Assembly (NCBI RefSeq): GCF_011694515.1
Contig: NZ_CP050192.1
Span: 4,293,064-4,357,063, forward strand
DNA from: Mycobacterium sp. DL592
GTDB lineage: Bacteria > Actinomycetota > Actinomycetes > Mycobacteriales > Mycobacteriaceae
Length of the DNA: 64,000 nt
Reading direction: 5' to 3'
Program-made: the position numbers and the translations under genes
The notes under the pieces: model-generated
Databases searched by the model: none
The model's input: only the letters and a program-made list of their open reading frames with translations
Told to the model about the DNA's origin: nothing
Shown here: one piece after another, positions 1 to 64,000 of the stretch
Layout of the letters: each line of letters starts with the position of its first letter
Position numbering within the stretch: position 1 is the first letter of the stretch

Positions 1-821
1 AAGCCATTGATCCCTTCTCTTATCGCGTTGCTGCCCACTCGGGTTATCCGAAGGAGCTGCGCGTGGATCTTGGCGATGCGATTGGAACCGCACAGCTGCA
101 TATATGGCCGTACCGCGACAAGGGGCCGGGCTTCGTGCAGGGCGGTCGCCCCGAAACAGAGTCTCAAGGGCTCTACATTTATCGCAACGACCGTCTCCTC
201 CAGGCCGGCGGTTGGAACGGGCTGGCAACATCGAGGGTCGACTTGGCCTTCGCGCGCGTAGCGTTCGATCTGACGCCCGAGCTGGAACCGCACGTCACAA
301 TCAACCCCGAGAAGGTCGGGACGACATTCGATGATGAATTGCGGGGTGCGTTGGCGCGCGCACGGGCTGCGGACGACACCACCCTAGCGTCATTTCAGGA
401 GGACGCGAAGCACGCGGCGAAGCTCGCGAAGCAGCGTTCGGCTTCCCCCATCGAAGCCCCGCTGCCCGGCGACGGACTTCCTGCCTTGGTCAAAGAGGCG
501 TTCGCAACACACACCGAGCCCAACGACGTGTTCCCGATCGATATCCGATGGAGCCTGCTACCCGAGGAGCAGGTCTACGACATCGACATCGACAAGCACC
601 AACTCATCCTGAATGCAAGGTACCGTTCGGCTGTCGTCGGCCACCGCAGCCTCGATATCGATGACGCGCCCGTCATCAAAAGTCTGCTGCTTCTTCTACT
701 CGAAGACCACTTCGTCGGGACAGGCGGCGGGGCGAAGAAGAAGCGTGAGGAAGCAGCATGGCAAGCGATCCTCCTGGCCGCCATCAGAGCGCAACCCGCC
801 CGAGAGGTGAGACCACTATGA
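1..821 (+). CDS. MutL/MORC-like GHKL ATPase, C-terminal part (5' end outside window)
   Basis: The reading frame is open from base 3 to the TGA at 819-821, giving about 272 residues with no start in view, so the gene begins upstream. The visible part contains the stretch G-L-Y-I-Y-R-N-D-R-L (codons near 170-200) followed by a GGW, which is the typical S5-domain segment after the ATPase domain in MutL/MORC-like GHKL proteins. The N-terminal ATP-binding motifs are not in the window. Its stop overlaps the next start (ATGA), so it is translationally coupled to the PD-(D/E)XK gene. In the MORC-type restriction clusters described by Iyer, Abhiman and Aravind, such an ATPase is encoded beside a nuclease and a Z1 protein, as here. 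The family call rests on the short S5-like motif plus context. Confidence 0.75.
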   Translation, partial: AIDPFSYRVAAHSGYPKELRVDLGDAIGTAQLHIWPYRDKGPGFVQGGRPETESQGLYIYRNDRLLQAGGWNGLATSRVDLAFARVAFDLTPELEPHVTINPEKVGTTFDDELRGALARARAADDTTLASFQEDAKHAAKLAKQRSASPIEAPLPGDGLPALVKEAFATHTEPNDVFPIDIRWSLLPEEQVYDIDIDKHQLILNARYRSAVVGHRSLDIDDAPVIKSLLLLLLEDHFVGTGGGAKKKREEAAWQAILLAAIRAQPAREVRPL

Positions 822-1798
822 GTGAGCCGGTGTCGGAGCTGAACCCGGACACGCTGGAGAAGTACTTCCGCAGTGGGGTGGTGACTACGCATCTCGTGAG
901 CAACTCTCCGGAAGCAATCGTCAGGATCGACGGTTCCGGACAGAAGATTTCACTACTGACGCCTCACACCGGGATGCTCCAGAACACCGCCGAGCTTAAG
1001 CACGTCAGCACGGGCCTCGAGACTTGGAACGGCGGCGAGTGGGCTCGCGTCACAGTCGACGCACGCAATATGTACAGCGAGGCCTACGGACTGGTGCTCT
1101 CCATCGTTCAGGCAATGCGCGGCGGCGCGACCTTTGCTGCCGCCACATCTGCCGCGATGACGAACATGAAAGCTCTGCTCGCCGCCAAACCGCGGATATC
1201 GGAGGAAAAGCAGATTGGGTTGATTGGCGAGCTTCTGCTATTCCGCTCTCTGCTAGACGGTTTCGATGAATATTCGGTCATCGACTGGTGGTTGGGCCCG
1301 CTCGCCGAGGAACGCGACTATGCGTTCCCCACGTTCGACGCGGAGGTCAAGACCACCATCGGCGAGCTACGGGCGCATGTCATAAACGGGGCAAGCCAGC
1401 TGGAGCCGAGCCCTGGGCGGCCGCTGTGGCTCGTGTCTATCCAAGTCACTCGGGCCGGCGGCGATCCAAACGGGTTCACTCTCCCCGCACTGATCCAGGA
1501 GATCCGCGAACGGCTCACTACAACGCGAGACCGCTTCGTGGCATACCTAGCGTCGGAGAACTGGGAAGATGACGACGCAGCAATGTATCCCACCGCCTAT
1601 ATCCTGCGCAGCACACCGGCGGCATACGCGGTTGATGACGATTTCCCGGCGGTAACTGGCAAGCGCCTGCATTCGGTTGTTCCGCACAGCGATCTCGTCA
1701 GTGCAGTGACTTACCGTGTCAACGTCTCCTCACGCACGCCAGGAGACCCCGGCGAACCGCTAAGCGGATTCATAAGTCCACCACTTGCACAGGAGTAA
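818..1798 (+). CDS. PD-(D/E)XK motif protein (DUF4420-like)
   Basis: This 326-aa protein is the likely nuclease component of the MORC/Z1 system. A restriction-endonuclease fold is suggested by a helix ending in GLIGELLLF (Glu138) followed by F-D-A-E-V-K-T-T, giving Asp174, Glu176 and Lys178 as the candidate D-x-E-x-K metal site. Length and motif order fit the PD-(D/E)XK motif family known as DUF4420. The ATG at 818 overlaps the stop of the upstream ATPase by four bases, and the next gene begins five bases after its stop, so all three are one transcript. No second domain is visible. Nuclease activity is inferred from the motif; the role against foreign DNA is inferred from the neighbours. Confidence 0.8.
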   Translation: MSEPVSELNPDTLEKYFRSGVVTTHLVSNSPEAIVRIDGSGQKISLLTPHTGMLQNTAELKHVSTGLETWNGGEWARVTVDARNMYSEAYGLVLSIVQAMRGGATFAAATSAAMTNMKALLAAKPRISEEKQIGLIGELLLFRSLLDGFDEYSVIDWWLGPLAEERDYAFPTFDAEVKTTIGELRAHVINGASQLEPSPGRPLWLVSIQVTRAGGDPNGFTLPALIQEIRERLTTTRDRFVAYLASENWEDDDAAMYPTAYILRSTPAAYAVDDDFPAVTGKRLHSVVPHSDLVSAVTYRVNVSSRTPGDPGEPLSGFISPPLAQE

Positions 1799-1802
1799 TG
1801 AC

Positions 1803-4800
1803 GTGACCGACGCGTATACCGACGCAATCGTTAGCATCGTGCGCGGGATGAGCAAGAGCGAACCCAAGCCGATGCTTAAGCGCGTGCGTTTCGAGCTGGA
1901 AGAAGCTGGCATTGATACTGATTTCGCGGAGACCGGCCTGGTCGACGCGATCACGTCCACCGACGTGAATGCTCCCGCGCGCTACGAGTTCCATATCCAG
2001 CTCTCCAAATGGGACGCGCTGCCCGACCCGACGTGGGCAACAGACACGGCACCTTATTCCCAGCAACGACGCGACGCTATCCTCACGGCTCTCGGCTTCT
2101 CCGAAGATGGTCAAGCGCTTATCAACCACGCCTTTCAAGTGAACCTGTCTGGTGCGGTCGTGATCTCGGGCAAGCCAGCCGACTGGGATCCTTGGTACGA
2201 CTCTGAAGCGGGACGTTCTTTCTACTGGGATGGGTATCGAGGCGTTCTGGAGTCCAAAGGCTGGGACCCAGACGCGATCGCCGAAATGAGTCGGATAACG
2301 GACGAGGTGGTGAAGCGCCTGGCAAATCCGGCACGGGAAGATCCCTACCAGGCGAAGGGCCTTGTCGTCGGCCATGTGCAGTCCGGCAAGACCGCCAACT
2401 TCACCGGGGTAATCGCCAAGGCGATCGACGCCGGTTACAAGCTCGTCATTGTCCTAACCGGAACTATCGAGCTCCTGCGTGGCCAGACTCAACGCCGCAT
2501 CGACATGGAACTCATCGGGGAGGAAAACATCCTTGGTGGGGTGCCTCGCGACAACGACGAGCTCACCGCCTCGGTCGATTACATCGGTGACGGCGACATC
2601 GACTGGTACGAAGGGAAGTTCGTTTCTTACGGCAAGGACCCCAAGGAACTAGGGCTCCCCGGAATCCGTCGACTGACCGGAGCTCGTGACGACTACAAAC
2701 TGCTGAAGGCCGGGCTCGGCTATCTCGATTTCCGCCAAACCGACCATCTCGCCGATCCCGCGCGCCCGCTTTACGACCCGCAGAACCTCTACCGTCCGGA
2801 CATCCGGGTGGCCGTCGTGAAGAAGAACTCGACAGTATTGAAGAAGCTTGTCCATGATCTGCAGTCCACAAAGACCGATCTCGGTGAGATCCCCACACTC
2901 ATCATCGATGATGAGGCAGACCAAGCCTCGATCAATACGACGCGACCGAAGAAGGACAAGGAGAAGAAGTCCGAGGAAGAGAAAGAACGTACGGCGATCA
3001 ATCGCCTGATCGCGCAACTTCTGACGGAGCTGGAGCGAGCCCAATACGTGGGCTACACAGCGACGCCCTTCGCGAACGTCTTCGTCGACCCCGAGGATTC
3101 CGAGGACATCTTCCCGAAGGACTTCATCGTCAGCCTCGAACCTCCCCCCGGGTACATGGGAGGCAAAGCCTTTCACGATCTCGACACCGACACGTCGGGC
3201 GACGACGGCGAATCAGATGAAGAACGCACTGTTGCGAACTCAAACGAGAAGGCATTCATCCGTTCACTTCTCGCCGGAGCCGATGACTTGGACGCCCGAG
3301 ACAAAGAAATGCTCGGAGCCTTGGACGCTTACGTTCTCGCCGGAGCAATCAAACTTCACCGGGCCTCTGCGCTTGGAAAGCCGAAGCTCTTTCGTCACCA
3401 CACGATGCTCGTCCACGAATCGGTTAGCACCGACGAGCACACGTTGCTGGCCAACGATATCCGTCGCCTCTGGGGATCGGCCGGCTATGACCTGCCGATG
3501 GGCCTCAAGCGGCTCCAGGATCTCTGGCTGACTGACTTCCAGCGAGTAACGGCGGCCCGCGCACCGGAGGCACCGGCAATCGGAAGCTTCGCCGAGCTGA
3601 TCCCATTTGTCGGGCGAGCAGTCGACCGAATCCAGGCGGGCGTGAATCCCGTCGTCATCGTCAACGGTAAGGCGGAAAAGGACTACCTCCAGGCTGACAT
3701 CAACTTTCAGGCCGGGGATGTCTGGAAGATCCTCGTCGGCGGCACCAAGCTCTCCCGTGGCTTCACCGTCGAGGGGTTGACGGTCTCGTACTACACACGA
3801 AGGACGACCGCCGCGGACACGCTCATGCAGATGGGACGTTGGTTCGGCTACCGACCCGGCTATCGCGACCTCGTGCGCCTATACATCGGCCGAAATGTGC
3901 CCGGTCCCCGAAAGACGGTCATCGACCTCTACAAGGCTTTTGAGGCGATAGTGCGCGACGAGGAGGACTTTCGCGAGGAGCTCCGCAAGTTTCAGGGATT
4001 TGATGACGACGGGCGGCCCCGGGTGCGCCCGATGGATGTACCCCCATTGGTCTACCAAAGCCTGCCCTACCTCAAGCCGACGAGCAGCAACAAGATGTAC
4101 AACGCCGAGCTCACCGAACAGGGCGAAGGCGGGAAGGTTGTCGACTTCAATCAGCAAGGGGTTCACGACGACAACGTGAACCGGATGCACTTCGACGCAG
4201 TTCAACCGCTGCTTGATGCCGCCGATACTCAGGGCGAGTTCTTCTACATCAACGAAGTCGGAACGCCACGGCCGTGGAACGCTCGGTACGGCGTCGTCGA
4301 TGCCGAAGTACTTATTGAGATCGTCAGCAAGTTCAGGTGGGCCAACAACTTCAAGTTCGATCCTTACGTGGCGTTCATGCGAAAGGCAATCGCTGAGGGC
4401 ACTCTCAAGGACTGGGCCATTATTGTGCCAGAGATCGATTCACTCCCGACTAGGACTGTCGGAGGCCGGGACCTGAGGATAATTCGTCGCTACCGCCGCC
4501 CTGACAGGCCATGGCAGTTCTCGGGTTCGTCGACTCGCCAACGCGATGCATTGCTGGCGATCTCCGGCGGGATTGACGCTGAAACGGTCGATATCGATCA
4601 TGAGATCGAATCGGCGTTGCAACGGCCCGAGTACAAGCACGTCAACGAACTCAAGGTTGCGACCCGCGGCGCGTTGCTGTTGACGTTTGCGGGTGACAGC
4701 ACCTCGGCGCGGTACCACGATGCAAAGGGTGTGACCGACCCGAAGATGTTGCCCAATCCAACAGACCCGAAGAACATTGCGACGCTGTTCTCCTATGCGC

Positions 4801-4898
4801 TGCCATTGCTGTCGGCGCCGGCTGGGAGGATCGCCTTCACAGTGCGGCGGAAGGACCGTCCAGACGACGCGATCGTCGAAGCAGAACCGGGCGACTGA
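1803..4898 (+). CDS. Z1 domain-containing SF2 ATPase/helicase-like protein
   Basis: This 1031-aa P-loop protein is the motor-like subunit of the MORC-Z1 system. It shows the Z1-type Walker A G-H-V-Q-S-G-K-T (residues 190-197), a Walker B I-D-D-E-A-D (about 367-372), motif III T-A-T-P-F-A-N (about 418) and a late motif Q-M-G-R-W-F-G-Y (about 675), which is characteristic of Z1 proteins. I chose the GTG at 1803 because an AGGAG lies eight bases upstream and the preceding gene ends at 1798; an in-frame TTG at 1785 would overlap it. In known clusters Z1 works with a MORC-like ATPase and an endonuclease; both are directly upstream. An AIPR gene, often next in such clusters, is not seen here. Confidence 0.9.
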   Translation: MTDAYTDAIVSIVRGMSKSEPKPMLKRVRFELEEAGIDTDFAETGLVDAITSTDVNAPARYEFHIQLSKWDALPDPTWATDTAPYSQQRRDAILTALGFSEDGQALINHAFQVNLSGAVVISGKPADWDPWYDSEAGRSFYWDGYRGVLESKGWDPDAIAEMSRITDEVVKRLANPAREDPYQAKGLVVGHVQSGKTANFTGVIAKAIDAGYKLVIVLTGTIELLRGQTQRRIDMELIGEENILGGVPRDNDELTASVDYIGDGDIDWYEGKFVSYGKDPKELGLPGIRRLTGARDDYKLLKAGLGYLDFRQTDHLADPARPLYDPQNLYRPDIRVAVVKKNSTVLKKLVHDLQSTKTDLGEIPTLIIDDEADQASINTTRPKKDKEKKSEEEKERTAINRLIAQLLTELERAQYVGYTATPFANVFVDPEDSEDIFPKDFIVSLEPPPGYMGGKAFHDLDTDTSGDDGESDEERTVANSNEKAFIRSLLAGADDLDARDKEMLGALDAYVLAGAIKLHRASALGKPKLFRHHTMLVHESVSTDEHTLLANDIRRLWGSAGYDLPMGLKRLQDLWLTDFQRVTAARAPEAPAIGSFAELIPFVGRAVDRIQAGVNPVVIVNGKAEKDYLQADINFQAGDVWKILVGGTKLSRGFTVEGLTVSYYTRRTTAADTLMQMGRWFGYRPGYRDLVRLYIGRNVPGPRKTVIDLYKAFEAIVRDEEDFREELRKFQGFDDDGRPRVRPMDVPPLVYQSLPYLKPTSSNKMYNAELTEQGEGGKVVDFNQQGVHDDNVNRMHFDAVQPLLDAADTQGEFFYINEVGTPRPWNARYGVVDAEVLIEIVSKFRWANNFKFDPYVAFMRKAIAEGTLKDWAIIVPEIDSLPTRTVGGRDLRIIRRYRRPDRPWQFSGSSTRQRDALLAISGGIDAETVDIDHEIESALQRPEYKHVNELKVATRGALLLTFAGDSTSARYHDAKGVTDPKMLPNPTDPKNIATLFSYALPLLSAPAGRIAFTVRRKDRPDDAIVEAEPGD

Positions 4899-4986
4899 CT
4901 GTGGGACGCGGGGTCCCGCCCTACGCTGGGACACGGCGCTCCGCCGATCCCATGCAGGAAAACGACTTTCACCACAACTACATCCT

Positions 4987-5011
4987 GACCGATCTGCAAT
5001 ATGGATCGGTC
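4987..5011. terminator. Hairpin between convergent defence operons
   Basis: A perfect inverted repeat has 8-base arms (GACCGATC / GATCGGTC) and a 9-base loop. It lies between the Z1 stop (4898) and the end of the leftward metallopeptidase gene (5085). A second short repeat, GGGAC-N5-GTCCC, follows the Z1 stop directly. Neither has a U-tract, so a bidirectional terminator is an inference from position. The rest of 4899-5084 holds no gene I can support. Confidence 0.45.
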
Positions 5012-5084
5012 GCGGGACCTTCGAATGCGCTAATGGAGCACCAACGGACATCGGCGGATGGTGCCCGCATGACCTGGGACACGA

Positions 5085-6362
5085 TCAACCGTGGCCCATC
5101 TCCTTGTGGTCTCCTATTGATTCCGCGTACCAAGTCGATCCGGAGCGGTCATAGCGGAGATGCGCCCGGAAGTTACCACCGACGTTCACCGAGTAGCACT
5201 CGCGCCCATCCTTCTTCCACGGCTGGAAGCCCAGACCATTCAAAGCGGTAGACAGTGCAAGCTTGTCCACAGTGTTCTGCCAACGCTTTTGGATGCTCCT
5301 GTCAAGTCTCTTAAGGGTTTTCGAGAAATCCTCCGTCTGCTTGATATCAGTGATCACCTGAAAGAAGGAGATACCTATGCCAAGCGCGCCCCGGAGGTTG
5401 TGCTCGTCGAGAATGATGATTGGACACCTAGTCCAGTCGATATGGATGAGGTCCGGGTAGAACATCAGGGTATCCAGCGCGTGGTCGGGCGGAACCCACA
5501 GTGGCTTCGACTCGTGCTGATATTGCACTGATAGCTCACAAGAAGCGTCGAAGAATGAGTCCATGCGGCCATACGGACCGCGGGTCCTCACGTACTGTTC
5601 GGCGTCTCGGTATCCTTCCGGCTGCCGTTTGCAGAATCGTTTCAATGCCTGATAGGCGCCAACCGAATTCGCCAGGGGCCGCGACCGGTGTTTGAAGCCC
5701 CGCAACATGTACGCGTTGGCAAGGCCCTCTTCCAGTGTCACGTAGCCGTGAGGTTCCCTGTACCGCTCCTTGGCGTTCCAATAGACGGGCGCGCCCGTCG
5801 TCAACTCCCAATTGGCGATCATGCAATCGACGTTGAAGTGGAACAGCTCGTGGCGCAAGATCGCGTGGTACGCCAGATGTAGCTTGCGTTCCAGTGACAC
5901 ATTCACATCCGCGCAAGCATGCAAAGCGAATGCCAGAATTCCCTCGAACGGGATGTGTACCCCATACTGAAATCGCTTCTGGTGAAATGTGGTGTACCAC
6001 CCGTAGACGTCACTTCCGCTTAGCTGCGCGAGCTGTTCGATTTTCGTCAGCTGGTCATCACCAAGTACATGGTGGATCTCGGATTCGGTGACTTGTGGAG
6101 GAATCTCGAACACCACAACCGGTTCGTCGACCACGGTGTCGCTAGAGTCTGTATCGGCATCCAACCCCGCGTCGGGATCCGCGTCCATCGCGTAGCCGGC
6201 ATTGCCTTGGCGCTCGGGGTCCGATATCCACACGGCCATGGCCGGGTCGGCGCCTGTGCCTCTCTTATCCGTTGATGGGTCGTCGTATCGAGTTGCGCCT
6301 GCTACCTCGTCCAGCGCCTTCCGGATGTGACTAATCGACGGCACGTGCGGGCCACGGGGCAT
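5085..6362 (-). CDS. Putative zinc metallopeptidase fused to a RelE/HigB-like toxin domain
   Basis: This 425-aa protein has three visible parts. Residues 1-80 are acidic and low-complexity (D-P-D-A-G repeats), probably a linker. The middle part carries R-H-E-L-F-H (zinc motif HExxH at 171-175) and a downstream L-E-E-G-L-A-N-A (211-217) that could supply the third Glu ligand of a gluzincin-type site. Residues about 342-425 read like a RelE/ParE/HigB fold: a K-T-L-K-R-L-D-R helix pair, then C-Y-S-V-N-V-G-G-N-F-R-A-H-L-R and a final strand ending I-G-D-H-K-E-M, matching the usual order of strands in that superfamily. It starts 51 bases after the helicase stop, on the same strand, so it is probably the third gene of that operon. 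I know of no described defence gene with this fusion. ATG 6362 is preceded by AAGGTGA. Confidence 0.65.
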   Translation of the reverse strand: MPRGPHVPSISHIRKALDEVAGATRYDDPSTDKRGTGADPAMAVWISDPERQGNAGYAMDADPDAGLDADTDSSDTVVDEPVVVFEIPPQVTESEIHHVLGDDQLTKIEQLAQLSGSDVYGWYTTFHQKRFQYGVHIPFEGILAFALHACADVNVSLERKLHLAYHAILRHELFHFNVDCMIANWELTTGAPVYWNAKERYREPHGYVTLEEGLANAYMLRGFKHRSRPLANSVGAYQALKRFCKRQPEGYRDAEQYVRTRGPYGRMDSFFDASCELSVQYQHESKPLWVPPDHALDTLMFYPDLIHIDWTRCPIIILDEHNLRGALGIGISFFQVITDIKQTEDFSKTLKRLDRSIQKRWQNTVDKLALSTALNGLGFQPWKKDGRECYSVNVGGNFRAHLRYDRSGSTWYAESIGDHKEMGHG

Positions 6363-6413
6363 TGGTCATCACCTTTCGGAAAACTCTCTGCGATCCGGAC
6401 GGTTTCGGGACAG

Positions 6414-9400
6414 CTAGGTACTCAACAAGGCCAATGCCCCCCGCCGCGAAAGCCTTTCATGTTCTCGGGCATTGCGGTATGTCCGCAGACACCCGTAGCA
6501 CGAGGTCTCTTCGCCGCAGTCGCAGTCGGTTACCCGCTTGACTGCTGACTGCATCACGACGCCGATGTTCTCGGCGATCTTCTTCGCCGCTCCCGCACCA
6601 CCCGGCACCGTGTCATACAGCACGATGCTGCGCCGTTGATCGGCGCTCCACGACAGGGATCCGCCTATGTCGTCACGGCTGATCTCCAACCCGTAGGAAG
6701 CGCCTTCGAGAATCGCATAGAGCGCAGAGATCCAGTTCCCCTCATGGTCTTTCTGATACGGAAGCCCGTCGAAAGTAAACTCTGCGACGTCGGACTGATA
6801 GCGGTGTCCGAGGGAAATCGTTTCCCACCTGCCGCCGCAGTCGCGACCATTGTCGGGTCGCTGGTGTTTCTTTGCCTTGCTGCCCCTAACTGCGGGAGCC
6901 GACCAACCGCACCACTCGCACAGCTGAAACCCATCACCCGTTCCATCCGAAACCGCTGCCAGCCAGGCGCGAACACCAGCCCGGGCCGTCACCCGCAGGC
7001 CTCCGCCGCCGGACCAGTGATACTGGCCGATCTCGTCGCCGCGGGTCTCGACGTAACTACCGCCATGCCAACGGCGCTCAGGCGGGGAGCTCCCCACGTC
7101 TTGATTCTCCGGCGCTGCGATGAAACCAAACTCCGGGATGATGAGGGTCTTGCTGGCTTTGAACTCCTCGCCACAACTCGGACAGGTGTCCCCGACATTA
7201 AGGCGTTCTCCGCGCTCGAACCTGCTGCAGGTCTGGCAGATTCGGTACTTGTGTCGGATCAGCTCTCTATCGGGGCGCTTCTTCAGGCCCGCTGATGTCC
7301 AAAGCTTTCCTCCAGCCACCACCTGATTGCCAGGAGCGTAGTCGTAAATGGCTAGCCCGAGGTCGCGGTCGAGTTCGAGCTTGCTTCCCACTGGGTCAAC
7401 TGAGTTAATCGTGCTGAGTCCGACGGTATCGACCGGAAAGCCGTACTTGGGCAGAATGTTTCGATTGGCGAGGTAACCGAGCAGATTCCGACCGATGACC
7501 GTCCGCTTGGTATCTTCGAGCCGCTTACTTAAGGCGAACTTGCGCTCTTTGACGGAGTCCTCGATCCGTTGCTCGATGTCATCGACATCCTTGACCAGTT
7601 CCTTCCCTACCGTTTCGAGGAGTTCGACCAGCGGTTGCACCCAGCTGCCCTCGGCCACACCAATCTCGTCCTGCACTGCGGCGGGCAGCGCCATCTGCAA
7701 CGCTTCGGTGACGCTGGCGGGAACCGGGGTCAAATACTCTCGGACTTTGGAGGCCGGCGAGGGCCCACCATCGGCAGCCGGTAAGAAGAACTCCCCCGCC
7801 CTCGTCCACTGCTCGTCTCGTGCTTCGAAGCAGTGCCGGAAGTACGAGGCCAAGGCCACAGAATGCGCATGGCGCCGCGCGATCCGTGGATTATCGACCG
7901 GTACCCAAGGAATCCGCATCCGGCCCGCGATCATGGCGTTGGGATTCTGATACTGCGCAAGGTCATGCGCGGCACGGTTTGCGTAGGTGACGACGAGGGC
8001 CGCTGAGTCGGCCCTCCGCCCAGCGCGACCAGCGCGCTGCACGTAGTTGGCTGTCCTGGGCGGCATGTTGCGCATGAAGACAGATTGCAGGTCACCAACG
8101 TCCACACCGAGTTCGAACGTCGTCGAGCATGAAAGCACGTTGACCTTGCCCGTGATGAAGTCGTCTTGAATCTTAGTCGCTTCCTTGGCGTTCCATTGCG
8201 CGGTGTGTTCTCGTGCGGTCATCGGCGCGGTATTCATGGTCTGATACGTCACCCGATAGTGGTTCGCGTCGCTATGCGAGTCAGGCAGGACAAAGGGTTT
8301 CAACTTGCCCGTGCACCGACTATTGGGGCAAACTGCGCGCACCGAGAATGCCGTCAGCTGACGGCAGGTGTTGCACTGATACCAGCTGCACCTGCCACCG
8401 TCAGTCACGATCAGCATGCGGTGATCGAGTTGGTTGAGCGGGCCCAGCGTGCGATCCGACTCGACGGTTAGGAAACCGGCAGATTCGAGGATCTTCCAGC
8501 AGCCCTGCAGAATACGCCCTGGTGGAGCGTCATTCGACAGTGTGGCCAGCACTTTGCGAACGAATGTGATCCGGCTGTTTGTAACGCCGGTGCCGCTCGG
8601 GCTCCAGCTTATTACCTGTTTTGTCCGGTCCGAACCCGTCGAACGCATTCGTACCCGGCTGTTGCGGGGGGCAAAACGCTCGTCTTTCACGTCGACGCGA
8701 TCGAGCACCGTGACAGCGCCCTGGAGCCGAACGGTCTTGACAAGTTCGTTCAACAGCGCCCAACCCTCCTCCTCGGTCAATCCCAGCGAGGTCAAACTAC
8801 TCAGTTTGACCCGGGCGTCGCTTTGCAGCGCCACCCGCATCAGTCCCAGCCCTTCTAACGACTGCCTAGTCTCGAGGGTCATTAACTCACCGGAGATCCA
8901 CTGGTTGACTGCCTTTGTAATCTCGACTTTGCCCATACCCCATGGGAAATGACCGGCCGCATCGGCCTTCTCTCGAGCCAGGATCGCCAGGTCACCTGCG
9001 GTCAGGTCCTCACCAAGCACGGCGGGGTCACGCAGCGCCTGGGTGATGTAGCGCCGTTCCAGCATCCGTGCGTAGGTGCGGTCCAGATAGGGCGCCGCAA
9101 ATGCAGCCGATTGGCGCGAGTCCGCGAACATCAACAGCTTGCGGCCCCCACCGACCTGATCGGCGGCCTCGTCTGCAGCCTTCGGAAGTTGTTGGTACAA
9201 CGCCGTTGTTACGACGGCGGGGGCGGCATTGACATCGGTTCGGAGCCGTCGGATTCCTTGCCGCGACAGGGTGCCGCACTCGGTACACCGAGTCATGACC
9301 CGCTTGGCGCGCGGATGCTCACGTACCGGCAGCATCCCGTCGCCGTGACACGACGGGCAGGTATTCGTGGCAGCGCCGGCAAGCAGGCCGCATCCGGCGC

Positions 9401-11042
9401 ACAACCGCCGGGAGGTGGGGTCTGACTTGGCTGTCTTCGGCTCGTCGTCGGCCAGCGTGAGTTCGTCCTCGTCCACCACAACATCGCCCTGGTCGTCAGC
9501 GAGGACCAGCCAGTTGACCGAACGATCTGCCGCTTTCGCAGGTGTGAAGAACTCGATGCCGTTGCGTGTCTCGAGATCTCCGGCGAGATGAACCGCCCCG
9601 CACCGGGTGCAAGTGCCGAACTCGAAGACGGCCCGACGGGTGTTGGCATCCACCTCGTGGCGGCCCAGGAAAATGTGCGGGCCGCTGTCGTTGAAACTGA
9701 CGAAGGCTCCCTCCGTCGCGCGCACGAACAAGTGGTACCGGGCGGACAGCACAGGATTGCCAGATTCATCGTGCACACTGCTGCCGAGCTCGACTAGCGC
9801 GTCGAGCTTCCCGGCTGAGTGCTCATCCTCAGGCCAGAGGTGTTCGCGCAAGGCGCGAACATCGACCGGCCCACCGCTGAGAGCAGTCTTCAGTTCGACC
9901 ATGGACTGCTCCGTGGCCAACGCGTCCGCCGGGTCGACACCGGGCGGGATCACATCAATAGGTTCGACTTGTGCGCGGTGGATGTCGAGCAGTTGCTCGC
10001 CGGTCAGGCGCCAGGTCGGCGTCGGCAGTTGGTTTTTGCGGACCGGCTCAACAAGGTCCTGGCGGTCGACGTCGCCCTCGATGTACTCGAAGGGAGCATC
10101 GAAAAGGTTTGCCGCGAACTCCATTGCCTCCCCGCGCGGGTCATTCCGCACCGAACCGGTCAGTGACGCCGACGTGGCGATGCACTGTAGGTCCGCTCCC
10201 GGAGCCACACGTTGCTTGAGCCTGCGAATCAGCAGTGCGACCTCGGAGCCCTGGGCACCGTCATAGACATGTGCCTCGTCCATGACGATGAATCGCCAGG
10301 TTCCGGCGTGCGGACCGTCGAACAGGTCGATGTCTATGGGACGCATTAGCAGGTATTCCAACATCGCGTAGTTCGTTAGGAGTAGATGCGGCGGCGTCAA
10401 CCGCATCTCATCGCGGCTGAGCAACTCGTTGGGCAACCGAAGTTCGCCCGGATTATTCTGCAGGAAGCCGTTTTCAGCATCGCGTGCGTGGTCTTCGGTT
10501 TCACCGGTATAGCGTCCGAATGTGATCTGCGGCAGGCCCGCGAGAACCGCACGCAGGCGCTTCAGTTGGTCGTTCGCCAGGGCGTTCATCGGGTAGAGCA
10601 GCAGCGCCCGAACCCCTGGCCGCAACGTTCCCTTCGCCGACTCGGCGATTAGTGAGTTGATAATCGGGATGAGGAAGCTTTCGGTCTTGCCCGAACCAGT
10701 GCCAGTACTCACCACCAGGTTTCGGCCCTTAACGAACTTGCGGATCGCAGTTTCCTGATGGATGTACAGCGGCCTGTCGAGCGAGAACGACGATCCATGC
10801 GCGGCGATGAAATCCGGGTGCAGCACGCCTTCGTCGATCAACTGCCGGCACGTCGCACCTGTCTGGTACGGAGGCGTTATCTCCAGGATCGGGCCTTTGG
10901 TGAGGAGCCTGCTCGCGTCAATCTCGGCATCGAAAGCCGTTGCCAGGACTTCGTCACGCGGTGCCAGCAAGGTCTTGAGGTATCGCTTGTAGCTGCTTTC
11001 AATCTGCTGTGCGGTCTCCAGCGGATCCAGTCGGTCGATCAT
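6414..11042 (-). CDS. DEAH-box helicase with C-terminal DUF1998/MZB-type domain (DruE-like)
   Basis: This is a 1542-aa SF2 helicase. Walker A is S-T-G-T-G-S-G-K-T (about 112-120), the DEAH box V-M-D-E-A-H lies at 253-258, motif III is T-S-A-S-L, and motif VI Q-R-A-G-R-A-G-R-R lies near residue 1000. The region between the two RecA lobes and the C-terminus holds many CxxC pairs. The last 40 residues contain C1507, C1509, C1515 and C1518 followed by L-R-T-Y-R-N, the DUF1998 (MrfA-type zinc-binding) signature. It overlaps the upstream 1127-aa gene by four bases (ATGA), showing tight coupling. Helicases with DUF1998 occur in Druantia (DruE) and DISARM; the pairing with one very large unknown protein fits Druantia III best. 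The helicase call is firm, the system name is inferred. Confidence 0.9.
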   Translation of the reverse strand: MIDRLDPLETAQQIESSYKRYLKTLLAPRDEVLATAFDAEIDASRLLTKGPILEITPPYQTGATCRQLIDEGVLHPDFIAAHGSSFSLDRPLYIHQETAIRKFVKGRNLVVSTGTGSGKTESFLIPIINSLIAESAKGTLRPGVRALLLYPMNALANDQLKRLRAVLAGLPQITFGRYTGETEDHARDAENGFLQNNPGELRLPNELLSRDEMRLTPPHLLLTNYAMLEYLLMRPIDIDLFDGPHAGTWRFIVMDEAHVYDGAQGSEVALLIRRLKQRVAPGADLQCIATSASLTGSVRNDPRGEAMEFAANLFDAPFEYIEGDVDRQDLVEPVRKNQLPTPTWRLTGEQLLDIHRAQVEPIDVIPPGVDPADALATEQSMVELKTALSGGPVDVRALREHLWPEDEHSAGKLDALVELGSSVHDESGNPVLSARYHLFVRATEGAFVSFNDSGPHIFLGRHEVDANTRRAVFEFGTCTRCGAVHLAGDLETRNGIEFFTPAKAADRSVNWLVLADDQGDVVVDEDELTLADDEPKTAKSDPTSRRLCAGCGLLAGAATNTCPSCHGDGMLPVREHPRAKRVMTRCTECGTLSRQGIRRLRTDVNAAPAVVTTALYQQLPKAADEAADQVGGGRKLLMFADSRQSAAFAAPYLDRTYARMLERRYITQALRDPAVLGEDLTAGDLAILAREKADAAGHFPWGMGKVEITKAVNQWISGELMTLETRQSLEGLGLMRVALQSDARVKLSSLTSLGLTEEEGWALLNELVKTVRLQGAVTVLDRVDVKDERFAPRNSRVRMRSTGSDRTKQVISWSPSGTGVTNSRITFVRKVLATLSNDAPPGRILQGCWKILESAGFLTVESDRTLGPLNQLDHRMLIVTDGGRCSWYQCNTCRQLTAFSVRAVCPNSRCTGKLKPFVLPDSHSDANHYRVTYQTMNTAPMTAREHTAQWNAKEATKIQDDFITGKVNVLSCSTTFELGVDVGDLQSVFMRNMPPRTANYVQRAGRAGRRADSAALVVTYANRAAHDLAQYQNPNAMIAGRMRIPWVPVDNPRIARRHAHSVALASYFRHCFEARDEQWTRAGEFFLPAADGGPSPASKVREYLTPVPASVTEALQMALPAAVQDEIGVAEGSWVQPLVELLETVGKELVKDVDDIEQRIEDSVKERKFALSKRLEDTKRTVIGRNLLGYLANRNILPKYGFPVDTVGLSTINSVDPVGSKLELDRDLGLAIYDYAPGNQVVAGGKLWTSAGLKKRPDRELIRHKYRICQTCSRFERGERLNVGDTCPSCGEEFKASKTLIIPEFGFIAAPENQDVGSSPPERRWHGGSYVETRGDEIGQYHWSGGGGLRVTARAGVRAWLAAVSDGTGDGFQLCEWCGWSAPAVRGSKAKKHQRPDNGRDCGGRWETISLGHRYQSDVAEFTFDGLPYQKDHEGNWISALYAILEGASYGLEISRDDIGGSLSWSADQRRSIVLYDTVPGGAGAAKKIAENIGVVMQSAVKRVTDCDCGEETSCYGCLRTYRNAREHERLSRRGALALLST

Positions 11043-14000
11043 TCAGCCTCTCCAGTCAGGTCACCACGGCGGTCGTAGAGCACCAGGGCTTCAGCGATCA
11101 GAATGTCGTTAGCCACCATCGTCGGGCACAGATGGGACATGTGCGCCCAGTCATCGAGCAGGCCCCTGTTCAGGTACTGCCCACCAATGCGTTTGTGTGC
11201 TTCCAGGCGGGCAAGCAGTGCCAGGGTCAGGGATTGCACCGACATCAACATCCACGGATGCTCCTCGACGTCGACTCCGCTTAGCCGGTAGAGCCGTAAG
11301 GCAATAGTCTCGTAAGCCAGCAGGGAGGCCTTCTTGATCGGATTCCGCACTAGATCCAATTGGGTGGCGAAGTTGGCCGACCACCCCGCGGCCATCCACT
11401 CCTTTCGGTGGCACAATCCCTCATAGACTCCTGCGCGAAGACTCTCCGGGTGCAACTGTGCCTTCGGAATCTGTTGAATCTCAGCCAACTTCGCATCCAC
11501 GCTATTTCCAAGAATGGAGCTGAGTTCGAGCACGGCCGGAGTGAAACAGGCGTCGTCGAATCGCACCGTCTTGCCTGTCTGCAGCAACTCCATCAGGGGT
11601 ACACCCCCACGCTCTCTCAGATACGCGAGTGTTTCAGCGCGCTCGCCGCGGACCTTATGGCGCCGGTGAAACAGCGAGGGCAAATCCGCAAGTTCGACCA
11701 TGCAGCCGAACCAAGGATGAGCGTGCAATTCGTTATGGGTCTGTTCCGCCGCAAAGCTGTGATTGACCAGTTCACTGCGAACAAAAGCGGCCATTTTGTC
11801 GCCGGCGGGAGTTGTGCCGTCCCCCAGACACTCCAGTGCTCTTCGCGGATCCTCTGCCAGCAGGACCGTCAGCTCTTTGAACCGCTTCATTCTGCCGTCG
11901 GCACGCAGACGAGTAAGGGCTACCCATACCTCATGAATTGCACCGACATTCACGGGAACTGGACCCGAGCCGCCGAGGAACCGTGCCAGCTCCCGCTGCT
12001 TGGGTGTGCCGTCAACGCGCCAACCTGATTGTGAAACGCGGAACGCGGTGTCGGGTGGTGAGGCCGGGCGTTCGATGTACACCCAAGGATCGTCGACGAA
12101 AAGTTGGCAGCGTAACTCCCCGCGGCCTACTAGATGCTGAGGCAGCCGCCCTCGCCCTGCCGTGAGCGGAATGACATCCGGCGCGTGCCACGGCGCAGTC
12201 GCACTCCAGACGTAAGCCGCCAGATCGTCGATGTCGGCAGCGTCGACGAATACCAATGTGTCGTGATCGACCAGTTCAACACCGGAAGCCAAGAGGCGTG
12301 GGCGAGCGACCAGCACAGCGACCGCGAGAACGCCCGCGTTCGTGTACAAGTTGGCGACAAGTGCTCCAGTTGGATGCGAACGGACCGTGTCGGCGAATTG
12401 CTGGGTTCGGGTCTCGAACACGTTGCCCTGCCGCCGCCGCGGGTGCGCGTCGAGTTGAAGCAGGTCACCATTTTCGGGGCGGTATCCGAAAGTGACGGCG
12501 TCGATACCGGGAGCGCGAATTGCGACGAACCGATCCTCGGCGAAGTCCTCGGGGTCGCAGATATCGGCACTCATCCTCCAGGGCACTGGCATCCCCGTTT
12601 CGCCGCTGCGGATCTCGATGTGCGGCGGTGTTAACACGAAATCCACGCTGCGATCCGCCGATCGAATGACTAGATCGGCAGTGGTCTTTCGGTGATCGAA
12701 TGCGATTGCGCCAGGAGAGCTGAGTGCGAGGTCGACGCTCTGGACCGTGGCAGTGCAGGGCGTCAGACCCCCAGATTCTGGTATCCGAATAACCGGCTCG
12801 AAAGTTGTGTCGACTCCCTCGGCGAGGAACACCACACAGCGTGCGTCCGCTCCCATCGGGCCGGTGACGACGACTTCAAACAAGCCGATCTGCGATTCCT
12901 CAGCTTCGTCGAACGGATCAACACACGTTTCGACATCCTCGCCGCGCCAGGATTCGTCGACGATCCACTGCGATTCTCCAAAGCGTCGGACGCGCACATT
13001 CCAGACTGGTGCCGGATCGGCTCCGCTGGGCGGCAACAAGACCCATGGTCGCCTGCAGTAGACCGTTCGTCCCTCGGTCGTGCTCAGGCCCGCAACTTCG
13101 TCGCCCAAGACGAAGCGGGGGCGTGAGTCCTTTCTTACCCGACGCGGGGTACCAATCGGATTACCGTCGTGGGTCAGCTGCAGGGCATCCACGAGCTCTA
13201 GGTCGACGAACACAGCACTCCAGCCGTGCCAGCCGGCCGGGTGACCTGTGCCTTGGGTATCCACCTTCGTCGCTGTACGTGTGTCTACCAGTTCGTAGCC
13301 GTTCGGATAGATAGCCCACGCGCTGTCTTTGAGCCCGTCGTGTCGGCCGATCCATCGCCCAGCTTGGTCAAAGATCAGTAGCGGATCAGATTCCAAGACC
13401 AGTGGAAGCGACGTCCCAGCCGCGGCCGGCTGGGTAATGACGACCTCACGAACCGGACCGGGCACCGCGACGCGAGCAAGTGCAGCTTGGGAATCACTAC
13501 CCCACCTCCGTACCGCGTGGACTTCGCGAACGTCACCGTCGAAGGACACCCACCATGCCTTGTCCGCCTCCTCCGAAGGTGCGGGTAGCACCAGAACGAC
13601 CTCGTCATCCTGCACGCTATAACTGATCGTGGGATGTGTTGCCGCCCTAGAACTTAGCTGCTTCTTGTCCAGATGGAGCGGCGTGTTCATCAGCTGGAGG
13701 ATCAGTTCATCGAGCAGTACTCCCGGTAGGCCTGTGGTCGAGGAATCCAACTCCGCGCCGAGAAGTGTTGGATCGGCGGTGCCGGCCTCGATGAACTCGA
13801 TGATGCGATCGAGAATGTCTGCGGCGAACTCGGCTCCGTGTATCAAGAAGTTGCGGACAGGGACGTCTAGGGTGGTCGCGCGGTATTCCTTACCGGGCTC
13901 CTGCAGCCATTCCATGACACCGGAGCCTGTCGCTGGCCGCCCCTGCACGATGTGGTCGGTGATGATGTCCAACAAGTCTCGGAGGCAGTGAATCGGAATG

Positions 14001-14422
14001 CCGGCATGGAGTGCGAGGGTCATAACGTACTTGTTGCCACCCCCCTGCTCGATGTCGGGGAACCGGGCTAGTGAGAACTTGTCGAGCAGGGTCGACAATT
14101 GGCGACGAATCTCGTTCTCGAAATCGGCGTCATGGGATAGGCCGAGTTCTTCCCAGAAGCTCTGCCAATACGCACCCTGGTCATAGGCCAGCGCGGCATG
14201 ACCGACCAGGCTCACCAAAGTCAGCGCCGGGTAGCGCTTGATGATCTTCTCGTGCGACCAACCTTGCTTTACCAGGTGCTCAGCTTCGCGGCCGAAGTTG
14301 TTCTGCGCTTCGCGGACCTCGTCTGCAGTGAAGTCGGTTTCGATAACGAGCCTGACCGGCGCCAACCGCTGCCGCCACTCGTAATCGGCATCGCTAATCC
14401 AGTCCGACAAAGGCGTCGACAT
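11039..14422 (-). CDS. Large protein of unknown fold, partner of the DEAH helicase (DruH-like?)
   Basis: This 1127-aa protein has no signal peptide, membrane segment or enzymatic motif that I can recognise. The N-terminal 160 residues look helical and contain W-S-H-E-K-I-I-K-R-Y-P (about 55-65) and K-Y-V-M-T-L-A-L-H-A-G-I-P (131-143). The middle is rich in beta-type segments and the last quarter is helical again. It is the first gene of a leftward operon: ATG 14422 has GGGGGAG nine bases upstream, and its stop overlaps the helicase start. A giant unknown protein followed by a DUF1998 helicase is the layout of Druantia type III (DruH-DruE), so DruH-like is my best hypothesis. I could not verify it by alignment. 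Confidence 0.6.
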   Translation of the reverse strand: MSTPLSDWISDADYEWRQRLAPVRLVIETDFTADEVREAQNNFGREAEHLVKQGWSHEKIIKRYPALTLVSLVGHAALAYDQGAYWQSFWEELGLSHDADFENEIRRQLSTLLDKFSLARFPDIEQGGGNKYVMTLALHAGIPIHCLRDLLDIITDHIVQGRPATGSGVMEWLQEPGKEYRATTLDVPVRNFLIHGAEFAADILDRIIEFIEAGTADPTLLGAELDSSTTGLPGVLLDELILQLMNTPLHLDKKQLSSRAATHPTISYSVQDDEVVLVLPAPSEEADKAWWVSFDGDVREVHAVRRWGSDSQAALARVAVPGPVREVVITQPAAAGTSLPLVLESDPLLIFDQAGRWIGRHDGLKDSAWAIYPNGYELVDTRTATKVDTQGTGHPAGWHGWSAVFVDLELVDALQLTHDGNPIGTPRRVRKDSRPRFVLGDEVAGLSTTEGRTVYCRRPWVLLPPSGADPAPVWNVRVRRFGESQWIVDESWRGEDVETCVDPFDEAEESQIGLFEVVVTGPMGADARCVVFLAEGVDTTFEPVIRIPESGGLTPCTATVQSVDLALSSPGAIAFDHRKTTADLVIRSADRSVDFVLTPPHIEIRSGETGMPVPWRMSADICDPEDFAEDRFVAIRAPGIDAVTFGYRPENGDLLQLDAHPRRRQGNVFETRTQQFADTVRSHPTGALVANLYTNAGVLAVAVLVARPRLLASGVELVDHDTLVFVDAADIDDLAAYVWSATAPWHAPDVIPLTAGRGRLPQHLVGRGELRCQLFVDDPWVYIERPASPPDTAFRVSQSGWRVDGTPKQRELARFLGGSGPVPVNVGAIHEVWVALTRLRADGRMKRFKELTVLLAEDPRRALECLGDGTTPAGDKMAAFVRSELVNHSFAAEQTHNELHAHPWFGCMVELADLPSLFHRRHKVRGERAETLAYLRERGGVPLMELLQTGKTVRFDDACFTPAVLELSSILGNSVDAKLAEIQQIPKAQLHPESLRAGVYEGLCHRKEWMAAGWSANFATQLDLVRNPIKKASLLAYETIALRLYRLSGVDVEEHPWMLMSVQSLTLALLARLEAHKRIGGQYLNRGLLDDWAHMSHLCPTMVANDILIAEALVLYDRRGDLTGEAE

Positions 14423-14654
14423 GACAGCTGCTCCCCCAGGTCAGTTTGCTTACCCTGAGGCACTTTAGGTCAGCCTTACGACATCTATTGGAAAGTTCGC
14501 TTCGAAAGTATCTGTCAAGGCCGGTTGCAGTAGTGGCTGCGCAGCACTGGTCTTTCGCGGTCAGCGGTAAACAAGAAAAAGGGATACGCATGCAGATCAA
14601 AGCAAGCACTTCTTGGGAGAGCACAACGTTGGAGCGCATCCACCAACGCCGCCC
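14423..14654. other. Intergenic edge between defence island and conserved chromosome
   Basis: This 232-base stretch separates the start of the leftward defence operon from the end of the exported-protein gene. It must contain the promoter of the defence operon; apart from the GGGGGAG ribosome site of the 1127-aa gene I see no convincing -35/-10 pair. It is more A/T-rich than the DNA to its right. I see no integrase, tRNA or direct repeat marking an insertion point. Confidence 0.5.
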
Positions 14655-15086
14655 CTATCCCCCCGACTTCACCAACCTGATCGGAATCTGTTCCTGCCCA
14701 GGCCGGGTCATCTGGCACACGCCCTGCTGCACCGCGGTCAGCTGACCATCCAGGGTCTGGGCGTTCCAGACGAACTGCATGATGCCCTTGGTGGTGGTCT
14801 TGTCCGGGCAGATCGGCACCTGGCCCTTGAGCGTCATCACCCAGGTGTGCCCGCCGCGGTAGTACGCCTGCCCGTCGAGCGTCGCCGAATGCACGTCGGA
14901 CTCACACCCGATCGACACCTGAGCGCACTGCGGCGTGATGGTCCAGGTGTCCAGCTTGCTGTTGGGCCCGAGCACGTCATAGGTGCCGGCCAGGATGTCG
15001 CCGTCAGCGTGCGCCACCGGGGCAACACCGAGCATTGCGAAGCACAGCGCTGCGCCCACCGAAGCCACCCGGCTACCGGTCGTCAT
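14655..15086 (-). CDS. Small exported protein of unknown function
   Basis: The 143-aa product has an N-terminal signal peptide: basic start (T-T-G-S-R), a hydrophobic stretch and a likely cleavage after V-A-H-A, leaving a mature domain of about 115 residues with four cysteines that could form two disulphides. The start at 15086 is chosen because AAGGAG lies six bases upstream; an in-frame ATG ten codons earlier has no such site. It is the first conserved-looking gene right of the defence island. The mature part is beta-rich and resembles other small secreted mycobacterial proteins of unknown role. No enzymatic motif is visible. Confidence 0.75.
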   Translation of the reverse strand: MTTGSRVASVGAALCFAMLGVAPVAHADGDILAGTYDVLGPNSKLDTWTITPQCAQVSIGCESDVHSATLDGQAYYRGGHTWVMTLKGQVPICPDKTTTKGIMQFVWNAQTLDGQLTAVQQGVCQMTRPGQEQIPIRLVKSGG

Positions 15087-15179
15087 GCGAGCTCCTTCAG
15101 GAACGAGTTCGATCAAGATCTCCCGAACCGTATCCCACGAGCCCCGCGAACCGGCAGTTAGAGCTTTTCTAACCAGGCA

Positions 15180-18100
15180 CTATCCGGCGGCCAGGGCCAG
15201 CTCGACGGTGACCAGTCGGTGCCCGCCGAGGAATCCGCCGAAGTCCGCCGAGTCCACCCGCGGCAGCCCGCTGACCCCGTCCACCGCGTCGACCAAAGCC
15301 GCCGACGGCACCGGCTCGATCAGGTAGATGCTCGACGCCGGGGCGACCGCGGCAGCACCGCCAAACAGGTTGCGCAGCCCGTTGAACAGCAGTGTCAGCC
15401 CGGACGCCGCACTGAGCAGCAGTGTCGCCGCCGTCCCGATCACCCCGCCGACGATGGCACCGACCGGGTTGTCACCCAGCAGCGACCCGATGCCCTGGCC
15501 GATCGCCATCCCGAAGGCGAACTGCAGCGGCGGGCTGAGAAGCACCGCGTTGATCACCGTGTTGATCACATCGGTGGGCGGCGTTCCATTGGCGAGGTCC
15601 ACGACAACGTTGCTCAGCAGCGTCTGTGCCGCGGAGTTGGACACCAGCGAGTCGACCGCCCCCTGGACCAGCTTGCCGGCCACCGAACCGAGCCCGGACC
15701 CGAGCACCTGGGTAATGACGTCCTTCGCCGCCCCGGAGACAGCCCCCTGCACCGCCGGCACATCCAGCGTCGCCTTGAGTACCTGGGCCGTGAAGGCGTC
15801 GATGGCGGCCTTGACCGCCGGGTTGGCCGCCAACGTCTGCAGCGCGGCCTGGATCGCGGCCGCCACCGTGGTGCCGCCGAGCACCGCGGTGACGATCTGG
15901 CTGGTCGCACCCGACAGCGCCGCCGGCACCCCGGTCTGCGCCAGGAAGCTGCTGACCGCGCCGCCGACCGCGGCGGCAAGGTCGGCCGCCGCCGACGGGT
16001 CGGCCAGGATGCTCACGATCGCGGGGCCATAGGTCGGGCCGAGCAGCCCACCGACGAGCGACTGCACCGCCGGGTTGCCCGCCAGCTGGGTGATCAACGA
16101 CGTCGCCGTCGAAGCCAGCGCTGAGATCAGCGGCGTATCAGTCACCACCGAGTTCACCACACTGCTCAGCGTCGACGCCAGCGCCGTACGGATGGCCGAA
16201 CTCGCTTGCAGTGCAGCCAATGCCCCATGGATGATAGTTCCGAGGTCCGTCCCGTTGAGCAGAGCCGTGGCGGCGTTCTGCGCCGCAGACGTCAACGCGG
16301 TCACCACACCGGACTGGCCGAAGAACGCGGTCAACACCGAACCCGTCACGGCACCCAGCTCGTCACTGAACACCGGGTTGGCCAAGAGGCCGGCCACCGC
16401 AGCGCCGACCGCCGAGGCGATCTGCTGCCCACCCGTGTAGCTGCTCAGCGCGGTGGACAGGAAACCTGCGATCTGCCCGCCGACGGCCGTCGACACCGCG
16501 GAATTCCCGACGATTCCGGACACCACGTCGGAGACGAACGCGCCCAGCGCCGGCAGCAGACCCGGAGCCGCCAGCACGGTCTGCACCACGTCGTGCACGA
16601 CTTGCCCCACCACGGGGGCCACCTCGGTCTTCAGCGACGGCCACGCAGCGGACAGCGCCGCGAACAGATTTTGACCGCCCAGAACCTTCGGGAGCACCGC
16701 ATCGATCACATCGGCCAGGACCACGGGGATCTGGTCGTTACCAACAGCCGATGCGACAACCGCCAGGAAGCCTTGCACCGCAGCGGAATTCGCCAGCAGG
16801 TTCTGTACCGCGCCGCCGATCGCTGAGGCCACCCCGGATGCGACCGGGCTGCCGCCCAGCGCCGACGTCAGCTTCTGCGTAATCACCTGGCCGACCCACG
16901 TCCGCACCGACGAGTTGCCGCTGAGCTGGGTGACCAGGTTGTTCACGTTGGTGGACAGGGCGGAGCGCACAGCGGGATCACCCAGCAGGCCGAGGACCGC
17001 GTTGCCGATCGTCTGACCGACGCCATTCTGGATGCTCGTGTTGGCCAGCAGTGTCTGCAGCGCGGCGGCCACCGCAGCCTGGGGATTGCCACCGGCACCG
17101 ACCGCCGTGGCGACCGAACTGGCGAACGTCCCCAGCGCGTCGGCGACCCCGTCCTGGCAGAGCAGGCCGCGGCAGGTGACAACGTCGCCGACCTGCACGC
17201 CGCCGACCAATCCGGCGAGCACCGAGGCCAACGTCGCGTCGACCGCCGGAGTGGTCAGCAGGTTGGTGAGCGAGGTGCCGATCGCTGTGCCGATGGTGGT
17301 GGCGACCGAGCCGCCACCCAGTGCCGAGGTCACCGACTGGCCGAGCGCACTGCCCAGGAACGACACGAATGCGGTGGACGGCTGCGCCCAGGACGGGCTG
17401 CTGACCCCGGTCAGCACATTGACCGCGGTGCTGATCCCGGTGGACATCGCGCTCTGCACGCCGCCGTTGGCGAGGAAGGTCGGCAGGTTACTGGCCAGCG
17501 CAGCGGCGCTCTGCGAAATGTCCTGGCCGACAAGGTCCTCGAGGGTGTAGTCCGTGGCGGCCAGGGCGGCAGCCAGTTCCGTCAAGCCCCACCCGTTGGG
17601 AACCAGAGTCAGGCTCTGGAAGAACGTGCCGAAGGCGTTCTGGAAGGCGGTGTTGTTCAACACGCTCTGCGCCAGGGCGGCCACTGCGTTGCCGACGACT
17701 ACGGCTGCCTGGGAGGGCACACCCGCGCCCGTGAGCCCGCCGGCAACCTTGGTGACGACGTAGTTGAGGAAGTTGGTATTGCCGGCCAGGCTCGAGAGCG
17801 CGCCGTTGACCGAGTCGCCGAAGTAGTTGTCTCCGAACAACTCCACCGCGACGGGGATGAAGGCGTCGGCGGCAGCCTGTGCGGCGGGGCTGAGCCCGGC
17901 GTAGTTGATGCCGGTCTTGATCAGATCGGTCAGCGCCGGTGCGACGACGTCGTTCCACAGCGACCACTGGACCGGGTCGACCGTCACTGTTTGACCCGTC
18001 ACGTTGGTGTTGCCATTGACCGCGGTGGCGGCACCGACGGTCTTCGGACCGCCGACGGCCGCGGCCGAGCCGGTCGTCCCGTCCTTACCCTTCTTGCCGA

Positions 18101-19088
18101 AGAAGCCGGCTTTACCGCCCTTGCCGCCCTGTGCGGTGAGGCTGGCACCGTTGCCGCCGTCACCGCCGTTGCCGGCGATCAAACCGCCGTTGCCGCCGTT
18201 GCCGCCGGCACCACCGTTGACTCCGACGACGCCGTTGGCGCCCTTGCCGCCGTTGCCGAAGAAGACCGCCGAGCCGCCGTCGCCTCCGTTGAACCCGTCA
18301 CCGCCGTTGCCGATGAAACCGGCCTTGCCGCCGTTGCAGGCGCCGCTGAGGCAGGCACCCTCGTAGCTGGTGTAGGTGTAGCCGTTGCCGAAGAGGATGC
18401 CGGCGTCGGGATGGTCGGCGGTGCCGTCGCCGATGAAGATCCGGATGAACGCCGCCACCGGGTCGACCGCCACGGCGGACGCGACGGGTTGGCTGGTGGT
18501 CACCGACGCTGCCGCGGGTGCGACGGCCGTGGAGTTGGCGGTCTCGCGGCGGCTCACGGCCGCTGCGGCCCACGCGAACGGCGCGACCAACTGCGACAGC
18601 GGGTCGTTGCCCCCGGCCAGCCAGTCCAGCGGGCCCTGGTCGGTCGCCGACAGCGATCCCCGCGGTGCGGCGGCGGTGAGAACCGGAGCGGCTGGCGTCG
18701 CTGTCGGCGCGTCGGCGGTCGGATTCGTCTCGACCGGCGAAACCTCGCCCACCGCAACAGTATTGGTGTCCGTGGTATTGCCGTCGGTGGCCCCGAGGTG
18801 GATGCGCCGCGCGGAGGTGGCGGCGCCGGATTCGACGCTGGCGGCGCTGGCCGGCTTGTCGGTTGCGCGACCCTTGCCGCCGTTGCTCGACGCGGCACTG
18901 CCGGGGCTGTGGTCCGCGGCGGCCTTGCGGGCGCTGTGCGCCACTGAGGACCCCGGCGTCTTTCCCGAGTCGCCGGCACCGGTGTCGGCTGCTGCAACGG
19001 GCATACCGGCGATCGCTCCGCCGACACCCAGGGCCACGGCCAGTGCGCCGACCCGTCCGACGTAGTGGCCTTTGTGTCCCATTCCCAT
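15180..19088 (-). CDS. PGRS-domain exported protein, paralogue 1
   Basis: This 1302-aa protein has four regions. Residues 1-36 are a signal peptide (G-R-V-G-A-L-A-V-A-L-G core, cleavage near V-A-A-A-D). Next comes a Pro/Ala/Thr-rich linker. A PGRS block of G-N-G-G-x-G-G repeats is introduced by H-P-D-A-G-I-L-F-G-N-G and a C-x4-C pair. The last part is about 850 residues of Ala/Val/Leu-rich helical repeats ending in a hydrophobic segment. There is no PE domain, so it is not a classical PE_PGRS protein. ATG 19088 follows GGGGG. The gene is a tandem paralogue of the next one to the right, with which it shares the signal peptide, linker, PGRS opening and upstream region. Cell-envelope or surface location is inferred. 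Confidence 0.8.
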   Translation of the reverse strand: MGMGHKGHYVGRVGALAVALGVGGAIAGMPVAAADTGAGDSGKTPGSSVAHSARKAAADHSPGSAASSNGGKGRATDKPASAASVESGAATSARRIHLGATDGNTTDTNTVAVGEVSPVETNPTADAPTATPAAPVLTAAAPRGSLSATDQGPLDWLAGGNDPLSQLVAPFAWAAAAVSRRETANSTAVAPAAASVTTSQPVASAVAVDPVAAFIRIFIGDGTADHPDAGILFGNGYTYTSYEGACLSGACNGGKAGFIGNGGDGFNGGDGGSAVFFGNGGKGANGVVGVNGGAGGNGGNGGLIAGNGGDGGNGASLTAQGGKGGKAGFFGKKGKDGTTGSAAAVGGPKTVGAATAVNGNTNVTGQTVTVDPVQWSLWNDVVAPALTDLIKTGINYAGLSPAAQAAADAFIPVAVELFGDNYFGDSVNGALSSLAGNTNFLNYVVTKVAGGLTGAGVPSQAAVVVGNAVAALAQSVLNNTAFQNAFGTFFQSLTLVPNGWGLTELAAALAATDYTLEDLVGQDISQSAAALASNLPTFLANGGVQSAMSTGISTAVNVLTGVSSPSWAQPSTAFVSFLGSALGQSVTSALGGGSVATTIGTAIGTSLTNLLTTPAVDATLASVLAGLVGGVQVGDVVTCRGLLCQDGVADALGTFASSVATAVGAGGNPQAAVAAALQTLLANTSIQNGVGQTIGNAVLGLLGDPAVRSALSTNVNNLVTQLSGNSSVRTWVGQVITQKLTSALGGSPVASGVASAIGGAVQNLLANSAAVQGFLAVVASAVGNDQIPVVLADVIDAVLPKVLGGQNLFAALSAAWPSLKTEVAPVVGQVVHDVVQTVLAAPGLLPALGAFVSDVVSGIVGNSAVSTAVGGQIAGFLSTALSSYTGGQQIASAVGAAVAGLLANPVFSDELGAVTGSVLTAFFGQSGVVTALTSAAQNAATALLNGTDLGTIIHGALAALQASSAIRTALASTLSSVVNSVVTDTPLISALASTATSLITQLAGNPAVQSLVGGLLGPTYGPAIVSILADPSAAADLAAAVGGAVSSFLAQTGVPAALSGATSQIVTAVLGGTTVAAAIQAALQTLAANPAVKAAIDAFTAQVLKATLDVPAVQGAVSGAAKDVITQVLGSGLGSVAGKLVQGAVDSLVSNSAAQTLLSNVVVDLANGTPPTDVINTVINAVLLSPPLQFAFGMAIGQGIGSLLGDNPVGAIVGGVIGTAATLLLSAASGLTLLFNGLRNLFGGAAAVAPASSIYLIEPVPSAALVDAVDGVSGLPRVDSADFGGFLGGHRLVTVELALAAG

Positions 19089-19102
19089 TGTTGCAACCCC
19101 CG

Positions 19103-19178
19103 ATTTGACGCCTGAGAAAGATCTGTCAGTCAGAGATATCACAGCGGCGTGGACCATGGCGCCATTTGCTGATGGCAA
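19103..19178 (-). promoter_or_regulatory. Shared upstream module, copy 1
   Basis: Read toward the gene, this region carries TTGCCATCAGCAAATGGCGC, then 15 bases, then TGTGATATC, then ATCTTTCTCA and GCGTCAAAT. The same blocks in the same order stand upstream of the second PGRS gene (24481-24559), while the sequence between them differs. It contains a TTGC-N5-GCAA inverted repeat at 19166-19178. TGTGATATC could be the -10 region. Function is inferred from conservation between the two copies. Confidence 0.6.
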
Positions 19179-19206
19179 GCAGCTAAACAGCCGGTAGCCG
19201 ACCCGT

Positions 19207-22200
19207 TCAGGCCACCGCCACCTCGATGAGGAACCACGGGCTGTCCGTCGAGGTCGCTTGACGCAGCTGCGAGGAGCCTCGCCCGTCACCGAGGGTCGCC
19301 TCAGGGCGGACGGCGGCCGCCGGGACCAGCAGCAAACTGCTGCCGGCCGGGTTCGGGAGCGGGCCACCGAAGAGCGCACTGATCTTTTCGATGAGCAACG
19401 CAGTACTGGCCGTAAGCCCGATCGCCACCGCGGCGCCCGTCCCGACGATATTGCCGATGAGAGTGGCAATCGGGTTGTCGCCGAACAGTGAACCCACGCC
19501 GCGGCCGATCGCGTACCCGAACGCGTACTGCAGGTTCGGGGTGGTGATGACGGCCTGCACCACGGTGCCGGCGAGCTGGTCGGTCGGCGTTCCGCTGAGG
19601 ACGTCGAGGGCGAGCGTGGAGATCAGGCCCTGCACGGCCGGATCCGACAGCAGCGACGCCACTGCCGCCTTGGCGACTCCGCCCAGGGCCGAGTCCACCA
19701 GCGGGTTGTCCAGCACGGTGCCCTTGAGCAGGTTGGTCACCAGATCCCCCACCGCGTCACTCGCCGCTTGCTGGACGGCGGGCAGGCTCAACACCGACTG
19801 GAGCGCACCGGGAGTCACCACTTCGATGGCCTTCCTGATCGCCGGATTGGCCGCCAAGGCCGCCAGCGCGGCTTGCACCGCAGCATCGACGCTGGTGCCG
19901 CCCAACACCGTCGCGGCGAACTGGCTGGCGATCGAGGACAGCGCGGTCGCTACCCCCGGTTGCGCCAGCACACCGCTGAGCAGGGCGCCCAGACCGGCGG
20001 CTAGGTCGGCGGCGGTGTGGGGAGTCGCGAGGATGCTCACCACGACCGGGCCGTAGGTGGGCCCGAGTAGTCCGTTGATGTAGGCCTGAACAGCGGGGCT
20101 CGGCGCCAACTGGGCGACCAAGGTCTCCACCGTCGAACCCAGCGCAGAGATCAGACCCGAATCGGTCACTGCGGCATACACCGCGGCGCCAGCGGTGCTG
20201 ATGACGGCCGAGACGAACGGCTGATTCGCTTGCAGCCCTTGCCATGCCGTAGCCAACGCCGCACTCAGATTGCTCCCGGACAACAGTGCCGTGACGAGCT
20301 GATCGGCCGCGTGGGACAACGCCGCCGCAACCCCTTGGGCGCCAACGAGATCCGACACCGTCTGGCCGAGTGCCGACAGCAGACCGTCAATGGCGGCCGA
20401 GTCGGCCAGGAAATGCTGCACGGCCGCGCGTGCCGCATCGGCGACCGCCGTTGCCAGCGGGGTGTTGTTCAGCACCGAACTGACGATGCCGGCGACCTCT
20501 TGGCCGATCCACGCCCGGATCGATTCCTGGCCGGCAGCCCCCGCGAGCACGTCGTGGGCAAAAGCGCCCAACGCGGAGAGCAGTCCCGGCGAGGTCAGCA
20601 ACGTGTTCACCGCAGTACCGACGGCAGCGCCGGCGCCCTGCTGGAATGCGCTCTTACCCAACAGCGTCTGCACCGCCACCGCCGGGTCGGTGCCGGCGAC
20701 CACCGCCGACACGATCTGACCGGCCGCATCGGCCAAGGCGGCAACGACCCCGGGGGCGTTCAGCAGGGTCGACACCGCGGAACTGATGACAGCCAGTGCC
20801 CCGTCGACGCCCGCGGTGTTGGCGAGCAGGCCCTGCACAGCGGCGTTGAGCTGGCTGCCGAATGCCGAAGCGGCAGCGCCGCCACCCAATGCTGTTGTCG
20901 CCCAATCCCCGACGAGTTTCCCGACGAAGGTCTGGATCACGGTGTTGCCGGCCAGTGTCGTGACGATGTCGGAGACCGCGGTACCGAGGCCCTGCAGCAC
21001 CGCGGAGTCGCCGAGCAGTGACGCCACCGCATCCTTGACCGCCGCTCCGGCGCCGGACTGAACGGTCGTGCTGCTCTCCAGCGATTGCACAGCGGTGGCC
21101 ACCGCCTCGGACGGATCCATCCCCGCCGCCAAGTGCTGGGCGAGCAGCCCCGCGACGTCGGAGAGAGCAGTGATCACGCCACTGTGGTTCAGCAGACCGG
21201 AGATGGCCGAACCTGCCACGTTGCCGATCCCGTCGACGACCTCCGCGTTGCCGAGTAGATCGGCGATCGCAGCGCTTACCGTGTTACCAACCAGAGTGCT
21301 GAATCCGGCTGTGGCAGGGTTGTTTTGGAGCTCGCTGGCCAGCCACTGGCCAACCTGCGCCGCAATGGCCTGCACGGCGCCGGTCTCAGACAATGCCGTG
21401 CTGATGAACAAGGTGGGTACGACGCCCAACGCCGACACGACACCCGGGCTGTTCAAGAGTGCCGAGAGAGCATCATTGGTCGCGGCACCGACGCCGGTGG
21501 CGACCTGGCCCAGCAGCGCCGTCAAGGCTGCCTGCACGGTGGCGGCGGTGGCAGTCCCGTCGAGAACGTCGGTAGCGATCTGCTGGGCGGTGGCGATCAG
21601 GGCGGCAGGCACACCCGTCTGGCCGAAGAATCCGCTCACCGCCGCGCTGACCGCAGCGCCCAGCCCCTGACCGAAGGCCGAATCCTGAAGCAGCGCATTG
21701 ATTGTCTGGTCCACTGCGGCGCCCAGAGCTGTACCGAGAGTGGTGTTGCCGAGCTGCTCGGCCACCCATTGGCCAGCCAACTGGGAGACGAAGTTAGGCA
21801 CGTCGGGCGACAGCAAGAGCCCGTCGATCAGGGCTCCGGCCGCAGATGCGAGGGCCTGTTGGACCCCCGAAAGCTCCAACTGCGTTTGCAATTCGTCGAG
21901 TGCCGCGCTGACGGTAGCCTGGATCGTGCTCTCAACACCGTATTCCGATAGGAACAAGTTGACGGCATTCTGTGCGGCTACCGTGGTCGAGGTTCCGCCG
22001 GCGACGTCATTGATGAACTGTGTCCCGGCTTCCACCAGCGCGGAGACGGTGTTGTCATTCAGGAATGTATCGACGCCGGTGCGCACTATCGATGAAACCA
22101 GTTCGCTCATCGAGTTGTTGGCCAACAGCGCATACACCGCCTGTTCGGCGGCGTAGCCGATGGCAGTGCTCAGACCGGCGGTCAACGGATTCTTGTTAAG

Positions 22201-24468
22201 TTCGGTCGTCACGAGTTGACCGAGCCACTGGCTGGCGTACGACTTCACGTCAGGATCAAGCAGCAGCCCTTCCGCCAGTTGGCTGAGGGATACGCCGACG
22301 AGCTGTTGGACATCAGACAAACCCAACAATTCGCTTTCTAAGCCTGTTAGTGCGGCTACCAGAGTCGGCGCCAGCGCAGCCGTGACGGCGGGGTTGGCCT
22401 GGAAGTCGGCAATCACTGTCGCGGAGGGTTCTTGGTTGATCAAACCCTCGATGAGAACCTTGACGGCATCGGGGATTCCGTTCTGGGCGAGGAACGTGCT
22501 GAGGGCACCGCCCACCATTGCGCTCAACCCGGTAGCCACTTGACCACCGAGGTTGCCGTCGGCAGTGAGGAAGGTCTGCACCGCGAGGCCGATCTGTACG
22601 GCAGCGGCCAGTCCGATTGGACCACCGCCCAGCGCCGAGGTCAGCGAGGGAACGATCAGCTGGTTTACTGTCCAACCGAACTCATCGGCTTCCTCGACTG
22701 GGATAGCTCCGTCGGAAGGTGTCTGCTCTCCAAGCAGCACTCGGATGAACGTTTCCGCGGTGTCGACCAAAGTTGTCTGAACTTCACCGTCACTCAGCGC
22801 AATTGCGATTTCGTTTGCGACTGGTTCAGCACTGACCTTTTCAAGGAGGTGGAGGAGGCTGCCCTCGCCAGCAACGAAGTCCACCAACGCATCCAGTGCA
22901 TCGCCGGGCAAGCCCTCGAGCAATTTCGCCGTGTAGTGGCGGACCGCGTCATCACTGAATAGCACCACTATTGCGGTGGCGACCGTGTTCCCGATGATGT
23001 TGGCAACATCCTGCTGCGCCGTGGCCGGTGTCGAGATGAGCGCCAGCGCCGGCTCGACCGCTGCAGCAACGGTTTCGGCGACGTAGGTGACGAAGGTTGA
23101 ATCCTGGATGATGTCGAGGATGTCGGACTTGATCTCACCGGTATCACCAGCAAGTGCCCAGGCGGCGATCGCCACCAGCTTCTCGTAGATGTACACCGAG
23201 AGACTGGCGCCCACCACCGGCGGCGTCGTGACCGCCTCCGCTGACAGCGCAACCGCCGCCGAACCCCCGGACGAGCCGGAGATCAACCCACCCGCTCCCC
23301 CTGCGCCGCCAGCGCCGTCGTTCTGCGGACCGCTGCTGGCCGTCCCGCCGGCCCCGCCCTTACCGCCATTGCCGACGAGAACCGCACTGCGGCCGCCGGT
23401 TCCGCCCGCACCGCCCGCGGTCACACCGTTGCCGCCGTTCCCGCCGGCGCCGCCGTTGCCGTCGAAGAACCCGCCGTCACCGCCCTTACCGCCGTGACCG
23501 CCCGCACCGGAGACCACCGTCGCGCCGTCACCGCCGCGCCCACCGTCGCCCATCAACAACCCACCCCGGCCGCCGTTGCCGCCGGCACCGCCGTTGATGC
23601 CTTCGACTCCTTGGCCACCGGCGCCGCCGTTACCGAGCAGGACCGCCGAGCCGCCGTCACCGCCGTTGAAACCGTTACCGCCGTTGCCAATCAGTCCGGC
23701 CCTGCCGCCGTTGCATGCGCCGCTTTGGCACGCACCCTCGTAGCTGGTGTAGCTGTAGCCGTTGCCGAACAGGATGCCGGCGTCGGGATGATCGGCGGTG
23801 CCGTCGCCAACGAAGATTCGGATGAAGGCGGCCAGCGGGTCGACCGCGAGGGCGGAGGCGATCGGCTGGCTGGTGGTCACCGAGGCCGCCGCGGGTGCAG
23901 CGGCGGAGCTGTTGGAGGTCTCCCGTCGGCTGACCGCCAGCGCGGCCCATGCCAACGGAGCGGTCAACGCGGCAAGAGGATCATCTCCAGCGGCCAGGGA
24001 GCCCGGCGAACCACTGGTCGCCGACAGCGAGCCGCGGGGTGAAGCCACCGTGAGCACCGGAGGCGACGGCTGCGCAGCGTCGGCGGCGGCGACGGGAGCG
24101 TCTGCGGTCACCGTCGACGAGTCGGCCGCCGTGGGTGTCACCGACTCGGGTGCGTCGGAACTTGCGGTGCTGCCGGTGTGAATTCGGCGAGCCGATGTTC
24201 CGCCCGCAACCTCCGTGCTGGCCGCACTGGCGGGCTTGTCCGCCCCTGCGCCCTTGCCGGCGTTGCCAGACGAAGTGCTGCCCGTACCGCGCTCCGCGGC
24301 GGCCTTGCGGGCACTGTGCGCCACCGACGACCCCGGCGTCTTGCCCGAGTCGACGGGACCGGTGTCGGCGGCCGCGATCGGCAGCCCCGCGATGAATCCG
24401 CCTACACCGAGCGCGACCGCCAACGCGCCGACTCGGCCCACGTACAGACGCTTATGTGAACTCCCCAT
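19207..24468 (-). CDS. PGRS-domain exported protein, paralogue 2
   Basis: This 1753-aa protein has the same plan as its downstream neighbour. There is a signal peptide (G-R-V-G-A-L-A-V-A-L-G core, I-A-A-A-D cleavage region), a linker with the S-G-K-T-P-G-S-S-V-A-H-S-A-R-K motif found in both copies, the H-P-D-A-G-I-L-F-G-N-G entry into a longer PGRS block, then roughly 1300 residues of alanine-rich helical repeats. The repeat region is about 450 residues longer than in paralogue 1, which suggests expansion by internal duplication. I use ATG 24468 (MGSSHKR) with GGGTGG just upstream; a GTG nine bases earlier is possible. The pair probably arose by tandem duplication, and 118 bases separate the two genes. 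Confidence 0.8.
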   Translation of the reverse strand: MGSSHKRLYVGRVGALAVALGVGGFIAGLPIAAADTGPVDSGKTPGSSVAHSARKAAAERGTGSTSSGNAGKGAGADKPASAASTEVAGGTSARRIHTGSTASSDAPESVTPTAADSSTVTADAPVAAADAAQPSPPVLTVASPRGSLSATSGSPGSLAAGDDPLAALTAPLAWAALAVSRRETSNSSAAAPAAASVTTSQPIASALAVDPLAAFIRIFVGDGTADHPDAGILFGNGYSYTSYEGACQSGACNGGRAGLIGNGGNGFNGGDGGSAVLLGNGGAGGQGVEGINGGAGGNGGRGGLLMGDGGRGGDGATVVSGAGGHGGKGGDGGFFDGNGGAGGNGGNGVTAGGAGGTGGRSAVLVGNGGKGGAGGTASSGPQNDGAGGAGGAGGLISGSSGGSAAVALSAEAVTTPPVVGASLSVYIYEKLVAIAAWALAGDTGEIKSDILDIIQDSTFVTYVAETVAAAVEPALALISTPATAQQDVANIIGNTVATAIVVLFSDDAVRHYTAKLLEGLPGDALDALVDFVAGEGSLLHLLEKVSAEPVANEIAIALSDGEVQTTLVDTAETFIRVLLGEQTPSDGAIPVEEADEFGWTVNQLIVPSLTSALGGGPIGLAAAVQIGLAVQTFLTADGNLGGQVATGLSAMVGGALSTFLAQNGIPDAVKVLIEGLINQEPSATVIADFQANPAVTAALAPTLVAALTGLESELLGLSDVQQLVGVSLSQLAEGLLLDPDVKSYASQWLGQLVTTELNKNPLTAGLSTAIGYAAEQAVYALLANNSMSELVSSIVRTGVDTFLNDNTVSALVEAGTQFINDVAGGTSTTVAAQNAVNLFLSEYGVESTIQATVSAALDELQTQLELSGVQQALASAAGALIDGLLLSPDVPNFVSQLAGQWVAEQLGNTTLGTALGAAVDQTINALLQDSAFGQGLGAAVSAAVSGFFGQTGVPAALIATAQQIATDVLDGTATAATVQAALTALLGQVATGVGAATNDALSALLNSPGVVSALGVVPTLFISTALSETGAVQAIAAQVGQWLASELQNNPATAGFSTLVGNTVSAAIADLLGNAEVVDGIGNVAGSAISGLLNHSGVITALSDVAGLLAQHLAAGMDPSEAVATAVQSLESSTTVQSGAGAAVKDAVASLLGDSAVLQGLGTAVSDIVTTLAGNTVIQTFVGKLVGDWATTALGGGAAASAFGSQLNAAVQGLLANTAGVDGALAVISSAVSTLLNAPGVVAALADAAGQIVSAVVAGTDPAVAVQTLLGKSAFQQGAGAAVGTAVNTLLTSPGLLSALGAFAHDVLAGAAGQESIRAWIGQEVAGIVSSVLNNTPLATAVADAARAAVQHFLADSAAIDGLLSALGQTVSDLVGAQGVAAALSHAADQLVTALLSGSNLSAALATAWQGLQANQPFVSAVISTAGAAVYAAVTDSGLISALGSTVETLVAQLAPSPAVQAYINGLLGPTYGPVVVSILATPHTAADLAAGLGALLSGVLAQPGVATALSSIASQFAATVLGGTSVDAAVQAALAALAANPAIRKAIEVVTPGALQSVLSLPAVQQAASDAVGDLVTNLLKGTVLDNPLVDSALGGVAKAAVASLLSDPAVQGLISTLALDVLSGTPTDQLAGTVVQAVITTPNLQYAFGYAIGRGVGSLFGDNPIATLIGNIVGTGAAVAIGLTASTALLIEKISALFGGPLPNPAGSSLLLVPAAAVRPEATLGDGRGSSQLRQATSTDSPWFLIEVAVA

Positions 24469-24480
24469 AGCTGCCACCCA

Positions 24481-24559
24481 ATTTGACGCGTGAGAAAGAT
24501 ACGTCTGACAGGGATATCACAGGTCCGCACGCCACGCGCGCCATTTGCTGATGGCAAAT
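24481..24559 (-). promoter_or_regulatory. Shared upstream module, copy 2
   Basis: This matches the module upstream of paralogue 1: TTGCCATCAGCAAATGGCGC, 16 bases, TGTGATATC, ATCTTTCTCA, GCGTCAAAT. Here the inverted repeat is longer, ATTTGC-N5-GCAAAT (24543-24559). The two copies suggest that one regulator or sigma factor controls both giant PGRS genes. Confidence 0.6.
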
Positions 24560-24592
24560 AAATCGTTCAGCAGGCCTTATCGGGGCGGTCGA

Positions 24593-26041
24593 CTACTGGT
24601 TGCCCCGCTTGCTTCCACCGGTCGCGGACGAGTTTCCACTGCTCTTGGCGGCCGCTCCGCTCTTCGCGGCGGACTTGCCGCTCTGCGGGTTGACCGCCGA
24701 CGCTCCGCCGATACGGAAGTTGTTGATCGCGATGCCGGGGTTGACCTTGGTGACCGACTGGCCGGTCGTGAAGATGGTTCCGGCCAGGACGAGCGGTCCC
24801 GGGCCGGCGTTGACGGTGTTGGAGCCGCCGAGGATGTTGAATCCGGCGGTGAAGTTGCCGCCCGGCCCGCCGCCGTTGATGGTGTTGCCGTTGCTCAGCG
24901 AATTGAGCACCGTGTTCCAGTTGGAGCCGACGCCGCCGACGGTCAGGTTGTTGTTGCTGCCGATGATGTTGCGCACCGAGTTCTGATTCCCCCCATCGGA
25001 AACCAGCTTGTTGTTGGTGCCGCCCAGCAGGTTACTGGCGACGTTATTGAAGCCGTTCGTGATCCCCACGGTGTTGTCGGTGCCGAAGATGTTCTGCGCG
25101 GTGTTGCCGAAGCCGCCGGCGATCGCGATGGTGTTGCCGCCGCCGAACAGGCTGCGAGCCGCGTTCTGATATCCGCCGGCGACGGTGACGACGTTGCCGT
25201 CGCCGAAGATGCTGCGGCCCCAGTTCAGGTAGCCGCCCAACGTCTGCACGGTGTTGTTGCTGCCGAAGAGGCTGCTCGCGGTGTTCACCAGGCTGCCGTT
25301 GGTCTGGACGGTATTGCCGTTGCCCAGGATGCTGGTGGCCCAGTTGAAGATTCCGCCCTGCGCCGACACGATGTTGTTGCTACCGAACAAGTTGGTCGCG
25401 AGGTTGATCACCGACCCGGCCCCCGAGAGACCCGACTCGACGGTGTTATTGCTGCCGCCGACATTGGTGGCAATGCCGAACTGGCCAGCTGACGTGACGT
25501 GCATGCTGGTCGGATTCCCGGCCGTCCCAGTACCGAACAGGTTGATGGCCACGTTGCCGCCGGCACCGGCGCCACCGGCCGTCACGGTGCTGCTGTTCGT
25601 CGGGGCCCACGGCGCGGTGACGTTCAGCGCGATGTTGGCACCGAGATTTCCGAACAGACCCGAACCCTTGGTGATGGCGGAGCCGTTGGGGCCGAGCTGG
25701 GTGGCGAAGGCGAACAGACCTCCGGCGTTGGCCGCCGACCCGTCACCGACCGCGGTAGCGAAGGTGAAGGCGTCACTGGTGGTCGCCGCGGAGTTCGTGC
25801 CGAGGGCGAAGGCCGCGCCGAACAATCCGGTGGCATTCGCGGTGGCGCCGTTGCCGATCGCGATCGCGATGCTCAGGGGAGTGCTGGTGCAGTCGGCGCT
25901 GTTACCGAGACCGAAGAACGAGGCGCACGTGGCGTTCGCGGTGGGAGCCGATCCCAGCGCTCCGGCGAGCAACCCCGTCGCGGCGGCGCCGGCCGCCAGC
26001 ACGCTTGTGATCACGGCACGAGACTTCACAGTGGTGGCCAT
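24593..26041 (-). CDS. Exported protein with 20-residue N-G-rich repeats (beta-solenoid-like)
   Basis: The 482-aa product begins with a signal peptide (cleavage near A-N-A, residue 37-38) followed by a Cys39/Cys51 pair. From residue 196 to about 360 it is built of 20-residue repeats of the form G-S-N-N-T-V-x5-G-x2-N-x-A-x-S-x-F, in strict register from 220 on. The regular Asn and small hydrophobics suggest a right-handed beta-solenoid, comparable to the NxG repeats of PPE-MPTR proteins though no PPE domain is present. The C-terminal 30 residues are Lys/Ser/Ala-rich. ATG 26041 is preceded by AAGGGGAG; an in-frame ATG twelve codons upstream lacks a site. It is transcribed in the same direction as the PGRS pair. 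Surface role is inferred. Confidence 0.8.
   Translation of the reverse strand: MATTVKSRAVITSVLAAGAAATGLLAGALGSAPTANATCASFFGLGNSADCTSTPLSIAIAIGNGATANATGLFGAAFALGTNSAATTSDAFTFATAVGDGSAANAGGLFAFATQLGPNGSAITKGSGLFGNLGANIALNVTAPWAPTNSSTVTAGGAGAGGNVAINLFGTGTAGNPTSMHVTSAGQFGIATNVGGSNNTVESGLSGAGSVINLATNLFGSNNIVSAQGGIFNWATSILGNGNTVQTNGSLVNTASSLFGSNNTVQTLGGYLNWGRSIFGDGNVVTVAGGYQNAARSLFGGGNTIAIAGGFGNTAQNIFGTDNTVGITNGFNNVASNLLGGTNNKLVSDGGNQNSVRNIIGSNNNLTVGGVGSNWNTVLNSLSNGNTINGGGPGGNFTAGFNILGGSNTVNAGPGPLVLAGTIFTTGQSVTKVNPGIAINNFRIGGASAVNPQSGKSAAKSGAAAKSSGNSSATGGSKRGNQ
24962..25456 (-). repeat. 60-bp in-frame tandem repeats
   Basis: About eight degenerate 60-bp units encode the 20-residue repeats (protein residues 196-360). 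The GTTGTTG/CCGAA-type motif on the + strand recurs at 60-base spacing. The units differ at many third positions, so they are old rather than newly amplified. Confidence 0.75.
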
Positions 26042-26122
26042 AGTGCCGCTCCCCTTTAGATAAATTGACGTCGGCACAAGATGCTAGAGCAGCAAGACAA
26101 CATTGGCCCCCACAATGCAATC

Positions 26123-26144
26123 AAGCCCGTCGCAAGACGGGCTT
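26123..26144. terminator. Hairpin downstream of tRNA-Tyr
   Basis: Perfect 9-base arms AAGCCCGTC / GACGGGCTT enclose a GCAA tetraloop. It lies 14 bases beyond the 3' end of the leftward tRNA gene and upstream of the exported repeat protein. A short TTT follows on the + strand only. Position and stem strength support a terminator for the tRNA. Confidence 0.6.
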
Positions 26145-26158
26145 TAACACACAGAACG

Positions 26159-26241
26159 TGGCAGGTACAGGATTCGAACCTGTGTAGGCTTTCGCCGACG
26201 GATTTACAGTCCGCTCCCATTGGCCGCTCGGGCAACCTGCC
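26159..26241 (-). tRNA. tRNA-Tyr (anticodon GTA)
   Basis: The minus strand folds as an 83-base class II tRNA. The acceptor stem pairs GGCAGGT (26235-26241) with ACCTGCC (26160-26166), the discriminator is A, the anticodon loop is CTGTAAA with anticodon GTA, a long variable arm is present, and the T-loop reads GGTTCGAATCC. The long variable arm with GTA fits bacterial tRNA-Tyr. CCA is not encoded. A strong hairpin follows. Confidence 0.97.
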
Positions 26242-26340
26242 GGGTCGCGCCGCACCGGGAACCGGTTTGGTGCGAGTAGCAGGGTACAACGAGGATGTAC
26301 CCCAAACACAAACCGGCCGATCACACCGAGGAGGGGTCCA

Positions 26341-26832
26341 ATGGCGGATTCATCGTTCGACATCGTCAGCAAGGTCGACCGCCAGGAGGTCGACAACGCG
26401 CTGAACCAGGCGGCCAAGGAGCTGTCCACCCGGTTCGACTTCCGCGGCACCGACACCACCATCGCCTGGAAGGGCGATGAGGTCATCGAGCTCGTCAGCT
26501 CCACCGAGGAGCGCGTCAAAGCCGCCGTCGACGTCTTCAAGGAAAAGCTGATCCGCCGCGACATCTCCATGAAGGCGTTCGATGCCGGCGAACCGCAGGC
26601 CAGCGGCAAGACCTACCGGGTCAGCGGCACCCTCAAGCAGGGCATCGACCAAGAGCACGCCAAGAAGATCAACAAGCTCATCCGCGACGAAGGCCCCAAG
26701 GGCGTCAAGTCCCAGGTCCAGGGCGACGAGATCCGGGTGAGCTCCAAGAAGCGCGACGACCTGCAGGCTGTCATCGCTCTGCTCAAGGGCGCCGATCTCG
26801 ACGTCGCCCTGCAGTTCGTCAACTATCGGTAG
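26341..26832 (+). CDS. yajQ: YajQ family cyclic-di-GMP-binding protein
   Basis: This 163-aa protein matches the YajQ/DUF520 family end to end. It opens with [10 protein letters not shown] and R-F-D-F-R-G-T-D, has the central S-G-K-T-Y-R-V segment and ends with the family-typical L-Q-F-V-N-Y-R. The family binds nucleic acids and, in some bacteria, cyclic di-GMP; the role in mycobacteria is not settled. ATG 26341 has GAGGAGGGG about eight bases upstream. It corresponds in order to Rv0566c and stands next to the Rv0565c-like monooxygenase, as in M. tuberculosis. Confidence 0.95.
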
Positions 26833-26878
26833 AACCGGTAGACCAAGGGCCCTCGCTCAACCCACCGGCTAGTGCCTA

Positions 26879-26899
26879 ATGTGGTGACCGAGACCACAT
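26879..26899. promoter_or_regulatory. Inverted repeat before the monooxygenase gene
   Basis: ATGTGGT and ACCACAT form perfect 7-base arms around a 7-base spacer. It ends 22 bases before the monooxygenase start codon, a typical place for a TetR-type operator. The regulator is not identifiable from this window. Confidence 0.5.
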
Positions 26900-26921
26900 A
26901 ACGCACGAAGCGAGGACCGCG

Positions 26922-28541
26922 ATGACCGCTACCCCGGAGATTGCCCCGAAACTCGCCGAGCAGGACGGCGGCGTCTTGGACGTCGTCATCATCGGCGCCG
27001 GTTTCTCCGGGATCGGCGCCGCCTACCGGATCACCGAACGCAACCCCGGCACCCGCTACGTCATCCTGGAACGCCGCGACCGTATCGGCGGTACGTGGGA
27101 CATCTTCCGCTACCCCGGCGTGCGCTCGGACTCATCAATCTTCACCCTGTCCTGGCCGTGGGAGCCGTGGACCCGCAAGGAGGGCGTGGCCGACGGCGAC
27201 CACATCCGCGAGTACATGGAAGACACCGCCCGCAAGCACGGCATCACCCCGCACATCCGGTTCGACACCCACGTGCTGTCCGCGGACTGGGACTCGGCCA
27301 CCGACACCTGGACCGTCCACGTCAACGAGGACGGCACACCGAAGGCCTACCGCAGCCGATTCGTCTTCTTCGGCTCCGGCTACTACAACTACGACGAGGG
27401 CTACACCCCCGAGTTTCCCGGCATCGAGAAATTCGCCGGCACCGTGGTGCACCCGCAGTTCTGGCCCGAGGACCTCGACTACACCGGCAAGAAGGTGGTC
27501 GTCATCGGCAGCGGGGCCACCGCGGTGTCGCTGATGCCCGCCTTGGCCCGCAAGGCCGCCAAGGTGACGATGCTGCAGCGCTCGCCGAGCTACCTGTTCT
27601 CCGGCTCGCGGGTGAACCCGCTGAACGAGGCCATCCGAACGACGTTGCCGCGCAGGGCCTCTCATATGACCGTGCGATTCATCGCGACACTCTTCGAAGG
27701 GTCGACATGGCTGCTGTCGCGCCGCACCCCGGAGGTGATGAAGAGCCTCATCCGCGCGCAGAACAAGAGCCTGCTGCCGCCGGGATATCCGGTGGACGTG
27801 CACTTCAAGCCGCACTACAACCCGTGGGATCAGCGGATGTGCCTGGTGGCCGACGGCGACATGTTCGAGGCGATCTCCGACGGCCGCGCCGAGGTGGTCA
27901 CCGACCACATCGACCACTTCGACGAAACCGGCATCGTGCTGAAGTCCGGTGAGCATCTGGACGCCGACATCGTCGTTACCGCCACCGGCCTGCAGCTGCA
28001 GGCACTCGGCGGTGTGCGAATCAGCTTGGACGGCAACGAGATCAAGCCGCAGGACCGGTTCTCCTACAAGGCGCACATGCTCGAGGACGTGCCCAACCTG
28101 ATCTGGTGCATCGGCTACACCAACGCCTCCTGGACGCTGCGCGCCGACATGACCGCACGCTCAACGGCCAAGCTGATGGAGTACATGAAGGCCAACGGGT
28201 TCACCCACGCCTCCCCGCATCTGGGTGGCCAGCCGATCGCCGAGAAGCCGCTGTGGGATCTGCAGGCGGGCTATGTGCTGCGCAACCTGCACGCGCTACC
28301 GAAGTCGGGCACCAAGCGGCCATGGGTCACTCGGCAGAACTACTGGGCCGACACCATCGACCACCACTTCATCGACAAGATCGGCGAGGACATGACCTTC
28401 GGCCGGGTCGGCTCGCCGCTGAGCGCCGACGTCGCGGTGCGCGCGGGTGGGACGGCGAAGAAGGCGGTGGCTGCGTCGGCGGTCGCCGCGGTCGCCGTCC
28501 TGGCGGTGGCGCGAGCGCGCAAGGCTCGCCGGACGGCGTAG
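26922..28541 (+). CDS. FAD-dependent Baeyer-Villiger-type monooxygenase
   Basis: The 539-aa protein carries a first dinucleotide motif G-A-G-F-S-G (25-30), the exact Baeyer-Villiger fingerprint F-A-G-T-V-V-H-P-Q-F-W-P (171-182, FxGxxxHxxxWP) and a second nucleotide-binding motif G-S-G-A-T-A. These enzymes use FAD and NADPH to insert oxygen next to a ketone or oxidise sulphur. In mycobacteria related enzymes include EthA, which activates thioamide drugs, but this gene corresponds by position to Rv0565c rather than EthA. The C-terminus ends in an alanine-rich hydrophobic helix followed by basic residues, possibly a membrane contact. Substrate unknown. Confidence 0.92.
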   Translation: MTATPEIAPKLAEQDGGVLDVVIIGAGFSGIGAAYRITERNPGTRYVILERRDRIGGTWDIFRYPGVRSDSSIFTLSWPWEPWTRKEGVADGDHIREYMEDTARKHGITPHIRFDTHVLSADWDSATDTWTVHVNEDGTPKAYRSRFVFFGSGYYNYDEGYTPEFPGIEKFAGTVVHPQFWPEDLDYTGKKVVVIGSGATAVSLMPALARKAAKVTMLQRSPSYLFSGSRVNPLNEAIRTTLPRRASHMTVRFIATLFEGSTWLLSRRTPEVMKSLIRAQNKSLLPPGYPVDVHFKPHYNPWDQRMCLVADGDMFEAISDGRAEVVTDHIDHFDETGIVLKSGEHLDADIVVTATGLQLQALGGVRISLDGNEIKPQDRFSYKAHMLEDVPNLIWCIGYTNASWTLRADMTARSTAKLMEYMKANGFTHASPHLGGQPIAEKPLWDLQAGYVLRNLHALPKSGTKRPWVTRQNYWADTIDHHFIDKIGEDMTFGRVGSPLSADVAVRAGGTAKKAVAASAVAAVAVLAVARARKARRTA

Positions 28542-28550
28542 TCGGTCCCA

Positions 28551-28587
28551 ATTGCCGAACTCCATGTAAACAACCAACTTCGGCAAT
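28551..28587. promoter_or_regulatory. 9-base inverted repeat upstream of gpsA
   Basis: ATTGCCGAA and TTCGGCAAT are perfect 9-base arms separated by 19 bases, filling most of the 58-base gap between the monooxygenase stop and the gpsA start. With no U-tract it could be either an operator or a weak terminator. Confidence 0.4.
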
Positions 28588-28599
28588 AACCTGAACGCC

Positions 28600-29625
28600 A
28601 TGACACCTGACCGCCGCGAACCCAATGTCGTCGTCCTCGGCGGAGGCTCCTGGGGAACCACTGTGGCCTCCATCTGTTCCCGCCGCGGCCCGACCCTGCA
28701 GTGGGTCCGTTCGGAGGAGACTGCCGAGGACATCAACAAGAACCATCGCAACTCCAAGTACCTCGGTGACGAGGTGGAGCTGTCCGAAACTCTGCGTGCG
28801 ACCACCGATTTCGCCGAGGCGGCCAGTTGCGCCGACGTGGTGGTGATGGGTGTCCCCAGCCACGGCTTCCGCGGGGTGCTCACCGAACTCGGCAAGGAGC
28901 TGCGCCCCTGGGTGCCGGTGGTCAGCCTGGTCAAGGGCCTCGAGCAGGGCACCAACCTGCGGATGAGCCAGATCGTCGACGAAGTACTGCCCGGCCACCC
29001 GGCCGGAATCCTGGCCGGACCCAACATCGCCAAAGAGGTCGCCGAGGGCTACGCCGCGGCTGCCGTGCTGGCCATGCCCGACCAGAACCTGGCCGCCAAC
29101 CTCGCAAAGATGTTCCGCACCAAACGATTCCGCACCTACACCACCGACGACGTCGTCGGCGTCGAAATCGCCGGAGCCCTGAAGAACGTCTACGCTATCG
29201 CCGTCGGCATGGGCTACTCGCTGGGCATCGGCGAGAACACCCGCGCCATGGTGATGGCCCGCGCCGTGCGCGAGATGTCCAAACTCGGCGAAGCCGTCGG
29301 CGGCCAGCGCGACACGTTCTCCGGCCTGGCCGGCATGGGCGACCTCATCGTCACCTGCACCTCCAAGCGCTCCCGCAACCGCCACGTCGGCGAAGAGTTG
29401 GGCTCAGGCAAGACCGTCCAGGAGATCATCGACTCGATGAACCAGGTCGCCGAGGGCGTCAAAGCCGCCAGCGTCATCATGGAGTTCGCCGAGAAGTACG
29501 GCATCAACATGCCGATCGCCCGGGAAGTCGACGCAGTCGTCAACCACGGGGCCACCGTCGAGGACGCCTACCGCGGACTGATGGCCGAGAAGCCCGGCCA
29601 CGAAGTGCACGGCTCGCGGTTCTAG
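28600..29625 (+). CDS. gpsA: NAD(P)-dependent glycerol-3-phosphate dehydrogenase
   Basis: The 341-aa enzyme reduces dihydroxyacetone phosphate to sn-glycerol 3-phosphate, the backbone of phospholipids. It shows the N-terminal dinucleotide motif V-V-L-G-G-G-S-W-G-T, the substrate-site segment G-P-N-I-A-K-E-V and the catalytic-lysine helix G-A-L-K-N-V-Y-A-I-A, with the expected length. It is the positional counterpart of gpdA1 (Rv0564c). Its stop overlaps by three bases the stop of the convergent exported-protein gene. Confidence 0.96.
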   Translation: MTPDRREPNVVVLGGGSWGTTVASICSRRGPTLQWVRSEETAEDINKNHRNSKYLGDEVELSETLRATTDFAEAASCADVVVMGVPSHGFRGVLTELGKELRPWVPVVSLVKGLEQGTNLRMSQIVDEVLPGHPAGILAGPNIAKEVAEGYAAAAVLAMPDQNLAANLAKMFRTKRFRTYTTDDVVGVEIAGALKNVYAIAVGMGYSLGIGENTRAMVMARAVREMSKLGEAVGGQRDTFSGLAGMGDLIVTCTSKRSRNRHVGEELGSGKTVQEIIDSMNQVAEGVKAASVIMEFAEKYGINMPIAREVDAVVNHGATVEDAYRGLMAEKPGHEVHGSRF

Positions 29626-30170
29626 CCTGGCGGAAGTGACGGGAAGTACGGGTTGGTGCCCTGCGGCCGATCCAGCATCGGGCTGGGCCCTGAGGTAAAG
29701 GTCGCGGTCGGGCCGACGACGAAGCCCACCTGGTCGTGCTGGTTGACGCACGCCACCACGCCGCCGCCGTCAACCCCGCAGCTGATCTCACGGAAGCCCA
29801 GGCGCGTGTTCGGCGGCAGCGGCTTGACCGGGCCTGCGGAGGCGAAGATCGGCTGCCCCGTCGACGAGAAGCCCGGTTCGCCGGAGGCGCCGGCGCTGAC
29901 CAGGTTCGCCCCGTCCGGCGCGCCAGGCAGCGGCCCACTGCAGCCGTAGGTGGTGTTCTGCTTGTTGATCACGCATGTCACACCGGGCGGACCGGCGAAG
30001 GCGTACCAGTTGCCGCCCATCACGGTGTAGTCCACCGGGCTGATCGGGGTGTAGACGTTGACGTTGGGAAGCACGGGCGCGGGGGCAGGCGTCGGATCGG
30101 CCCCGGCGCTGCCCGCCAGACCGACCGCCGCGGTAGCGCCCAGCACGCCGATCAGGATTCTGCTCAGCAT
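29622..30170 (-). CDS. Exported proline-rich protein of unknown function
   Basis: The 182-aa product has a clear signal peptide with cleavage near A-G-A-D (residue 24-25), then a Pro/Ala-rich stretch (P-T-P-A-P-A-P) and a domain with three or four cysteines, including a C-V-I-N-K pair segment and I-S-C-G-V. This layout is common among small secreted mycobacterial proteins. It lies between gpsA (convergent, sharing stop-codon bases) and htpX (upstream, same strand), where M. tuberculosis has no equivalent that I recall. No catalytic motif seen. Confidence 0.75.
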   Translation of the reverse strand: MLSRILIGVLGATAAVGLAGSAGADPTPAPAPVLPNVNVYTPISPVDYTVMGGNWYAFAGPPGVTCVINKQNTTYGCSGPLPGAPDGANLVSAGASGEPGFSSTGQPIFASAGPVKPLPPNTRLGFREISCGVDGGGVVACVNQHDQVGFVVGPTATFTSGPSPMLDRPQGTNPYFPSLPPG

Positions 30171-30265
30171 CCGCCCACCCTATTCAGTCGCTTGCTTTGT
30201 TGCACTGTCGGCGTTCGGCGGCCCAGCGTTACCCCGGCTGCTCCGCCGCCTGCGCCAGCTGGCTC

Positions 30266-30301
30266 AAAATCGCATGAAATGGGGCCGGATTGTGCGATTT
30301 T
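30266..30301 (-). terminator. Possible terminator after htpX
   Basis: Perfect 9-base arms AAAATCGCA / TGCGATTTT enclose 18 bases. On the minus strand the descending arm ends in TTTT, 26 bases past the htpX stop and about 95 bases before the next leftward gene. The long loop makes a classical terminator less certain; an operator for the exported-protein gene is the alternative. Confidence 0.45.
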
Positions 30302-30326
30302 GCGACTGCTCGCGGGACCCCAGGGG

Positions 30327-31190
30327 TTACAGCCCCGCCATTTTCTCCAGGCGCGCGATCCGGTCCGGGATCGGCGGGTGGGTGGAGAACAGCTTGCCGA
30401 TCTTCTCACCGGAGCGGAACGGGCTGGCGATCATCAGGTGCGCCTGGTCGGCCAGCTGCGGGTTCGGCGGCAGCGGCGCGGCTTCCACACCACCGCTGAT
30501 CTTGCGCAGCGCCGAGGCCAGCGACAGCGGGTCGCCGGACAGCTCGGCACCGGACTCGTCGGCCTGGTACTCCCGCGACCGCGAGACCGCCAGTCGGATC
30601 AGCGTCGCGGCGATCGGGCCGAGCAGCGAAACCAGCAGCAGCGCAAAAGGATTCGCGCCACCTTCGCGGTTGCCGCCGAAGGCCCCGGCGAACATCGCCA
30701 TGTTGGCCAGCGCGGTGACCACCGAGGCGAGAGCGCCCGCGACACAGGAGATCAGGATGTCGCGGTTGTAGACGTGGGAGAGTTCATGGCCCAGGACGGC
30801 ACGCAGTTCACGTTCGCTGAGCAGGTTCAGAATGCCGGTGGTGACGCACACCGCGGCATTGCGTGGGTTGCGCCCGGTGGCGAACGCGTTGGGGTTGGCG
30901 GTGTCGCTGATGTAGAGCCGCGGCATCGGCTGGTGCGCGGTGGTGGCCAGCTCACGCACCATGGCGTAGATCTGCGGAGCCTGCACCTCGGTGATGGGCT
31001 GGGCGTGCATCGCGCGCAGCGCCAGCTTGTCGGAGTTGAAGTAGACGTACACGTTCATGCCGATCGCGAAGATCAGCGCCAGGAACATGACGTTGCGGCC
31101 GAACAGCGAGCCGAGGAAGACGATAAAGGCCGACATCCCGACGAGCAGAACGAACGTCTTGAGCCGGTTGGTGGTCGGATGCCAGGTCAT
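30327..31190 (-). CDS. htpX: Membrane zinc metalloprotease HtpX
   Basis: The 287-aa protein has two N-terminal membrane helices (about 11-28 and 34-51), the zinc site H-E-L-S-H (135-139), two further hydrophobic stretches, and the downstream D-E-S-G-A that supplies the Glu ligand region. HtpX degrades damaged membrane proteins. ATG 31190 is chosen because AGGAGG precedes it; an in-frame ATG 19 codons upstream lacks a site. Position matches Rv0563. A possible terminator follows. Confidence 0.96.
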
Positions 31191-31261
31191 CGGGTTTCCT
31201 CCTACGAACGCACTCTTCGGCAGACTAACGCCCCGCGCATGCCGCAAGGTTCCTCAGGGAG

Positions 31262-32269
31262 TCAGCCGTGTCGATTGATGGTGTAGTCGACCAGAGAAGC
31301 CAGCGCACGGCGACCCGGCACGTCCGGCAGCCCCGCCAGCTCTTCACCGGCCTGCTCGGCATACCGGGCCACAGTCGCCTTCGCCTTGGCCAGCCCGTCA
31401 CCGGCGCGCAACAGCCCCAGCGCCTCGGCCAGCTTGTCGTCGTCCTCGATCGGGCCCGCCACCAGCTGACGCAACCGGTCGGCGTCCGGGCCGGTCTCGT
31501 TCAGGGCGTACAGCACCGGCAGGGTATGCACGCCCTCACGCAGGTCGGTGCCCGGCAGCTTCCCCGACTCGTCGGGGTTGGAGTCGATGTCGATGATGTC
31601 GTCGGAGATCTGGAACGCGGTGCCGACGATGCCGCCCAGCCGGCTCAGCCGCTCGACCTGATCCGGAGTGGCCCCGGAGAACGTGCCGCCGAACTGGCCC
31701 GACGCCGCGATCAGACAGGCCGTCTTCTCGTAGACGACCTTGAGGTAATGGTCGACGGGGTCGACGTTGGTGGCCGCGCCCTTGGTTTCGCGCATCTGAC
31801 CGGTCACGAGCTGGGCGAACGTCTCGGCGATGATGCGCACCGCGTCCGGGCCGAGCTGGCTGACCAGTCGGGAGGCCGTTGCGAACAGGTAGTCGCCGGC
31901 CAGGATCGCGATGTTGTTGCCCCAGCGGGCGTTGGCGCTGGGCGCACCGCGCCGGATCTGCGCCTCGTCCATCACGTCGTCGTGGTACAGCGTGGCCAGG
32001 TGCACCATCTCGATGACCGCACCGGCCACGGTGACCTGCCAGGCGTCCGGCTCGGGCCCGATCTGGGCCGAGAGCACCGTGAACAGCGGGCGGAACCGCT
32101 TGCCGCCGGCCTCGAAGAGGTGCAGGACGGCCTCGGTCATCAGCTCGTCACCGCCGCGCAGTTCGGTGCCCATGAGCTCTTCGACGCGGCCCACCCCGTC
32201 GCGGACGTTCTGGGCGAACTCCGGGTCTCCGAAGTCCACCCCAGCTACCACGGTCGCCGGTGTCCTCAC
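31262..32269 (-). CDS. grcC1: Polyprenyl diphosphate synthase (GrcC1-like)
   Basis: This 335-aa trans-prenyltransferase has both aspartate-rich motifs, D-D-V-M-D (97-101) and D-D-I-I-D (223-227), the G-K-R-F-R-P diphosphate-binding segment and G-Q-M-R-E. It lengthens a polyprenyl chain, most likely the side chain of menaquinone given its neighbours. The start (M-R-T-P-A-T) matches the M. tuberculosis protein. It is divergent from menJ with only 20 bases between start codons, so both messages are probably leaderless or nearly so. Chain length cannot be read from the sequence. Confidence 0.94.
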   Translation of the reverse strand: MRTPATVVAGVDFGDPEFAQNVRDGVGRVEELMGTELRGGDELMTEAVLHLFEAGGKRFRPLFTVLSAQIGPEPDAWQVTVAGAVIEMVHLATLYHDDVMDEAQIRRGAPSANARWGNNIAILAGDYLFATASRLVSQLGPDAVRIIAETFAQLVTGQMRETKGAATNVDPVDHYLKVVYEKTACLIAASGQFGGTFSGATPDQVERLSRLGGIVGTAFQISDDIIDIDSNPDESGKLPGTDLREGVHTLPVLYALNETGPDADRLRQLVAGPIEDDDKLAEALGLLRAGDGLAKAKATVARYAEQAGEELAGLPDVPGRRALASLVDYTINRHG

Positions 32270-32289
32270 CCTGCCAACATACTGGGAGA

Positions 32290-33510
32290 GTGGACAGGCA
32301 CGCGGATGTGGTCATCGTCGGGGCGGGACCGGCGGGCTCTGCCGCGGCCGCCTGGGCCGCTCGCGCGGGCCGGGAGGTCCTCGTCATCGACGCCGCCGAG
32401 TTCCCCCGCGACAAGGCGTGCGGTGACGGGCTGACCCCGCGCGCGATCCTCGAACTGCAGGGCCTGGGTCTGGGCGACTGGCTCGACGGGCGCATCCGCC
32501 ACCACGGGTTGCGGCTGGCCGGGTTCGGCGCCGACGTGGAAGTGCCGTGGCCGGGCCCGTCGTTCCCGGGCTGGGGTTCGGCGGTGCCGCGCACCGAGCT
32601 CGACGACCGGATCCGCAAGGTCGCCGAGGAATCCGGGGCGGCGATGCTGCTCGGCGTGAAAGCCGTTGACGTGTCGAGGGATTCGTCGGGCCGGGTGTCA
32701 GCAGTAGTGTTGGCCGACGGGTCGTCGGTGCGGTGCCGCTGGGTGATCGTGGCCGACGGGGCTCGCTCGCCGTTCGGGCGGGTACTGGGCCGGCAGTGGC
32801 ATCAGGAGACCGTCTACGGGGTGGCCGCGCGCGGCTACGTGGCCTCGCCGCGGGCCTCGGAGCCGTGGATCTCCTCTGACCTCGAGCTGCGGTCGGTCGA
32901 CGGGCAGGTGCTGCCCGGCTACGGCTGGATCTTCCCGCTGGGCAACGGCGAGGTGAACATCGGCGTCGGCGCGCTGGCGACCGCGAAGAGGCCCGCTGAC
33001 GTGGCGTTACGTCCGCTGATCAAGCACTACACCGATCTCAAGCGCGCATCCTGGGGTTTTGAGGGCCCGCCGCGGGCGGTGTCCTCGGCGCTACTGCCGA
33101 TGGGCGGCGCGGTGTCCGGGGTGGCGGGACCCAACTGGATGTTGATCGGCGACGCCGCGGCATGCGTGAACCCGCTCAACGGTGAGGGCATCGACTACGG
33201 GCTGGAGACCGGGCGGCTGGCCGCCGACATGCTCGGCGCCGCCGATGTTGCGTCGGCCTGGCCCGCGCTGCTGCAGGCGCACTACGGGCGTTGCTTCTCG
33301 GCGGCGCGGCGCCTCGGGCTGCTGCTGACGCTGCCGCGCTTCCTGCCCGCGACGGGCCCGGTGGCGATGCGCTCATCACGACTGATGGGCCTGGCGGTGC
33401 GGGTGATGGGCAATCTCGTCACCGACGACGACGCCGACATGGTGGCCCGGGTCTGGCGTTCGACCGGCTTCGCGTCGCGAATCCTGGATCGCCGCACGCC
33501 TTTCAGCTGA
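32290..33510 (+). CDS. menJ: Menaquinone beta-isoprene reductase (geranylgeranyl reductase family)
   Basis: This 406-aa flavoprotein has the FAD motif V-I-V-G-A-G-P-A-G-S (residues 8-17), the family motif G-D-G-L-T-P-R-A, the Y-G-W-I-F-P-L-G segment and the second FAD motif G-D-A-A-A-C-V-N-P-L-N-G-E-G. In M. tuberculosis the orthologue Rv0561c (MenJ) saturates one isoprene unit to give MK-9(II-H2). The GTG at 32290 fits the known N-terminus (D-R-H-A-D-V-V) and leaves 20 bases to the divergent grcC1. Side-chain synthesis and reduction are thus encoded back to back. Confidence 0.94.
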   Translation: MDRHADVVIVGAGPAGSAAAAWAARAGREVLVIDAAEFPRDKACGDGLTPRAILELQGLGLGDWLDGRIRHHGLRLAGFGADVEVPWPGPSFPGWGSAVPRTELDDRIRKVAEESGAAMLLGVKAVDVSRDSSGRVSAVVLADGSSVRCRWVIVADGARSPFGRVLGRQWHQETVYGVAARGYVASPRASEPWISSDLELRSVDGQVLPGYGWIFPLGNGEVNIGVGALATAKRPADVALRPLIKHYTDLKRASWGFEGPPRAVSSALLPMGGAVSGVAGPNWMLIGDAAACVNPLNGEGIDYGLETGRLAADMLGAADVASAWPALLQAHYGRCFSAARRLGLLLTLPRFLPATGPVAMRSSRLMGLAVRVMGNLVTDDDADMVARVWRSTGFASRILDRRTPFS

Positions 33511-33556
33511 GCGCGCCAGCCCCGAGCGTGCGCGAACTGCCCGCGGCGCGGATAAA

Positions 33557-33591
33557 TGACAAATTTGACAAAACTTGGCCCAAAGTGGGCC
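33557..33591. promoter_or_regulatory. Direct repeat and inverted repeat before the desaturase-like gene
   Basis: TGACAAA occurs twice with a 2-base spacer (33557-33563 and 33566-33572), and five bases on, GGCCCA-AAG-TGGGCC forms a perfect inverted repeat (33577-33591). Both lie in the 103-base gap before the ATG at 33614. This is a dense candidate operator region; TTGACA within it could be a -35 box. Confidence 0.45.
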
Positions 33592-33613
33592 CGCGCTGCA
33601 TAAACTCCGCCGC

Positions 33614-35179
33614 ATGACTGATTACGACGCCATCATCGTGGGGGCTGGACACAACGGTTTGACCGCGGCAGCGGTGCTGCAACAAGCGGGTTTGCGCACG
33701 CTGATCCTGGAGCAGAACACCTACAGCGGCGGCATGGCCGCCACCGTCGAGCTCATCGACGGGTTCCAGTTCGAGATCGCCGGGTCGATCCGCTTCCCCA
33801 CCGCGCCGAAGATCAACTCCGAGCTCGGCCTGGACACGCTGCCGGTCCTCGAGAACGAGATCATGTCGGTCAACCTCGGCGAGAACGGTGAAGAGCCGAT
33901 GGTCTTCCACCACGACCCCATGGTGATGATGACCCAAATGGCCGAGAAGCACGGCATGGAGGCCGTCATGGGCATGGCCGAGCTGTACGGCTGGGCCACC
34001 GGGCCGCGAAAAGCGCTGGGCCGCTTCGACGCTCTCGAACCGCCGAAGACCATCGACGAGATGTACGCCTGCGCCGCCGACGAGAACGAGCGCCGCGCCA
34101 TCCACGACATGTTGTTCGGCTCGGCCATGGACGTCATCGACCGCTACGTGCCAGACAAGGAGAAGCACGCCGTCATCCGCGGCATGCTGGCCTTCCTGGC
34201 GGTCAACTCCACCTACCGCGGGCCCTACACCCCCGGCAGCGCAACATGTTTGGCGTTCGCCCTGGCCATCCCCGAAGAAGGCGGCCAGATGACCAGCAAG
34301 ATCAAGGGCGGCATCGGCGCACTGTCCGACCACCTCAAGAAGCTCTACCTCGAGGCCGCAGGCGAGATCCGCTACCGCGCCAAGGTCGACAAGATCCTCG
34401 TCGAGAACGCCAAAGTCAACGGCGTCCGCCTCAAGGACGGCACCACCATCAGCGCACCGGTCGTCGTCTCCAACCTGGCACCCGACACCACACTGCTGGA
34501 TCTGGTTGGGGCCGAACACCTTCCGTCGTCACTGGTGACCCGGCTCGGCGGACGTGACCACCGCGGCTCCTACCTGCAGATCCACTTCGCGCTCGACGGC
34601 CTGCCCGAATACGCCGGGCCGCACGAGTTCCTCAACGAGCCGGGCATGCAGATGTCGGTGGGCATGTTCGGCTCGCCGGAAACCCAGCAGCGCCAATGGG
34701 ACAACTGCCGCTTCGGAATTATCCCGGACAACCCGGCGCTGTCGATCCAGATCCCGACCGTCGGCGATCCGGAGCTGGCGCCGGAGGGCAAGCACGCGGC
34801 CAGCGTGTACGTCTACGCCTTCCCCACCGAGGCGCCGCGCGAACAGCACGGTCACCTCAAGAACGAGATGGCCAAGGTCGTCATCGACAAGATCACCAAG
34901 TACGCGCCGAACTTCAAAGACATCGTCATCCGCAACATCACGTTCGCGCCGTACCACATGAACACCATGTTCGGCGCACCCAACGGCGACTTCTGCCAGG
35001 GCCTGCTGCAGCCCGAGCTGATGGGGCCAAACCGGCCGGGGCCCAAGGGTTTTCTCGACGAGCCCATCCCGATCGAGGGCCTGTACCTCGGCGGTGCGGG
35101 CTGCCACGGCGGGCCGGGCATCACGTTCATCCCGGGCTACAACGCCGGCTATCAGGTGCTCGCCGACGCCGGCCGCTAG
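33614..35179 (+). CDS. Phytoene desaturase-like FAD-dependent oxidoreductase
   Basis: The 521-aa protein begins with the FAD-binding fold [12 protein letters not shown] and the typical E-Q-N-x4-G-G-M, and ends with the carotenoid-desaturase-type C-terminal motif [10 protein letters not shown] with G-Y-N-A-G-Y. The superfamily oxidises or isomerises polyprenyl and related lipids. No carotenoid genes are near; instead it sits between menJ and menG, so a polyprenyl or quinone substrate is possible but unproven. ATG 33614 is chosen because the family starts right before the FAD motif. Its last four bases overlap the convergent menG. Confidence 0.88.
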
Positions 35180-35862
35180 GGCTTGATGGCGGCGTGCAGG
35201 GCGACGATGCCGCCGGTGAGGTTGCGCCAGCGCACCTGTGACCAGCCGGCCGCCTCGATGCGACGGGCCAGCTCGGCCTGGTCGGGCCAGGCGCGGATGG
35301 ACTCGGCGAGATAGACGTAGGCCTCGGGGTTGCTCGACACGGCGGTGGCCACCTTCGGCAGCGCCCGCATCAGGTACTCCTTGTAAACCGTCGAAAACAC
35401 CGGCACCACGGGAGTGGAGAACTCGCACACCACCAGCCGGCCACCCGGCTTGGTGACGCGGGCCATCTCGCGCAGCCCGGCCGAGTGGTCGACGACATTG
35501 CGCAGACCGAAGCTGATCGTCACCGCATCGAAGACCTCGTCGGCGAACGGCAGCTTGGTGGCGTCGGCGCCCACCTTGGGCACCGGCCGCTCCAGCCCGG
35601 CCTGCAGCATGCCCACCGAGAAGTCGGCGGCCACACACCACGCCCCGGACTTGGCCAGCTCGACCGTCGACACCGCCGTCCCGGCGGCCAGGTCCAGCAC
35701 GGCGTCGCCCGGCCCGATGCTCAGTGCCGAGCGGGTGGCCCGCCGCCAGGCCCGGTCCTGGCCCAGCGAGAGCACCGTGTTGGTGATGTCATAGCGGCGC
35801 GCCACGGCGTCAAACATCGACGCCACGTCACGGGGATCCTTGTCCAGCGTCGCGCGGCTCAC
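35176..35862 (-). CDS. menG: Demethylmenaquinone C-methyltransferase
   Basis: This 228-aa SAM-dependent methyltransferase of the UbiE/MenG family performs the last ring step of menaquinone synthesis. It has motif [10 protein letters not shown], the family-specific [13 protein letters not shown] and the motif III region [12 protein letters not shown]. It corresponds to Rv0558. The gene converges on the desaturase-like gene and is read away from the SDR gene at 35919. Confidence 0.95.
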
Positions 35863-35918
35863 CGAACCGACGCTACCCGAGTGGGAATCCTGAGCCGCGT
35901 CGTGCGTTGCCTACAACC

Positions 35919-36743
35919 ATGAGTGAAAAAGTGTGGTTCATTACCGGAACATCCCGCGGCTTCGGCCGGGAATGGACGATCGCGGCCCTCGAACGCGGTG
36001 ACAAGGTCGCCGCGACCGCCCGCAACACCGACACCCTGGCCGACCTGGTCGACAAGTACGGCGACGCGATCCTGCCGATCGCGCTCGACGTCACCGACCG
36101 TGACGCCGACTTCGCCGCGGTCAAGGCCGCTCACGACCACTTCGGCCGGCTCGACATCGTCGTGAACAACGCCGGCTACGGCCACTTCGGCTTCGTCGAG
36201 GAACTCAGCGAGGCCGACGCGCGCGACCAGATCGAGACGAACGTCTTCGGGGCGCTGTGGGTGACCCAGGCCGCGCTGCCGTTCCTGCGGGCCCAGCGCA
36301 GCGGCCACATCATCCAGGTGTCCTCGATCGGCGGGATCACCGCGTTTCCCCTCGTCGGCATCTACCACGCCTCGAAGTGGGCGCTGGAAGGCTTCTCCCA
36401 GTCGCTGGCCCAGGAAGTCGCGCCGTTCGGCATCCACGTCACGCTGATCGAGCCCGGCGGGTTCGACACCGACTGGTCGGGGCCGTCGTCGAAGCGCTCC
36501 GAGCCGTTGCCCGACTACGCCGAGTTGCACCTGCAGGTCGCCGAGGCGCGTGCGCAGCGCTGGGCCAAGCCCGGCAACCCGCAGGCCTCGGCCGCTGCCC
36601 TGCTGAAGGTGGTCGACGCCGAGAACCCGCCGCTGCGGGTGTTCTTCGGGGAGTCACCGCTGCAGGTCGCCAGGGCCGACTACGAGAGCCGGCTGGCCAA
36701 CTGGGAGCAGTGGCAGTCGGTGGCCGTGGAGGCGCAGGGCTAG
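35919..36743 (+). CDS. Short-chain dehydrogenase/reductase
   Basis: The 274-aa protein is a classical SDR: T-G-x3-G-x-G as T-G-T-S-R-G-F-G (residues 9-16), N-N-A-G, a catalytic Ser in Q-V-S-S-I-G-G-I and Y-H-A-S-K as the catalytic YxxxK. It uses NAD(P)H to interconvert alcohol and carbonyl groups; the substrate is unknown. ATG 35919 is the start closest to the nucleotide motif. It ends exactly one base before the stop of the convergent 54-aa gene. Confidence 0.9.
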   Translation: MSEKVWFITGTSRGFGREWTIAALERGDKVAATARNTDTLADLVDKYGDAILPIALDVTDRDADFAAVKAAHDHFGRLDIVVNNAGYGHFGFVEELSEADARDQIETNVFGALWVTQAALPFLRAQRSGHIIQVSSIGGITAFPLVGIYHASKWALEGFSQSLAQEVAPFGIHVTLIEPGGFDTDWSGPSSKRSEPLPDYAELHLQVAEARAQRWAKPGNPQASAAALLKVVDAENPPLRVFFGESPLQVARADYESRLANWEQWQSVAVEAQG

Positions 36744-36908
36744 TTATATGGCGTGCGCGTCACGCGCCAGCAGCTGGCGCGCCCGCCCGGCCATGCGTTC
36801 ACTGAGGTGAATCAGCCGATCCTCGTGGCCGGCCGGCATCGTGTATGCCAGCTTGCGTAGCTCGGTGGCAAAGGCTTGCAGTTCTTGACGAAGCGTGGTG
36901 TCACTCAT
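36744..36908 (-). CDS. Small helical protein (54 aa)
   Basis: The minus strand from 36908 encodes M-S-D-T-T-L-R-Q-E-L-Q-A-F and continues to a TAA at 36744-36746. The product is 54 aa, mostly charged amphipathic helix, with no membrane segment. Support for a real gene: a GGGAGA site before the ATG, high third-position GC as in neighbours, an end that abuts the SDR stop exactly, and a CRP-like box 38-54 bases upstream of the start. The function is unknown; the size and helical character would fit a small DNA- or protein-binding regulator. Confidence 0.7.
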   Translation of the reverse strand: MSDTTLRQELQAFATELRKLAYTMPAGHEDRLIHLSERMAGRARQLLARDAHAI

Positions 36909-36946
36909 GAGGTCTCCCAGACCTTGGGACTACTTGTGCACTCCAG

Positions 36947-36962
36947 TGTGCCCCGAATCACA
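36947..36962 (-). promoter_or_regulatory. CRP-like site upstream of the 54-aa gene
   Basis: TGTGCCCCGAATCACA fits the mycobacterial CRP pattern (C/T)GTGA-N6-TCAC(G/A) with one mismatch. It is embedded in a longer perfect inverted repeat with 9-base arms, TCCAGTGTG / CACACTGGA (36942-36967). The remaining gap to mgtA (36968-37088) shows nothing I can name. Confidence 0.5.
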
Positions 36963-37088
36963 CTGGAACAAAACCCATCTCAGCAACAATTCAGGCGACT
37001 GCCATCCGGGCGTAGCCACGATATGTGCCCGGCTCTCAGCGAATCTCCAGACGGGAGTGCCCGAAAGTCGCTCGGAGGCGGGCACGGA

Positions 37089-38228
37089 TCATGCCGCCCG
37101 AGACCGGCGCCGCCCGCGCCCCTCGGCCTGCACGGCCTCGTAGTGGCCCAGCAGTTGGTCGCAGATCGCCGGCCAGGTGCGGCCCAGCACGCTGCGCCGC
37201 GCGGCCTGTGCGTAGCGGGGCCGCTCGTCGAGCAGATGCTCGACGGACTGGGTGAGCCGCTGCTCGAATTCGGCCACCGGCAACAGCAGCCCGGTGCGAT
37301 ATGGCGCGACGAGATCGCGGGGCCCGCCCGCGTCGGGTGCGATCACCGGGAGCCCAGAGGCCATCGCCTCCTGGACGGCCTGGCAGAACGTCTCGTGCTC
37401 GCCGGGATGGACGAAGACGTCCATGCTGGCGTAGGCGGCGGCCAGCTGCTCGCCGTAGAGCGCGCCGGTGAACACCGCGCGCGGCAGCTGGGCGGCCAGC
37501 TTGGCCCGGTCGACACCGTCACCGACGATCACCACCTGCAGATCGTCGCGGTGGCCAAGGGCCGCAAGACGTTCGACGTGTTTCTCCGGGGCCAGCCGCC
37601 CCACGAAGCCGACGATCGGCTTGCCCTGCGGCGACCACACCCGGCGCAGCTCGCTGTCACGATTGGACGGCGCGAAACCGGTGACGTCGACACCGCGCCC
37701 CCAGTGATGGACCCGCGGAATGTTATGCGCGGCAAGGTCTTCCATGGCCGCAGTGGACGGCGCCAGGGTGCGGTCGGCGCGCGAATGCAGGTGCCGCGTC
37801 CACGCCCACGCCGCACGAGAGGCCACACCGATGCCGTAGCTCTCGGCGAACCCGGCGACGTCGGTCTGGAACACCGCGACCGTCGGCACCCCGAGATACC
37901 GCGCGGCATGCAAGCCGCCGTAACCCAGCAGCGCCGGGGAGGCCAGATGCACGACGTGCGGATCGAAGCCGCGCAACACCCCCACCATCCGCGGTCGCGG
38001 CACCCCGAGCGGCAGTGAGGTCACCTTCGGGAACATCCGGGCCGGCACCCGGTGCACCCGGATCCCGTCATGGATACGGTCGGCGGGTTGCTCACCGCGC
38101 GGATTGTCCGGTGCGATGACCAGAGCTTCATGGCCGGTACGACGCAGATGCTCCAGCACCCGCAGCACCGAGTTGCTGACTCCGTTGACGTTGGGCAGGA
38201 AAGACTCCGCGACAATCGCTACGCGCAC
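37089..38228 (-). CDS. mgtA: GDP-mannose-dependent alpha-mannosyltransferase
   Basis: The 379-aa protein is a GT4-family, GT-B-fold glycosyltransferase: N-terminal [11 protein letters not shown], a sugar-nucleotide site with [12 protein letters not shown], and the E-x7-E motif at [10 protein letters not shown]. It is the counterpart of Rv0557 (MgtA, formerly PimB), which mannosylates a glucuronosyl diacylglycerol on the way to a lipomannan-like glycolipid. Length agrees with the M. tuberculosis enzyme (378 aa). It diverges from the lipoprotein gene at 38317. Confidence 0.93.
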
Positions 38229-38316
38229 GTATCGAGGGTCTCAGCGGCGCCTGTCAGCAAGGTTTCGCCCAGGCATACGCGACACGAAAAGCTGGTGGGG
38301 CGGTACGGTGCGAGGC

Positions 38317-38979
38317 ATGCGCTACCTGTCTGCGCTCGTGCTGACGCTCCTCCTGCTCACCGGCTGCACCAAGGCTGTCGCCGGTGTGGCACAAGTGGAT
38401 CCGAACGGCCCGGTGACGGCGATCACTAAAGACGGCTTCGGCATCCTCTCCGGTGACCCCAAAGCCCCGGTGCAGATCGAGCTCTACACCGAACCGCAAT
38501 GCACCCACTGCGCGGATCTGCAGAAGGACTTCGGCGATCAGCTGGCCAGCTACATGGACCTCGGCCAGCTCGCCGTCACCTACCGGCCGCTGACCTTCCT
38601 GGACACCCCTGACACAAAACGACACTCCGAGCGCGTCGCCAATGTCCTGTTCGCCGCCGCCGGTCCCAAGACGTCGGCCCGAGCGTTCCAGAAGTTCGTC
38701 GAGGATCTGTGGGGCCATCAGGATCCCGGCGGCACCGGACCGGGCAACGACGAGCTGGCCAACATGGCACGCGACAGCGGAATCCCGGCCGAGGCGGTCG
38801 CCGCCATCAAGGCAGGCAAGGACGCGGTGGACGCGAAACAGTTGGGCGACGCCAACTTCGAGTACCTCTACGAGGTGGACCCGGTCAACACCGGAACACC
38901 CACGGTGTACGACCTGAAGAAGGGCGACACCGTCGACATCTACGACAACAACTGGCTGTCCAAACTGATGTCGTCGTGA
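38317..38979 (+). CDS. DsbA-like thioredoxin-fold lipoprotein
   Basis: The 220-aa product starts with a lipoprotein signal: basic M-R-Y, hydrophobic core and lipobox L-T-G-C with Cys17 as the lipid anchor. A thioredoxin-fold domain follows, with the active-site pair C62-T-H-C65 inside E-P-Q-C-T-H-C, and a DsbA-like helical insertion. It should act at the outer face of the membrane in disulphide exchange. ATG 38317 is the only start that keeps the lipobox. It overlaps the convergent DUF3592-type gene by 40 bases. Confidence 0.88.
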   Translation: MRYLSALVLTLLLLTGCTKAVAGVAQVDPNGPVTAITKDGFGILSGDPKAPVQIELYTEPQCTHCADLQKDFGDQLASYMDLGQLAVTYRPLTFLDTPDTKRHSERVANVLFAAAGPKTSARAFQKFVEDLWGHQDPGGTGPGNDELANMARDSGIPAEAVAAIKAGKDAVDAKQLGDANFEYLYEVDPVNTGTPTVYDLKKGDTVDIYDNNWLSKLMSS

Positions 38980-39467
38980 CGGTTCACCCGGCGTTCGGCC
39001 ACCACAAGGCCCGCTAGCAGCAGCCCACCGATCAGCCAGCCCACCACCGCGATCGACCCGGCCGGGATGATCGCCAGCGAGGCGTTACGGTATTGCACCC
39101 GAACGAGATCCGGATCGCTCCTGTCGTACTCGACGTAGATGCGCATCCCCTCGGCCAGCTCCGAGGGATACAGCACCCCGAGCTCGGGACGGTAGGTGAT
39201 CCGGTCGGGGGTGACGAACTCGATCGTCGAACGGCGCGGGCCGGCCGACAGCACTTCGGCCTGAGCGACTCCCATGTTGCGTTCGATCTGACGGTCGTTA
39301 CGCCAGGCCCCGGCCACCAGCAGGATCGACTGCAACGTGACCAGCCCGATGACGATCCACACCGCACACTTGCTCCAGCGCAACACTTTCCGAATGGGTG
39401 TGTCGGGAACGTCGGGTGTGCGCCGTGGCAGCGCGGGTTCCAGCAGGGCTCGCAGCCTGCCGATCAC
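38940..39467 (-). CDS. DUF3592-like two-helix membrane protein
   Basis: The 175-aa protein has two membrane helices, about residues 36-55 ([10 protein letters not shown]) and near the C-terminus ([11 protein letters not shown]), flanking an extracytoplasmic domain of about 80 residues with the E-Y-D-R-S-D-P type motif of DUF3592. GTG 39467 overlaps the menD stop (GTGA), so it is translated with menD. It corresponds to Rv0556. Function unknown. Confidence 0.85.
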
Positions 39468-41089
39468 AGTGCCGCCTTGATCGCCGCATGCAACTGCCGC
39501 AGCGAGGACCGGTCGGCCTTGACCTCCAAAACCCGCATCCCGTCGTGGCTTTCGGCAAGTGCGGCACCGAGTTCGTCGACCTCGATCTGCCGCGAATCGA
39601 CGTGATAGGCCCGGCACAGCGCGCCGACGTCGACGTCGTGCGGGGTGCCGAAGATCCGCGAGGACACATCGGAGAACCGCGGGTCACCCTGCTCGAGCAG
39701 TTCGAAGATGCCGCCGCCGTTGTCGTTGGACACCACGATGGTGAGGTTGCGCGGCGTCGGCTCCGTCGGCCCGATCAACAGACCCGAACTGTCGTGGACG
39801 AACGTCAGGTCACCGATGAGCGCCACGGTGCGGCCCGAATGAGCCAGGGCGGCACCGATGATCGTCGACACCGTGCCGTCGATACCGGCCACCCCGCGGT
39901 TGGAACGCACCTTGAGGCCCTCGGTGTTCAGCCCGACCAGCGCGGCGTCGCGCACCGGGTTGGATGCGCCCAGAACGACCTGGTCCCCCGGGCCGACCGC
40001 GTCGGCCACCGCGGCGGCGACGTGCAGCCCGGTGGTCAGCGGGTGGGCGGCCAGCTGCTCGCGGACCGCCGCCACCGCATGCTCGTTGGCCTGCGCGCAC
40101 CGGCGCAGCCAGTCCGGGTCCGGCTCGCCGATGGTCTCGGCCCGGGTCCCGGTGGCCTGCGAGTTGCCTGAGACGTCCGGCCAGCGCGGGCCGGTGGTCA
40201 GGGCGAACACCGGCAACGACGGATCGGCCAGCAGATTCGACACCGGCCGGTGCAGCGTCGGGCGGCCCAGCATGATCACCTGCTTGGGCCGCAGCAGCGG
40301 CAGGGCCAGCGGGTGCAGGGCGTTCGAGGCGTGCGGGGCCGTCGGCTCGGCGACCGTCGGCAGATGCGCCAGGTTGGGGTGCACGCCCGCGCCGTGCCCG
40401 GCGATGACGACGGTGTCCGGGGTGAGGTCGATCTCCAGCGGCTGGTCGAACGTCACCGGCGGGGTGTACGTCCACGGCCTGCCGTCAGGGCGGCCGGGCG
40501 GGACCTCACTGGGCTGCCCACTCTCATTGGGCACCAGCGGCTCGCGAAGCGGGATGTCGAACTGCACCGGACCGGCATTCGCGGTGCGCGCACCGGTCGC
40601 GGCGGCGACCACCCGGCAGGTGGCCGAGCGCCACTGAGCGTTGAGCGAGTCCAGCTTCTCGGGGGCATCTTCCGCCAGGCCCAGGCTGATCGCCGCGCGA
40701 ACCTGGGTACCGAAGTAGCCGAGCTGCTCGAAAGTCTGATTGGCGCCGGTGCCCAGCAACTCATACGGCCGGTTGGCGCTCAGCAGGATCAGCGGCACCC
40801 GGGCGTAGTTGGCCTCCACCACCGCGGGGCCCATGTTGGCGACCGCCGTGCCCGAGGTCATCGCCACGCACACCGGCGCACCCTCGCCCAGCGCGAGGCC
40901 GATCGCCAGGTAGCCGGCGGTGCGCTCGTCGATACGCACATGCAGGCGCAGCCGGCCCGCACGGTCGGCGTCGTGCAGGGCAAACGCCAGCGGCGCGTTA
41001 CGGGAGCCGGGGCACAGCACGACGTCGCGGACGCCGCCGCGAATCAGTTCGTCGACGACGACCCGAGCCTGAGCCGTCGATGGGTTCAC
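39464..41089 (-). CDS. menD: SEPHCHC synthase MenD
   Basis: This thiamine-diphosphate enzyme of about 541 aa joins isochorismate and 2-oxoglutarate to give SEPHCHC, the first committed step of menaquinone ring synthesis. Seen motifs: [10 protein letters not shown], the ThDP-activating glutamate region D-E-R-T-A-G-Y, and the ThDP/Mg site beginning G-D-L-T-F-V-H-D-S and ending N-D-N-G-G-G. The start M-N-P-S-T (GTG 41089) follows the M. tuberculosis protein; a GTG one codon earlier is equally possible. It is followed by the coupled membrane-protein gene and preceded by bpoC on the same strand. Confidence 0.96.
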
Positions 41090-41138
41090 CACTACAGCGT
41101 GTCATATCAAGATTTGGGGCGGGAACGCCCAGGTCAGG

Positions 41139-41927
41139 TCAGACGAGCGTGCCGGCGAAGAAGTCCAGCATCGCGCTGTTGACGGTGTCCGGGCGCTCCA
41201 GGAAGCCAAGGTGACCGGTGTGCCCGATCTGGATGTAGCGGCCGTTGGGCAGGGCGTCGGCCACCTCGCGGCCCAGCGCCGCCGGGGTGATCACGTCGTC
41301 GGCGAAACCGATCACGAGCACCGGCGTGGTGATCGACCGGTAGGCCGGCAGCCGGTTCTGGGTGGGCACCACCGTCAGCTGTGCGCGCCAGCCCGGCGTG
41401 CGCTTGAGCGGAAACGCGGTGAACATCTCGTACCACTCGGTGATCGCGTTGTCGTTGTTGATGGTCTTCGGCGAAAAGTTCTCCAGCACACGCACTTTCG
41501 CCGCATACGCCGGCGGCAATTCGATGCCGGAGTCGGCCAGCACGTCCTCGGCGGCGCGGAACGACTGCCGGGTGGTGTCGACGCGGCCACGGGTGCCCAT
41601 CAGCACGGCCTGGCTGACCAGCTCCGGGCGGGCCAGCATCAGCTCCTGGGCGATGAAGGCACCCATCGACATCGCCACGATGCGGGTGGGACCGCCCACG
41701 AGCTCTTCGATGATCGTCGCGGTGTCGGCGATCATCTGCTCGGTGGAGAAGCCACCCGCGTTCTCGGTGGCGCCGATACCGCGGTTGTCGAAGGTGATGC
41801 AGCGGTAGCCGGCGGCCTGGAAGGCAGGGACCTGGTAGATGTGCCAGGTGCGGCCAGCGCCGCCGGTTCCAGCGATGAACAACACCGGCTCGCCGGAGCC
41901 GGTGTCGTCGTAGGCCAGGTTGATCAC
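41139..41927 (-). CDS. bpoC: Alpha/beta hydrolase BpoC, MenH candidate
   Basis: The 262-aa protein is an alpha/beta hydrolase. The oxyanion region is F-I-A-G-T-G-G-A-G, the nucleophile elbow A-M-S-M-G-A (the first Gly of GxSxG is Ala), the acid is in G-F-A-D-D-V-I and the histidine in G-H-T-G-H-L. It matches Rv0554 (BpoC) in position between menC and menD. The family was annotated as bromoperoxidase, but location suggests the MenH step (SHCHC synthase); this is inference. Its start overlaps the stop of the DJ-1 gene by four bases. Confidence 0.9.
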   Translation of the reverse strand: MINLAYDDTGSGEPVLFIAGTGGAGRTWHIYQVPAFQAAGYRCITFDNRGIGATENAGGFSTEQMIADTATIIEELVGGPTRIVAMSMGAFIAQELMLARPELVSQAVLMGTRGRVDTTRQSFRAAEDVLADSGIELPPAYAAKVRVLENFSPKTINNDNAITEWYEMFTAFPLKRTPGWRAQLTVVPTQNRLPAYRSITTPVLVIGFADDVITPAALGREVADALPNGRYIQIGHTGHLGFLERPDTVNSAMLDFFAGTLV

Positions 41928-42664
41928 CTGGCAGAGGCTACGCGACCCTTCCTGCGCTTATCGCGGGCCGTCTGCAACGCCGCCCGCCACAGCAGCCGCA
42001 CGGACTGGGTGAGCTGATGGCCGGCAACGGTCTCTTTCGACAGCATCGCGGTGGCCGACGCCTTGGTGGCGGCGGAGGCTTTGGAGAGGTGGCCGGAGTC
42101 GAAGGGCGGCTGCGGGTCGTATTCGATGGCGAGCTGGATCGCCTTGGCCCGCGCGTCACCGCCGAGTTGTCCGGCCAGCCACAGACCCAGATCGATACCG
42201 GCCGACACCCCCGCGGCGGTGACGATCTGGCCCTGCCGCACGATCCGCTCGTCGCTGACCGGGGTGACGCCGAAGGTGCGCAGCATCGGCACCACCATCC
42301 AATGTGACGTCGCGCGTTTGCCGTCGAGTACCCCGGCGGCGGCCAGGATCAGCGACCCCGAGCACACCGACGTCGTCCAGCTGGCGGTCTCGTGTGCCTG
42401 GCGCACCCAGTCGAGCACCTTCTGGTCCTGGGCGTGTTCGAAGGTGGACATGCCGCCAGGCACCAAAACGATGTCCGGCGAGGGTGTTTCGTCGAAAGAG
42501 TGGGTGGCGCCGACGACGAGTACGCCCGAGTCGGCGGCGATCGGGCCGGGTTCGTGCCACACGAAGCGCACCTCGGTGTCGGGCAGATTGCGCAACACCT
42601 CGTAGGGCCCGATGAAGTCGAGCGCGGTGAAACCCGGGTACAACACGATGGCGATCTGGGTCAT
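41924..42664 (-). CDS. DJ-1/PfpI family protein (isonitrile hydratase-like)
   Basis: The 246-aa protein has the DJ-1/PfpI fold: the N-terminal strand I-A-I-V-L-Y-P-G-F, a conserved Glu in Y-E-V-L, V-P-G-G and the nucleophile cysteine in T-S-V-C-S-G-S. This arrangement is close to isonitrile hydratase and GATase1-like hydratases. A basic tail of about 55 residues follows the domain and is unlike the minimal fold. It lies 19 bases downstream of a GlxA-type regulator with the same fold and overlaps bpoC by four bases, so all three are probably cotranscribed. Confidence 0.87.
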   Translation of the reverse strand: MTQIAIVLYPGFTALDFIGPYEVLRNLPDTEVRFVWHEPGPIAADSGVLVVGATHSFDETPSPDIVLVPGGMSTFEHAQDQKVLDWVRQAHETASWTTSVCSGSLILAAAGVLDGKRATSHWMVVPMLRTFGVTPVSDERIVRQGQIVTAAGVSAGIDLGLWLAGQLGGDARAKAIQLAIEYDPQPPFDSGHLSKASAATKASATAMLSKETVAGHQLTQSVRLLWRAALQTARDKRRKGRVASAR

Positions 42665-42683
42665 GGCCTTCTCCTCTTCGTCC

Positions 42684-43631
42684 TTAGGCGAACGTTTTGC
42701 GGTATTGGTCGGGTGAGATACCGATGCGGCGAATGAAGTTGCGGCGCATGGTTTCCGCGGTTCCGAACCCGCAGCGCGCGGCGATGGCGACGACGGTGTC
42801 GTCGGTCTCCTCCAACTGCCTGCGGGCTGCTTCGGTGCGGACCCGCTCGACGTAGGTCCCCGGCGCCTCGCCGACCTCGTCGGTGAAGACCCGGGTGAAG
42901 TGCCGGGGACTCATCGCCGCGCGCCGCGCCAACTCGGTGACGCTGTGTGCGGCACCGGGTTCGGATTCGATGATCTCCTGAACCTCGCGGATGGGCTCAC
43001 GTTTGGCGCGCGGCATCCAGACCGGCGCGGCGAACTGCGTCTGGCCGCCCGGCCTGCGCAGGTAGAGCACCAGCCAGCGGGCGACGGTCTGGGCGACCTC
43101 GGTGCCGTGGTCCTCCTCGACGAGCGCGAGCGCGAGGTCGATCCCGGCGGTCACGCCGGCCGCCGTCCACACCGTCGGGGTGCTGCGCACGAAGATCGGC
43201 TCGGGGTCGACGGTGACGGCAGGGAACTCGGCCGCCAACCGGTCGGCGTAGGCCCAGTGCGTGGTGGCCCGGTGGCCGTCGAGCAGGCCGGCCTGCGCGG
43301 CCAGGAAGGCGCCGGTGCAGACACTGACGACGCGGCGGGAGTTGGCGATGGCGCGGCCGATCCAGGTCATGGTGGCCGGGTGGGCCCGCGCGGCATCGAC
43401 GCCGCCGCCACCGGGAAGCACCAGGGTGTCGATGCCTTCAGGGTGCGGCATCGCCTCGGCGACGAACGCCAGCCCGGTCGGGGTGGCGACCGGTTCCCCG
43501 TCGCGCGAGACCACGCTGACGCGGTAGCCGTCCTCGGTGAGCAGTGCCGCGCCGGTGAACACGTCGTAGGGCCCGACCAGGTCCAGTGCCTGGACACCGG
43601 GGAAGCCGAGAATCACCACCGATCGCGTCAT
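42684..43631 (-). CDS. GlxA-type AraC-family regulator with DJ-1/PfpI domain
   Basis: The 315-aa protein joins an N-terminal DJ-1/PfpI domain (nucleophile-position cysteine in S-V-C-T-G-A) to a C-terminal AraC double helix-turn-helix: first helix pair E-L-A-R-R-A-A-M-S-P-R-H-F, second I-A-A-R-C-G-F-G-T-A-E-T-M-R-R-N-F. GlxA-type regulators sense small metabolites and usually control the next operon, here the DJ-1 enzyme and bpoC. A short palindrome lies 28 bases before the start. Confidence 0.92.
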   Translation of the reverse strand: MTRSVVILGFPGVQALDLVGPYDVFTGAALLTEDGYRVSVVSRDGEPVATPTGLAFVAEAMPHPEGIDTLVLPGGGGVDAARAHPATMTWIGRAIANSRRVVSVCTGAFLAAQAGLLDGHRATTHWAYADRLAAEFPAVTVDPEPIFVRSTPTVWTAAGVTAGIDLALALVEEDHGTEVAQTVARWLVLYLRRPGGQTQFAAPVWMPRAKREPIREVQEIIESEPGAAHSVTELARRAAMSPRHFTRVFTDEVGEAPGTYVERVRTEAARRQLEETDDTVVAIAARCGFGTAETMRRNFIRRIGISPDQYRKTFA

Positions 43632-43658
43632 GTCCTTGAGTGTTCGCGCTGAAAGCCA

Positions 43659-43672
43659 TGGCGTCTACGCCA
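43659..43672. promoter_or_regulatory. Short palindrome before the GlxA-type gene
   Basis: TGGCGT-CT-ACGCCA is a perfect inverted repeat 28-41 bases upstream of the regulator start, in an 86-base gap. It could be the autoregulatory site. No other element is seen in the gap. Confidence 0.3.
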
Positions 43673-43717
43673 GGTATCCCACAAATCAGGACATCGAAGT
43701 TTGTTTTCGGCCTGCCT

Positions 43718-44140
43718 CTAGCCGGCCCGCTCGAGTCGCCGTCGCAGCGTTCGGCGGGACCGCCAGGACAGTAGCGACCACGAGTTGAGCACCTCGAACT
43801 GAGCCATCGACAACGCCGTCGGTGTCCCGACGGCGTTGCGGGCACCCACCAGAACCGGCCCCCGCAACAGCGGTACATCTACCGCCGTCCAGCCCGAGGT
43901 CGCCAAAAGTAACTGTGTTGCAAGGGGATTCACCGCCAATCCTTGCGCGCCGGGGCCGGTGAACCAGAACACCACACCGTGGCGGCTGCTCAGCGACTCC
44001 CACCGCGAGCCGCTCACCGAGGCGGCGACCAATTCGCGCGCGACCATGCCGACGCAGCCGTCAGTGCTGACCTTCACCGCGGCGGGTCCGGTCGGCCGGA
44101 TAAGCGAGGCCATCGTCACCGACAGCACCCTTTTCCTCAT
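43718..44140 (-). CDS. Conserved-looking hypothetical protein
   Basis: I do not recognise this 140-aa protein. It starts M-R-K-R-V-L-S-V-T-M-A-S-L at 44140 with GGAGG seven bases before the ATG, and shows the codon bias of its neighbours, so it is probably real. The sequence has no membrane helix or signal peptide; it contains G-V-V-F-W-F-T-G-P-G-A-Q-G and ends in a basic helix (S-R-R-T-L-R-R-R-L). It lies between menC and the GlxA-type operon, on the same strand as both, with 97 bases to menC. Confidence 0.65.
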   Translation of the reverse strand: MRKRVLSVTMASLIRPTGPAAVKVSTDGCVGMVARELVAASVSGSRWESLSSRHGVVFWFTGPGAQGLAVNPLATQLLLATSGWTAVDVPLLRGPVLVGARNAVGTPTALSMAQFEVLNSWSLLSWRSRRTLRRRLERAG

Positions 44141-44237
44141 GGCCGAACCTCCGATACACGCGTGGGAATCAGTATGGCGCGCGGCGGACTGCGGTGGGGT
44201 GACGAATCGATGACCGAGATCGACGAAACGGCGCGAT

Positions 44238-45230
44238 CTACTCGAACTTTCGCGCCCGTTTGTCGGCTTGGGCGGAAGGGAGCAGGGGGTGGCAGGCGCG
44301 GATCCGCGCGATCCACCAGTCGCGGCGGTCGGCGGGGGCCGCGAGCGCAGCGAGCCGCGCGGGATCGGGGCTGACGTCGACGACGCGGAGGCCGCCGTCG
44401 ACCGGGGTGATGTCGGCGACGTCGGAGACGAACAGCCCGCCGGTGCCCAGACCGCAGGCGTGCTCCAGGTGCGGCAGCGCCGCTGCCGCCGCCAGCCCGG
44501 CCGCAATGCCCACGGCCGAATCCAGCGCACTGGAGACCACCACCGGAATGTCGATCTGGGCGGCGATGTCCAACAGGGCACGGACCCCGCCTAGCGGTGC
44601 GACCTTCACCACCGCGATGTCGGCAGCCCCGGCGCGGACGACCGCCAGCGGGTCGGACGCCTTGCGGATGCTCTCGTCGGCAGCGATCGCGACACCCACC
44701 CGCCGTCGCACCTCGGCCAGCTCGGCCACAGTGCGGCAGGGCTGCTCGATGTACTCCAGCCCCCCGTCGGCTGTCAGCGCACGCGCCGCGGCGACCGCCT
44801 CGTCGACCGTCCAGCCGCCGTTGGCGTCCACCCGAACCGTGGGGATCACCGAACGCACCACATTGACCCGCGCGACGTCGTCGGCCAGCGTCTGTCCCGG
44901 CTCGGCGACCTTGACCTTCGCGGTACGCGCACCCGGGAACCGGGCCAGCACGGCAGGCACCTGATCCGGCGGCACCGCGGGCACCGTCGCATTGATCGCG
45001 ATGACCTCGCGGACCGTGGGAACCTTTGCCCCGTAAGCAGATTCGACTCCCGCGGCGAGCCAGAAAGCGGCCTCCGGCGGCTCGTACTCCAGAAACGCAC
45101 CGAACTCACCCCAGCCCGAGGGGCCGTCGATAAGCGCCACCTCGCGAACAGTGATGCCACGGAACCGAACTCGCATCGGCAGCGAGACGACGTGCAGACG
45201 CTCCAGCAGATCCTCGAGCGATGGCACCAT
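44238..45230 (-). CDS. menC: o-Succinylbenzoate synthase MenC
   Basis: The 330-aa enolase-superfamily enzyme dehydrates SHCHC to o-succinylbenzoate. Visible catalytic parts: A-K-V-K-V (general base lysine), metal ligands in V-D-A-N-G-G-W, Y-I-E-Q-P and A-A-D-E-S, and the second lysine in V-V-K-V-A-P-L-G-G. The start at 45230 overlaps the stop of the upstream acyl-CoA ligase by one base (TGATG). It corresponds to Rv0553. Confidence 0.95.
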   Translation of the reverse strand: MVPSLEDLLERLHVVSLPMRVRFRGITVREVALIDGPSGWGEFGAFLEYEPPEAAFWLAAGVESAYGAKVPTVREVIAINATVPAVPPDQVPAVLARFPGARTAKVKVAEPGQTLADDVARVNVVRSVIPTVRVDANGGWTVDEAVAAARALTADGGLEYIEQPCRTVAELAEVRRRVGVAIAADESIRKASDPLAVVRAGAADIAVVKVAPLGGVRALLDIAAQIDIPVVVSSALDSAVGIAAGLAAAAALPHLEHACGLGTGGLFVSDVADITPVDGGLRVVDVSPDPARLAALAAPADRRDWWIARIRACHPLLPSAQADKRARKFE

Positions 45231-46798
45231 CAGATGGCGCGGTCGCGGTTCTCCCAGTACGGCTTGCGCAGATCCCGCTTGAGCAGCTTGCCGGTGGGGT
45301 TGCGCGGCAGCTCCGGGGAGATCTCGATGCTGCGGGGGCACTTGTAGCGTGCCAGGTGCTCGCGGCACCACGCGATCAACTCCTCCTCGGAAGTGCTTTG
45401 CCCCGCAGACAATTCGACAACGGCCTTGACCGACTCACCCCACTTGTCGTCGGGGACACCGAATACGGCTGCGTCGAGTACCGCCGGGTGGTCGGTGAGC
45501 ACCCGCTCCACCTCGACGGAGTAGATGTTCTCACCACCCGAGATGATCATGTCCTTGAGGCGGTCCTCGACGAAGATGAACCCGTCGGCGTCGACGCGGC
45601 CGATGTCGCCCGAGCGGAACCAGCCGTCCTCGGTGATCGCCGCCGCGGTGGCCTCGGGCTTGTTGTGGTAGCGCAGCATCAACTGCGGTGTGCGGAACCA
45701 CAGTTCACCGGGCCGGCCGGTCGGTACCTCGTCAAGGGTGTCGGGGTCCACCACTCGTAACTCGACCTCGGGCGCGGGCCGACCGGCGCTGACCAGACGG
45801 TCCGAGCGGGACTCGTCGCGGTGCACCTCCGGTGAGAGTTGGGTGATGGATCCGCAGACTTCGGTCAGCCCGTACACCTGGATGAAATCGGTTTCCGGCC
45901 AAGCCTTCAGCGCGGCCTTGAGCAACGCGGGCGGCATCGGCGAGGCCCCGTAGACGAAGGTCTTGAGCGCGCCGAAAAGCTTGATGGCGTCATCCCCGGA
46001 TTCGAGAACCTTGCCCAGCACCGCGGGCACCAGGAAGGTGCGGTTGGCGCCCTGCAGGATCGCCCCGGCCAGTGACGCACCGTCGGCCTCGCGGGTGATG
46101 ATCGTCGGGATGCCGGCGTGGATGCCGTACTGCACATACGCCGAGCCGCCGACGTGGAACAGCGGCATCGCCACCATGTTCTTGTCGTCGGGCCCGAACT
46201 CGAACGTGCCGGCGTTCAGGGTGTGCGCCAACAGGTTTCGCTGACTGAGCGTGACGCCCTTCGGGTGCCCGGTGGTCCCCGAGGAGTACATGATCAGGCA
46301 GGCGTCGTCGGGCTTCACGTCAGGCTGGCGCCCGACGGGAGTGGCCGCTTTGAGCATGGCCTCGTACTGGTCGCCCTGCTCGCCGTCGGGGGTGACCTCG
46401 ATGACGCTGTCGACGTGGATCAGCTTGTCGCGGATCTTGTCGATGGCCGGGATCAGCTCGGTGCCGACAACGAGCAGCTTGGCGCCGCAGTCGTTGAGGA
46501 CGTAGTCCATCTCGTCGGCGGCCAGCCGGAAGTTGATGATCGCGGCAGCGGCCCCCAGCGAGGACGCCGCGATCGTCACCTCGACACAGGCCGGGTGGTT
46601 CTTGTCCAGGAATGCGACGACGTCGCCGCGGCCGATACCGCGGTCCTTGAGCGCGCCGGCGCAGCGGCGGATCCGGTCGTACCACTGCGCCCAGGTCCAG
46701 CTGCGGCCCAGATACGCGACGGCTTCCCTGTCGGGGGTGTGCTCGGCCCAGTACGCCGGCCGGTCGTCGAGGAAACGCGGTTCGGGAGGCTGTTGCAT
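45230..46798 (-). CDS. Fatty-acid/acyl-CoA ligase (FadD-type)
   Basis: The 522-aa adenylating enzyme has the P-loop motif M-Y-S-S-G-T-T-G-H-P-K-G, the A5 motif Y-G-L-T-E-V-C-G-S, W-F-R-S-G-D-I-G and the C-terminal lysine in P-T-G-K-L-L-K-R. It should activate a carboxylic acid to its CoA ester through an acyl adenylate. ATG 46798 is preferred; an upstream in-frame start adds 38 residues without homology-like sequence. It is coupled to menC, although the menaquinone CoA-ligase step belongs to menE at 56.6 kb. It has no obvious counterpart in the M. tuberculosis block. Confidence 0.9.
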   Translation of the reverse strand: MQQPPEPRFLDDRPAYWAEHTPDREAVAYLGRSWTWAQWYDRIRRCAGALKDRGIGRGDVVAFLDKNHPACVEVTIAASSLGAAAAIINFRLAADEMDYVLNDCGAKLLVVGTELIPAIDKIRDKLIHVDSVIEVTPDGEQGDQYEAMLKAATPVGRQPDVKPDDACLIMYSSGTTGHPKGVTLSQRNLLAHTLNAGTFEFGPDDKNMVAMPLFHVGGSAYVQYGIHAGIPTIITREADGASLAGAILQGANRTFLVPAVLGKVLESGDDAIKLFGALKTFVYGASPMPPALLKAALKAWPETDFIQVYGLTEVCGSITQLSPEVHRDESRSDRLVSAGRPAPEVELRVVDPDTLDEVPTGRPGELWFRTPQLMLRYHNKPEATAAAITEDGWFRSGDIGRVDADGFIFVEDRLKDMIISGGENIYSVEVERVLTDHPAVLDAAVFGVPDDKWGESVKAVVELSAGQSTSEEELIAWCREHLARYKCPRSIEISPELPRNPTGKLLKRDLRKPYWENRDRAI

Positions 46799-46904
46799 AC
46801 CGGACAGGGTGCCACGTCGGCGAAAAGAGGGTCTGCAGCTTGCAGATATCGGTACGGGGGCATCAGCAGCGCCGGGCGAAGTAAGACAGCCCTTCCTTGC
46901 GATC

Positions 46905-46918
46905 TGGAACACGTTCTA
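46905..46918 (+). promoter_or_regulatory. KstR-like operator upstream of fadD8
   Basis: TGGAACACGTTCTA fits the KstR consensus TnnAACnnGTTnnA at all fixed positions. It ends 11 bases before the fadD8 start in the 131-base divergent region, and TCTAAT at its right edge could be the -10 box. KstR represses sterol catabolism genes in mycobacteria; its link to this gene is inferred from the motif. Confidence 0.6.
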
Positions 46919-46929
46919 ATGTGGACCGC

Positions 46930-48528
46930 ATGAGTGACCTGCTGCGCCATCCCCTGCATTCCGGCCATCTGACCGTCGGTGCGCTCAAGCGCAACAAGAA
47001 CAAGCCGGTGCTGCACCTGGGTGACACCACCCTGACCGGTGGCCAGCTGGCCGACCGGATCAGCCAATACATCCAGGCTTTCGAGGCCCTCGGCGCGGGC
47101 ACCGGCGCGACCGCCGGGCTGCTGTCGCTGAACCGGCCCGAGGTGTTGATGATCATCGGCGCCGGCCAGACCCAGGGCTACCGGCGGGTGGCACTACACC
47201 CTCTAGGCTCGCTCGACGACCACGCGTACGTACTCAACGATGCCGGCGTGACGTCGTTGATCATCGACCCCAACCCGATGTTCATCGAGCGGGCGCAGGG
47301 TTTGTTGGACAAGGTGCCCGGCCTCAAGCAGGTGCTCACGCTCGGCCCGGTGCCCGAGGCGCTGGCCGATTCGGCGGTCGACCTGATCGCCGAGGCCGCC
47401 AAGTACACGCCGAAACCGTTGGTGGCGGCCGACCTTCCGCCCGATCACGTCGGCGGCATGGCCTACACCGGCGGCACTACCGGCAAGCCCAAGGGTGTGC
47501 TGGGCACCGCCCAGTCGATCACCACTATGACGACGGTTCAGCTCGCCGAGTGGGAATGGCCGGAGAACCCGCGCTTCCTGATGTGCACCCCGCTGTCCCA
47601 TGCCGGGGCCGCGTTCTTCGTGCCGACGATCATCAAGGGCGGCGAACTGGTGGTGCTGACCAAGTTCGACCCGGCCGAGGTGCTGCGGGTGATCGAGGAG
47701 CAGAAGATCACCGCGACCATGTTGGTGCCGTCAATGATCTACGCGCTGATGGACCATCCGGATTCGCACACCCGCGACCTGTCCTCGCTGGAGACCGTCT
47801 ACTACGGCGCCTCGGCGATGAATCCGGTGCGCCTGGCCGAGGCGATCCGCCGCTTCGGGCCGATCTTCGCCCAGTACTACGGGCAGTCCGAGGCGCCGAT
47901 GGTGATCTCGTATCTGGCCAAGGCCGACCACGACGAGAAGCGGCTGACCTCCTGCGGGCGGCCCACCCTGTTCGCCCGCACCGCGCTGCTGGATGCCGAC
48001 GGCAACGAAGTACCCCAAGGTGAGGTCGGCGAGATCTGCGTATCCGGGCCGCTGCTGTCCGGCGGGTACCACAACCTGCCCGAGGAGACCGCCAAGACCT
48101 TCAAGGACGGCTGGCTGCACACCGGGGACATGGCCCGCGAGGACGAGGACGGCTTCTGGTTCATCGTCGACCGGGTCAAGGACATGATCGTCACCGGCGG
48201 GTTCAACGTGTTCCCCCGCGAGGTCGAAGACGTCGTGGCCGAGCATCCGGCCGTCGCGCAAGTCTGTGTGATCGGCACCCCCGACGAGAAGTGGGGTGAG
48301 GCCGTCACCGCGGTGATCGTGCTGCGCCCGGATCATCCCTCCGACGAGGCGTCGGTGGCCACCCTGACCGAGGAGATCCAGGCCGCGGTCAAGGAACGCA
48401 AGGGTTCGGTGCAATCACCCAAGCAGATCATCGTCGTCGACTCGGTGCCGGTGACCGCGCTGGGCAAGCCCGACAAGAAGGCCGTGCGCGCACGATTCTG
48501 GGAAGGCGCCGGCCGGGCGATCGGCTGA
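46930..48528 (+). CDS. fadD8: Acyl-CoA ligase FadD8
   Basis: The 532-aa ligase starts M-S-D-L-L-R-H-P-L at 46930. It has the AMP-binding motif Y-T-G-G-T-T-G-K-P-K-G, the Y-Y-G-Q-S-E-A-P A5-like motif, W-L-H-T-G-D-M-A and the C-terminal catalytic lysine in A-L-G-K-P-D-K-K. The N-terminus and the orientation opposite to menC agree with Rv0551c (FadD8). The vapBC3 pair next to fadD8 in M. tuberculosis is absent here. The KstR-like box suggests a sterol-linked substrate. Confidence 0.9.
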   Translation: MSDLLRHPLHSGHLTVGALKRNKNKPVLHLGDTTLTGGQLADRISQYIQAFEALGAGTGATAGLLSLNRPEVLMIIGAGQTQGYRRVALHPLGSLDDHAYVLNDAGVTSLIIDPNPMFIERAQGLLDKVPGLKQVLTLGPVPEALADSAVDLIAEAAKYTPKPLVAADLPPDHVGGMAYTGGTTGKPKGVLGTAQSITTMTTVQLAEWEWPENPRFLMCTPLSHAGAAFFVPTIIKGGELVVLTKFDPAEVLRVIEEQKITATMLVPSMIYALMDHPDSHTRDLSSLETVYYGASAMNPVRLAEAIRRFGPIFAQYYGQSEAPMVISYLAKADHDEKRLTSCGRPTLFARTALLDADGNEVPQGEVGEICVSGPLLSGGYHNLPEETAKTFKDGWLHTGDMAREDEDGFWFIVDRVKDMIVTGGFNVFPREVEDVVAEHPAVAQVCVIGTPDEKWGEAVTAVIVLRPDHPSDEASVATLTEEIQAAVKERKGSVQSPKQIIVVDSVPVTALGKPDKKAVRARFWEGAGRAIG

Positions 48529-48531
48529 CCG

Positions 48532-49671
48532 CTACCGCTGCGGCGGCAACGCCCGCGAGATCAGCTCACTGATCGCCGTCGCGGGCTCGGTGAGATCCGG
48601 TGCGAGCATCAGGTTGCTGAGCACCACGATGACGGTGCCGTCGGACTCGCGGCGAGCGGTCTGGCTCATGAAGCCGGTGATCTCCCCGTTGTGCCCGACC
48701 AGGCCGTTGATGTTCACGACCCCGAGACCGTATTTCGCATGCGGATCCACGGTCGGGTACCACGTGAATCGTTGCGCCCGCATGTCTGAGTCCAGAAGCT
48801 CACCGGTGGCCAGCGCACGTGCCCAGATCACCAGATCGTCGACGGTGCAGATGGCCTGCCCGGCCCCGGCCGCCCACGACGGGTTGAAGTCGGTGACGTC
48901 GACCAGGGCCGGCAACGGCGCCGGCGGAGTGGGCGGACGGTCCCAGGCCGTGCTGAGCATGTAGCCGCGTGAGCTCGGCGCGGGAATCGTGTTGTCCGCG
49001 GCGTCGGGGAACGAACAGCCGGTCGTGCCCAGCGGAGTGAAGATGCGATCGGAGATGAGCCGCCCCAACGGCTGCCCGGTGACCTGCTCGGCGAGCATGC
49101 CCAGCATCACGTAGTTGGTGTTCGAGTAGTACCAGCTGGTCCCGGCGGGAAACATGGGCGGTTGGTCGGCGATCAGGCCGACCAGCTCGGCGGGTGACCA
49201 AACCCGTTGTGGCGCAACGGCGAGTGCATTGAGAAACGCATCGGTGGTGTAGTCGGCGATTCCACTGGTCAGCTGCAGGGCCTGGCGGATCGTGGCCCGA
49301 TTGGTCTGCACACCGGGGAAGTACGCTGCCAGCGGATCGTCGAGGCGCAGCCTGCCCTCCTGGGCCAGCTGAAGGACCACCGTCGCCGTCAGCGACTTGG
49401 TGATGCTGCCGATGCGCATATGGTCGGCGACATCCATGGGGGCGCGGGTCGCGACATTGGACACACCGAGCGCGGCTTGCCACGACGCCCCGCCCGGTGT
49501 CTGCACCGAGACGATCAACCCTGGGATGCCCATCGTTGTCATCTGCGCGGTGATCAGCGGCAGCAGCCGGGCTGGTAATGAGGACGGCCCCTCGGGCTGG
49601 GCGGCCGCGCCGCCAGGGGACGTCAGCGCCAACACCAGCACGGTGGCGATCGCGATGCGCAGTCTTGACAT
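48532..49671 (-). CDS. Exported serine hydrolase of the class C beta-lactamase/PBP family
   Basis: The 379-aa protein has a signal peptide (cleavage near G-G-A-A-A-Q, residue 25), then a beta-lactamase-type domain with the S-I-T-K nucleophile motif (Ser89, Lys92), the Y-S-N motif (Tyr182, Asn184) and H-N-G-E-I-T-G in place of KTG. Such proteins act as esterases, D-aminopeptidases or lactamases outside the cell; which one cannot be told here. It converges on fadD8 with three bases between stop codons. Confidence 0.9.
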   Translation of the reverse strand: MSRLRIAIATVLVLALTSPGGAAAQPEGPSSLPARLLPLITAQMTTMGIPGLIVSVQTPGGASWQAALGVSNVATRAPMDVADHMRIGSITKSLTATVVLQLAQEGRLRLDDPLAAYFPGVQTNRATIRQALQLTSGIADYTTDAFLNALAVAPQRVWSPAELVGLIADQPPMFPAGTSWYYSNTNYVMLGMLAEQVTGQPLGRLISDRIFTPLGTTGCSFPDAADNTIPAPSSRGYMLSTAWDRPPTPPAPLPALVDVTDFNPSWAAGAGQAICTVDDLVIWARALATGELLDSDMRAQRFTWYPTVDPHAKYGLGVVNINGLVGHNGEITGFMSQTARRESDGTVIVVLSNLMLAPDLTEPATAISELISRALPPQR

Positions 49672-49756
49672 CAGCCGCCGTCCGGTGGGGGAAGTGATGG
49701 GAACACTAGGCCACGGCGGCGGTGGTCGCCAGGGATGCCCTGGCGTCAAGCAGGAG

Positions 49757-49969
49757 TCAGCAGAGCGCTGCGGCGCCCAGCACCCCGCCTGCGATCAGGG
49801 TGATGCCGACGACGGCGTGGCCCTGTCCTGTTGCTGCCGCGATCACGATGCCCACGATGGCCGCGATCACGAGAACCGTCAGCACGACGGCCATGAAGAT
49901 GCGGGAAATGTTGCCTGGCGACGACGAAGCGGCCAGCGCCGCATGGGTCGGTTCGTTCACAGCCGTCAT
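49757..49969 (-). CDS. Small two-helix membrane protein (70 aa)
   Basis: The product has a short hydrophilic N-terminus followed by two hydrophobic helices (about 24-46 and 52-70) joined by a short glycine turn. GGAGGT lies seven bases before the ATG. Two CRP-like boxes stand just upstream, in the divergent region with the HAD gene. The function is unknown. Confidence 0.75.
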   Translation of the reverse strand: MTAVNEPTHAALAASSSPGNISRIFMAVVLTVLVIAAIVGIVIAAATGQGHAVVGITLIAGGVLGAAALC

Positions 49970-49983
49970 CGAACACCTCCATA

Positions 49984-50027
49984 TGTGAGGGTGCTCACCT
50001 TATCAGAAATACGTGATGCGCGTCACT
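49984..50027. promoter_or_regulatory. Two CRP-like boxes in a divergent promoter region
   Basis: TGTGAGGGTGCTCACC (49984-49999) and CGTGATGCGCGTCACT (50012-50027) each match (C/T)GTGA-N6-TCAC(G/A) except for the last base. Their centres are 28 bases apart. They lie between the leftward small membrane gene and the rightward HAD gene, so either could be controlled. Confidence 0.55.
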
Positions 50028-50061
50028 TACTACCGGGGGTGTCAATAACGGGAGTGGAACG

Positions 50062-50763
50062 ATGGGTGCCATGCCCATCCGCGCCGTCCTCTTCGATTTT
50101 TCCGGCACGCTGTTCCGCCTGGAGGAGGACGACAGCTGGTTCGCCGGCATGGAACTGGTCGACGACTCGTTGTCCCCGGCCGGCCGCCGCGCTGTCGACA
50201 CGCACGTCCAGGCCGAGCTGATGGAACGGCTCACCCACCCCACCGGCGGCAACATCGAGCTGACCGAGGCGGCCTACCAGACATGGCTGAACCGCGACCT
50301 CGCGCCGTACCTGCACCGGGAGGCCTACCTGCACGTGCTGCGCGAGTCAGGCCTGCCGTCGCGCCACGCCGAGTCCCTCTACGACAAAGTCGTCGACCCG
50401 GCCTCGTGGCGGCCCTACCCCGACACCGTCGAGGTGCTGCGGTCGCTGCGCGAGCGTGGACTGCGCACCGCGGTGGTCTCCAACATCGCGTTCGACATCC
50501 GGCCGGCGTTCGTGACGGCGGGAGCCGACGCCGATGAGTTCGTGCTCTCGTTCGAGGTCGGCGCGGTCAAACCCGACCCGCGCATCTTCCTGGTCGCACT
50601 CGAGCGGCTGGGCGTCAGCGCCGAGGAGGCGATCATGGTCGGCGACAGCGAGGAGAACGACGGTGCGGCGCGCGATCTCGGGTGCGAGTTCGTTCTGGTC
50701 GACCCGTTGCCGATTGCGCAGCGGCCGACCGGGCTGATCGACGGGCTGCTGGCCCGCCTCTGA
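50062..50763 (+). CDS. HAD-superfamily hydrolase with altered motif I
   Basis: The 233-aa protein has the HAD Rossmann core: motif I L-F-D-F-S-G-T-L-F, motif II V-V-S-N, the motif III lysine in V-K-P-D-P-R and motif IV G-D-S-E-E-N-D. The usual second aspartate of DxDxT is serine, which is unlike standard phosphatases and resembles haloacid dehalogenases and related enzymes. Start: ATG 50062 after GGGAG; ATG 50071 is possible. Substrate unknown. Confidence 0.87.
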   Translation: MGAMPIRAVLFDFSGTLFRLEEDDSWFAGMELVDDSLSPAGRRAVDTHVQAELMERLTHPTGGNIELTEAAYQTWLNRDLAPYLHREAYLHVLRESGLPSRHAESLYDKVVDPASWRPYPDTVEVLRSLRERGLRTAVVSNIAFDIRPAFVTAGADADEFVLSFEVGAVKPDPRIFLVALERLGVSAEEAIMVGDSEENDGAARDLGCEFVLVDPLPIAQRPTGLIDGLLARL

Positions 50764-50885
50764 GCGACTGCCGGGCTTGGCGCAGCGCAACGGAAGTGGT
50801 TGCCGCACTGCAGATCCGGGGCGGCTGCAGCACACGCGCGACGACTCCCCCACAGCGGCCGGCGCGAGGGGTAGCGTTTGACGTC

Positions 50886-51338
50886 ATGGCCGACTCTGAG
50901 CGCATCATCCCGCCGTGGTGGCTGAAGCCCATGAACAAGGTCTTCATGGGGGCGATGCGGCTGGGCATCGTCAAGGACGGCCCGGTGGTGCTGACGGTGC
51001 CGGGCCGCAAGTCAGGCAAGCCGCGCTCGACCCCGATCACCCCGTTCACCGTCGACGGCAAGCGCTATGTGGTCGGCGGCTTCCCGGGCGCGGACTGGGT
51101 GCGCAACGTCCGCGCCGCTGACGCCGTCACCGTGACCCAGGGCAAACGCTCCGAACGCCTGCACATGGTCGAGCTGCCGCCTGACGAGGCCCGCCCACTG
51201 CTGCGGGCCTTTCCCGCCCTGGTGCCGACCGGCGTGAGCTTCATGAAGAACGCCGGCCTGGTCACCGAGGGCAAGCCCGACGAGTTCGAAGCATTGGCCG
51301 GGCGGTGCGCGGTGTTCCGGTTCGACCCGATCTCATGA
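50886..51338 (+). CDS. Deazaflavin (F420)-dependent nitroreductase-family protein
   Basis: The 150-aa protein belongs to the Ddn-like family: G-R-K-S-G-K-P-R-S-T-P (the conserved F420-binding turn), G-G-F-P-G-A-D-W and the V-P-T-G-V-S-F segment. Members use reduced F420 to reduce quinones or xenobiotics. ATG 50886 opens the domain, and the stop overlaps the next start (ATGA), making it the first gene of the run leading to menB. A quinone-reducing role is possible from this context but not shown. Confidence 0.88.
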   Translation: MADSERIIPPWWLKPMNKVFMGAMRLGIVKDGPVVLTVPGRKSGKPRSTPITPFTVDGKRYVVGGFPGADWVRNVRAADAVTVTQGKRSERLHMVELPPDEARPLLRAFPALVPTGVSFMKNAGLVTEGKPDEFEALAGRCAVFRFDPIS

Positions 51339-51967
51339 CCCGGCTCTGGTTGATCGTCACGGCCGCACTGGTGTGTGCTGTCACGAATGCTCCTGCCGCC
51401 CAGGCGAATCCGATCTGCACGGCTGGCGGCCCGCCCCCCGGCTCGGCCAGTAAGGCCTACGCCGGCGGCACCGTGTGGATCAGCCCCGACGGGCTCGTCG
51501 GCGTCTCCACCGCGGACGGCAACGGCCGGGTTCGGGTACCCAGCGCGTCGCCGATGCCGCTTCAGGCGCTGGTGATCGACGCCCAATCCGACGGTCAGCA
51601 ACAACTCATCGTCAGCGACGGCCGCGTCGCGCACCTCTTCGCCCTCACCGGCTGCACGATCTCCACCGTCTACGACGGGCAGGGCGAACCATTCCTGTTC
51701 GACCTGCAGAACCTGCGCGGCAACGGCACCGGAATCGGGTGCAGCGATCTCGGCGACGGCCGCCGTCTGGTAGGACTGCAGGCGCTGCCCGACGGTGCCG
51801 GGTACACGGTGCGCCGCACCGAGATCGACCTGGACGGGCCGGTCGCGACCATCGGCCGCTCCGATACCGTTCCCGGTGGCTCCCAGCAGGACCCGGTCGT
51901 CGCCTCGGCGATGACCATCAGCTGCGGCGCACAGACCATCACCCAGGACGGAGTTCAACAACCTTGA
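51335..51967 (+). CDS. Exported protein of unknown function
   Basis: The 210-aa product has a signal peptide (M-T-R-L-W-L-I-V-T start, cleavage near A-Q-A-N, residue 25) and a mature beta-rich domain with four cysteines. Repeated short strands such as L-V-I-D-A-Q-S-D and L-I-V-S-D-G suggest a propeller-like or solenoid fold. It overlaps both neighbours by four bases and shares a transcript with menB. No catalytic motif seen. Confidence 0.75.
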   Translation: MTRLWLIVTAALVCAVTNAPAAQANPICTAGGPPPGSASKAYAGGTVWISPDGLVGVSTADGNGRVRVPSASPMPLQALVIDAQSDGQQQLIVSDGRVAHLFALTGCTISTVYDGQGEPFLFDLQNLRGNGTGIGCSDLGDGRRLVGLQALPDGAGYTVRRTEIDLDGPVATIGRSDTVPGGSQQDPVVASAMTISCGAQTITQDGVQQP

Positions 51968-52869
51968 GTGCGGACAACCCCTTCGACCCGTCCCTGTGGC
52001 GAGCCGTCGACGGCTTCGAGGACCTGACCGACATCACCTACCACCGGCACGTCTCCGACGGCACGGTGCGGGTGGCGTTCAACCGGCCGGAGGTGCGCAA
52101 CGCGTTTCGCCCCCACACTGTCGACGAGCTGTACCGCGCGCTTGATCACGCCCGGATGTCACCGGATGTCGGTGTGGTGCTGCTGACCGGCAACGGCCCC
52201 TCGGCCAAGGACGGCGGCTGGGCGTTCTGCTCGGGCGGCGATCAGCGCATCCGCGGGCGCACCGGATATCAGTACGCCGAGGGCGAGACGGCCGACACCG
52301 TCGACGTGGCCCGGGCGGGCCGGCTGCACATCCTCGAGGTGCAGCGGCTCATCCGCTTCATGCCCAAGGTGGTCATCTGCCTGGTCAACGGCTGGGCCGC
52401 CGGCGGCGGGCACAGCCTGCACGTGGTGTGCGACCTCACCCTGGCCAGCCGCGAGCACGCCCGCTTCAAGCAGACCGACGCCGACGTGGGCAGCTTCGAC
52501 GGCGGCTACGGCAGCGCGTACCTGGCCCGCCAGGTCGGACAGAAGTTCGCCAGGGAGATCTTCTTCCTCGGCGAGACCTACACCGCCGAGCAGATGCACC
52601 AGATGGGCGCCGTCAACCGGGTGATCGACCACGCCGAGCTGGAGACCGCCGGGGTGGCCTGGGCCAAGGCCATCAACGGCAAATCGCCTCAGGCGCAACG
52701 CATGTTGAAGTTCGCGTTCAACCTGCTCGACGACGGACTGGTCGGCCAGCAGCTGTTCGCCGGGGAGGCCACCCGGCTGGCCTACATGACCGACGAAGCC
52801 GTCGAGGGCCGCGATGCGTTCCTCGAGAAGCGCGATCCGGACTGGAGCCCGTTCCCGCGGTACTTCTGA
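51964..52869 (+). CDS. menB: 1,4-Dihydroxy-2-naphthoyl-CoA synthase MenB
   Basis: The 301-aa crotonase-fold enzyme closes the naphthoquinone ring from o-succinylbenzoyl-CoA. It shows G-T-V-R-V-A-F-N-R-P-E, the oxyanion/active loop C-S-G-G-D-Q-R-I-R-G and the catalytic aspartate in T-D-A-D-V-G-S-F-D-G-G-Y-G. No ATG or GTG is in frame near the N-terminus, so TTG 51964 is used; it overlaps the preceding TGA (TTGA), with GGACGGAG about ten bases upstream. It corresponds to Rv0548c. Confidence 0.96.
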   Translation: MSADNPFDPSLWRAVDGFEDLTDITYHRHVSDGTVRVAFNRPEVRNAFRPHTVDELYRALDHARMSPDVGVVLLTGNGPSAKDGGWAFCSGGDQRIRGRTGYQYAEGETADTVDVARAGRLHILEVQRLIRFMPKVVICLVNGWAAGGGHSLHVVCDLTLASREHARFKQTDADVGSFDGGYGSAYLARQVGQKFAREIFFLGETYTAEQMHQMGAVNRVIDHAELETAGVAWAKAINGKSPQAQRMLKFAFNLLDDGLVGQQLFAGEATRLAYMTDEAVEGRDAFLEKRDPDWSPFPRYF

Positions 52870-52897
52870 TTCCGGGCAGTCCATAGACTCACGGCTC

Positions 52898-53746
52898 GTG
52901 AACCCTTTGCGCCGCAGGTTGACCGAGGCCATCGCGCTGGCCGGCATGCGTCCCCCGCTCAGCGTGCCCACCGGCACCACCGTCGACCTGCGCGGCAAGC
53001 GGGTCCTGGTGACCGGCGCATCCTCCGGGATCGGGGAAGCCGGCGCGGAGTTGTTCGCCCGGGCGGGAGCCGATGTGATTGTCGTCGCCCGTCGTGCGGA
53101 CCTGCTCGAGGCGGTCGCCGAACGCATCACCACCGGGGGCGGGCAGGCCACCGCGATCCCCTGCGACCTTGCCGACCTCGACGCCGTCGACGCCCTGGTG
53201 GACACCGTCGGCGCCGTCGACATCCTGGTCAACAACGCGGGCCGGTCGATCCGGCGGCCGCTGGCCGAGTCGCTGGACCGCTGGCATGACGTCGAACGCA
53301 CCATGACCCTGAACTACTACTCGCCGCTGCGGCTCATCCGGGGTTTCGCCCCGGGCATGATCGAACGCGGCGACGGGCACATCATCAACGTCTCGACGTG
53401 GGGAGTGCTCAGCGAGGCCTCGCCCTTGTTCGGTGTCTACAACGCCTCCAAGGCGGCGCTCAGCGCGGTCAGCCGCGTCATCGAAACCGAATGGTCCGGC
53501 CAGGGCGTACACTCGACAACCCTGTACTACCCCTTGGTCGCGACCCCGATGATCGCCCCGACCCGGGCCTACGACGGCCTTCCCGCGCTCACCCCGCAGG
53601 AGGCCGGCCAGTGGATGATCGACGCCGCCCGGCACCGACCGGTGCGCATCGCCCCGCGGATCGCCGTCACCGCCCGCGCCATCGACGTCGTCGCTCCGGG
53701 TGTGCTCAACCGGATGATGAAGCGTCAGCGCGTGCAGCCCAACTGA
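52898..53746 (+). CDS. Short-chain dehydrogenase/reductase
   Basis: The 282-aa protein has the SDR motif V-T-G-A-S-S-G-I-G, N-N-A-G, a serine in I-N-V-S-T-W-G-V and Y-N-A-S-K. The GTG at 52898, 28 bases after menB, gives the expected N-terminal extension of about 30 residues. It corresponds to Rv0547c. The lack of obvious C-terminal lids leaves the substrate open; it may reduce or oxidise lipid-like alcohols. Confidence 0.9.
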   Translation: MNPLRRRLTEAIALAGMRPPLSVPTGTTVDLRGKRVLVTGASSGIGEAGAELFARAGADVIVVARRADLLEAVAERITTGGGQATAIPCDLADLDAVDALVDTVGAVDILVNNAGRSIRRPLAESLDRWHDVERTMTLNYYSPLRLIRGFAPGMIERGDGHIINVSTWGVLSEASPLFGVYNASKAALSAVSRVIETEWSGQGVHSTTLYYPLVATPMIAPTRAYDGLPALTPQEAGQWMIDAARHRPVRIAPRIAVTARAIDVVAPGVLNRMMKRQRVQPN

Positions 53747-53761
53747 GGTAGACACGAAGCC

Positions 53762-54148
53762 ATGGAGATCCTGGCGAGCCGGACGTTGTTCCGGCCGGCC
53801 GACTATCCGCACTCGGTCAGCTTCTATCGCGACGCCATCGGACTGGCTGTCGCCCGCGAGTACGTCGGCGGCACCGTGTTCTACGCCGGGCAGTCGTTGA
53901 TCGAACTCGCCGCCCACGGCGCGCCGACGGCTCCGGGCGGCCCGTTTCCCGGCGCGCTGTGGCTTCAGGTCCGCGACCTCTACGCCACGCGAGACGAATT
54001 GCGAAGTCGCAGTGTGGAAATCGTCCGCGAAGCCCGGCAGGAGCCGTGGGGTCTGCACGAGATGCACGTCGTCGACCCGGACGGGGTGACGCTGATCTTC
54101 GTCCAGATTCCCGACGACCACCCGCTACGCCGGGACACCCGCGGCTAG
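53762..54148 (+). CDS. VOC (glyoxalase/bleomycin-resistance) family protein
   Basis: The 128-aa protein is one VOC domain: beta-alpha-beta3 pattern with F-R-P-A-D-Y-P-H-S-V-S-F-Y-R-D, a paired second half W-L-Q-V-R-D-L-Y and a C-terminal G-L-H-E-M-H-V-V-D-P-D-G. It follows the SDR gene by 15 bases, as Rv0546c follows Rv0547c. Its activity is not predictable. Its end overlaps the convergent DUF3349 gene by four bases. Confidence 0.88.
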   Translation: MEILASRTLFRPADYPHSVSFYRDAIGLAVAREYVGGTVFYAGQSLIELAAHGAPTAPGGPFPGALWLQVRDLYATRDELRSRSVEIVREARQEPWGLHEMHVVDPDGVTLIFVQIPDDHPLRRDTRG

Positions 54149-54459
54149 TGCGTGGCCCCCACCAACGGCCAGCCCACTGAGGCCAACCGGGCCGCAACCT
54201 GGTTCAGCTCTTCAGGATTCGGCTCTTTTTCGATCACGTCCCGGATCGCCTGACGCAGCTGCTCGGGCGTGACGGGCGTGTCGTAGTCAGTATGCCGCAG
54301 GATCGTCGAGGCAGCCTGGACGACCTCGTCTTCGGTCAGCGACCTCTTCAGCAGGGCGAGCAGGGGGTAGTAGTCCTTTGGAGGAACTCCCTCGGGGTAC
54401 CCCTTGTGCAGCCAATCGAGAACGCTCTCCAGAAAATTGGTGTGCTCTTCAGCAGTCAT
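54145..54459 (-). CDS. DUF3349 family protein, copy 1
   Basis: The 104-aa helical protein contains the family motif W-L-H-K-G-Y-P-E-G-V-P-P-K-D-Y near the N-terminus, then a four-helix domain, and ends V-G-W-P-L-V. A second member lies at 56279. The M. tuberculosis relative Rv0543c has a solved structure but unknown function. It is third in the leftward operon pitA, membrane protein, DUF3349. Confidence 0.88.
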   Translation of the reverse strand: MTAEEHTNFLESVLDWLHKGYPEGVPPKDYYPLLALLKRSLTEDEVVQAASTILRHTDYDTPVTPEQLRQAIRDVIEKEPNPEELNQVAARLASVGWPLVGATH

Positions 54460-54466
54460 CGTCCGC

Positions 54467-54751
54467 TCACTTCTTGGGGAGCATCGGGAACAGGTCGACG
54501 CCGAAGTGATGGATGATCGTCGCCCGGGTGATCCACAGGACGGCGGTCACGATCACCAGGGAGACGAAGAGAAACAACAGAATCCCGAAGTACTTCAGCG
54601 CCGGATTGGGCTTGTGGATGACGTGGTCGGCCTCTTCGCCGCCGGCGCCGAACGAGTAGGCCAGCATCCCCGTGGCGAACAGAGCCGGCAGGCCGGCGCC
54701 GAGGACAAGTCCGACGATCAGGACTTTGATAATGGACTCGAAATACTGCAT
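54467..54751 (-). CDS. Two-helix membrane protein (Rv0544c-like)
   Basis: The 94-aa product has two membrane helices (about 8-30 and 54-76) separated by a polar loop with E-E-A-D-H-V-I-H-K-P-N-P. It lies 28 bases after pitA and 7 bases before the DUF3349 gene on the same strand. This order fits Rv0544c beside pitA. A role as small partner of the phosphate transporter is only a guess. Confidence 0.82.
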   Translation of the reverse strand: MQYFESIIKVLIVGLVLGAGLPALFATGMLAYSFGAGGEEADHVIHKPNPALKYFGILLFLFVSLVIVTAVLWITRATIIHHFGVDLFPMLPKK

Positions 54752-54779
54752 GAGGTCTGTCCTTTACTCCGGGCGACGA

Positions 54780-56036
54780 TCAGACGGACGCTTTGGGCGA
54801 AGTCGGCTTTGCAACCTTGGTTGCCTCGCGGACCTCAGCTGGGACTACCGAGTTGGTGGAGGTGTCCCAGTCCGCATTGACGTTGCTGCTGTCGACCTTC
54901 TGCTGCTGGGCCCGCCACCACATGTAGAACGAGAGCCCAACCAGGATCACGAAGATCAGGCCATCCCCTGCCAACTGCGAGGAGGTCAGGGACTTCACTG
55001 CGTCGGACAGCCAGTAGGACAGTGCACCGACGAGTGCAGCTGCCGGCAGGGTGACCAGCCAGGCCACCGCCATCCGGCCGGCGACTGCCCAGCGGACCTC
55101 AGCCCCCGGCTTGCCCACGCCGCTGCCCAGGATCGAGCCGGTGGCGACGTGAGTGGTCGACAGCGCCATACCGGCCGCGCTGGAGCTCAGGATGATCGCG
55201 GCCGAGGAGGCCTCAGCAGCCAGGCCCTGGGGGGACTCGATCTCCACCAGGCCCTTACCGAGCGTCCGGATGACGCGCCAGCCGCCGATGTAGGTACCGA
55301 GGCCGATGGCCAAGGCGCAGGAGAGGATGATCCAGAACGGCAGACCGTCCTTCTTCACGTCGCCGGTAAGGTGACCCGTGGTGATCAGCGCCAGCGCGAT
55401 CACGCCCATGGTCTTCTGTGCGTCATTGGTGCCGTGGGCGAGCGCGACCAGCGACGCCGTCGCGATCTGGCCCCACCGGAAGCCCTCCTCGCGGCGACGC
55501 GCGAGCACCTTGCGGGTGATCCGGTACACCAACCAGGTCCCGCACGCTGCGACGACGCCGGCGATGACCGGTGCGGCAACCGCCGGGATGAGCACCTTCT
55601 CGGTGACGCCCTTCCAGTTGACACCCGCCATCCCGAGCGCGGCCAGGCCGGCGCCGATCAAGCCGCCGAACAGCGCGTGAGACGAGCTGGACGGGATGCC
55701 GAACAGCCAGGTCAGCAGGTTCCACAGAATGCCGCCGATCAGGCCCGCGAAGATGATCGTGAGCCCCATCGACGCATCGATGTTCGGCAGCAGGTGACCG
55801 GTCTTCGAGTCCTGCACCTTCAGCACGGACGTGGTGACCGTGACAGCGACCTCGACCGACAGGAAGGCGCCGACCAGGTTCAGGATGCCCGCGAGGAGCA
55901 CCGCTGTCTTGGGCTTCAGCGCCCCTGTGGCGATCGAGGTGGCCATGGCGTTACCGGTGTCATGGAACCCATTGGTGAAATCGAATGCCAGTGCTGTCGC
56001 AATCAACAGCACCAGGATGATCATCTCGGCGCTCAT
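54780..56036 (-). CDS. pitA: Low-affinity inorganic phosphate transporter
   Basis: The 418-aa protein is a PiT-family phosphate/H+ symporter (Rv0545c is 417 aa). It has about ten membrane helices in two homologous halves, each with the family signature: G-F-H-D-T-G-N-A-M-A-T near residue 24 and H-G-T-N-D-A-Q-K-T-M in the second half. ATG 56036 gives the canonical N-terminus M-S-A-E-M-I-I-L-V. It is read away from the DUF3349/menE genes; the 242-base divergent region holds an inverted repeat at 56126. Confidence 0.95.
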   Translation of the reverse strand: MSAEMIILVLLIATALAFDFTNGFHDTGNAMATSIATGALKPKTAVLLAGILNLVGAFLSVEVAVTVTTSVLKVQDSKTGHLLPNIDASMGLTIIFAGLIGGILWNLLTWLFGIPSSSSHALFGGLIGAGLAALGMAGVNWKGVTEKVLIPAVAAPVIAGVVAACGTWLVYRITRKVLARRREEGFRWGQIATASLVALAHGTNDAQKTMGVIALALITTGHLTGDVKKDGLPFWIILSCALAIGLGTYIGGWRVIRTLGKGLVEIESPQGLAAEASSAAIILSSSAAGMALSTTHVATGSILGSGVGKPGAEVRWAVAGRMAVAWLVTLPAAALVGALSYWLSDAVKSLTSSQLAGDGLIFVILVGLSFYMWWRAQQQKVDSSNVNADWDTSTNSVVPAEVREATKVAKPTSPKASV

Positions 56037-56125
56037 AGGCTGTGATTCTGCTGGGTCAGACGACCCTTTGCCTAGTTGCCGAAAGTCACCGAAATCGCTG
56101 TAAGCAGGGCATTTGCAAACCCCCC

Positions 56126-56154
56126 GGCAGGTGTTCATCGGTTGTTCACCTGCC
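56126..56154. promoter_or_regulatory. 8-base inverted repeat in the pitA/DUF3349 divergent region
   Basis: GGCAGGTG and CACCTGCC form perfect arms around 13 bases. It lies 90 bases upstream of pitA and 125 bases upstream of the DUF3349 gene. It is a candidate operator; nothing else stands out in this 242-base region. Confidence 0.4.
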
Positions 56155-56278
56155 ATAGTGCCGACGTTGGCCTGTTCCGCCGGGCGCAGGGTAGATCCAT
56201 AGCGCGGCACCCCTTGGTGCCGACTAAGATTCTCGACGTCCATCGGGCGCCTGCGGACGCCCCGGCCAGGGAGATGCC

Positions 56279-56584
56279 GTGGTGTCCAATTTCATCACCA
56301 AGATCGTGGCCTGGATCAAATCCGGCTACCCCGACGGTGTTCCCCGCCCGGACCAGGTTCCACTGTTTGCGCTTCTGCGTCGTCGGCTCACCGACGACGA
56401 GGTCAAAGCCGTCGCGCAGACGCTTCTCGACAGCGGCGAGTTCGACCACGTCGACATCGGCGTCCTCATCACCGAGATCACCGATGACCTGCCCTCACCG
56501 GAGGACGTGGAGCGGGTCCGGGCCAAGCTGGCCACCTACGGCTGGCCGCTGGATGATCCGCGGGACAGTGAGGAAGCCGAATAA
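56279..56584 (+). CDS. DUF3349 family protein, copy 2
   Basis: The 101-aa protein starts at a GTG after GGGAGA and has the family pattern W-I-K-S-G-Y-P-D-G-V-P, then R-R-L-T-D-D-E-V and a C-terminal Y-G-W-P-L-D-D-P. It is the closer match to Rv0543c, which precedes menE in M. tuberculosis. It overlaps or abuts the likely menE start, so translation of menE may depend on it. Confidence 0.9.
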   Translation: MVSNFITKIVAWIKSGYPDGVPRPDQVPLFALLRRRLTDDEVKAVAQTLLDSGEFDHVDIGVLITEITDDLPSPEDVERVRAKLATYGWPLDDPRDSEEAE

Positions 56585-56589
56585 CCACG

Positions 56590-57780
56590 CTGCGAGCCCT
56601 CGCCATCCCCCCCGGCCCCTCGGCACAGTCACTGCTGGCAGCGCTCGGGGGTGTCCTCGACGGGCGTGACGCCCCACTGGTTCCCATCCCTGCCGGAGAT
56701 CTGCGGGAGAGCGAACTGCTGACGACCTCGTTGCGGGTCGGTGAAGAGATCGACGACGACGTCGCACTGGTGGTGTCGACGTCGGGCACCACCGGAACAC
56801 CCAAGGGCGCGATGCTCACCCCGGCCGCACTGATCGCGAGCGCGGCGGCGACGCACGACCGCCTCGGCGGTCCGGGCACCTGGCTGCTGGCGCTGCCCAC
56901 CCACCACATCGCCGGGATCCAGGTTCTGGTGCGCAGCCTGCAGGCCGGCACGGTGCCCGTCGAACTCGACGTCTCGGCGGGCTTCGACCCAACCGAATTG
57001 CCAACGGCGGTAGCCCAATTGGGCTCCGGTCGGCGTTACACCTCGATGGTGGCCACTCAGCTCGCCAAGGCGCTGCTGGATCCCGAAGCCACCGCGGCAC
57101 TGGCTGAACTCGACGCTGTGCTGCTCGGCGGCGGGCCGGCCCCGCGACCGGTACTCGACGGCGCGGCGGCCGCCGGAATCGCGGTGGTGCGCACCTACGG
57201 TTCGAGCGAGACCGCCGGCGGCTGCGTCTACGACGGGGTTCCGCTCGACGGGGTGCGGATACGGCTGGACGACGGCACCGAGCCGGGCGAGGGACGCATC
57301 GTGATCGGCGGGCCGACACTGGCCAAGGGCTATCGCAACCCGCCTGACCCCGACCCGTTCGCCGAGGCGGGCTGGTTTCACACCGACGACCTCGGCATGG
57401 TCGACGACAACGGGCGGCTGGTGGTTCTGGGGCGCGCCGACGAAGCGATCAGCACCGGTGGGCTGACTGTGCTGCCCGGACCCGTCGAGGCCGTACTGTC
57501 GCGGCACCCGGCCATCGCCGACTGCGCGGTGTTCGGGGTGCCCGACGAACGTCTGGGTCAGCGGGTGGTGGCCGCGGTCGTCGTCGTCCCCGGCGCGGTC
57601 GAGCCGAGCATCGACGACATCAAGGACTACCTCGCCCACTCGCTGGATTCGACGGCCGCACCGCGGGAACTCCACATCATCGACGAACTGCCCCGCCGGG
57701 GCATCGGCAAGTTGGACCGCCGGGCATTGCGGCTCCGCTTCGAAAACGGCGGAGATTTGCCAGGCGGCTACGGTTGGTGA
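56590..57780 (+). CDS. menE: o-Succinylbenzoate-CoA ligase MenE (start uncertain)
   Basis: This adenylating enzyme makes o-succinylbenzoyl-CoA for MenB. It has the P-loop V-S-T-S-G-T-T-G-T-P-K-G, R-T-Y-G-S-S-E-T-A-G-G, W-F-H-T-D-D-L-G and the C-terminal lysine in G-I-G-K-L-D-R-R. The frame is open from 56572, and the stretch L-R-A-L-A-I-P-P-G-P-S just after the DUF3349 stop looks like the true N-terminus. Yet no ATG, GTG or TTG occurs in frame before 56731. I use CTG 56590; ATA 56581, four bases after AGGAAG, is the other option, and TTG 56731 would remove 47 residues. The stop lies inside a 16-bp palindrome. Confidence 0.88.
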   Translation: MRALAIPPGPSAQSLLAALGGVLDGRDAPLVPIPAGDLRESELLTTSLRVGEEIDDDVALVVSTSGTTGTPKGAMLTPAALIASAAATHDRLGGPGTWLLALPTHHIAGIQVLVRSLQAGTVPVELDVSAGFDPTELPTAVAQLGSGRRYTSMVATQLAKALLDPEATAALAELDAVLLGGGPAPRPVLDGAAAAGIAVVRTYGSSETAGGCVYDGVPLDGVRIRLDDGTEPGEGRIVIGGPTLAKGYRNPPDPDPFAEAGWFHTDDLGMVDDNGRLVVLGRADEAISTGGLTVLPGPVEAVLSRHPAIADCAVFGVPDERLGQRVVAAVVVVPGAVEPSIDDIKDYLAHSLDSTAAPRELHIIDELPRRGIGKLDRRALRLRFENGGDLPGGYGW

Positions 57781-57792
57781 ACAATTGTTCAC
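57777..57792. promoter_or_regulatory. 16-bp perfect palindrome before the hydrolase gene
   Basis: GTGAACAATTGTTCAC is perfectly symmetric. It includes the menE stop codon and ends 17 bases before the hydrolase ATG, next to its AAGGAGGT ribosome site. It looks like a TetR- or GntR-type operator and does not fit the KstR spacing. Confidence 0.6.
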
Positions 57793-57809
57793 TGAAGGAG
57801 GTCTTTCCT

Positions 57810-58682
57810 ATGGGCGACCTGAAATATCTCGACCTGCACGGTGACCGCGTGGCCTACCTCGACGAAGGCCAGGGCGAGGTGATCCTGCTGATCCACGGCA
57901 TGGCAGGCAGCTCGCAGACCTGGCGGTCGGTAATCCGGCCGCTGTCGCGCAAGTACCGCGTCGTGGCACCGGACCTGCTCGGGCACGGCAACTCCGCCAA
58001 ACCGCGCAGCGACTACTCGCTGGGCGCGTTCGCGGTGTCACTGCGCGACCTGCTCGACGAGTTGGGCGTCGCGCAGGCCACCGTCGTCGGCCATTCGCTC
58101 GGCGGCGGGGTGGCCATGCAGTTCGTCTACCAGCATCCCGACTACGCCCAGCGCCTGATCCTGATCGGCAGCGGTGGGCTGGGTCCCGATGTCGGCTGGA
58201 CCCTGCGACTGCTGTCGGCACCGGGAGCCGAGTTCATCATGCCGATCATCGCGCCACCGCCGGTGCTGTCGGTCGGCGAAAAGGTTCGCTCCCTGTTCGC
58301 CAAGATGGGGATCGAGTCGCCGCGCGGCGCCGAGATCTGGAACGCCTACAGCTCGTTCTCCGACGCCGAGACCCGGCAGGCGTTCCTGCGCACACTGCGC
58401 TCCGTGGTCGACTTCCGCGGTCAGTCGGTCAGCGCGTTGAACCGCTTGCACGTCAAGGCAAACCTGCCGACGATGGCGATCTGGGGCGACCAGGACGCGA
58501 TCATCCCCGTCGACCACGCCTACGCCGCCCAGGCAACCCGGCCCGACGTCCGGCTGGAAGTGCTGACCGGTGTGGGGCACTTCCCCCAGGTCGAGCGGCC
58601 GGCCGAGGTCGTCGAGCTCATCGAGGACTTCATCGCCACCGAGCCGGGCGCCGTCATCGAGCAGCCCGCCACCCCGGTGTGA
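57810..58682 (+). CDS. Alpha/beta hydrolase
   Basis: The 290-aa protein has the full catalytic set: oxyanion region [10 protein letters not shown], nucleophile elbow G-H-S-L-G-G, acid in W-G-D-Q-D-A and histidine in G-V-G-H-F-P-Q. ATG 57810 follows an excellent AAGGAGGT. It stands 29 bases after menE and shares its stop bases with the next start. It could serve as the MenH enzyme or as an unrelated lipid esterase. Confidence 0.9.
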
Positions 58683-59071
58683 CCGAGCGGTTCGCCTCCG
58701 CACCCGTCGCGCGGCTGGCGACGGTGACACCCGAGGGCCGTCCGCACGTGGTGCCGATCGTGTTCGCCGTCGACGGCGACGTCATCTACACCGCGGTCGA
58801 CGGCAAACCGAAGTCCACGCAGCGGCTGCGCAGGCTGGCCAATATCGCGGCCAATCCATCGGTGAGTGTGCTGGTCGACCACTACGGCGACGACTGGTCC
58901 CAGCTGTGGTGGGTACGGGCCGACGGTGTCGCCTCGATCGTGGCGGACGGACCCGAGTTCGACCGGGGCGTGAGGTTGTTGCGGGCGAAATACCCTCAGT
59001 ATGAATCGGTTTCACTCGACGGTCCGGCGCTGGTGGTGACGGTGCAGAAGTGGACGTCCTGGCCGGGTTGA
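58679..59071 (+). CDS. PPOX-class F420-dependent oxidoreductase
   Basis: The 130-aa split-barrel protein has [13 protein letters not shown] at the N-terminus, R-P-H-V-V-P-I-V-F and [12 protein letters not shown], as in the PPOX-class enzymes that bind F420. GTG 58679 overlaps the hydrolase stop by four bases. Substrate unknown. Confidence 0.87.
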
Positions 59072-59094
59072 GGGCCCTCGTAAGCTGGATAACC

Positions 59095-60450
59095 GTGAGC
59101 ATCGGGCGCAAGGAAGCGATCGCGGTCAGCGTCGGTGTTCTCCTGGTGGCTGCGGCATTCATCGTCCCGCACCTGAACCTGGGCATCGTCACACCGCTGG
59201 TCAACATGAAGCCGGCGGAGATCAAGGCGTTCGCCGACGCCGCCCCGATCTTCGGCTGGTGGAACGCCCATATCGGCTGGGGCACCGTACCGGCGATTGT
59301 GATCGGCGCCGCCGCCGTGATCTGGGGGGCCGCGCTCGCCCAACGGCTGTCCTGGCGTGCGCTGACCTTCACGGTGTGGGCGACGTCCTTCGCGTGGGCG
59401 TTCGCGCTGGCGATGATCGACGGCTGGCAGCGCGGGTTCGCCGGCCGGCTCACCGCACGCCACGAGTACCTGCGCCAGGTGCCCACCATCACTGACATCC
59501 CCGAGGCTGTTCGCACGTTCTCGAGCAGAATCCTGGATTTCCAACCGAATTCGTGGATCACCCACGTCTCCGGCCACCCACCTGGCGCCCTGCTGACCTT
59601 CGTATGGCTCGAGCGGATCGGACTCGGCGGCGGCGCCTGGGCCGCGTTGTGGTGCGTGCTGATCGGGTCCAGCGCAGCCGCGGCGGTGATCGTGGCGGTG
59701 CGGGCGCTCAGCGACGAGGCCACCGCGCGCCTGGTCGCACCGTTCGTCGCGGTGGCCCCCACGGCCATCTGGATCGCGGTCTCGGCCGACGGCTACTTCA
59801 CCGGGGTGGCCGCCTGGGGTATCGCCCTGCTGGCGTTGGCCGTTCGCCAACGAGTGCGCCGGCCGTGGCTTGCCGCCACCGGGGCGGGGCTGCTGCTGGG
59901 GTGGGGCATCTTCGTCAACTATGGCCTGGCGTTGATTGCGCTGCCCGCGGTGGCGGTGCTGATCTGTGCCGCCGACTGCCGCACCGCGCTACGCACACTG
60001 ATCCCTGCGGTGCTGGCCGCGCTGGCGGTCGTCGCCGTGTTCGCCGTGGCCGGATTCTGGTGGTTCGACGGCTACGTTCTTGTCCAACAACGCTATTGGC
60101 AGGGCATCGCGAACAACCGGCCGTTCCAGTACTGGGGTTGGGCCAACTTCGCGTCCGTGGTGTGCGCCATCGGCCTGGGCAGCGTGGCCGGTATCGGCCG
60201 GGTACTCGACATCGCGGCGATCAAGCGCCGCTCGGGCCTGCACATGCTGGTGCTGGCTGCCCTGGCGGCAATCGTGTTCGCCGACCTGTCGATGCTGTCC
60301 AAGGCCGAGACCGAACGGATCTGGCTGCCGTTCACGGTGTGGCTGACCGCCGCGGGTGCCCTGTTACCCGCCCGCACCCACCGATGGTGGCTGAGCCTCA
60401 ATATCACCGGCGCCCTGCTGTTGAACCACCTGATCCTGACGAACTGGTAG
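59095..60450 (+). CDS. Polytopic membrane protein (Rv0541c-like)
   Basis: The 451-aa protein has about ten to twelve membrane helices. Between the second and third group lies W-I-T-H-V-S-G-H-P-P-G-A-L, and H-P-P-G after a long extracytoplasmic loop is reminiscent of GT-C-fold glycosyltransferases. GTG 59095 matches the expected length (Rv0541c is close to 449 aa). It ends inside the convergent gene at 60364, overlapping by 87 bases. Function is unknown; glycosyl transfer is a hypothesis. Confidence 0.8.
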   Translation: MSIGRKEAIAVSVGVLLVAAAFIVPHLNLGIVTPLVNMKPAEIKAFADAAPIFGWWNAHIGWGTVPAIVIGAAAVIWGAALAQRLSWRALTFTVWATSFAWAFALAMIDGWQRGFAGRLTARHEYLRQVPTITDIPEAVRTFSSRILDFQPNSWITHVSGHPPGALLTFVWLERIGLGGGAWAALWCVLIGSSAAAAVIVAVRALSDEATARLVAPFVAVAPTAIWIAVSADGYFTGVAAWGIALLALAVRQRVRRPWLAATGAGLLLGWGIFVNYGLALIALPAVAVLICAADCRTALRTLIPAVLAALAVVAVFAVAGFWWFDGYVLVQQRYWQGIANNRPFQYWGWANFASVVCAIGLGSVAGIGRVLDIAAIKRRSGLHMLVLAALAAIVFADLSMLSKAETERIWLPFTVWLTAAGALLPARTHRWWLSLNITGALLLNHLILTNW

Positions 60451-60843
60451 CAAGCGGTCGCCGACCAGGTAAAGCAACGCCGCGCCCCACACCACCGCCA
60501 ACGCGATCCAGAACCCGGTCTGATAGTCGCGGTCGAGCACCGTGAGATTGTCCAGATGCTGACCCGGCTTGGAGTACACCGGAATGGCCAGCGCCACCAG
60601 CACCACCGTCAGCAGCCCGGCCACCAGCACCGGCGTCCACCACCGGTGCGGCAGCAGCCGCCGACCGGCGAACCCGAGTGCCACGCACAGCGGCGCGAAC
60701 ACCGCATCATGCAACAGCACCCCGATCAGCGCCCAGGCCACGATGCGGATGATCACCTCGGTCGAGTTGTCCCACACCAGCACCGCGCCGTAGACCCCGA
60801 CGGCCAGGCCCGCGACAACGAGAGCTACCCGGATACCGTTCAC
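60364..60843 (-). CDS. Membrane protein, last gene of the molybdo-enzyme operon
   Basis: The 159-aa protein has four hydrophobic helices (about 5-23, 30-56, 68-88, 110-128) and a polar C-terminal tail rich in Gln. GTG 60843 overlaps the stop of the molybdopterin oxidoreductase gene (GTGA), so the two are coupled. Its tail-coding part overlaps the end of the convergent membrane-protein gene. No family recognised. Confidence 0.72.
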   Translation of the reverse strand: MNGIRVALVVAGLAVGVYGAVLVWDNSTEVIIRIVAWALIGVLLHDAVFAPLCVALGFAGRRLLPHRWWTPVLVAGLLTVVLVALAIPVYSKPGQHLDNLTVLDRDYQTGFWIALAVVWGAALLYLVGDRLLPVRQDQVVQQQGAGDIEAQPPSVGAGG

Positions 60844-61976
60844 TGCACGACCTCAATCCTGGTCAGCCACTTCGTCTGCAGCACACCGGGTCGCGTGGGT
60901 GCGATCAGCCGGCACGGGTACCCGTGGTCGAGGTCGAGGGTCTGACCGTTGACCTTCAGCGCGATCAACGTCATCGAGTCACCGGCGTGCCGGGCCGGCA
61001 GCACCGTGCGCGAGTACGGGCCCGGCGGCTCCAGCGAGATCATCCGGACATCGGAATCCGGCTTGCCACCAACCGCTTTGACCAGATCTGCCAGCACCAC
61101 GCCGGTCCAGTCGGCCTCTGCACTCCAGCCTTCGACGCAGGCGATCGGCAACCGATGGGTGGTCTGCGGTAGCGCGGCAAGCTCGGCCAACGAGAACGCC
61201 TTGGTGGTCGCGCCGTTGACGACGGTCAGCCGGTACTGCGGCGACTGTGCAGCCTGGATCACCCCGGCGGCCCACGCCGTCCGGTTCACCGGAAGGCCCT
61301 GCGGCCCATCACCCGAACGGGGTGCCAGCAGGGAGACCTTCCTGAGCCAGGAAACCGTTTGCCCGGCAGTCAGAATCGTCGCCGCACCCACCGCCAGCCC
61401 GGTGCCTGCCAACACCGCGCGACGGCGCGGTCCGTGGTGCGGCATCAGCCCGCCTGCCGGAACATCGTCGAGCGGCTCACCCAGCGCGCGACGGATCACC
61501 GGCAGCTTGACACCGATGTGCACCAGCACAGCACCGGCCGCGACATAGGCCATCGCGTAATGGCTTGTGGTGAAGAAGAACTCGAACGCATACCACTGCG
61601 CGATGTTCATGATCCCGGTGGACAGCTGAAACAACATGGCGCCCACCAGGACCAGGATCGAGGCCCGCTCCAGCTGCCGGGTGAGCCCGCCGATGATGGG
61701 CCGCTCGAACAGTTTCGGGTACACCGACCACAGCTTGACCACCAGCAGCGGGATCGCCGCGATACCGGAGATCACGTGCAGCCCCTGGGTGAACTGGTAG
61801 AGCCACACCGGCCGGGTGGGCCAGAAGAACCACGGCTGGGGATGCTGGATGAAGTGGCTGATCAATCCGGTGACAAAGCAGATGGTCACGGCAATGCCCA
61901 GTGCGACCCCGACCCGGGCCGTCACCGCGGTGCCACGCAAGGTGTACTTGGTGGCAGCTTTCGCGTCCCCCGTCAT
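60840..61976 (-). CDS. Cytochrome b561-like / molybdopterin (sulphite oxidase-fold) oxidoreductase fusion
   Basis: The 378-aa protein joins a membrane part to a catalytic domain. Four helices in residues 15-165 hold histidines fit for haem binding, for example in Q-G-L-H-V-I-S-G and T-S-H-Y-A-M. A fifth helix after G-P-R-R-R-A-V-L-A leads to a sulphite-oxidase-type domain with I-A-C-V-E-G-W-S, whose cysteine is the molybdenum ligand, and a C-terminal H-G-Y-P-C-R-L-I. The enzyme probably passes electrons between a periplasmic substrate and the quinone pool. It overlaps neighbours on both sides by four bases. Confidence 0.88.
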   Translation of the reverse strand: MTGDAKAATKYTLRGTAVTARVGVALGIAVTICFVTGLISHFIQHPQPWFFWPTRPVWLYQFTQGLHVISGIAAIPLLVVKLWSVYPKLFERPIIGGLTRQLERASILVLVGAMLFQLSTGIMNIAQWYAFEFFFTTSHYAMAYVAAGAVLVHIGVKLPVIRRALGEPLDDVPAGGLMPHHGPRRRAVLAGTGLAVGAATILTAGQTVSWLRKVSLLAPRSGDGPQGLPVNRTAWAAGVIQAAQSPQYRLTVVNGATTKAFSLAELAALPQTTHRLPIACVEGWSAEADWTGVVLADLVKAVGGKPDSDVRMISLEPPGPYSRTVLPARHAGDSMTLIALKVNGQTLDLDHGYPCRLIAPTRPGVLQTKWLTRIEVVQ

Positions 61977-62599
61977 TTCAGCGCGAGTGTAGCCACAACA
62001 CGGTTGCCGATCGGGTGAATCGACACCAACGCCATCCCAACTTCATCTGCCAACGTGGCCGCACAATCCACGCCGACCGCCGCCCATTGAAACCACGGCC
62101 CGATGCTGCGCGAGGATTCCAGGCGCACCCAACTGGTACGCACTCCGGCCACATCCGGATCGAATTCCGCCACGCAGCGGCCACCGCGCGACATCAGTTC
62201 GGCCGCCCGGCGCAGCACCCGCCGCGGATCACCCGCCAGGCCGATATTGCCGTCGGCCAGCAGCACCGTGCGCCAGCGCCCGGTCCCGGGCAGCGGGTCG
62301 AACACGTCGCGCAGAAGTGCCGGAGCCCCGCTTCGCCGGGCCATCCTTACCGCGGTCTCGGACTGATCGACCCCGAGTGCGGGAATACCACGGCGCACCA
62401 GATGCGCCACCAAACGCCCTGGACCGCAACCTAAGTCGATGGTGGGGCCGTCACACAGATCGACGACGGCGGTGTCGAAGCTCTTATCCGAACCCTGCCC
62501 GAGCCAGCTGTGCACCGGCAGCTTGTGCAGCCGTCCGTCGTCGTGGCGAAGCCAGCAACACTCGCCGTCCAGTGCGCGGTCGTAGAGCTGTCCCAACAT
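61973..62599 (-). CDS. SAM-dependent methyltransferase
   Basis: The 208-aa protein has the class I methyltransferase motif T-I-D-L-G-C-G-P-G-R-L and the acidic strand A-L-G-V-D-Q-S. The start at 62599 is the in-frame ATG next to the upstream gene's stop; longer frames would overlap that gene. It is third in the five-gene operon. Its target is unknown. Confidence 0.85.
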   Translation of the reverse strand: MLGQLYDRALDGECCWLRHDDGRLHKLPVHSWLGQGSDKSFDTAVVDLCDGPTIDLGCGPGRLVAHLVRRGIPALGVDQSETAVRMARRSGAPALLRDVFDPLPGTGRWRTVLLADGNIGLAGDPRRVLRRAAELMSRGGRCVAEFDPDVAGVRTSWVRLESSRSIGPWFQWAAVGVDCAATLADEVGMALVSIHPIGNRVVATLALK

Positions 62600-62600
62600 G

Positions 62601-63260
62601 TCAAACCTCTCGTGTGGCGTGCGCGAACCGGCTCGTTGACCGGCAGGCCGCGCGGACCGTAGGGATGTCGTCGACGGTGTCGACGTCGTGCAACTCCTCG
62701 ACGAGCGACACGTTCTGCACTGTGTGCCGCAGCGCCGCAAGCGTTACAGCACCGGTGTCAGCCTGCGACATCGGCACCTCACGCAGGCATTCGGCAGTGC
62801 GGGCCTCGGACACCCCGAGAATCCACCAGCCGCCGTCGCGCGCCATCCCGAGGAGCGCGGGTGTGGCCAACAACGTTCGGGCGCACGAGGTGAGCAACTC
62901 GGCACTCACCTGCGGGGTGTCCATCCCGATCTGCAGCACCGGCCGCCCCGCCGCGGCGTCGGCGTGGGCGTTGGCCAGGCGCTCGGCGAAATCGTCGCCG
63001 CGCTGGTCGATCACGGTGAACGCGCGCAACCGCTCGCGGATCTCCGCCTGGCGGCACGCCCGGTCGAGCTCACCGGTCATCGCCACCACGCGGGACGCCA
63101 CCGGGGTATCGGCCACCGCGTCGAGGGTGTCCAGCAATGCCGCCGCGGCGATCTCGGCGGCGGCCTCGTCACCCAGGGTCGCTGCCAGTCGGGTCTTGGC
63201 CAGCCCCGGCACCGGCGCCTTGGCCACCACGAGGGCCGTCACCGGTATCGGGGGCTGCAT
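62601..63260 (-). CDS. CofC-like nucleotidyl/glycosyl transferase (DUF2064, Rv0540-like)
   Basis: The 219-aa protein has the GT-A-like nucleotide-binding start V-V-A-K-A-P-V-P-G-L-A-K-T-R-L and the mid-segment Q-I-G-M-D-T-P-Q of DUF2064 proteins (TIGR04282). Such proteins pair with a GT2 enzyme of the next family in many bacteria. The pair is present here: its ATG overlaps the GT2 stop by one base (TGATG). Length matches Rv0540. Confidence 0.87.
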   Translation of the reverse strand: MQPPIPVTALVVAKAPVPGLAKTRLAATLGDEAAAEIAAAALLDTLDAVADTPVASRVVAMTGELDRACRQAEIRERLRAFTVIDQRGDDFAERLANAHADAAAGRPVLQIGMDTPQVSAELLTSCARTLLATPALLGMARDGGWWILGVSEARTAECLREVPMSQADTGAVTLAALRHTVQNVSLVEELHDVDTVDDIPTVRAACRSTSRFAHATREV

Positions 63261-63916
63261 CACGAGATGACCTTCCAGAAGTCGACTGCTGCCGTGAAAC
63301 TGCCCCGCACCGACCCGCTCACTTTCGACTTCCCTCCGGTACGGGGCCCGTAGTCGACGTCGACCTCGACAACTCGCCAGCCGGCAGCCGCGGCGCGGAC
63401 CAGTAGTTCGAGCGGGTACCCCGATCGGCGATCGGTCACCCCCAGCCCGAGTAGCGCCTCGCGGCGGGCCACCCGCATCGGGGCGATGTCGTGTACGGCC
63501 AGTTTGTGCCGGGTGCGCAACCGCCAGCACACCGCCGCGGTGCCCAGCCGCGCATGCCAGGGCCATTTCAGTCCGCGCACGGGTCGGCGGCGCCCGGTGA
63601 CCATGTCGGCACCACGGTCCAACTCGGCGACCAGCCGCGGCAAATCGGCCGGATTCAGCGATCCGTCCCCGTCGAGCACCGCCACCAACGCGGTCCCGGC
63701 GGCGACAATTCCGGCCTGTACGGCGGCCCCGTAGCCGGGCTGTGACTCGAAAACGACGTCCGCGCCGTGGGTTCGGGCGACCTCGGCGGTGCCGTCGGTG
63801 CTGTTGTTGTCAACGACCAGAGCGCGGTAACCAGCCGGTATGGCCGCGAGTACGGCAGGAAGTGACTCCGCCTCGTCGAGGCAGGGCAGCACCACGGTCA
63901 CCGGACACTCGGGCAT
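63260..63916 (-). CDS. GT2-family glycosyltransferase (Rv0539-like)
   Basis: The 218-aa glycosyltransferase has the GT-A fold: V-V-L-P-C-L-D-E-A-E-S start, V-V-D-N-N-S-T-D-G-T and the metal-binding L-D-G-D-G-S. It has no C-terminal membrane helices, unlike most dolichyl-phosphate mannose synthases, though it has been named so in M. tuberculosis. It is first in the leftward operon of five. The last 84 bases of the window (63917-64000) should hold its promoter; I see no clear box. Confidence 0.9.
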   Translation of the reverse strand: MPECPVTVVLPCLDEAESLPAVLAAIPAGYRALVVDNNSTDGTAEVARTHGADVVFESQPGYGAAVQAGIVAAGTALVAVLDGDGSLNPADLPRLVAELDRGADMVTGRRRPVRGLKWPWHARLGTAAVCWRLRTRHKLAVHDIAPMRVARREALLGLGVTDRRSGYPLELLVRAAAAGWRVVEVDVDYGPRTGGKSKVSGSVRGSFTAAVDFWKVIS

Positions 63917-64000
63917 GATGACAACTTAGGGCAGCGATGGGGAGTCAATGACGAAACCGTGACGTTGGTGCAGGTGAGGGCCATTGTTCGCTACCCTCGG

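Follow-up and report, generated by a model that had tools for sequence, protein, structure and literature searches.

The window, by which we mean the whole stretch of 64,000 nt analysed from Mycobacterium sp. DL592 (GCF_011694515.1, NZ_CP050192.1, positions 4,293,064-4,357,063, forward strand), contains on its minus strand an operon of three genes, encoding, in this order, a protein of 1127 aa, a DruE-type helicase and a fusion protein of 425 aa (Table 1). The first frame shares four bases (ATGA) with druE, and the fusion frame starts 51 nt past the druE stop, the fusion gene being present as a single copy in the genome. The full 425-aa protein matches no family at E<=1 in Pfam, PADLOC or NCBIfam and no PDB sequence, while for the 1127-aa protein PADLOC and NCBIfam give no match and the one Pfam row (E 0.14) is at chance level. 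The 1542-aa helicase, with the Pfam domains DEAD, Helicase_C and MZB, matches DruE1 (1.1e-181) and DruE3 (1.6e-166) of PADLOC, and is a DruE relative with the DUF1998/MZB region of Druantia type III. A preliminary description of this DNA had proposed a defence operon made of a DUF1998 helicase and a large protein, and such an operon is indeed present at this locus. Elsewhere in the window (15180-24477, minus strand) a tandem pair of very long glycine-rich, repeat-rich frames of similar layout is found, of 1429 and 1756 aa, which we take to be reminiscent of PGRS-type mycobacterial proteins.

Table 1. Features of the operon and of the fusion protein, in window coordinates.
Feature	Position	Strand	Basis or remark
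1127-aa protein, DruH-like in position and size	11039..14422	-	ORF; first gene of operon
DruE-type helicase, 1542 aa (DEAD, Helicase_C, MrfA Zn-binding/DUF1998)	6414..11042	-	Pfam, PADLOC
Zincin-RelE fusion protein, 425 aa	5085..6362	-	ORF; third gene of operon
N-terminal segment, residues 1-77	6132..6362	-	model: short helix 10-17, then very low confidence
Zincin-like domain, residues 78-332	5367..6131	-	modelled alone, pLDDT 92.2, pTM 0.91
HELFH motif (residues 171-175) with putative zinc ligands and putative catalytic Glu	5838..5852	-	119/119 covered rows
EEGLANA motif (residues 211-217) with the Glu that is the putative third ligand	5712..5732	-	E211, E212 in 120/120
RelE/ParE-superfamily domain, residues 337-425	5088..5354	-	predicted structure, fold match, weak Pfam matches
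Conserved toxin-domain stretch with R399, H401, H419, H424	5091..5168	-	alignment

As to the fusion itself, the preliminary description had read it as an HExxH metallopeptidase-like domain joined to a RelE/HigB-like C-terminus, and the C-terminal fold and the conserved residues bear this out. In the predicted structure pLDDT falls below 50 at residues 32-39 and 45-77. The zincin-like domain gives a confident predicted model, yet its structure and profile matches to known zincins are weak, the metallopeptidases among these weak rows being projannalysin, LTA4 hydrolase and the zincin part of ArdC, which we take to be gluzincins, and which have in common with the fusion domain an HExxH and a downstream Glu. 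As to peptidase family M78 (ImmA/IrrE), PF06114 was matched in the DL592 genome at one place, other than the fusion gene, and comparison of the fusion N-domain with an M78 profile of only 4 rows (hhalign) gave a probability of 0.1%, scoring below four of five column-shuffled controls. Throughout the alignment of RelE-type proteins the HExxH and the third putative ligand are present, with H171, E172, H175, E211 and E212 invariant.

At the other end of the protein, residues 337-425 match the RelE/ParE fold, while Pfam ParE_toxin matches are weak (3 of 21 C-terminal fragments, best 1.3e-4). Four residues that may correspond to catalytic residues of known RelE/ParE toxins are kept in nearly all RelE-type rows covering them: R399 (106/109), H401 (107/109), H419 (103/108) and H424 (103/108). 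The conservation of the ligands together with that of the toxin residues supports a functional protein. The nearest PDB sequence to this domain (profile, E 0.06), also found in row 3 of the Foldseek matches, is 7xbj, an insecticidal 40-kDa toxin of Xenorhabdus; the rmsd of 22.6 across a long Foldseek alignment limits the resemblance to the RelE-like C-terminal stretch.

A second form of the fusion carries a different toxin. Two weak matches in the genus (G020 and G189) are proteins of about 380-400 aa with a like N-terminal pattern and a C-terminal HicA, and Pfam HicA_toxin (PF07927) was recognised in both of the two proteins scanned, in both cases above the cut-off (8.3e-10, 3.3e-11). A search with the HicA-type N-domain found 118 other proteins, many with a precomputed HicA annotation, for roughly 300 members in all (192 + 118). 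Among the HicA-type rows H147, E148 and H151 are kept in all 117 that cover them, the two Glu of the EE pair in 116 and 115 rows of 118, and the HicA His in 101 of the 104 rows covering it, 14 of the 118 ending before this residue is reached. No PADLOC or NCBIfam model matched the fusion proteins scanned, and no Pfam model other than HicA did. The HicA-type profile also retrieves RelE-type genes in six genomes (4e-14 to 1.9e-5), across the zincin positions, and the two N-domains, compared by hhalign on profiles of 12 and 15 rows and without a shuffled control for the pair, align at 99.2% (E 8.8e-20) over 142 columns, with the HExxH and the EE pair in register. Judged by these sequence comparisons, the N-domains of the RelE-type and the HicA-type fusions are homologous, so one zinc domain bears two types of RNase toxin, of different folds, at the same end. 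That relatives have another toxin type at this position suggests an exchangeable caged toxin serving defence against viruses, and the reading of the preliminary description gains in support, since a homologous peptidase domain is also fused to HicA beside defence genes.

The rows that fall short of the HicA His include shorter sequences. P0224, P0225 and P0227 (299-308 aa) stop cleanly at the zincin-toxin junction and have no HicA domain; two of these zincin-only forms, P0225 and P0227, of 299 and 308 aa, comprise 33 and 27 member sequences, and may represent split genes, truncations or a toxin-free form. The ends of P0141, P0149, P0169 and P0172, as inspected, look truncated or frame-shifted. 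Proteins that stop at the junction would agree with the zincin being the effector, cleaving a phage or host protein, with RelE or HicA as a parallel weapon or as a module for docking to the ribosome or RNA; both swapped domains do come from RNA-acting toxin families, and the zincin residues are conserved at least as well as the toxin residues. However, the toxin residues are strongly kept too, the HicA His included, and we regard a zincin effector with an auxiliary toxin domain as improbable.

The fusion family is sparse and patchy in its distribution, and where neighbours are readable the surroundings are mostly those of defence genes. Because the genome searches took only a few initial candidates from each genome to scoring, 4 to 9 with these profiles, the counts that follow may miss some copies. 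The RelE-type profile was matched in 9 of 248 genomes of the genus, 7 of them with RelE-type and 2 with HicA-type genes. One of the RelE-type copies (G210) is cut by a contig end; of the other six, five (in DL592, G039, G166, G179 and G244) lie directly after druE, with gaps of 51, 51 and 67 nt in the three loci measured (DL592; L002, the G244 contig; L003, the G179 contig) and with place and strand alike, and the remaining one (G063, L013) has no druE and neighbours that look like transposase genes. A search for the 1127-aa protein picked out 19 of the 248 genomes, three with fragments and the other 16 with a DruE relative adjacent. Five of these 16 pairs have the fusion gene, one (G024) a fusion remnant of 31 residues, and nine are without it within the stretch fetched; the last (G216), whose contig ends too soon, is undecidable, leaving 15 testable pairs. 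As only 5 of the 15 carry it, the fusion gene is an accessory of the druE pair. The triple noted in the preliminary description thus recurs in part: the fusion gene tends to follow druE, but nine testable pairs lack it and one retains a remnant, and intact copies also occur elsewhere in defence islands or alone, so that the three genes do not make a fixed unit.

The fusion frame is broken in two of the five carriers (the operons of L014 and L015), within the zincin part in G166 and just ahead of the toxin-domain core in G039, which may hint at selection against the toxin part. One further observation concerns G004, where, at L071 4667-5035, residues 2-59 of the 1127-aa protein abut residues 1478-1540 of DruE, a junction that is a deletion scar of the operon.

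The HicA-type profile found three full HicA-type genes in the genus sample (G020, G006, G189). In two of the three (G020 and G006) the gene is divergent beside a DrmD-DrmMI pair, and in G020 a GajA-GajB pair is located on its other side; the gene of G189 (L018) has no recognised defence neighbour. Similar searches were made outside the genus sample, in order, phylum and family draws that overlap: the RelE-type profile was matched in 1 of 397 genomes of the order, that of DL592 itself, and the zincin-only profile in 2 of 396 phylum and 4 of 401 family genomes. One example is G1293 (L078), in which an intact RelE-type gene is found between Leo-type dynamin genes and a gene for a 965-aa protein with no PADLOC match, a UvrD-type helicase being next. 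Another example is G1208, with a truncated fusion copy near GajB-, DrmA- and DrmD-like genes. A third is G903, of another family of the phylum, where a RelE-type protein is recognised by eye on a 3.4-kb contig. As to vehicles, plasmid carriage was rejected, with no plasmid match for the three members checked, phage carriage likewise, with no match to phage records for two, and so was viral carriage, two scans of viral contigs having given no confirmed relative.

Such a distribution might be taken to describe a mere addiction or stabilisation toxin, carried along by defence islands without being functionally tied to DruE or DrmD. The solitary copies (G063/L013 and G189/L018), the G1293/L078 copy beside other defence genes and the 9 of 15 testable druE pairs that do without the fusion gene are all compatible with a rider. 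Its constant place and strand after druE, at the short distances given above, argue otherwise, and a toxin of this kind appears to us highly improbable.

The first two genes resemble Druantia III in the order of large protein and helicase and in the DruE type of the latter, but the partner has no PADLOC match, DruE is shorter and a third gene is added. The 1127-aa protein and three relatives match no PADLOC family, a library that may be without a DruH model, and equivalence with the published DruH of M. smegmatis could not be established, as the 11 published residue positions fit poorly: the best result among 120 listed of 146 relatives is 5 of 11, at large offsets, with 4 of 11 for the relative in M. 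smegmatis MKD8 and 5 and 3 of 11 at the distant loci L069 and L070. In M. smegmatis the genes for DruH (1132 aa) and DruE (1667 aa) are reported to overlap and to provide a non-canonical abortive defence; DruH on its own is toxic there, and DruE neutralises it (PMC13316683).

The helicases differ at their C-termini. Here the DruE3 match stops at profile position 1673 of 2055, and the C-terminal PLD nuclease region is absent, whereas in E. coli Druantia III defence is reported to depend on a residue in the PLD pocket of DruE (PMC13192584). In a preprint on YprA-helicase defence, which names Druantia III-A and III-B, the type III-like branch is described as most often without a nuclease (PMC12458937). 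The idea that the fusion gene replaces the lost DruE nuclease is not decided by the counts: DruE measures 1542-1545 aa in the five carriers and in the locus with the remnant, and the fusion gene is missing from all three loci with longer DruE (L068-L070), but six other short-DruE loci are also without it, G216 again being undecidable. The DruE proteins of L068, L069 and L070 exceed the usual 1541-1551 aa by about 100-130 aa, with an extra C-terminal stretch.

In type II toxin-antitoxin systems the RNase is as a rule kept in check by an antitoxin that is a separate protein and can be degraded. We looked for such a partner among frames of at least 25 aa within 1 kb on either side of the fusion gene, in seven loci (the DL592 locus, L002, L003, L013, L014, L015 and L078). 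The upstream matches among druE-bearing loci fall in druE, sense or antisense, as does the weak similarity upstream between L078 and L015 (31% over 80, E 8e-5). No downstream same-strand frame is common to more than two of the seven loci. The two frames in which L002 and L003 agree lie antisense to, and overlap, a convergent gene found immediately beyond the fusion gene; this gene, of about 240 aa, is present in L002, L003 and L015, three of the five carriers (67% identity between L002 and L003), and absent from the DL592 locus. Thus, no conserved adjacent antitoxin gene of a type II system was found in the 1-kb flanks of these seven loci; a locus-specific one is possible. Also downstream of the L002 and L003 operons are a DrmD-like gene (L002 16872-20471) and a DrmMI-like gene (L003 16370-20488).

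Since a conserved antitoxin was not found, the RNase must be kept quiet by some part of the chain or by the operon partners. Our preferred, if tentative, reading, to which we would give a probability of about 0.4, is that the fusion gene encodes a caged RNase toxin, complete in itself, which the zincin gates and which provides defence islands with an arm for abortive infection. The N-terminal domains would hold the RNase inactive in cis, as we infer from the failure to find a partner antitoxin gene, and the helicase complex, or another sensor, would signal infection. The zincin would then cleave the polypeptide or an inhibitory stretch within it, and the RelE or HicA domain, freed or unlocked, would cleave mRNA and bring the cell to growth arrest. 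Both the trigger for cage opening and the cutting of the chain are conjectural, and it is in these terms that the protease-based sense-and-kill step of the preliminary description, with its toxin release, may be understood. Indirect support for caging may be drawn from the literature on M. smegmatis and E. coli Druantia III.

Cutting may also be dispensable. In a CapRel-like, cis-acting single-gene toxin-antitoxin, a phage product would bind the zincin-like domain, and a change of shape would open the toxin, the zinc being structural or the domain non-cutting. The failure to find a partner antitoxin suits this possibility, as does a toxin domain that swaps while the N-domain stays, and CapRel is cited in a HicA survey as a model for fused HicA-HicB proteins (PMC10865869). 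A structural zinc alone would presumably need less than the full HExxH and EE set that is invariant in the RelE-type proteins, catalytic Glu included; because this catalytic site is invariant, the zincin can be argued to act as an enzyme, and the CapRel-like mode seems unlikely to us by comparison with the zincin-gated toxin.

The fusion is also distinct from the closest systems described. It differs from the RelE/ParE (BECR-fold) toxins RelE, YafQ, YoeB and HigB in that its toxin domain sits behind a zincin-like domain and that no RelB/HigA-type partner was found beside it in the seven loci; the HicA-type fusion bears the Pfam domain of HicA toxins (PF07927) at the same C-terminal place. One survey recognises 14 contexts for HicA, including HicA-HicB and SMC-HicA fusions, and its main text contains none of the words peptidase, protease and zinc, hence no peptidase class by these terms (Gerdes, 2024, PMC10865869). 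In the accessible text of a RelE/ParE survey the word peptidase does not occur; many multidomain proteins were left out there, either because no antitoxin could be identified or because their members were too few (Gerdes, 2025, PMC11980606). ARMADA II, of the YprA-helicase defence systems, likewise has a RelE-like domain, a predicted RNase, wired to helicase defence, but there it is N-terminal on a GajB-like helicase and not behind a zincin, and the words peptidase and protease are absent from the main text of the report (PMC12458937). In L003 (14254-16551) a UvrD-type helicase frame starts, by eye, with a RelE-like stretch, comparable to ARMADA II, and L002 14346-16472 resembles it by eye. 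The preliminary description knew of no system with such a fusion, and none came to light in our literature search, at the level of titles and abstract openings among the matches listed, subscription papers being mostly out of its scope; a full-text search for Druantia together with metallopeptidase found nothing. What appears new is the zincin chassis shared by RelE and HicA and linked to helicase defence genes.

In conclusion, one zinc-peptidase-like domain is followed, on the same polypeptide, by either of two RNase toxin types of different folds, next to helicase anti-phage genes, and two domain profiles are now available for finding such fusion genes. More broadly, although we consider this doubtful, the proteins may constitute a family of protease-gated zymogen toxins, in which a zincin chassis with interchangeable RelE or HicA RNase warheads would plug into a DruE pair or DrmD-DrmMI and cut itself on infection. 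If so, the logic would be that of caspases and gasdermins, with sensor-triggered proteolysis freeing an RNase that had been covalently tethered. If the peptidase does gate the toxin, it would link the DNA-sensing defence helicases to RNA-cleaving cell arrest, and the nuclease-less Druantia III-like helicases would gain an effector.
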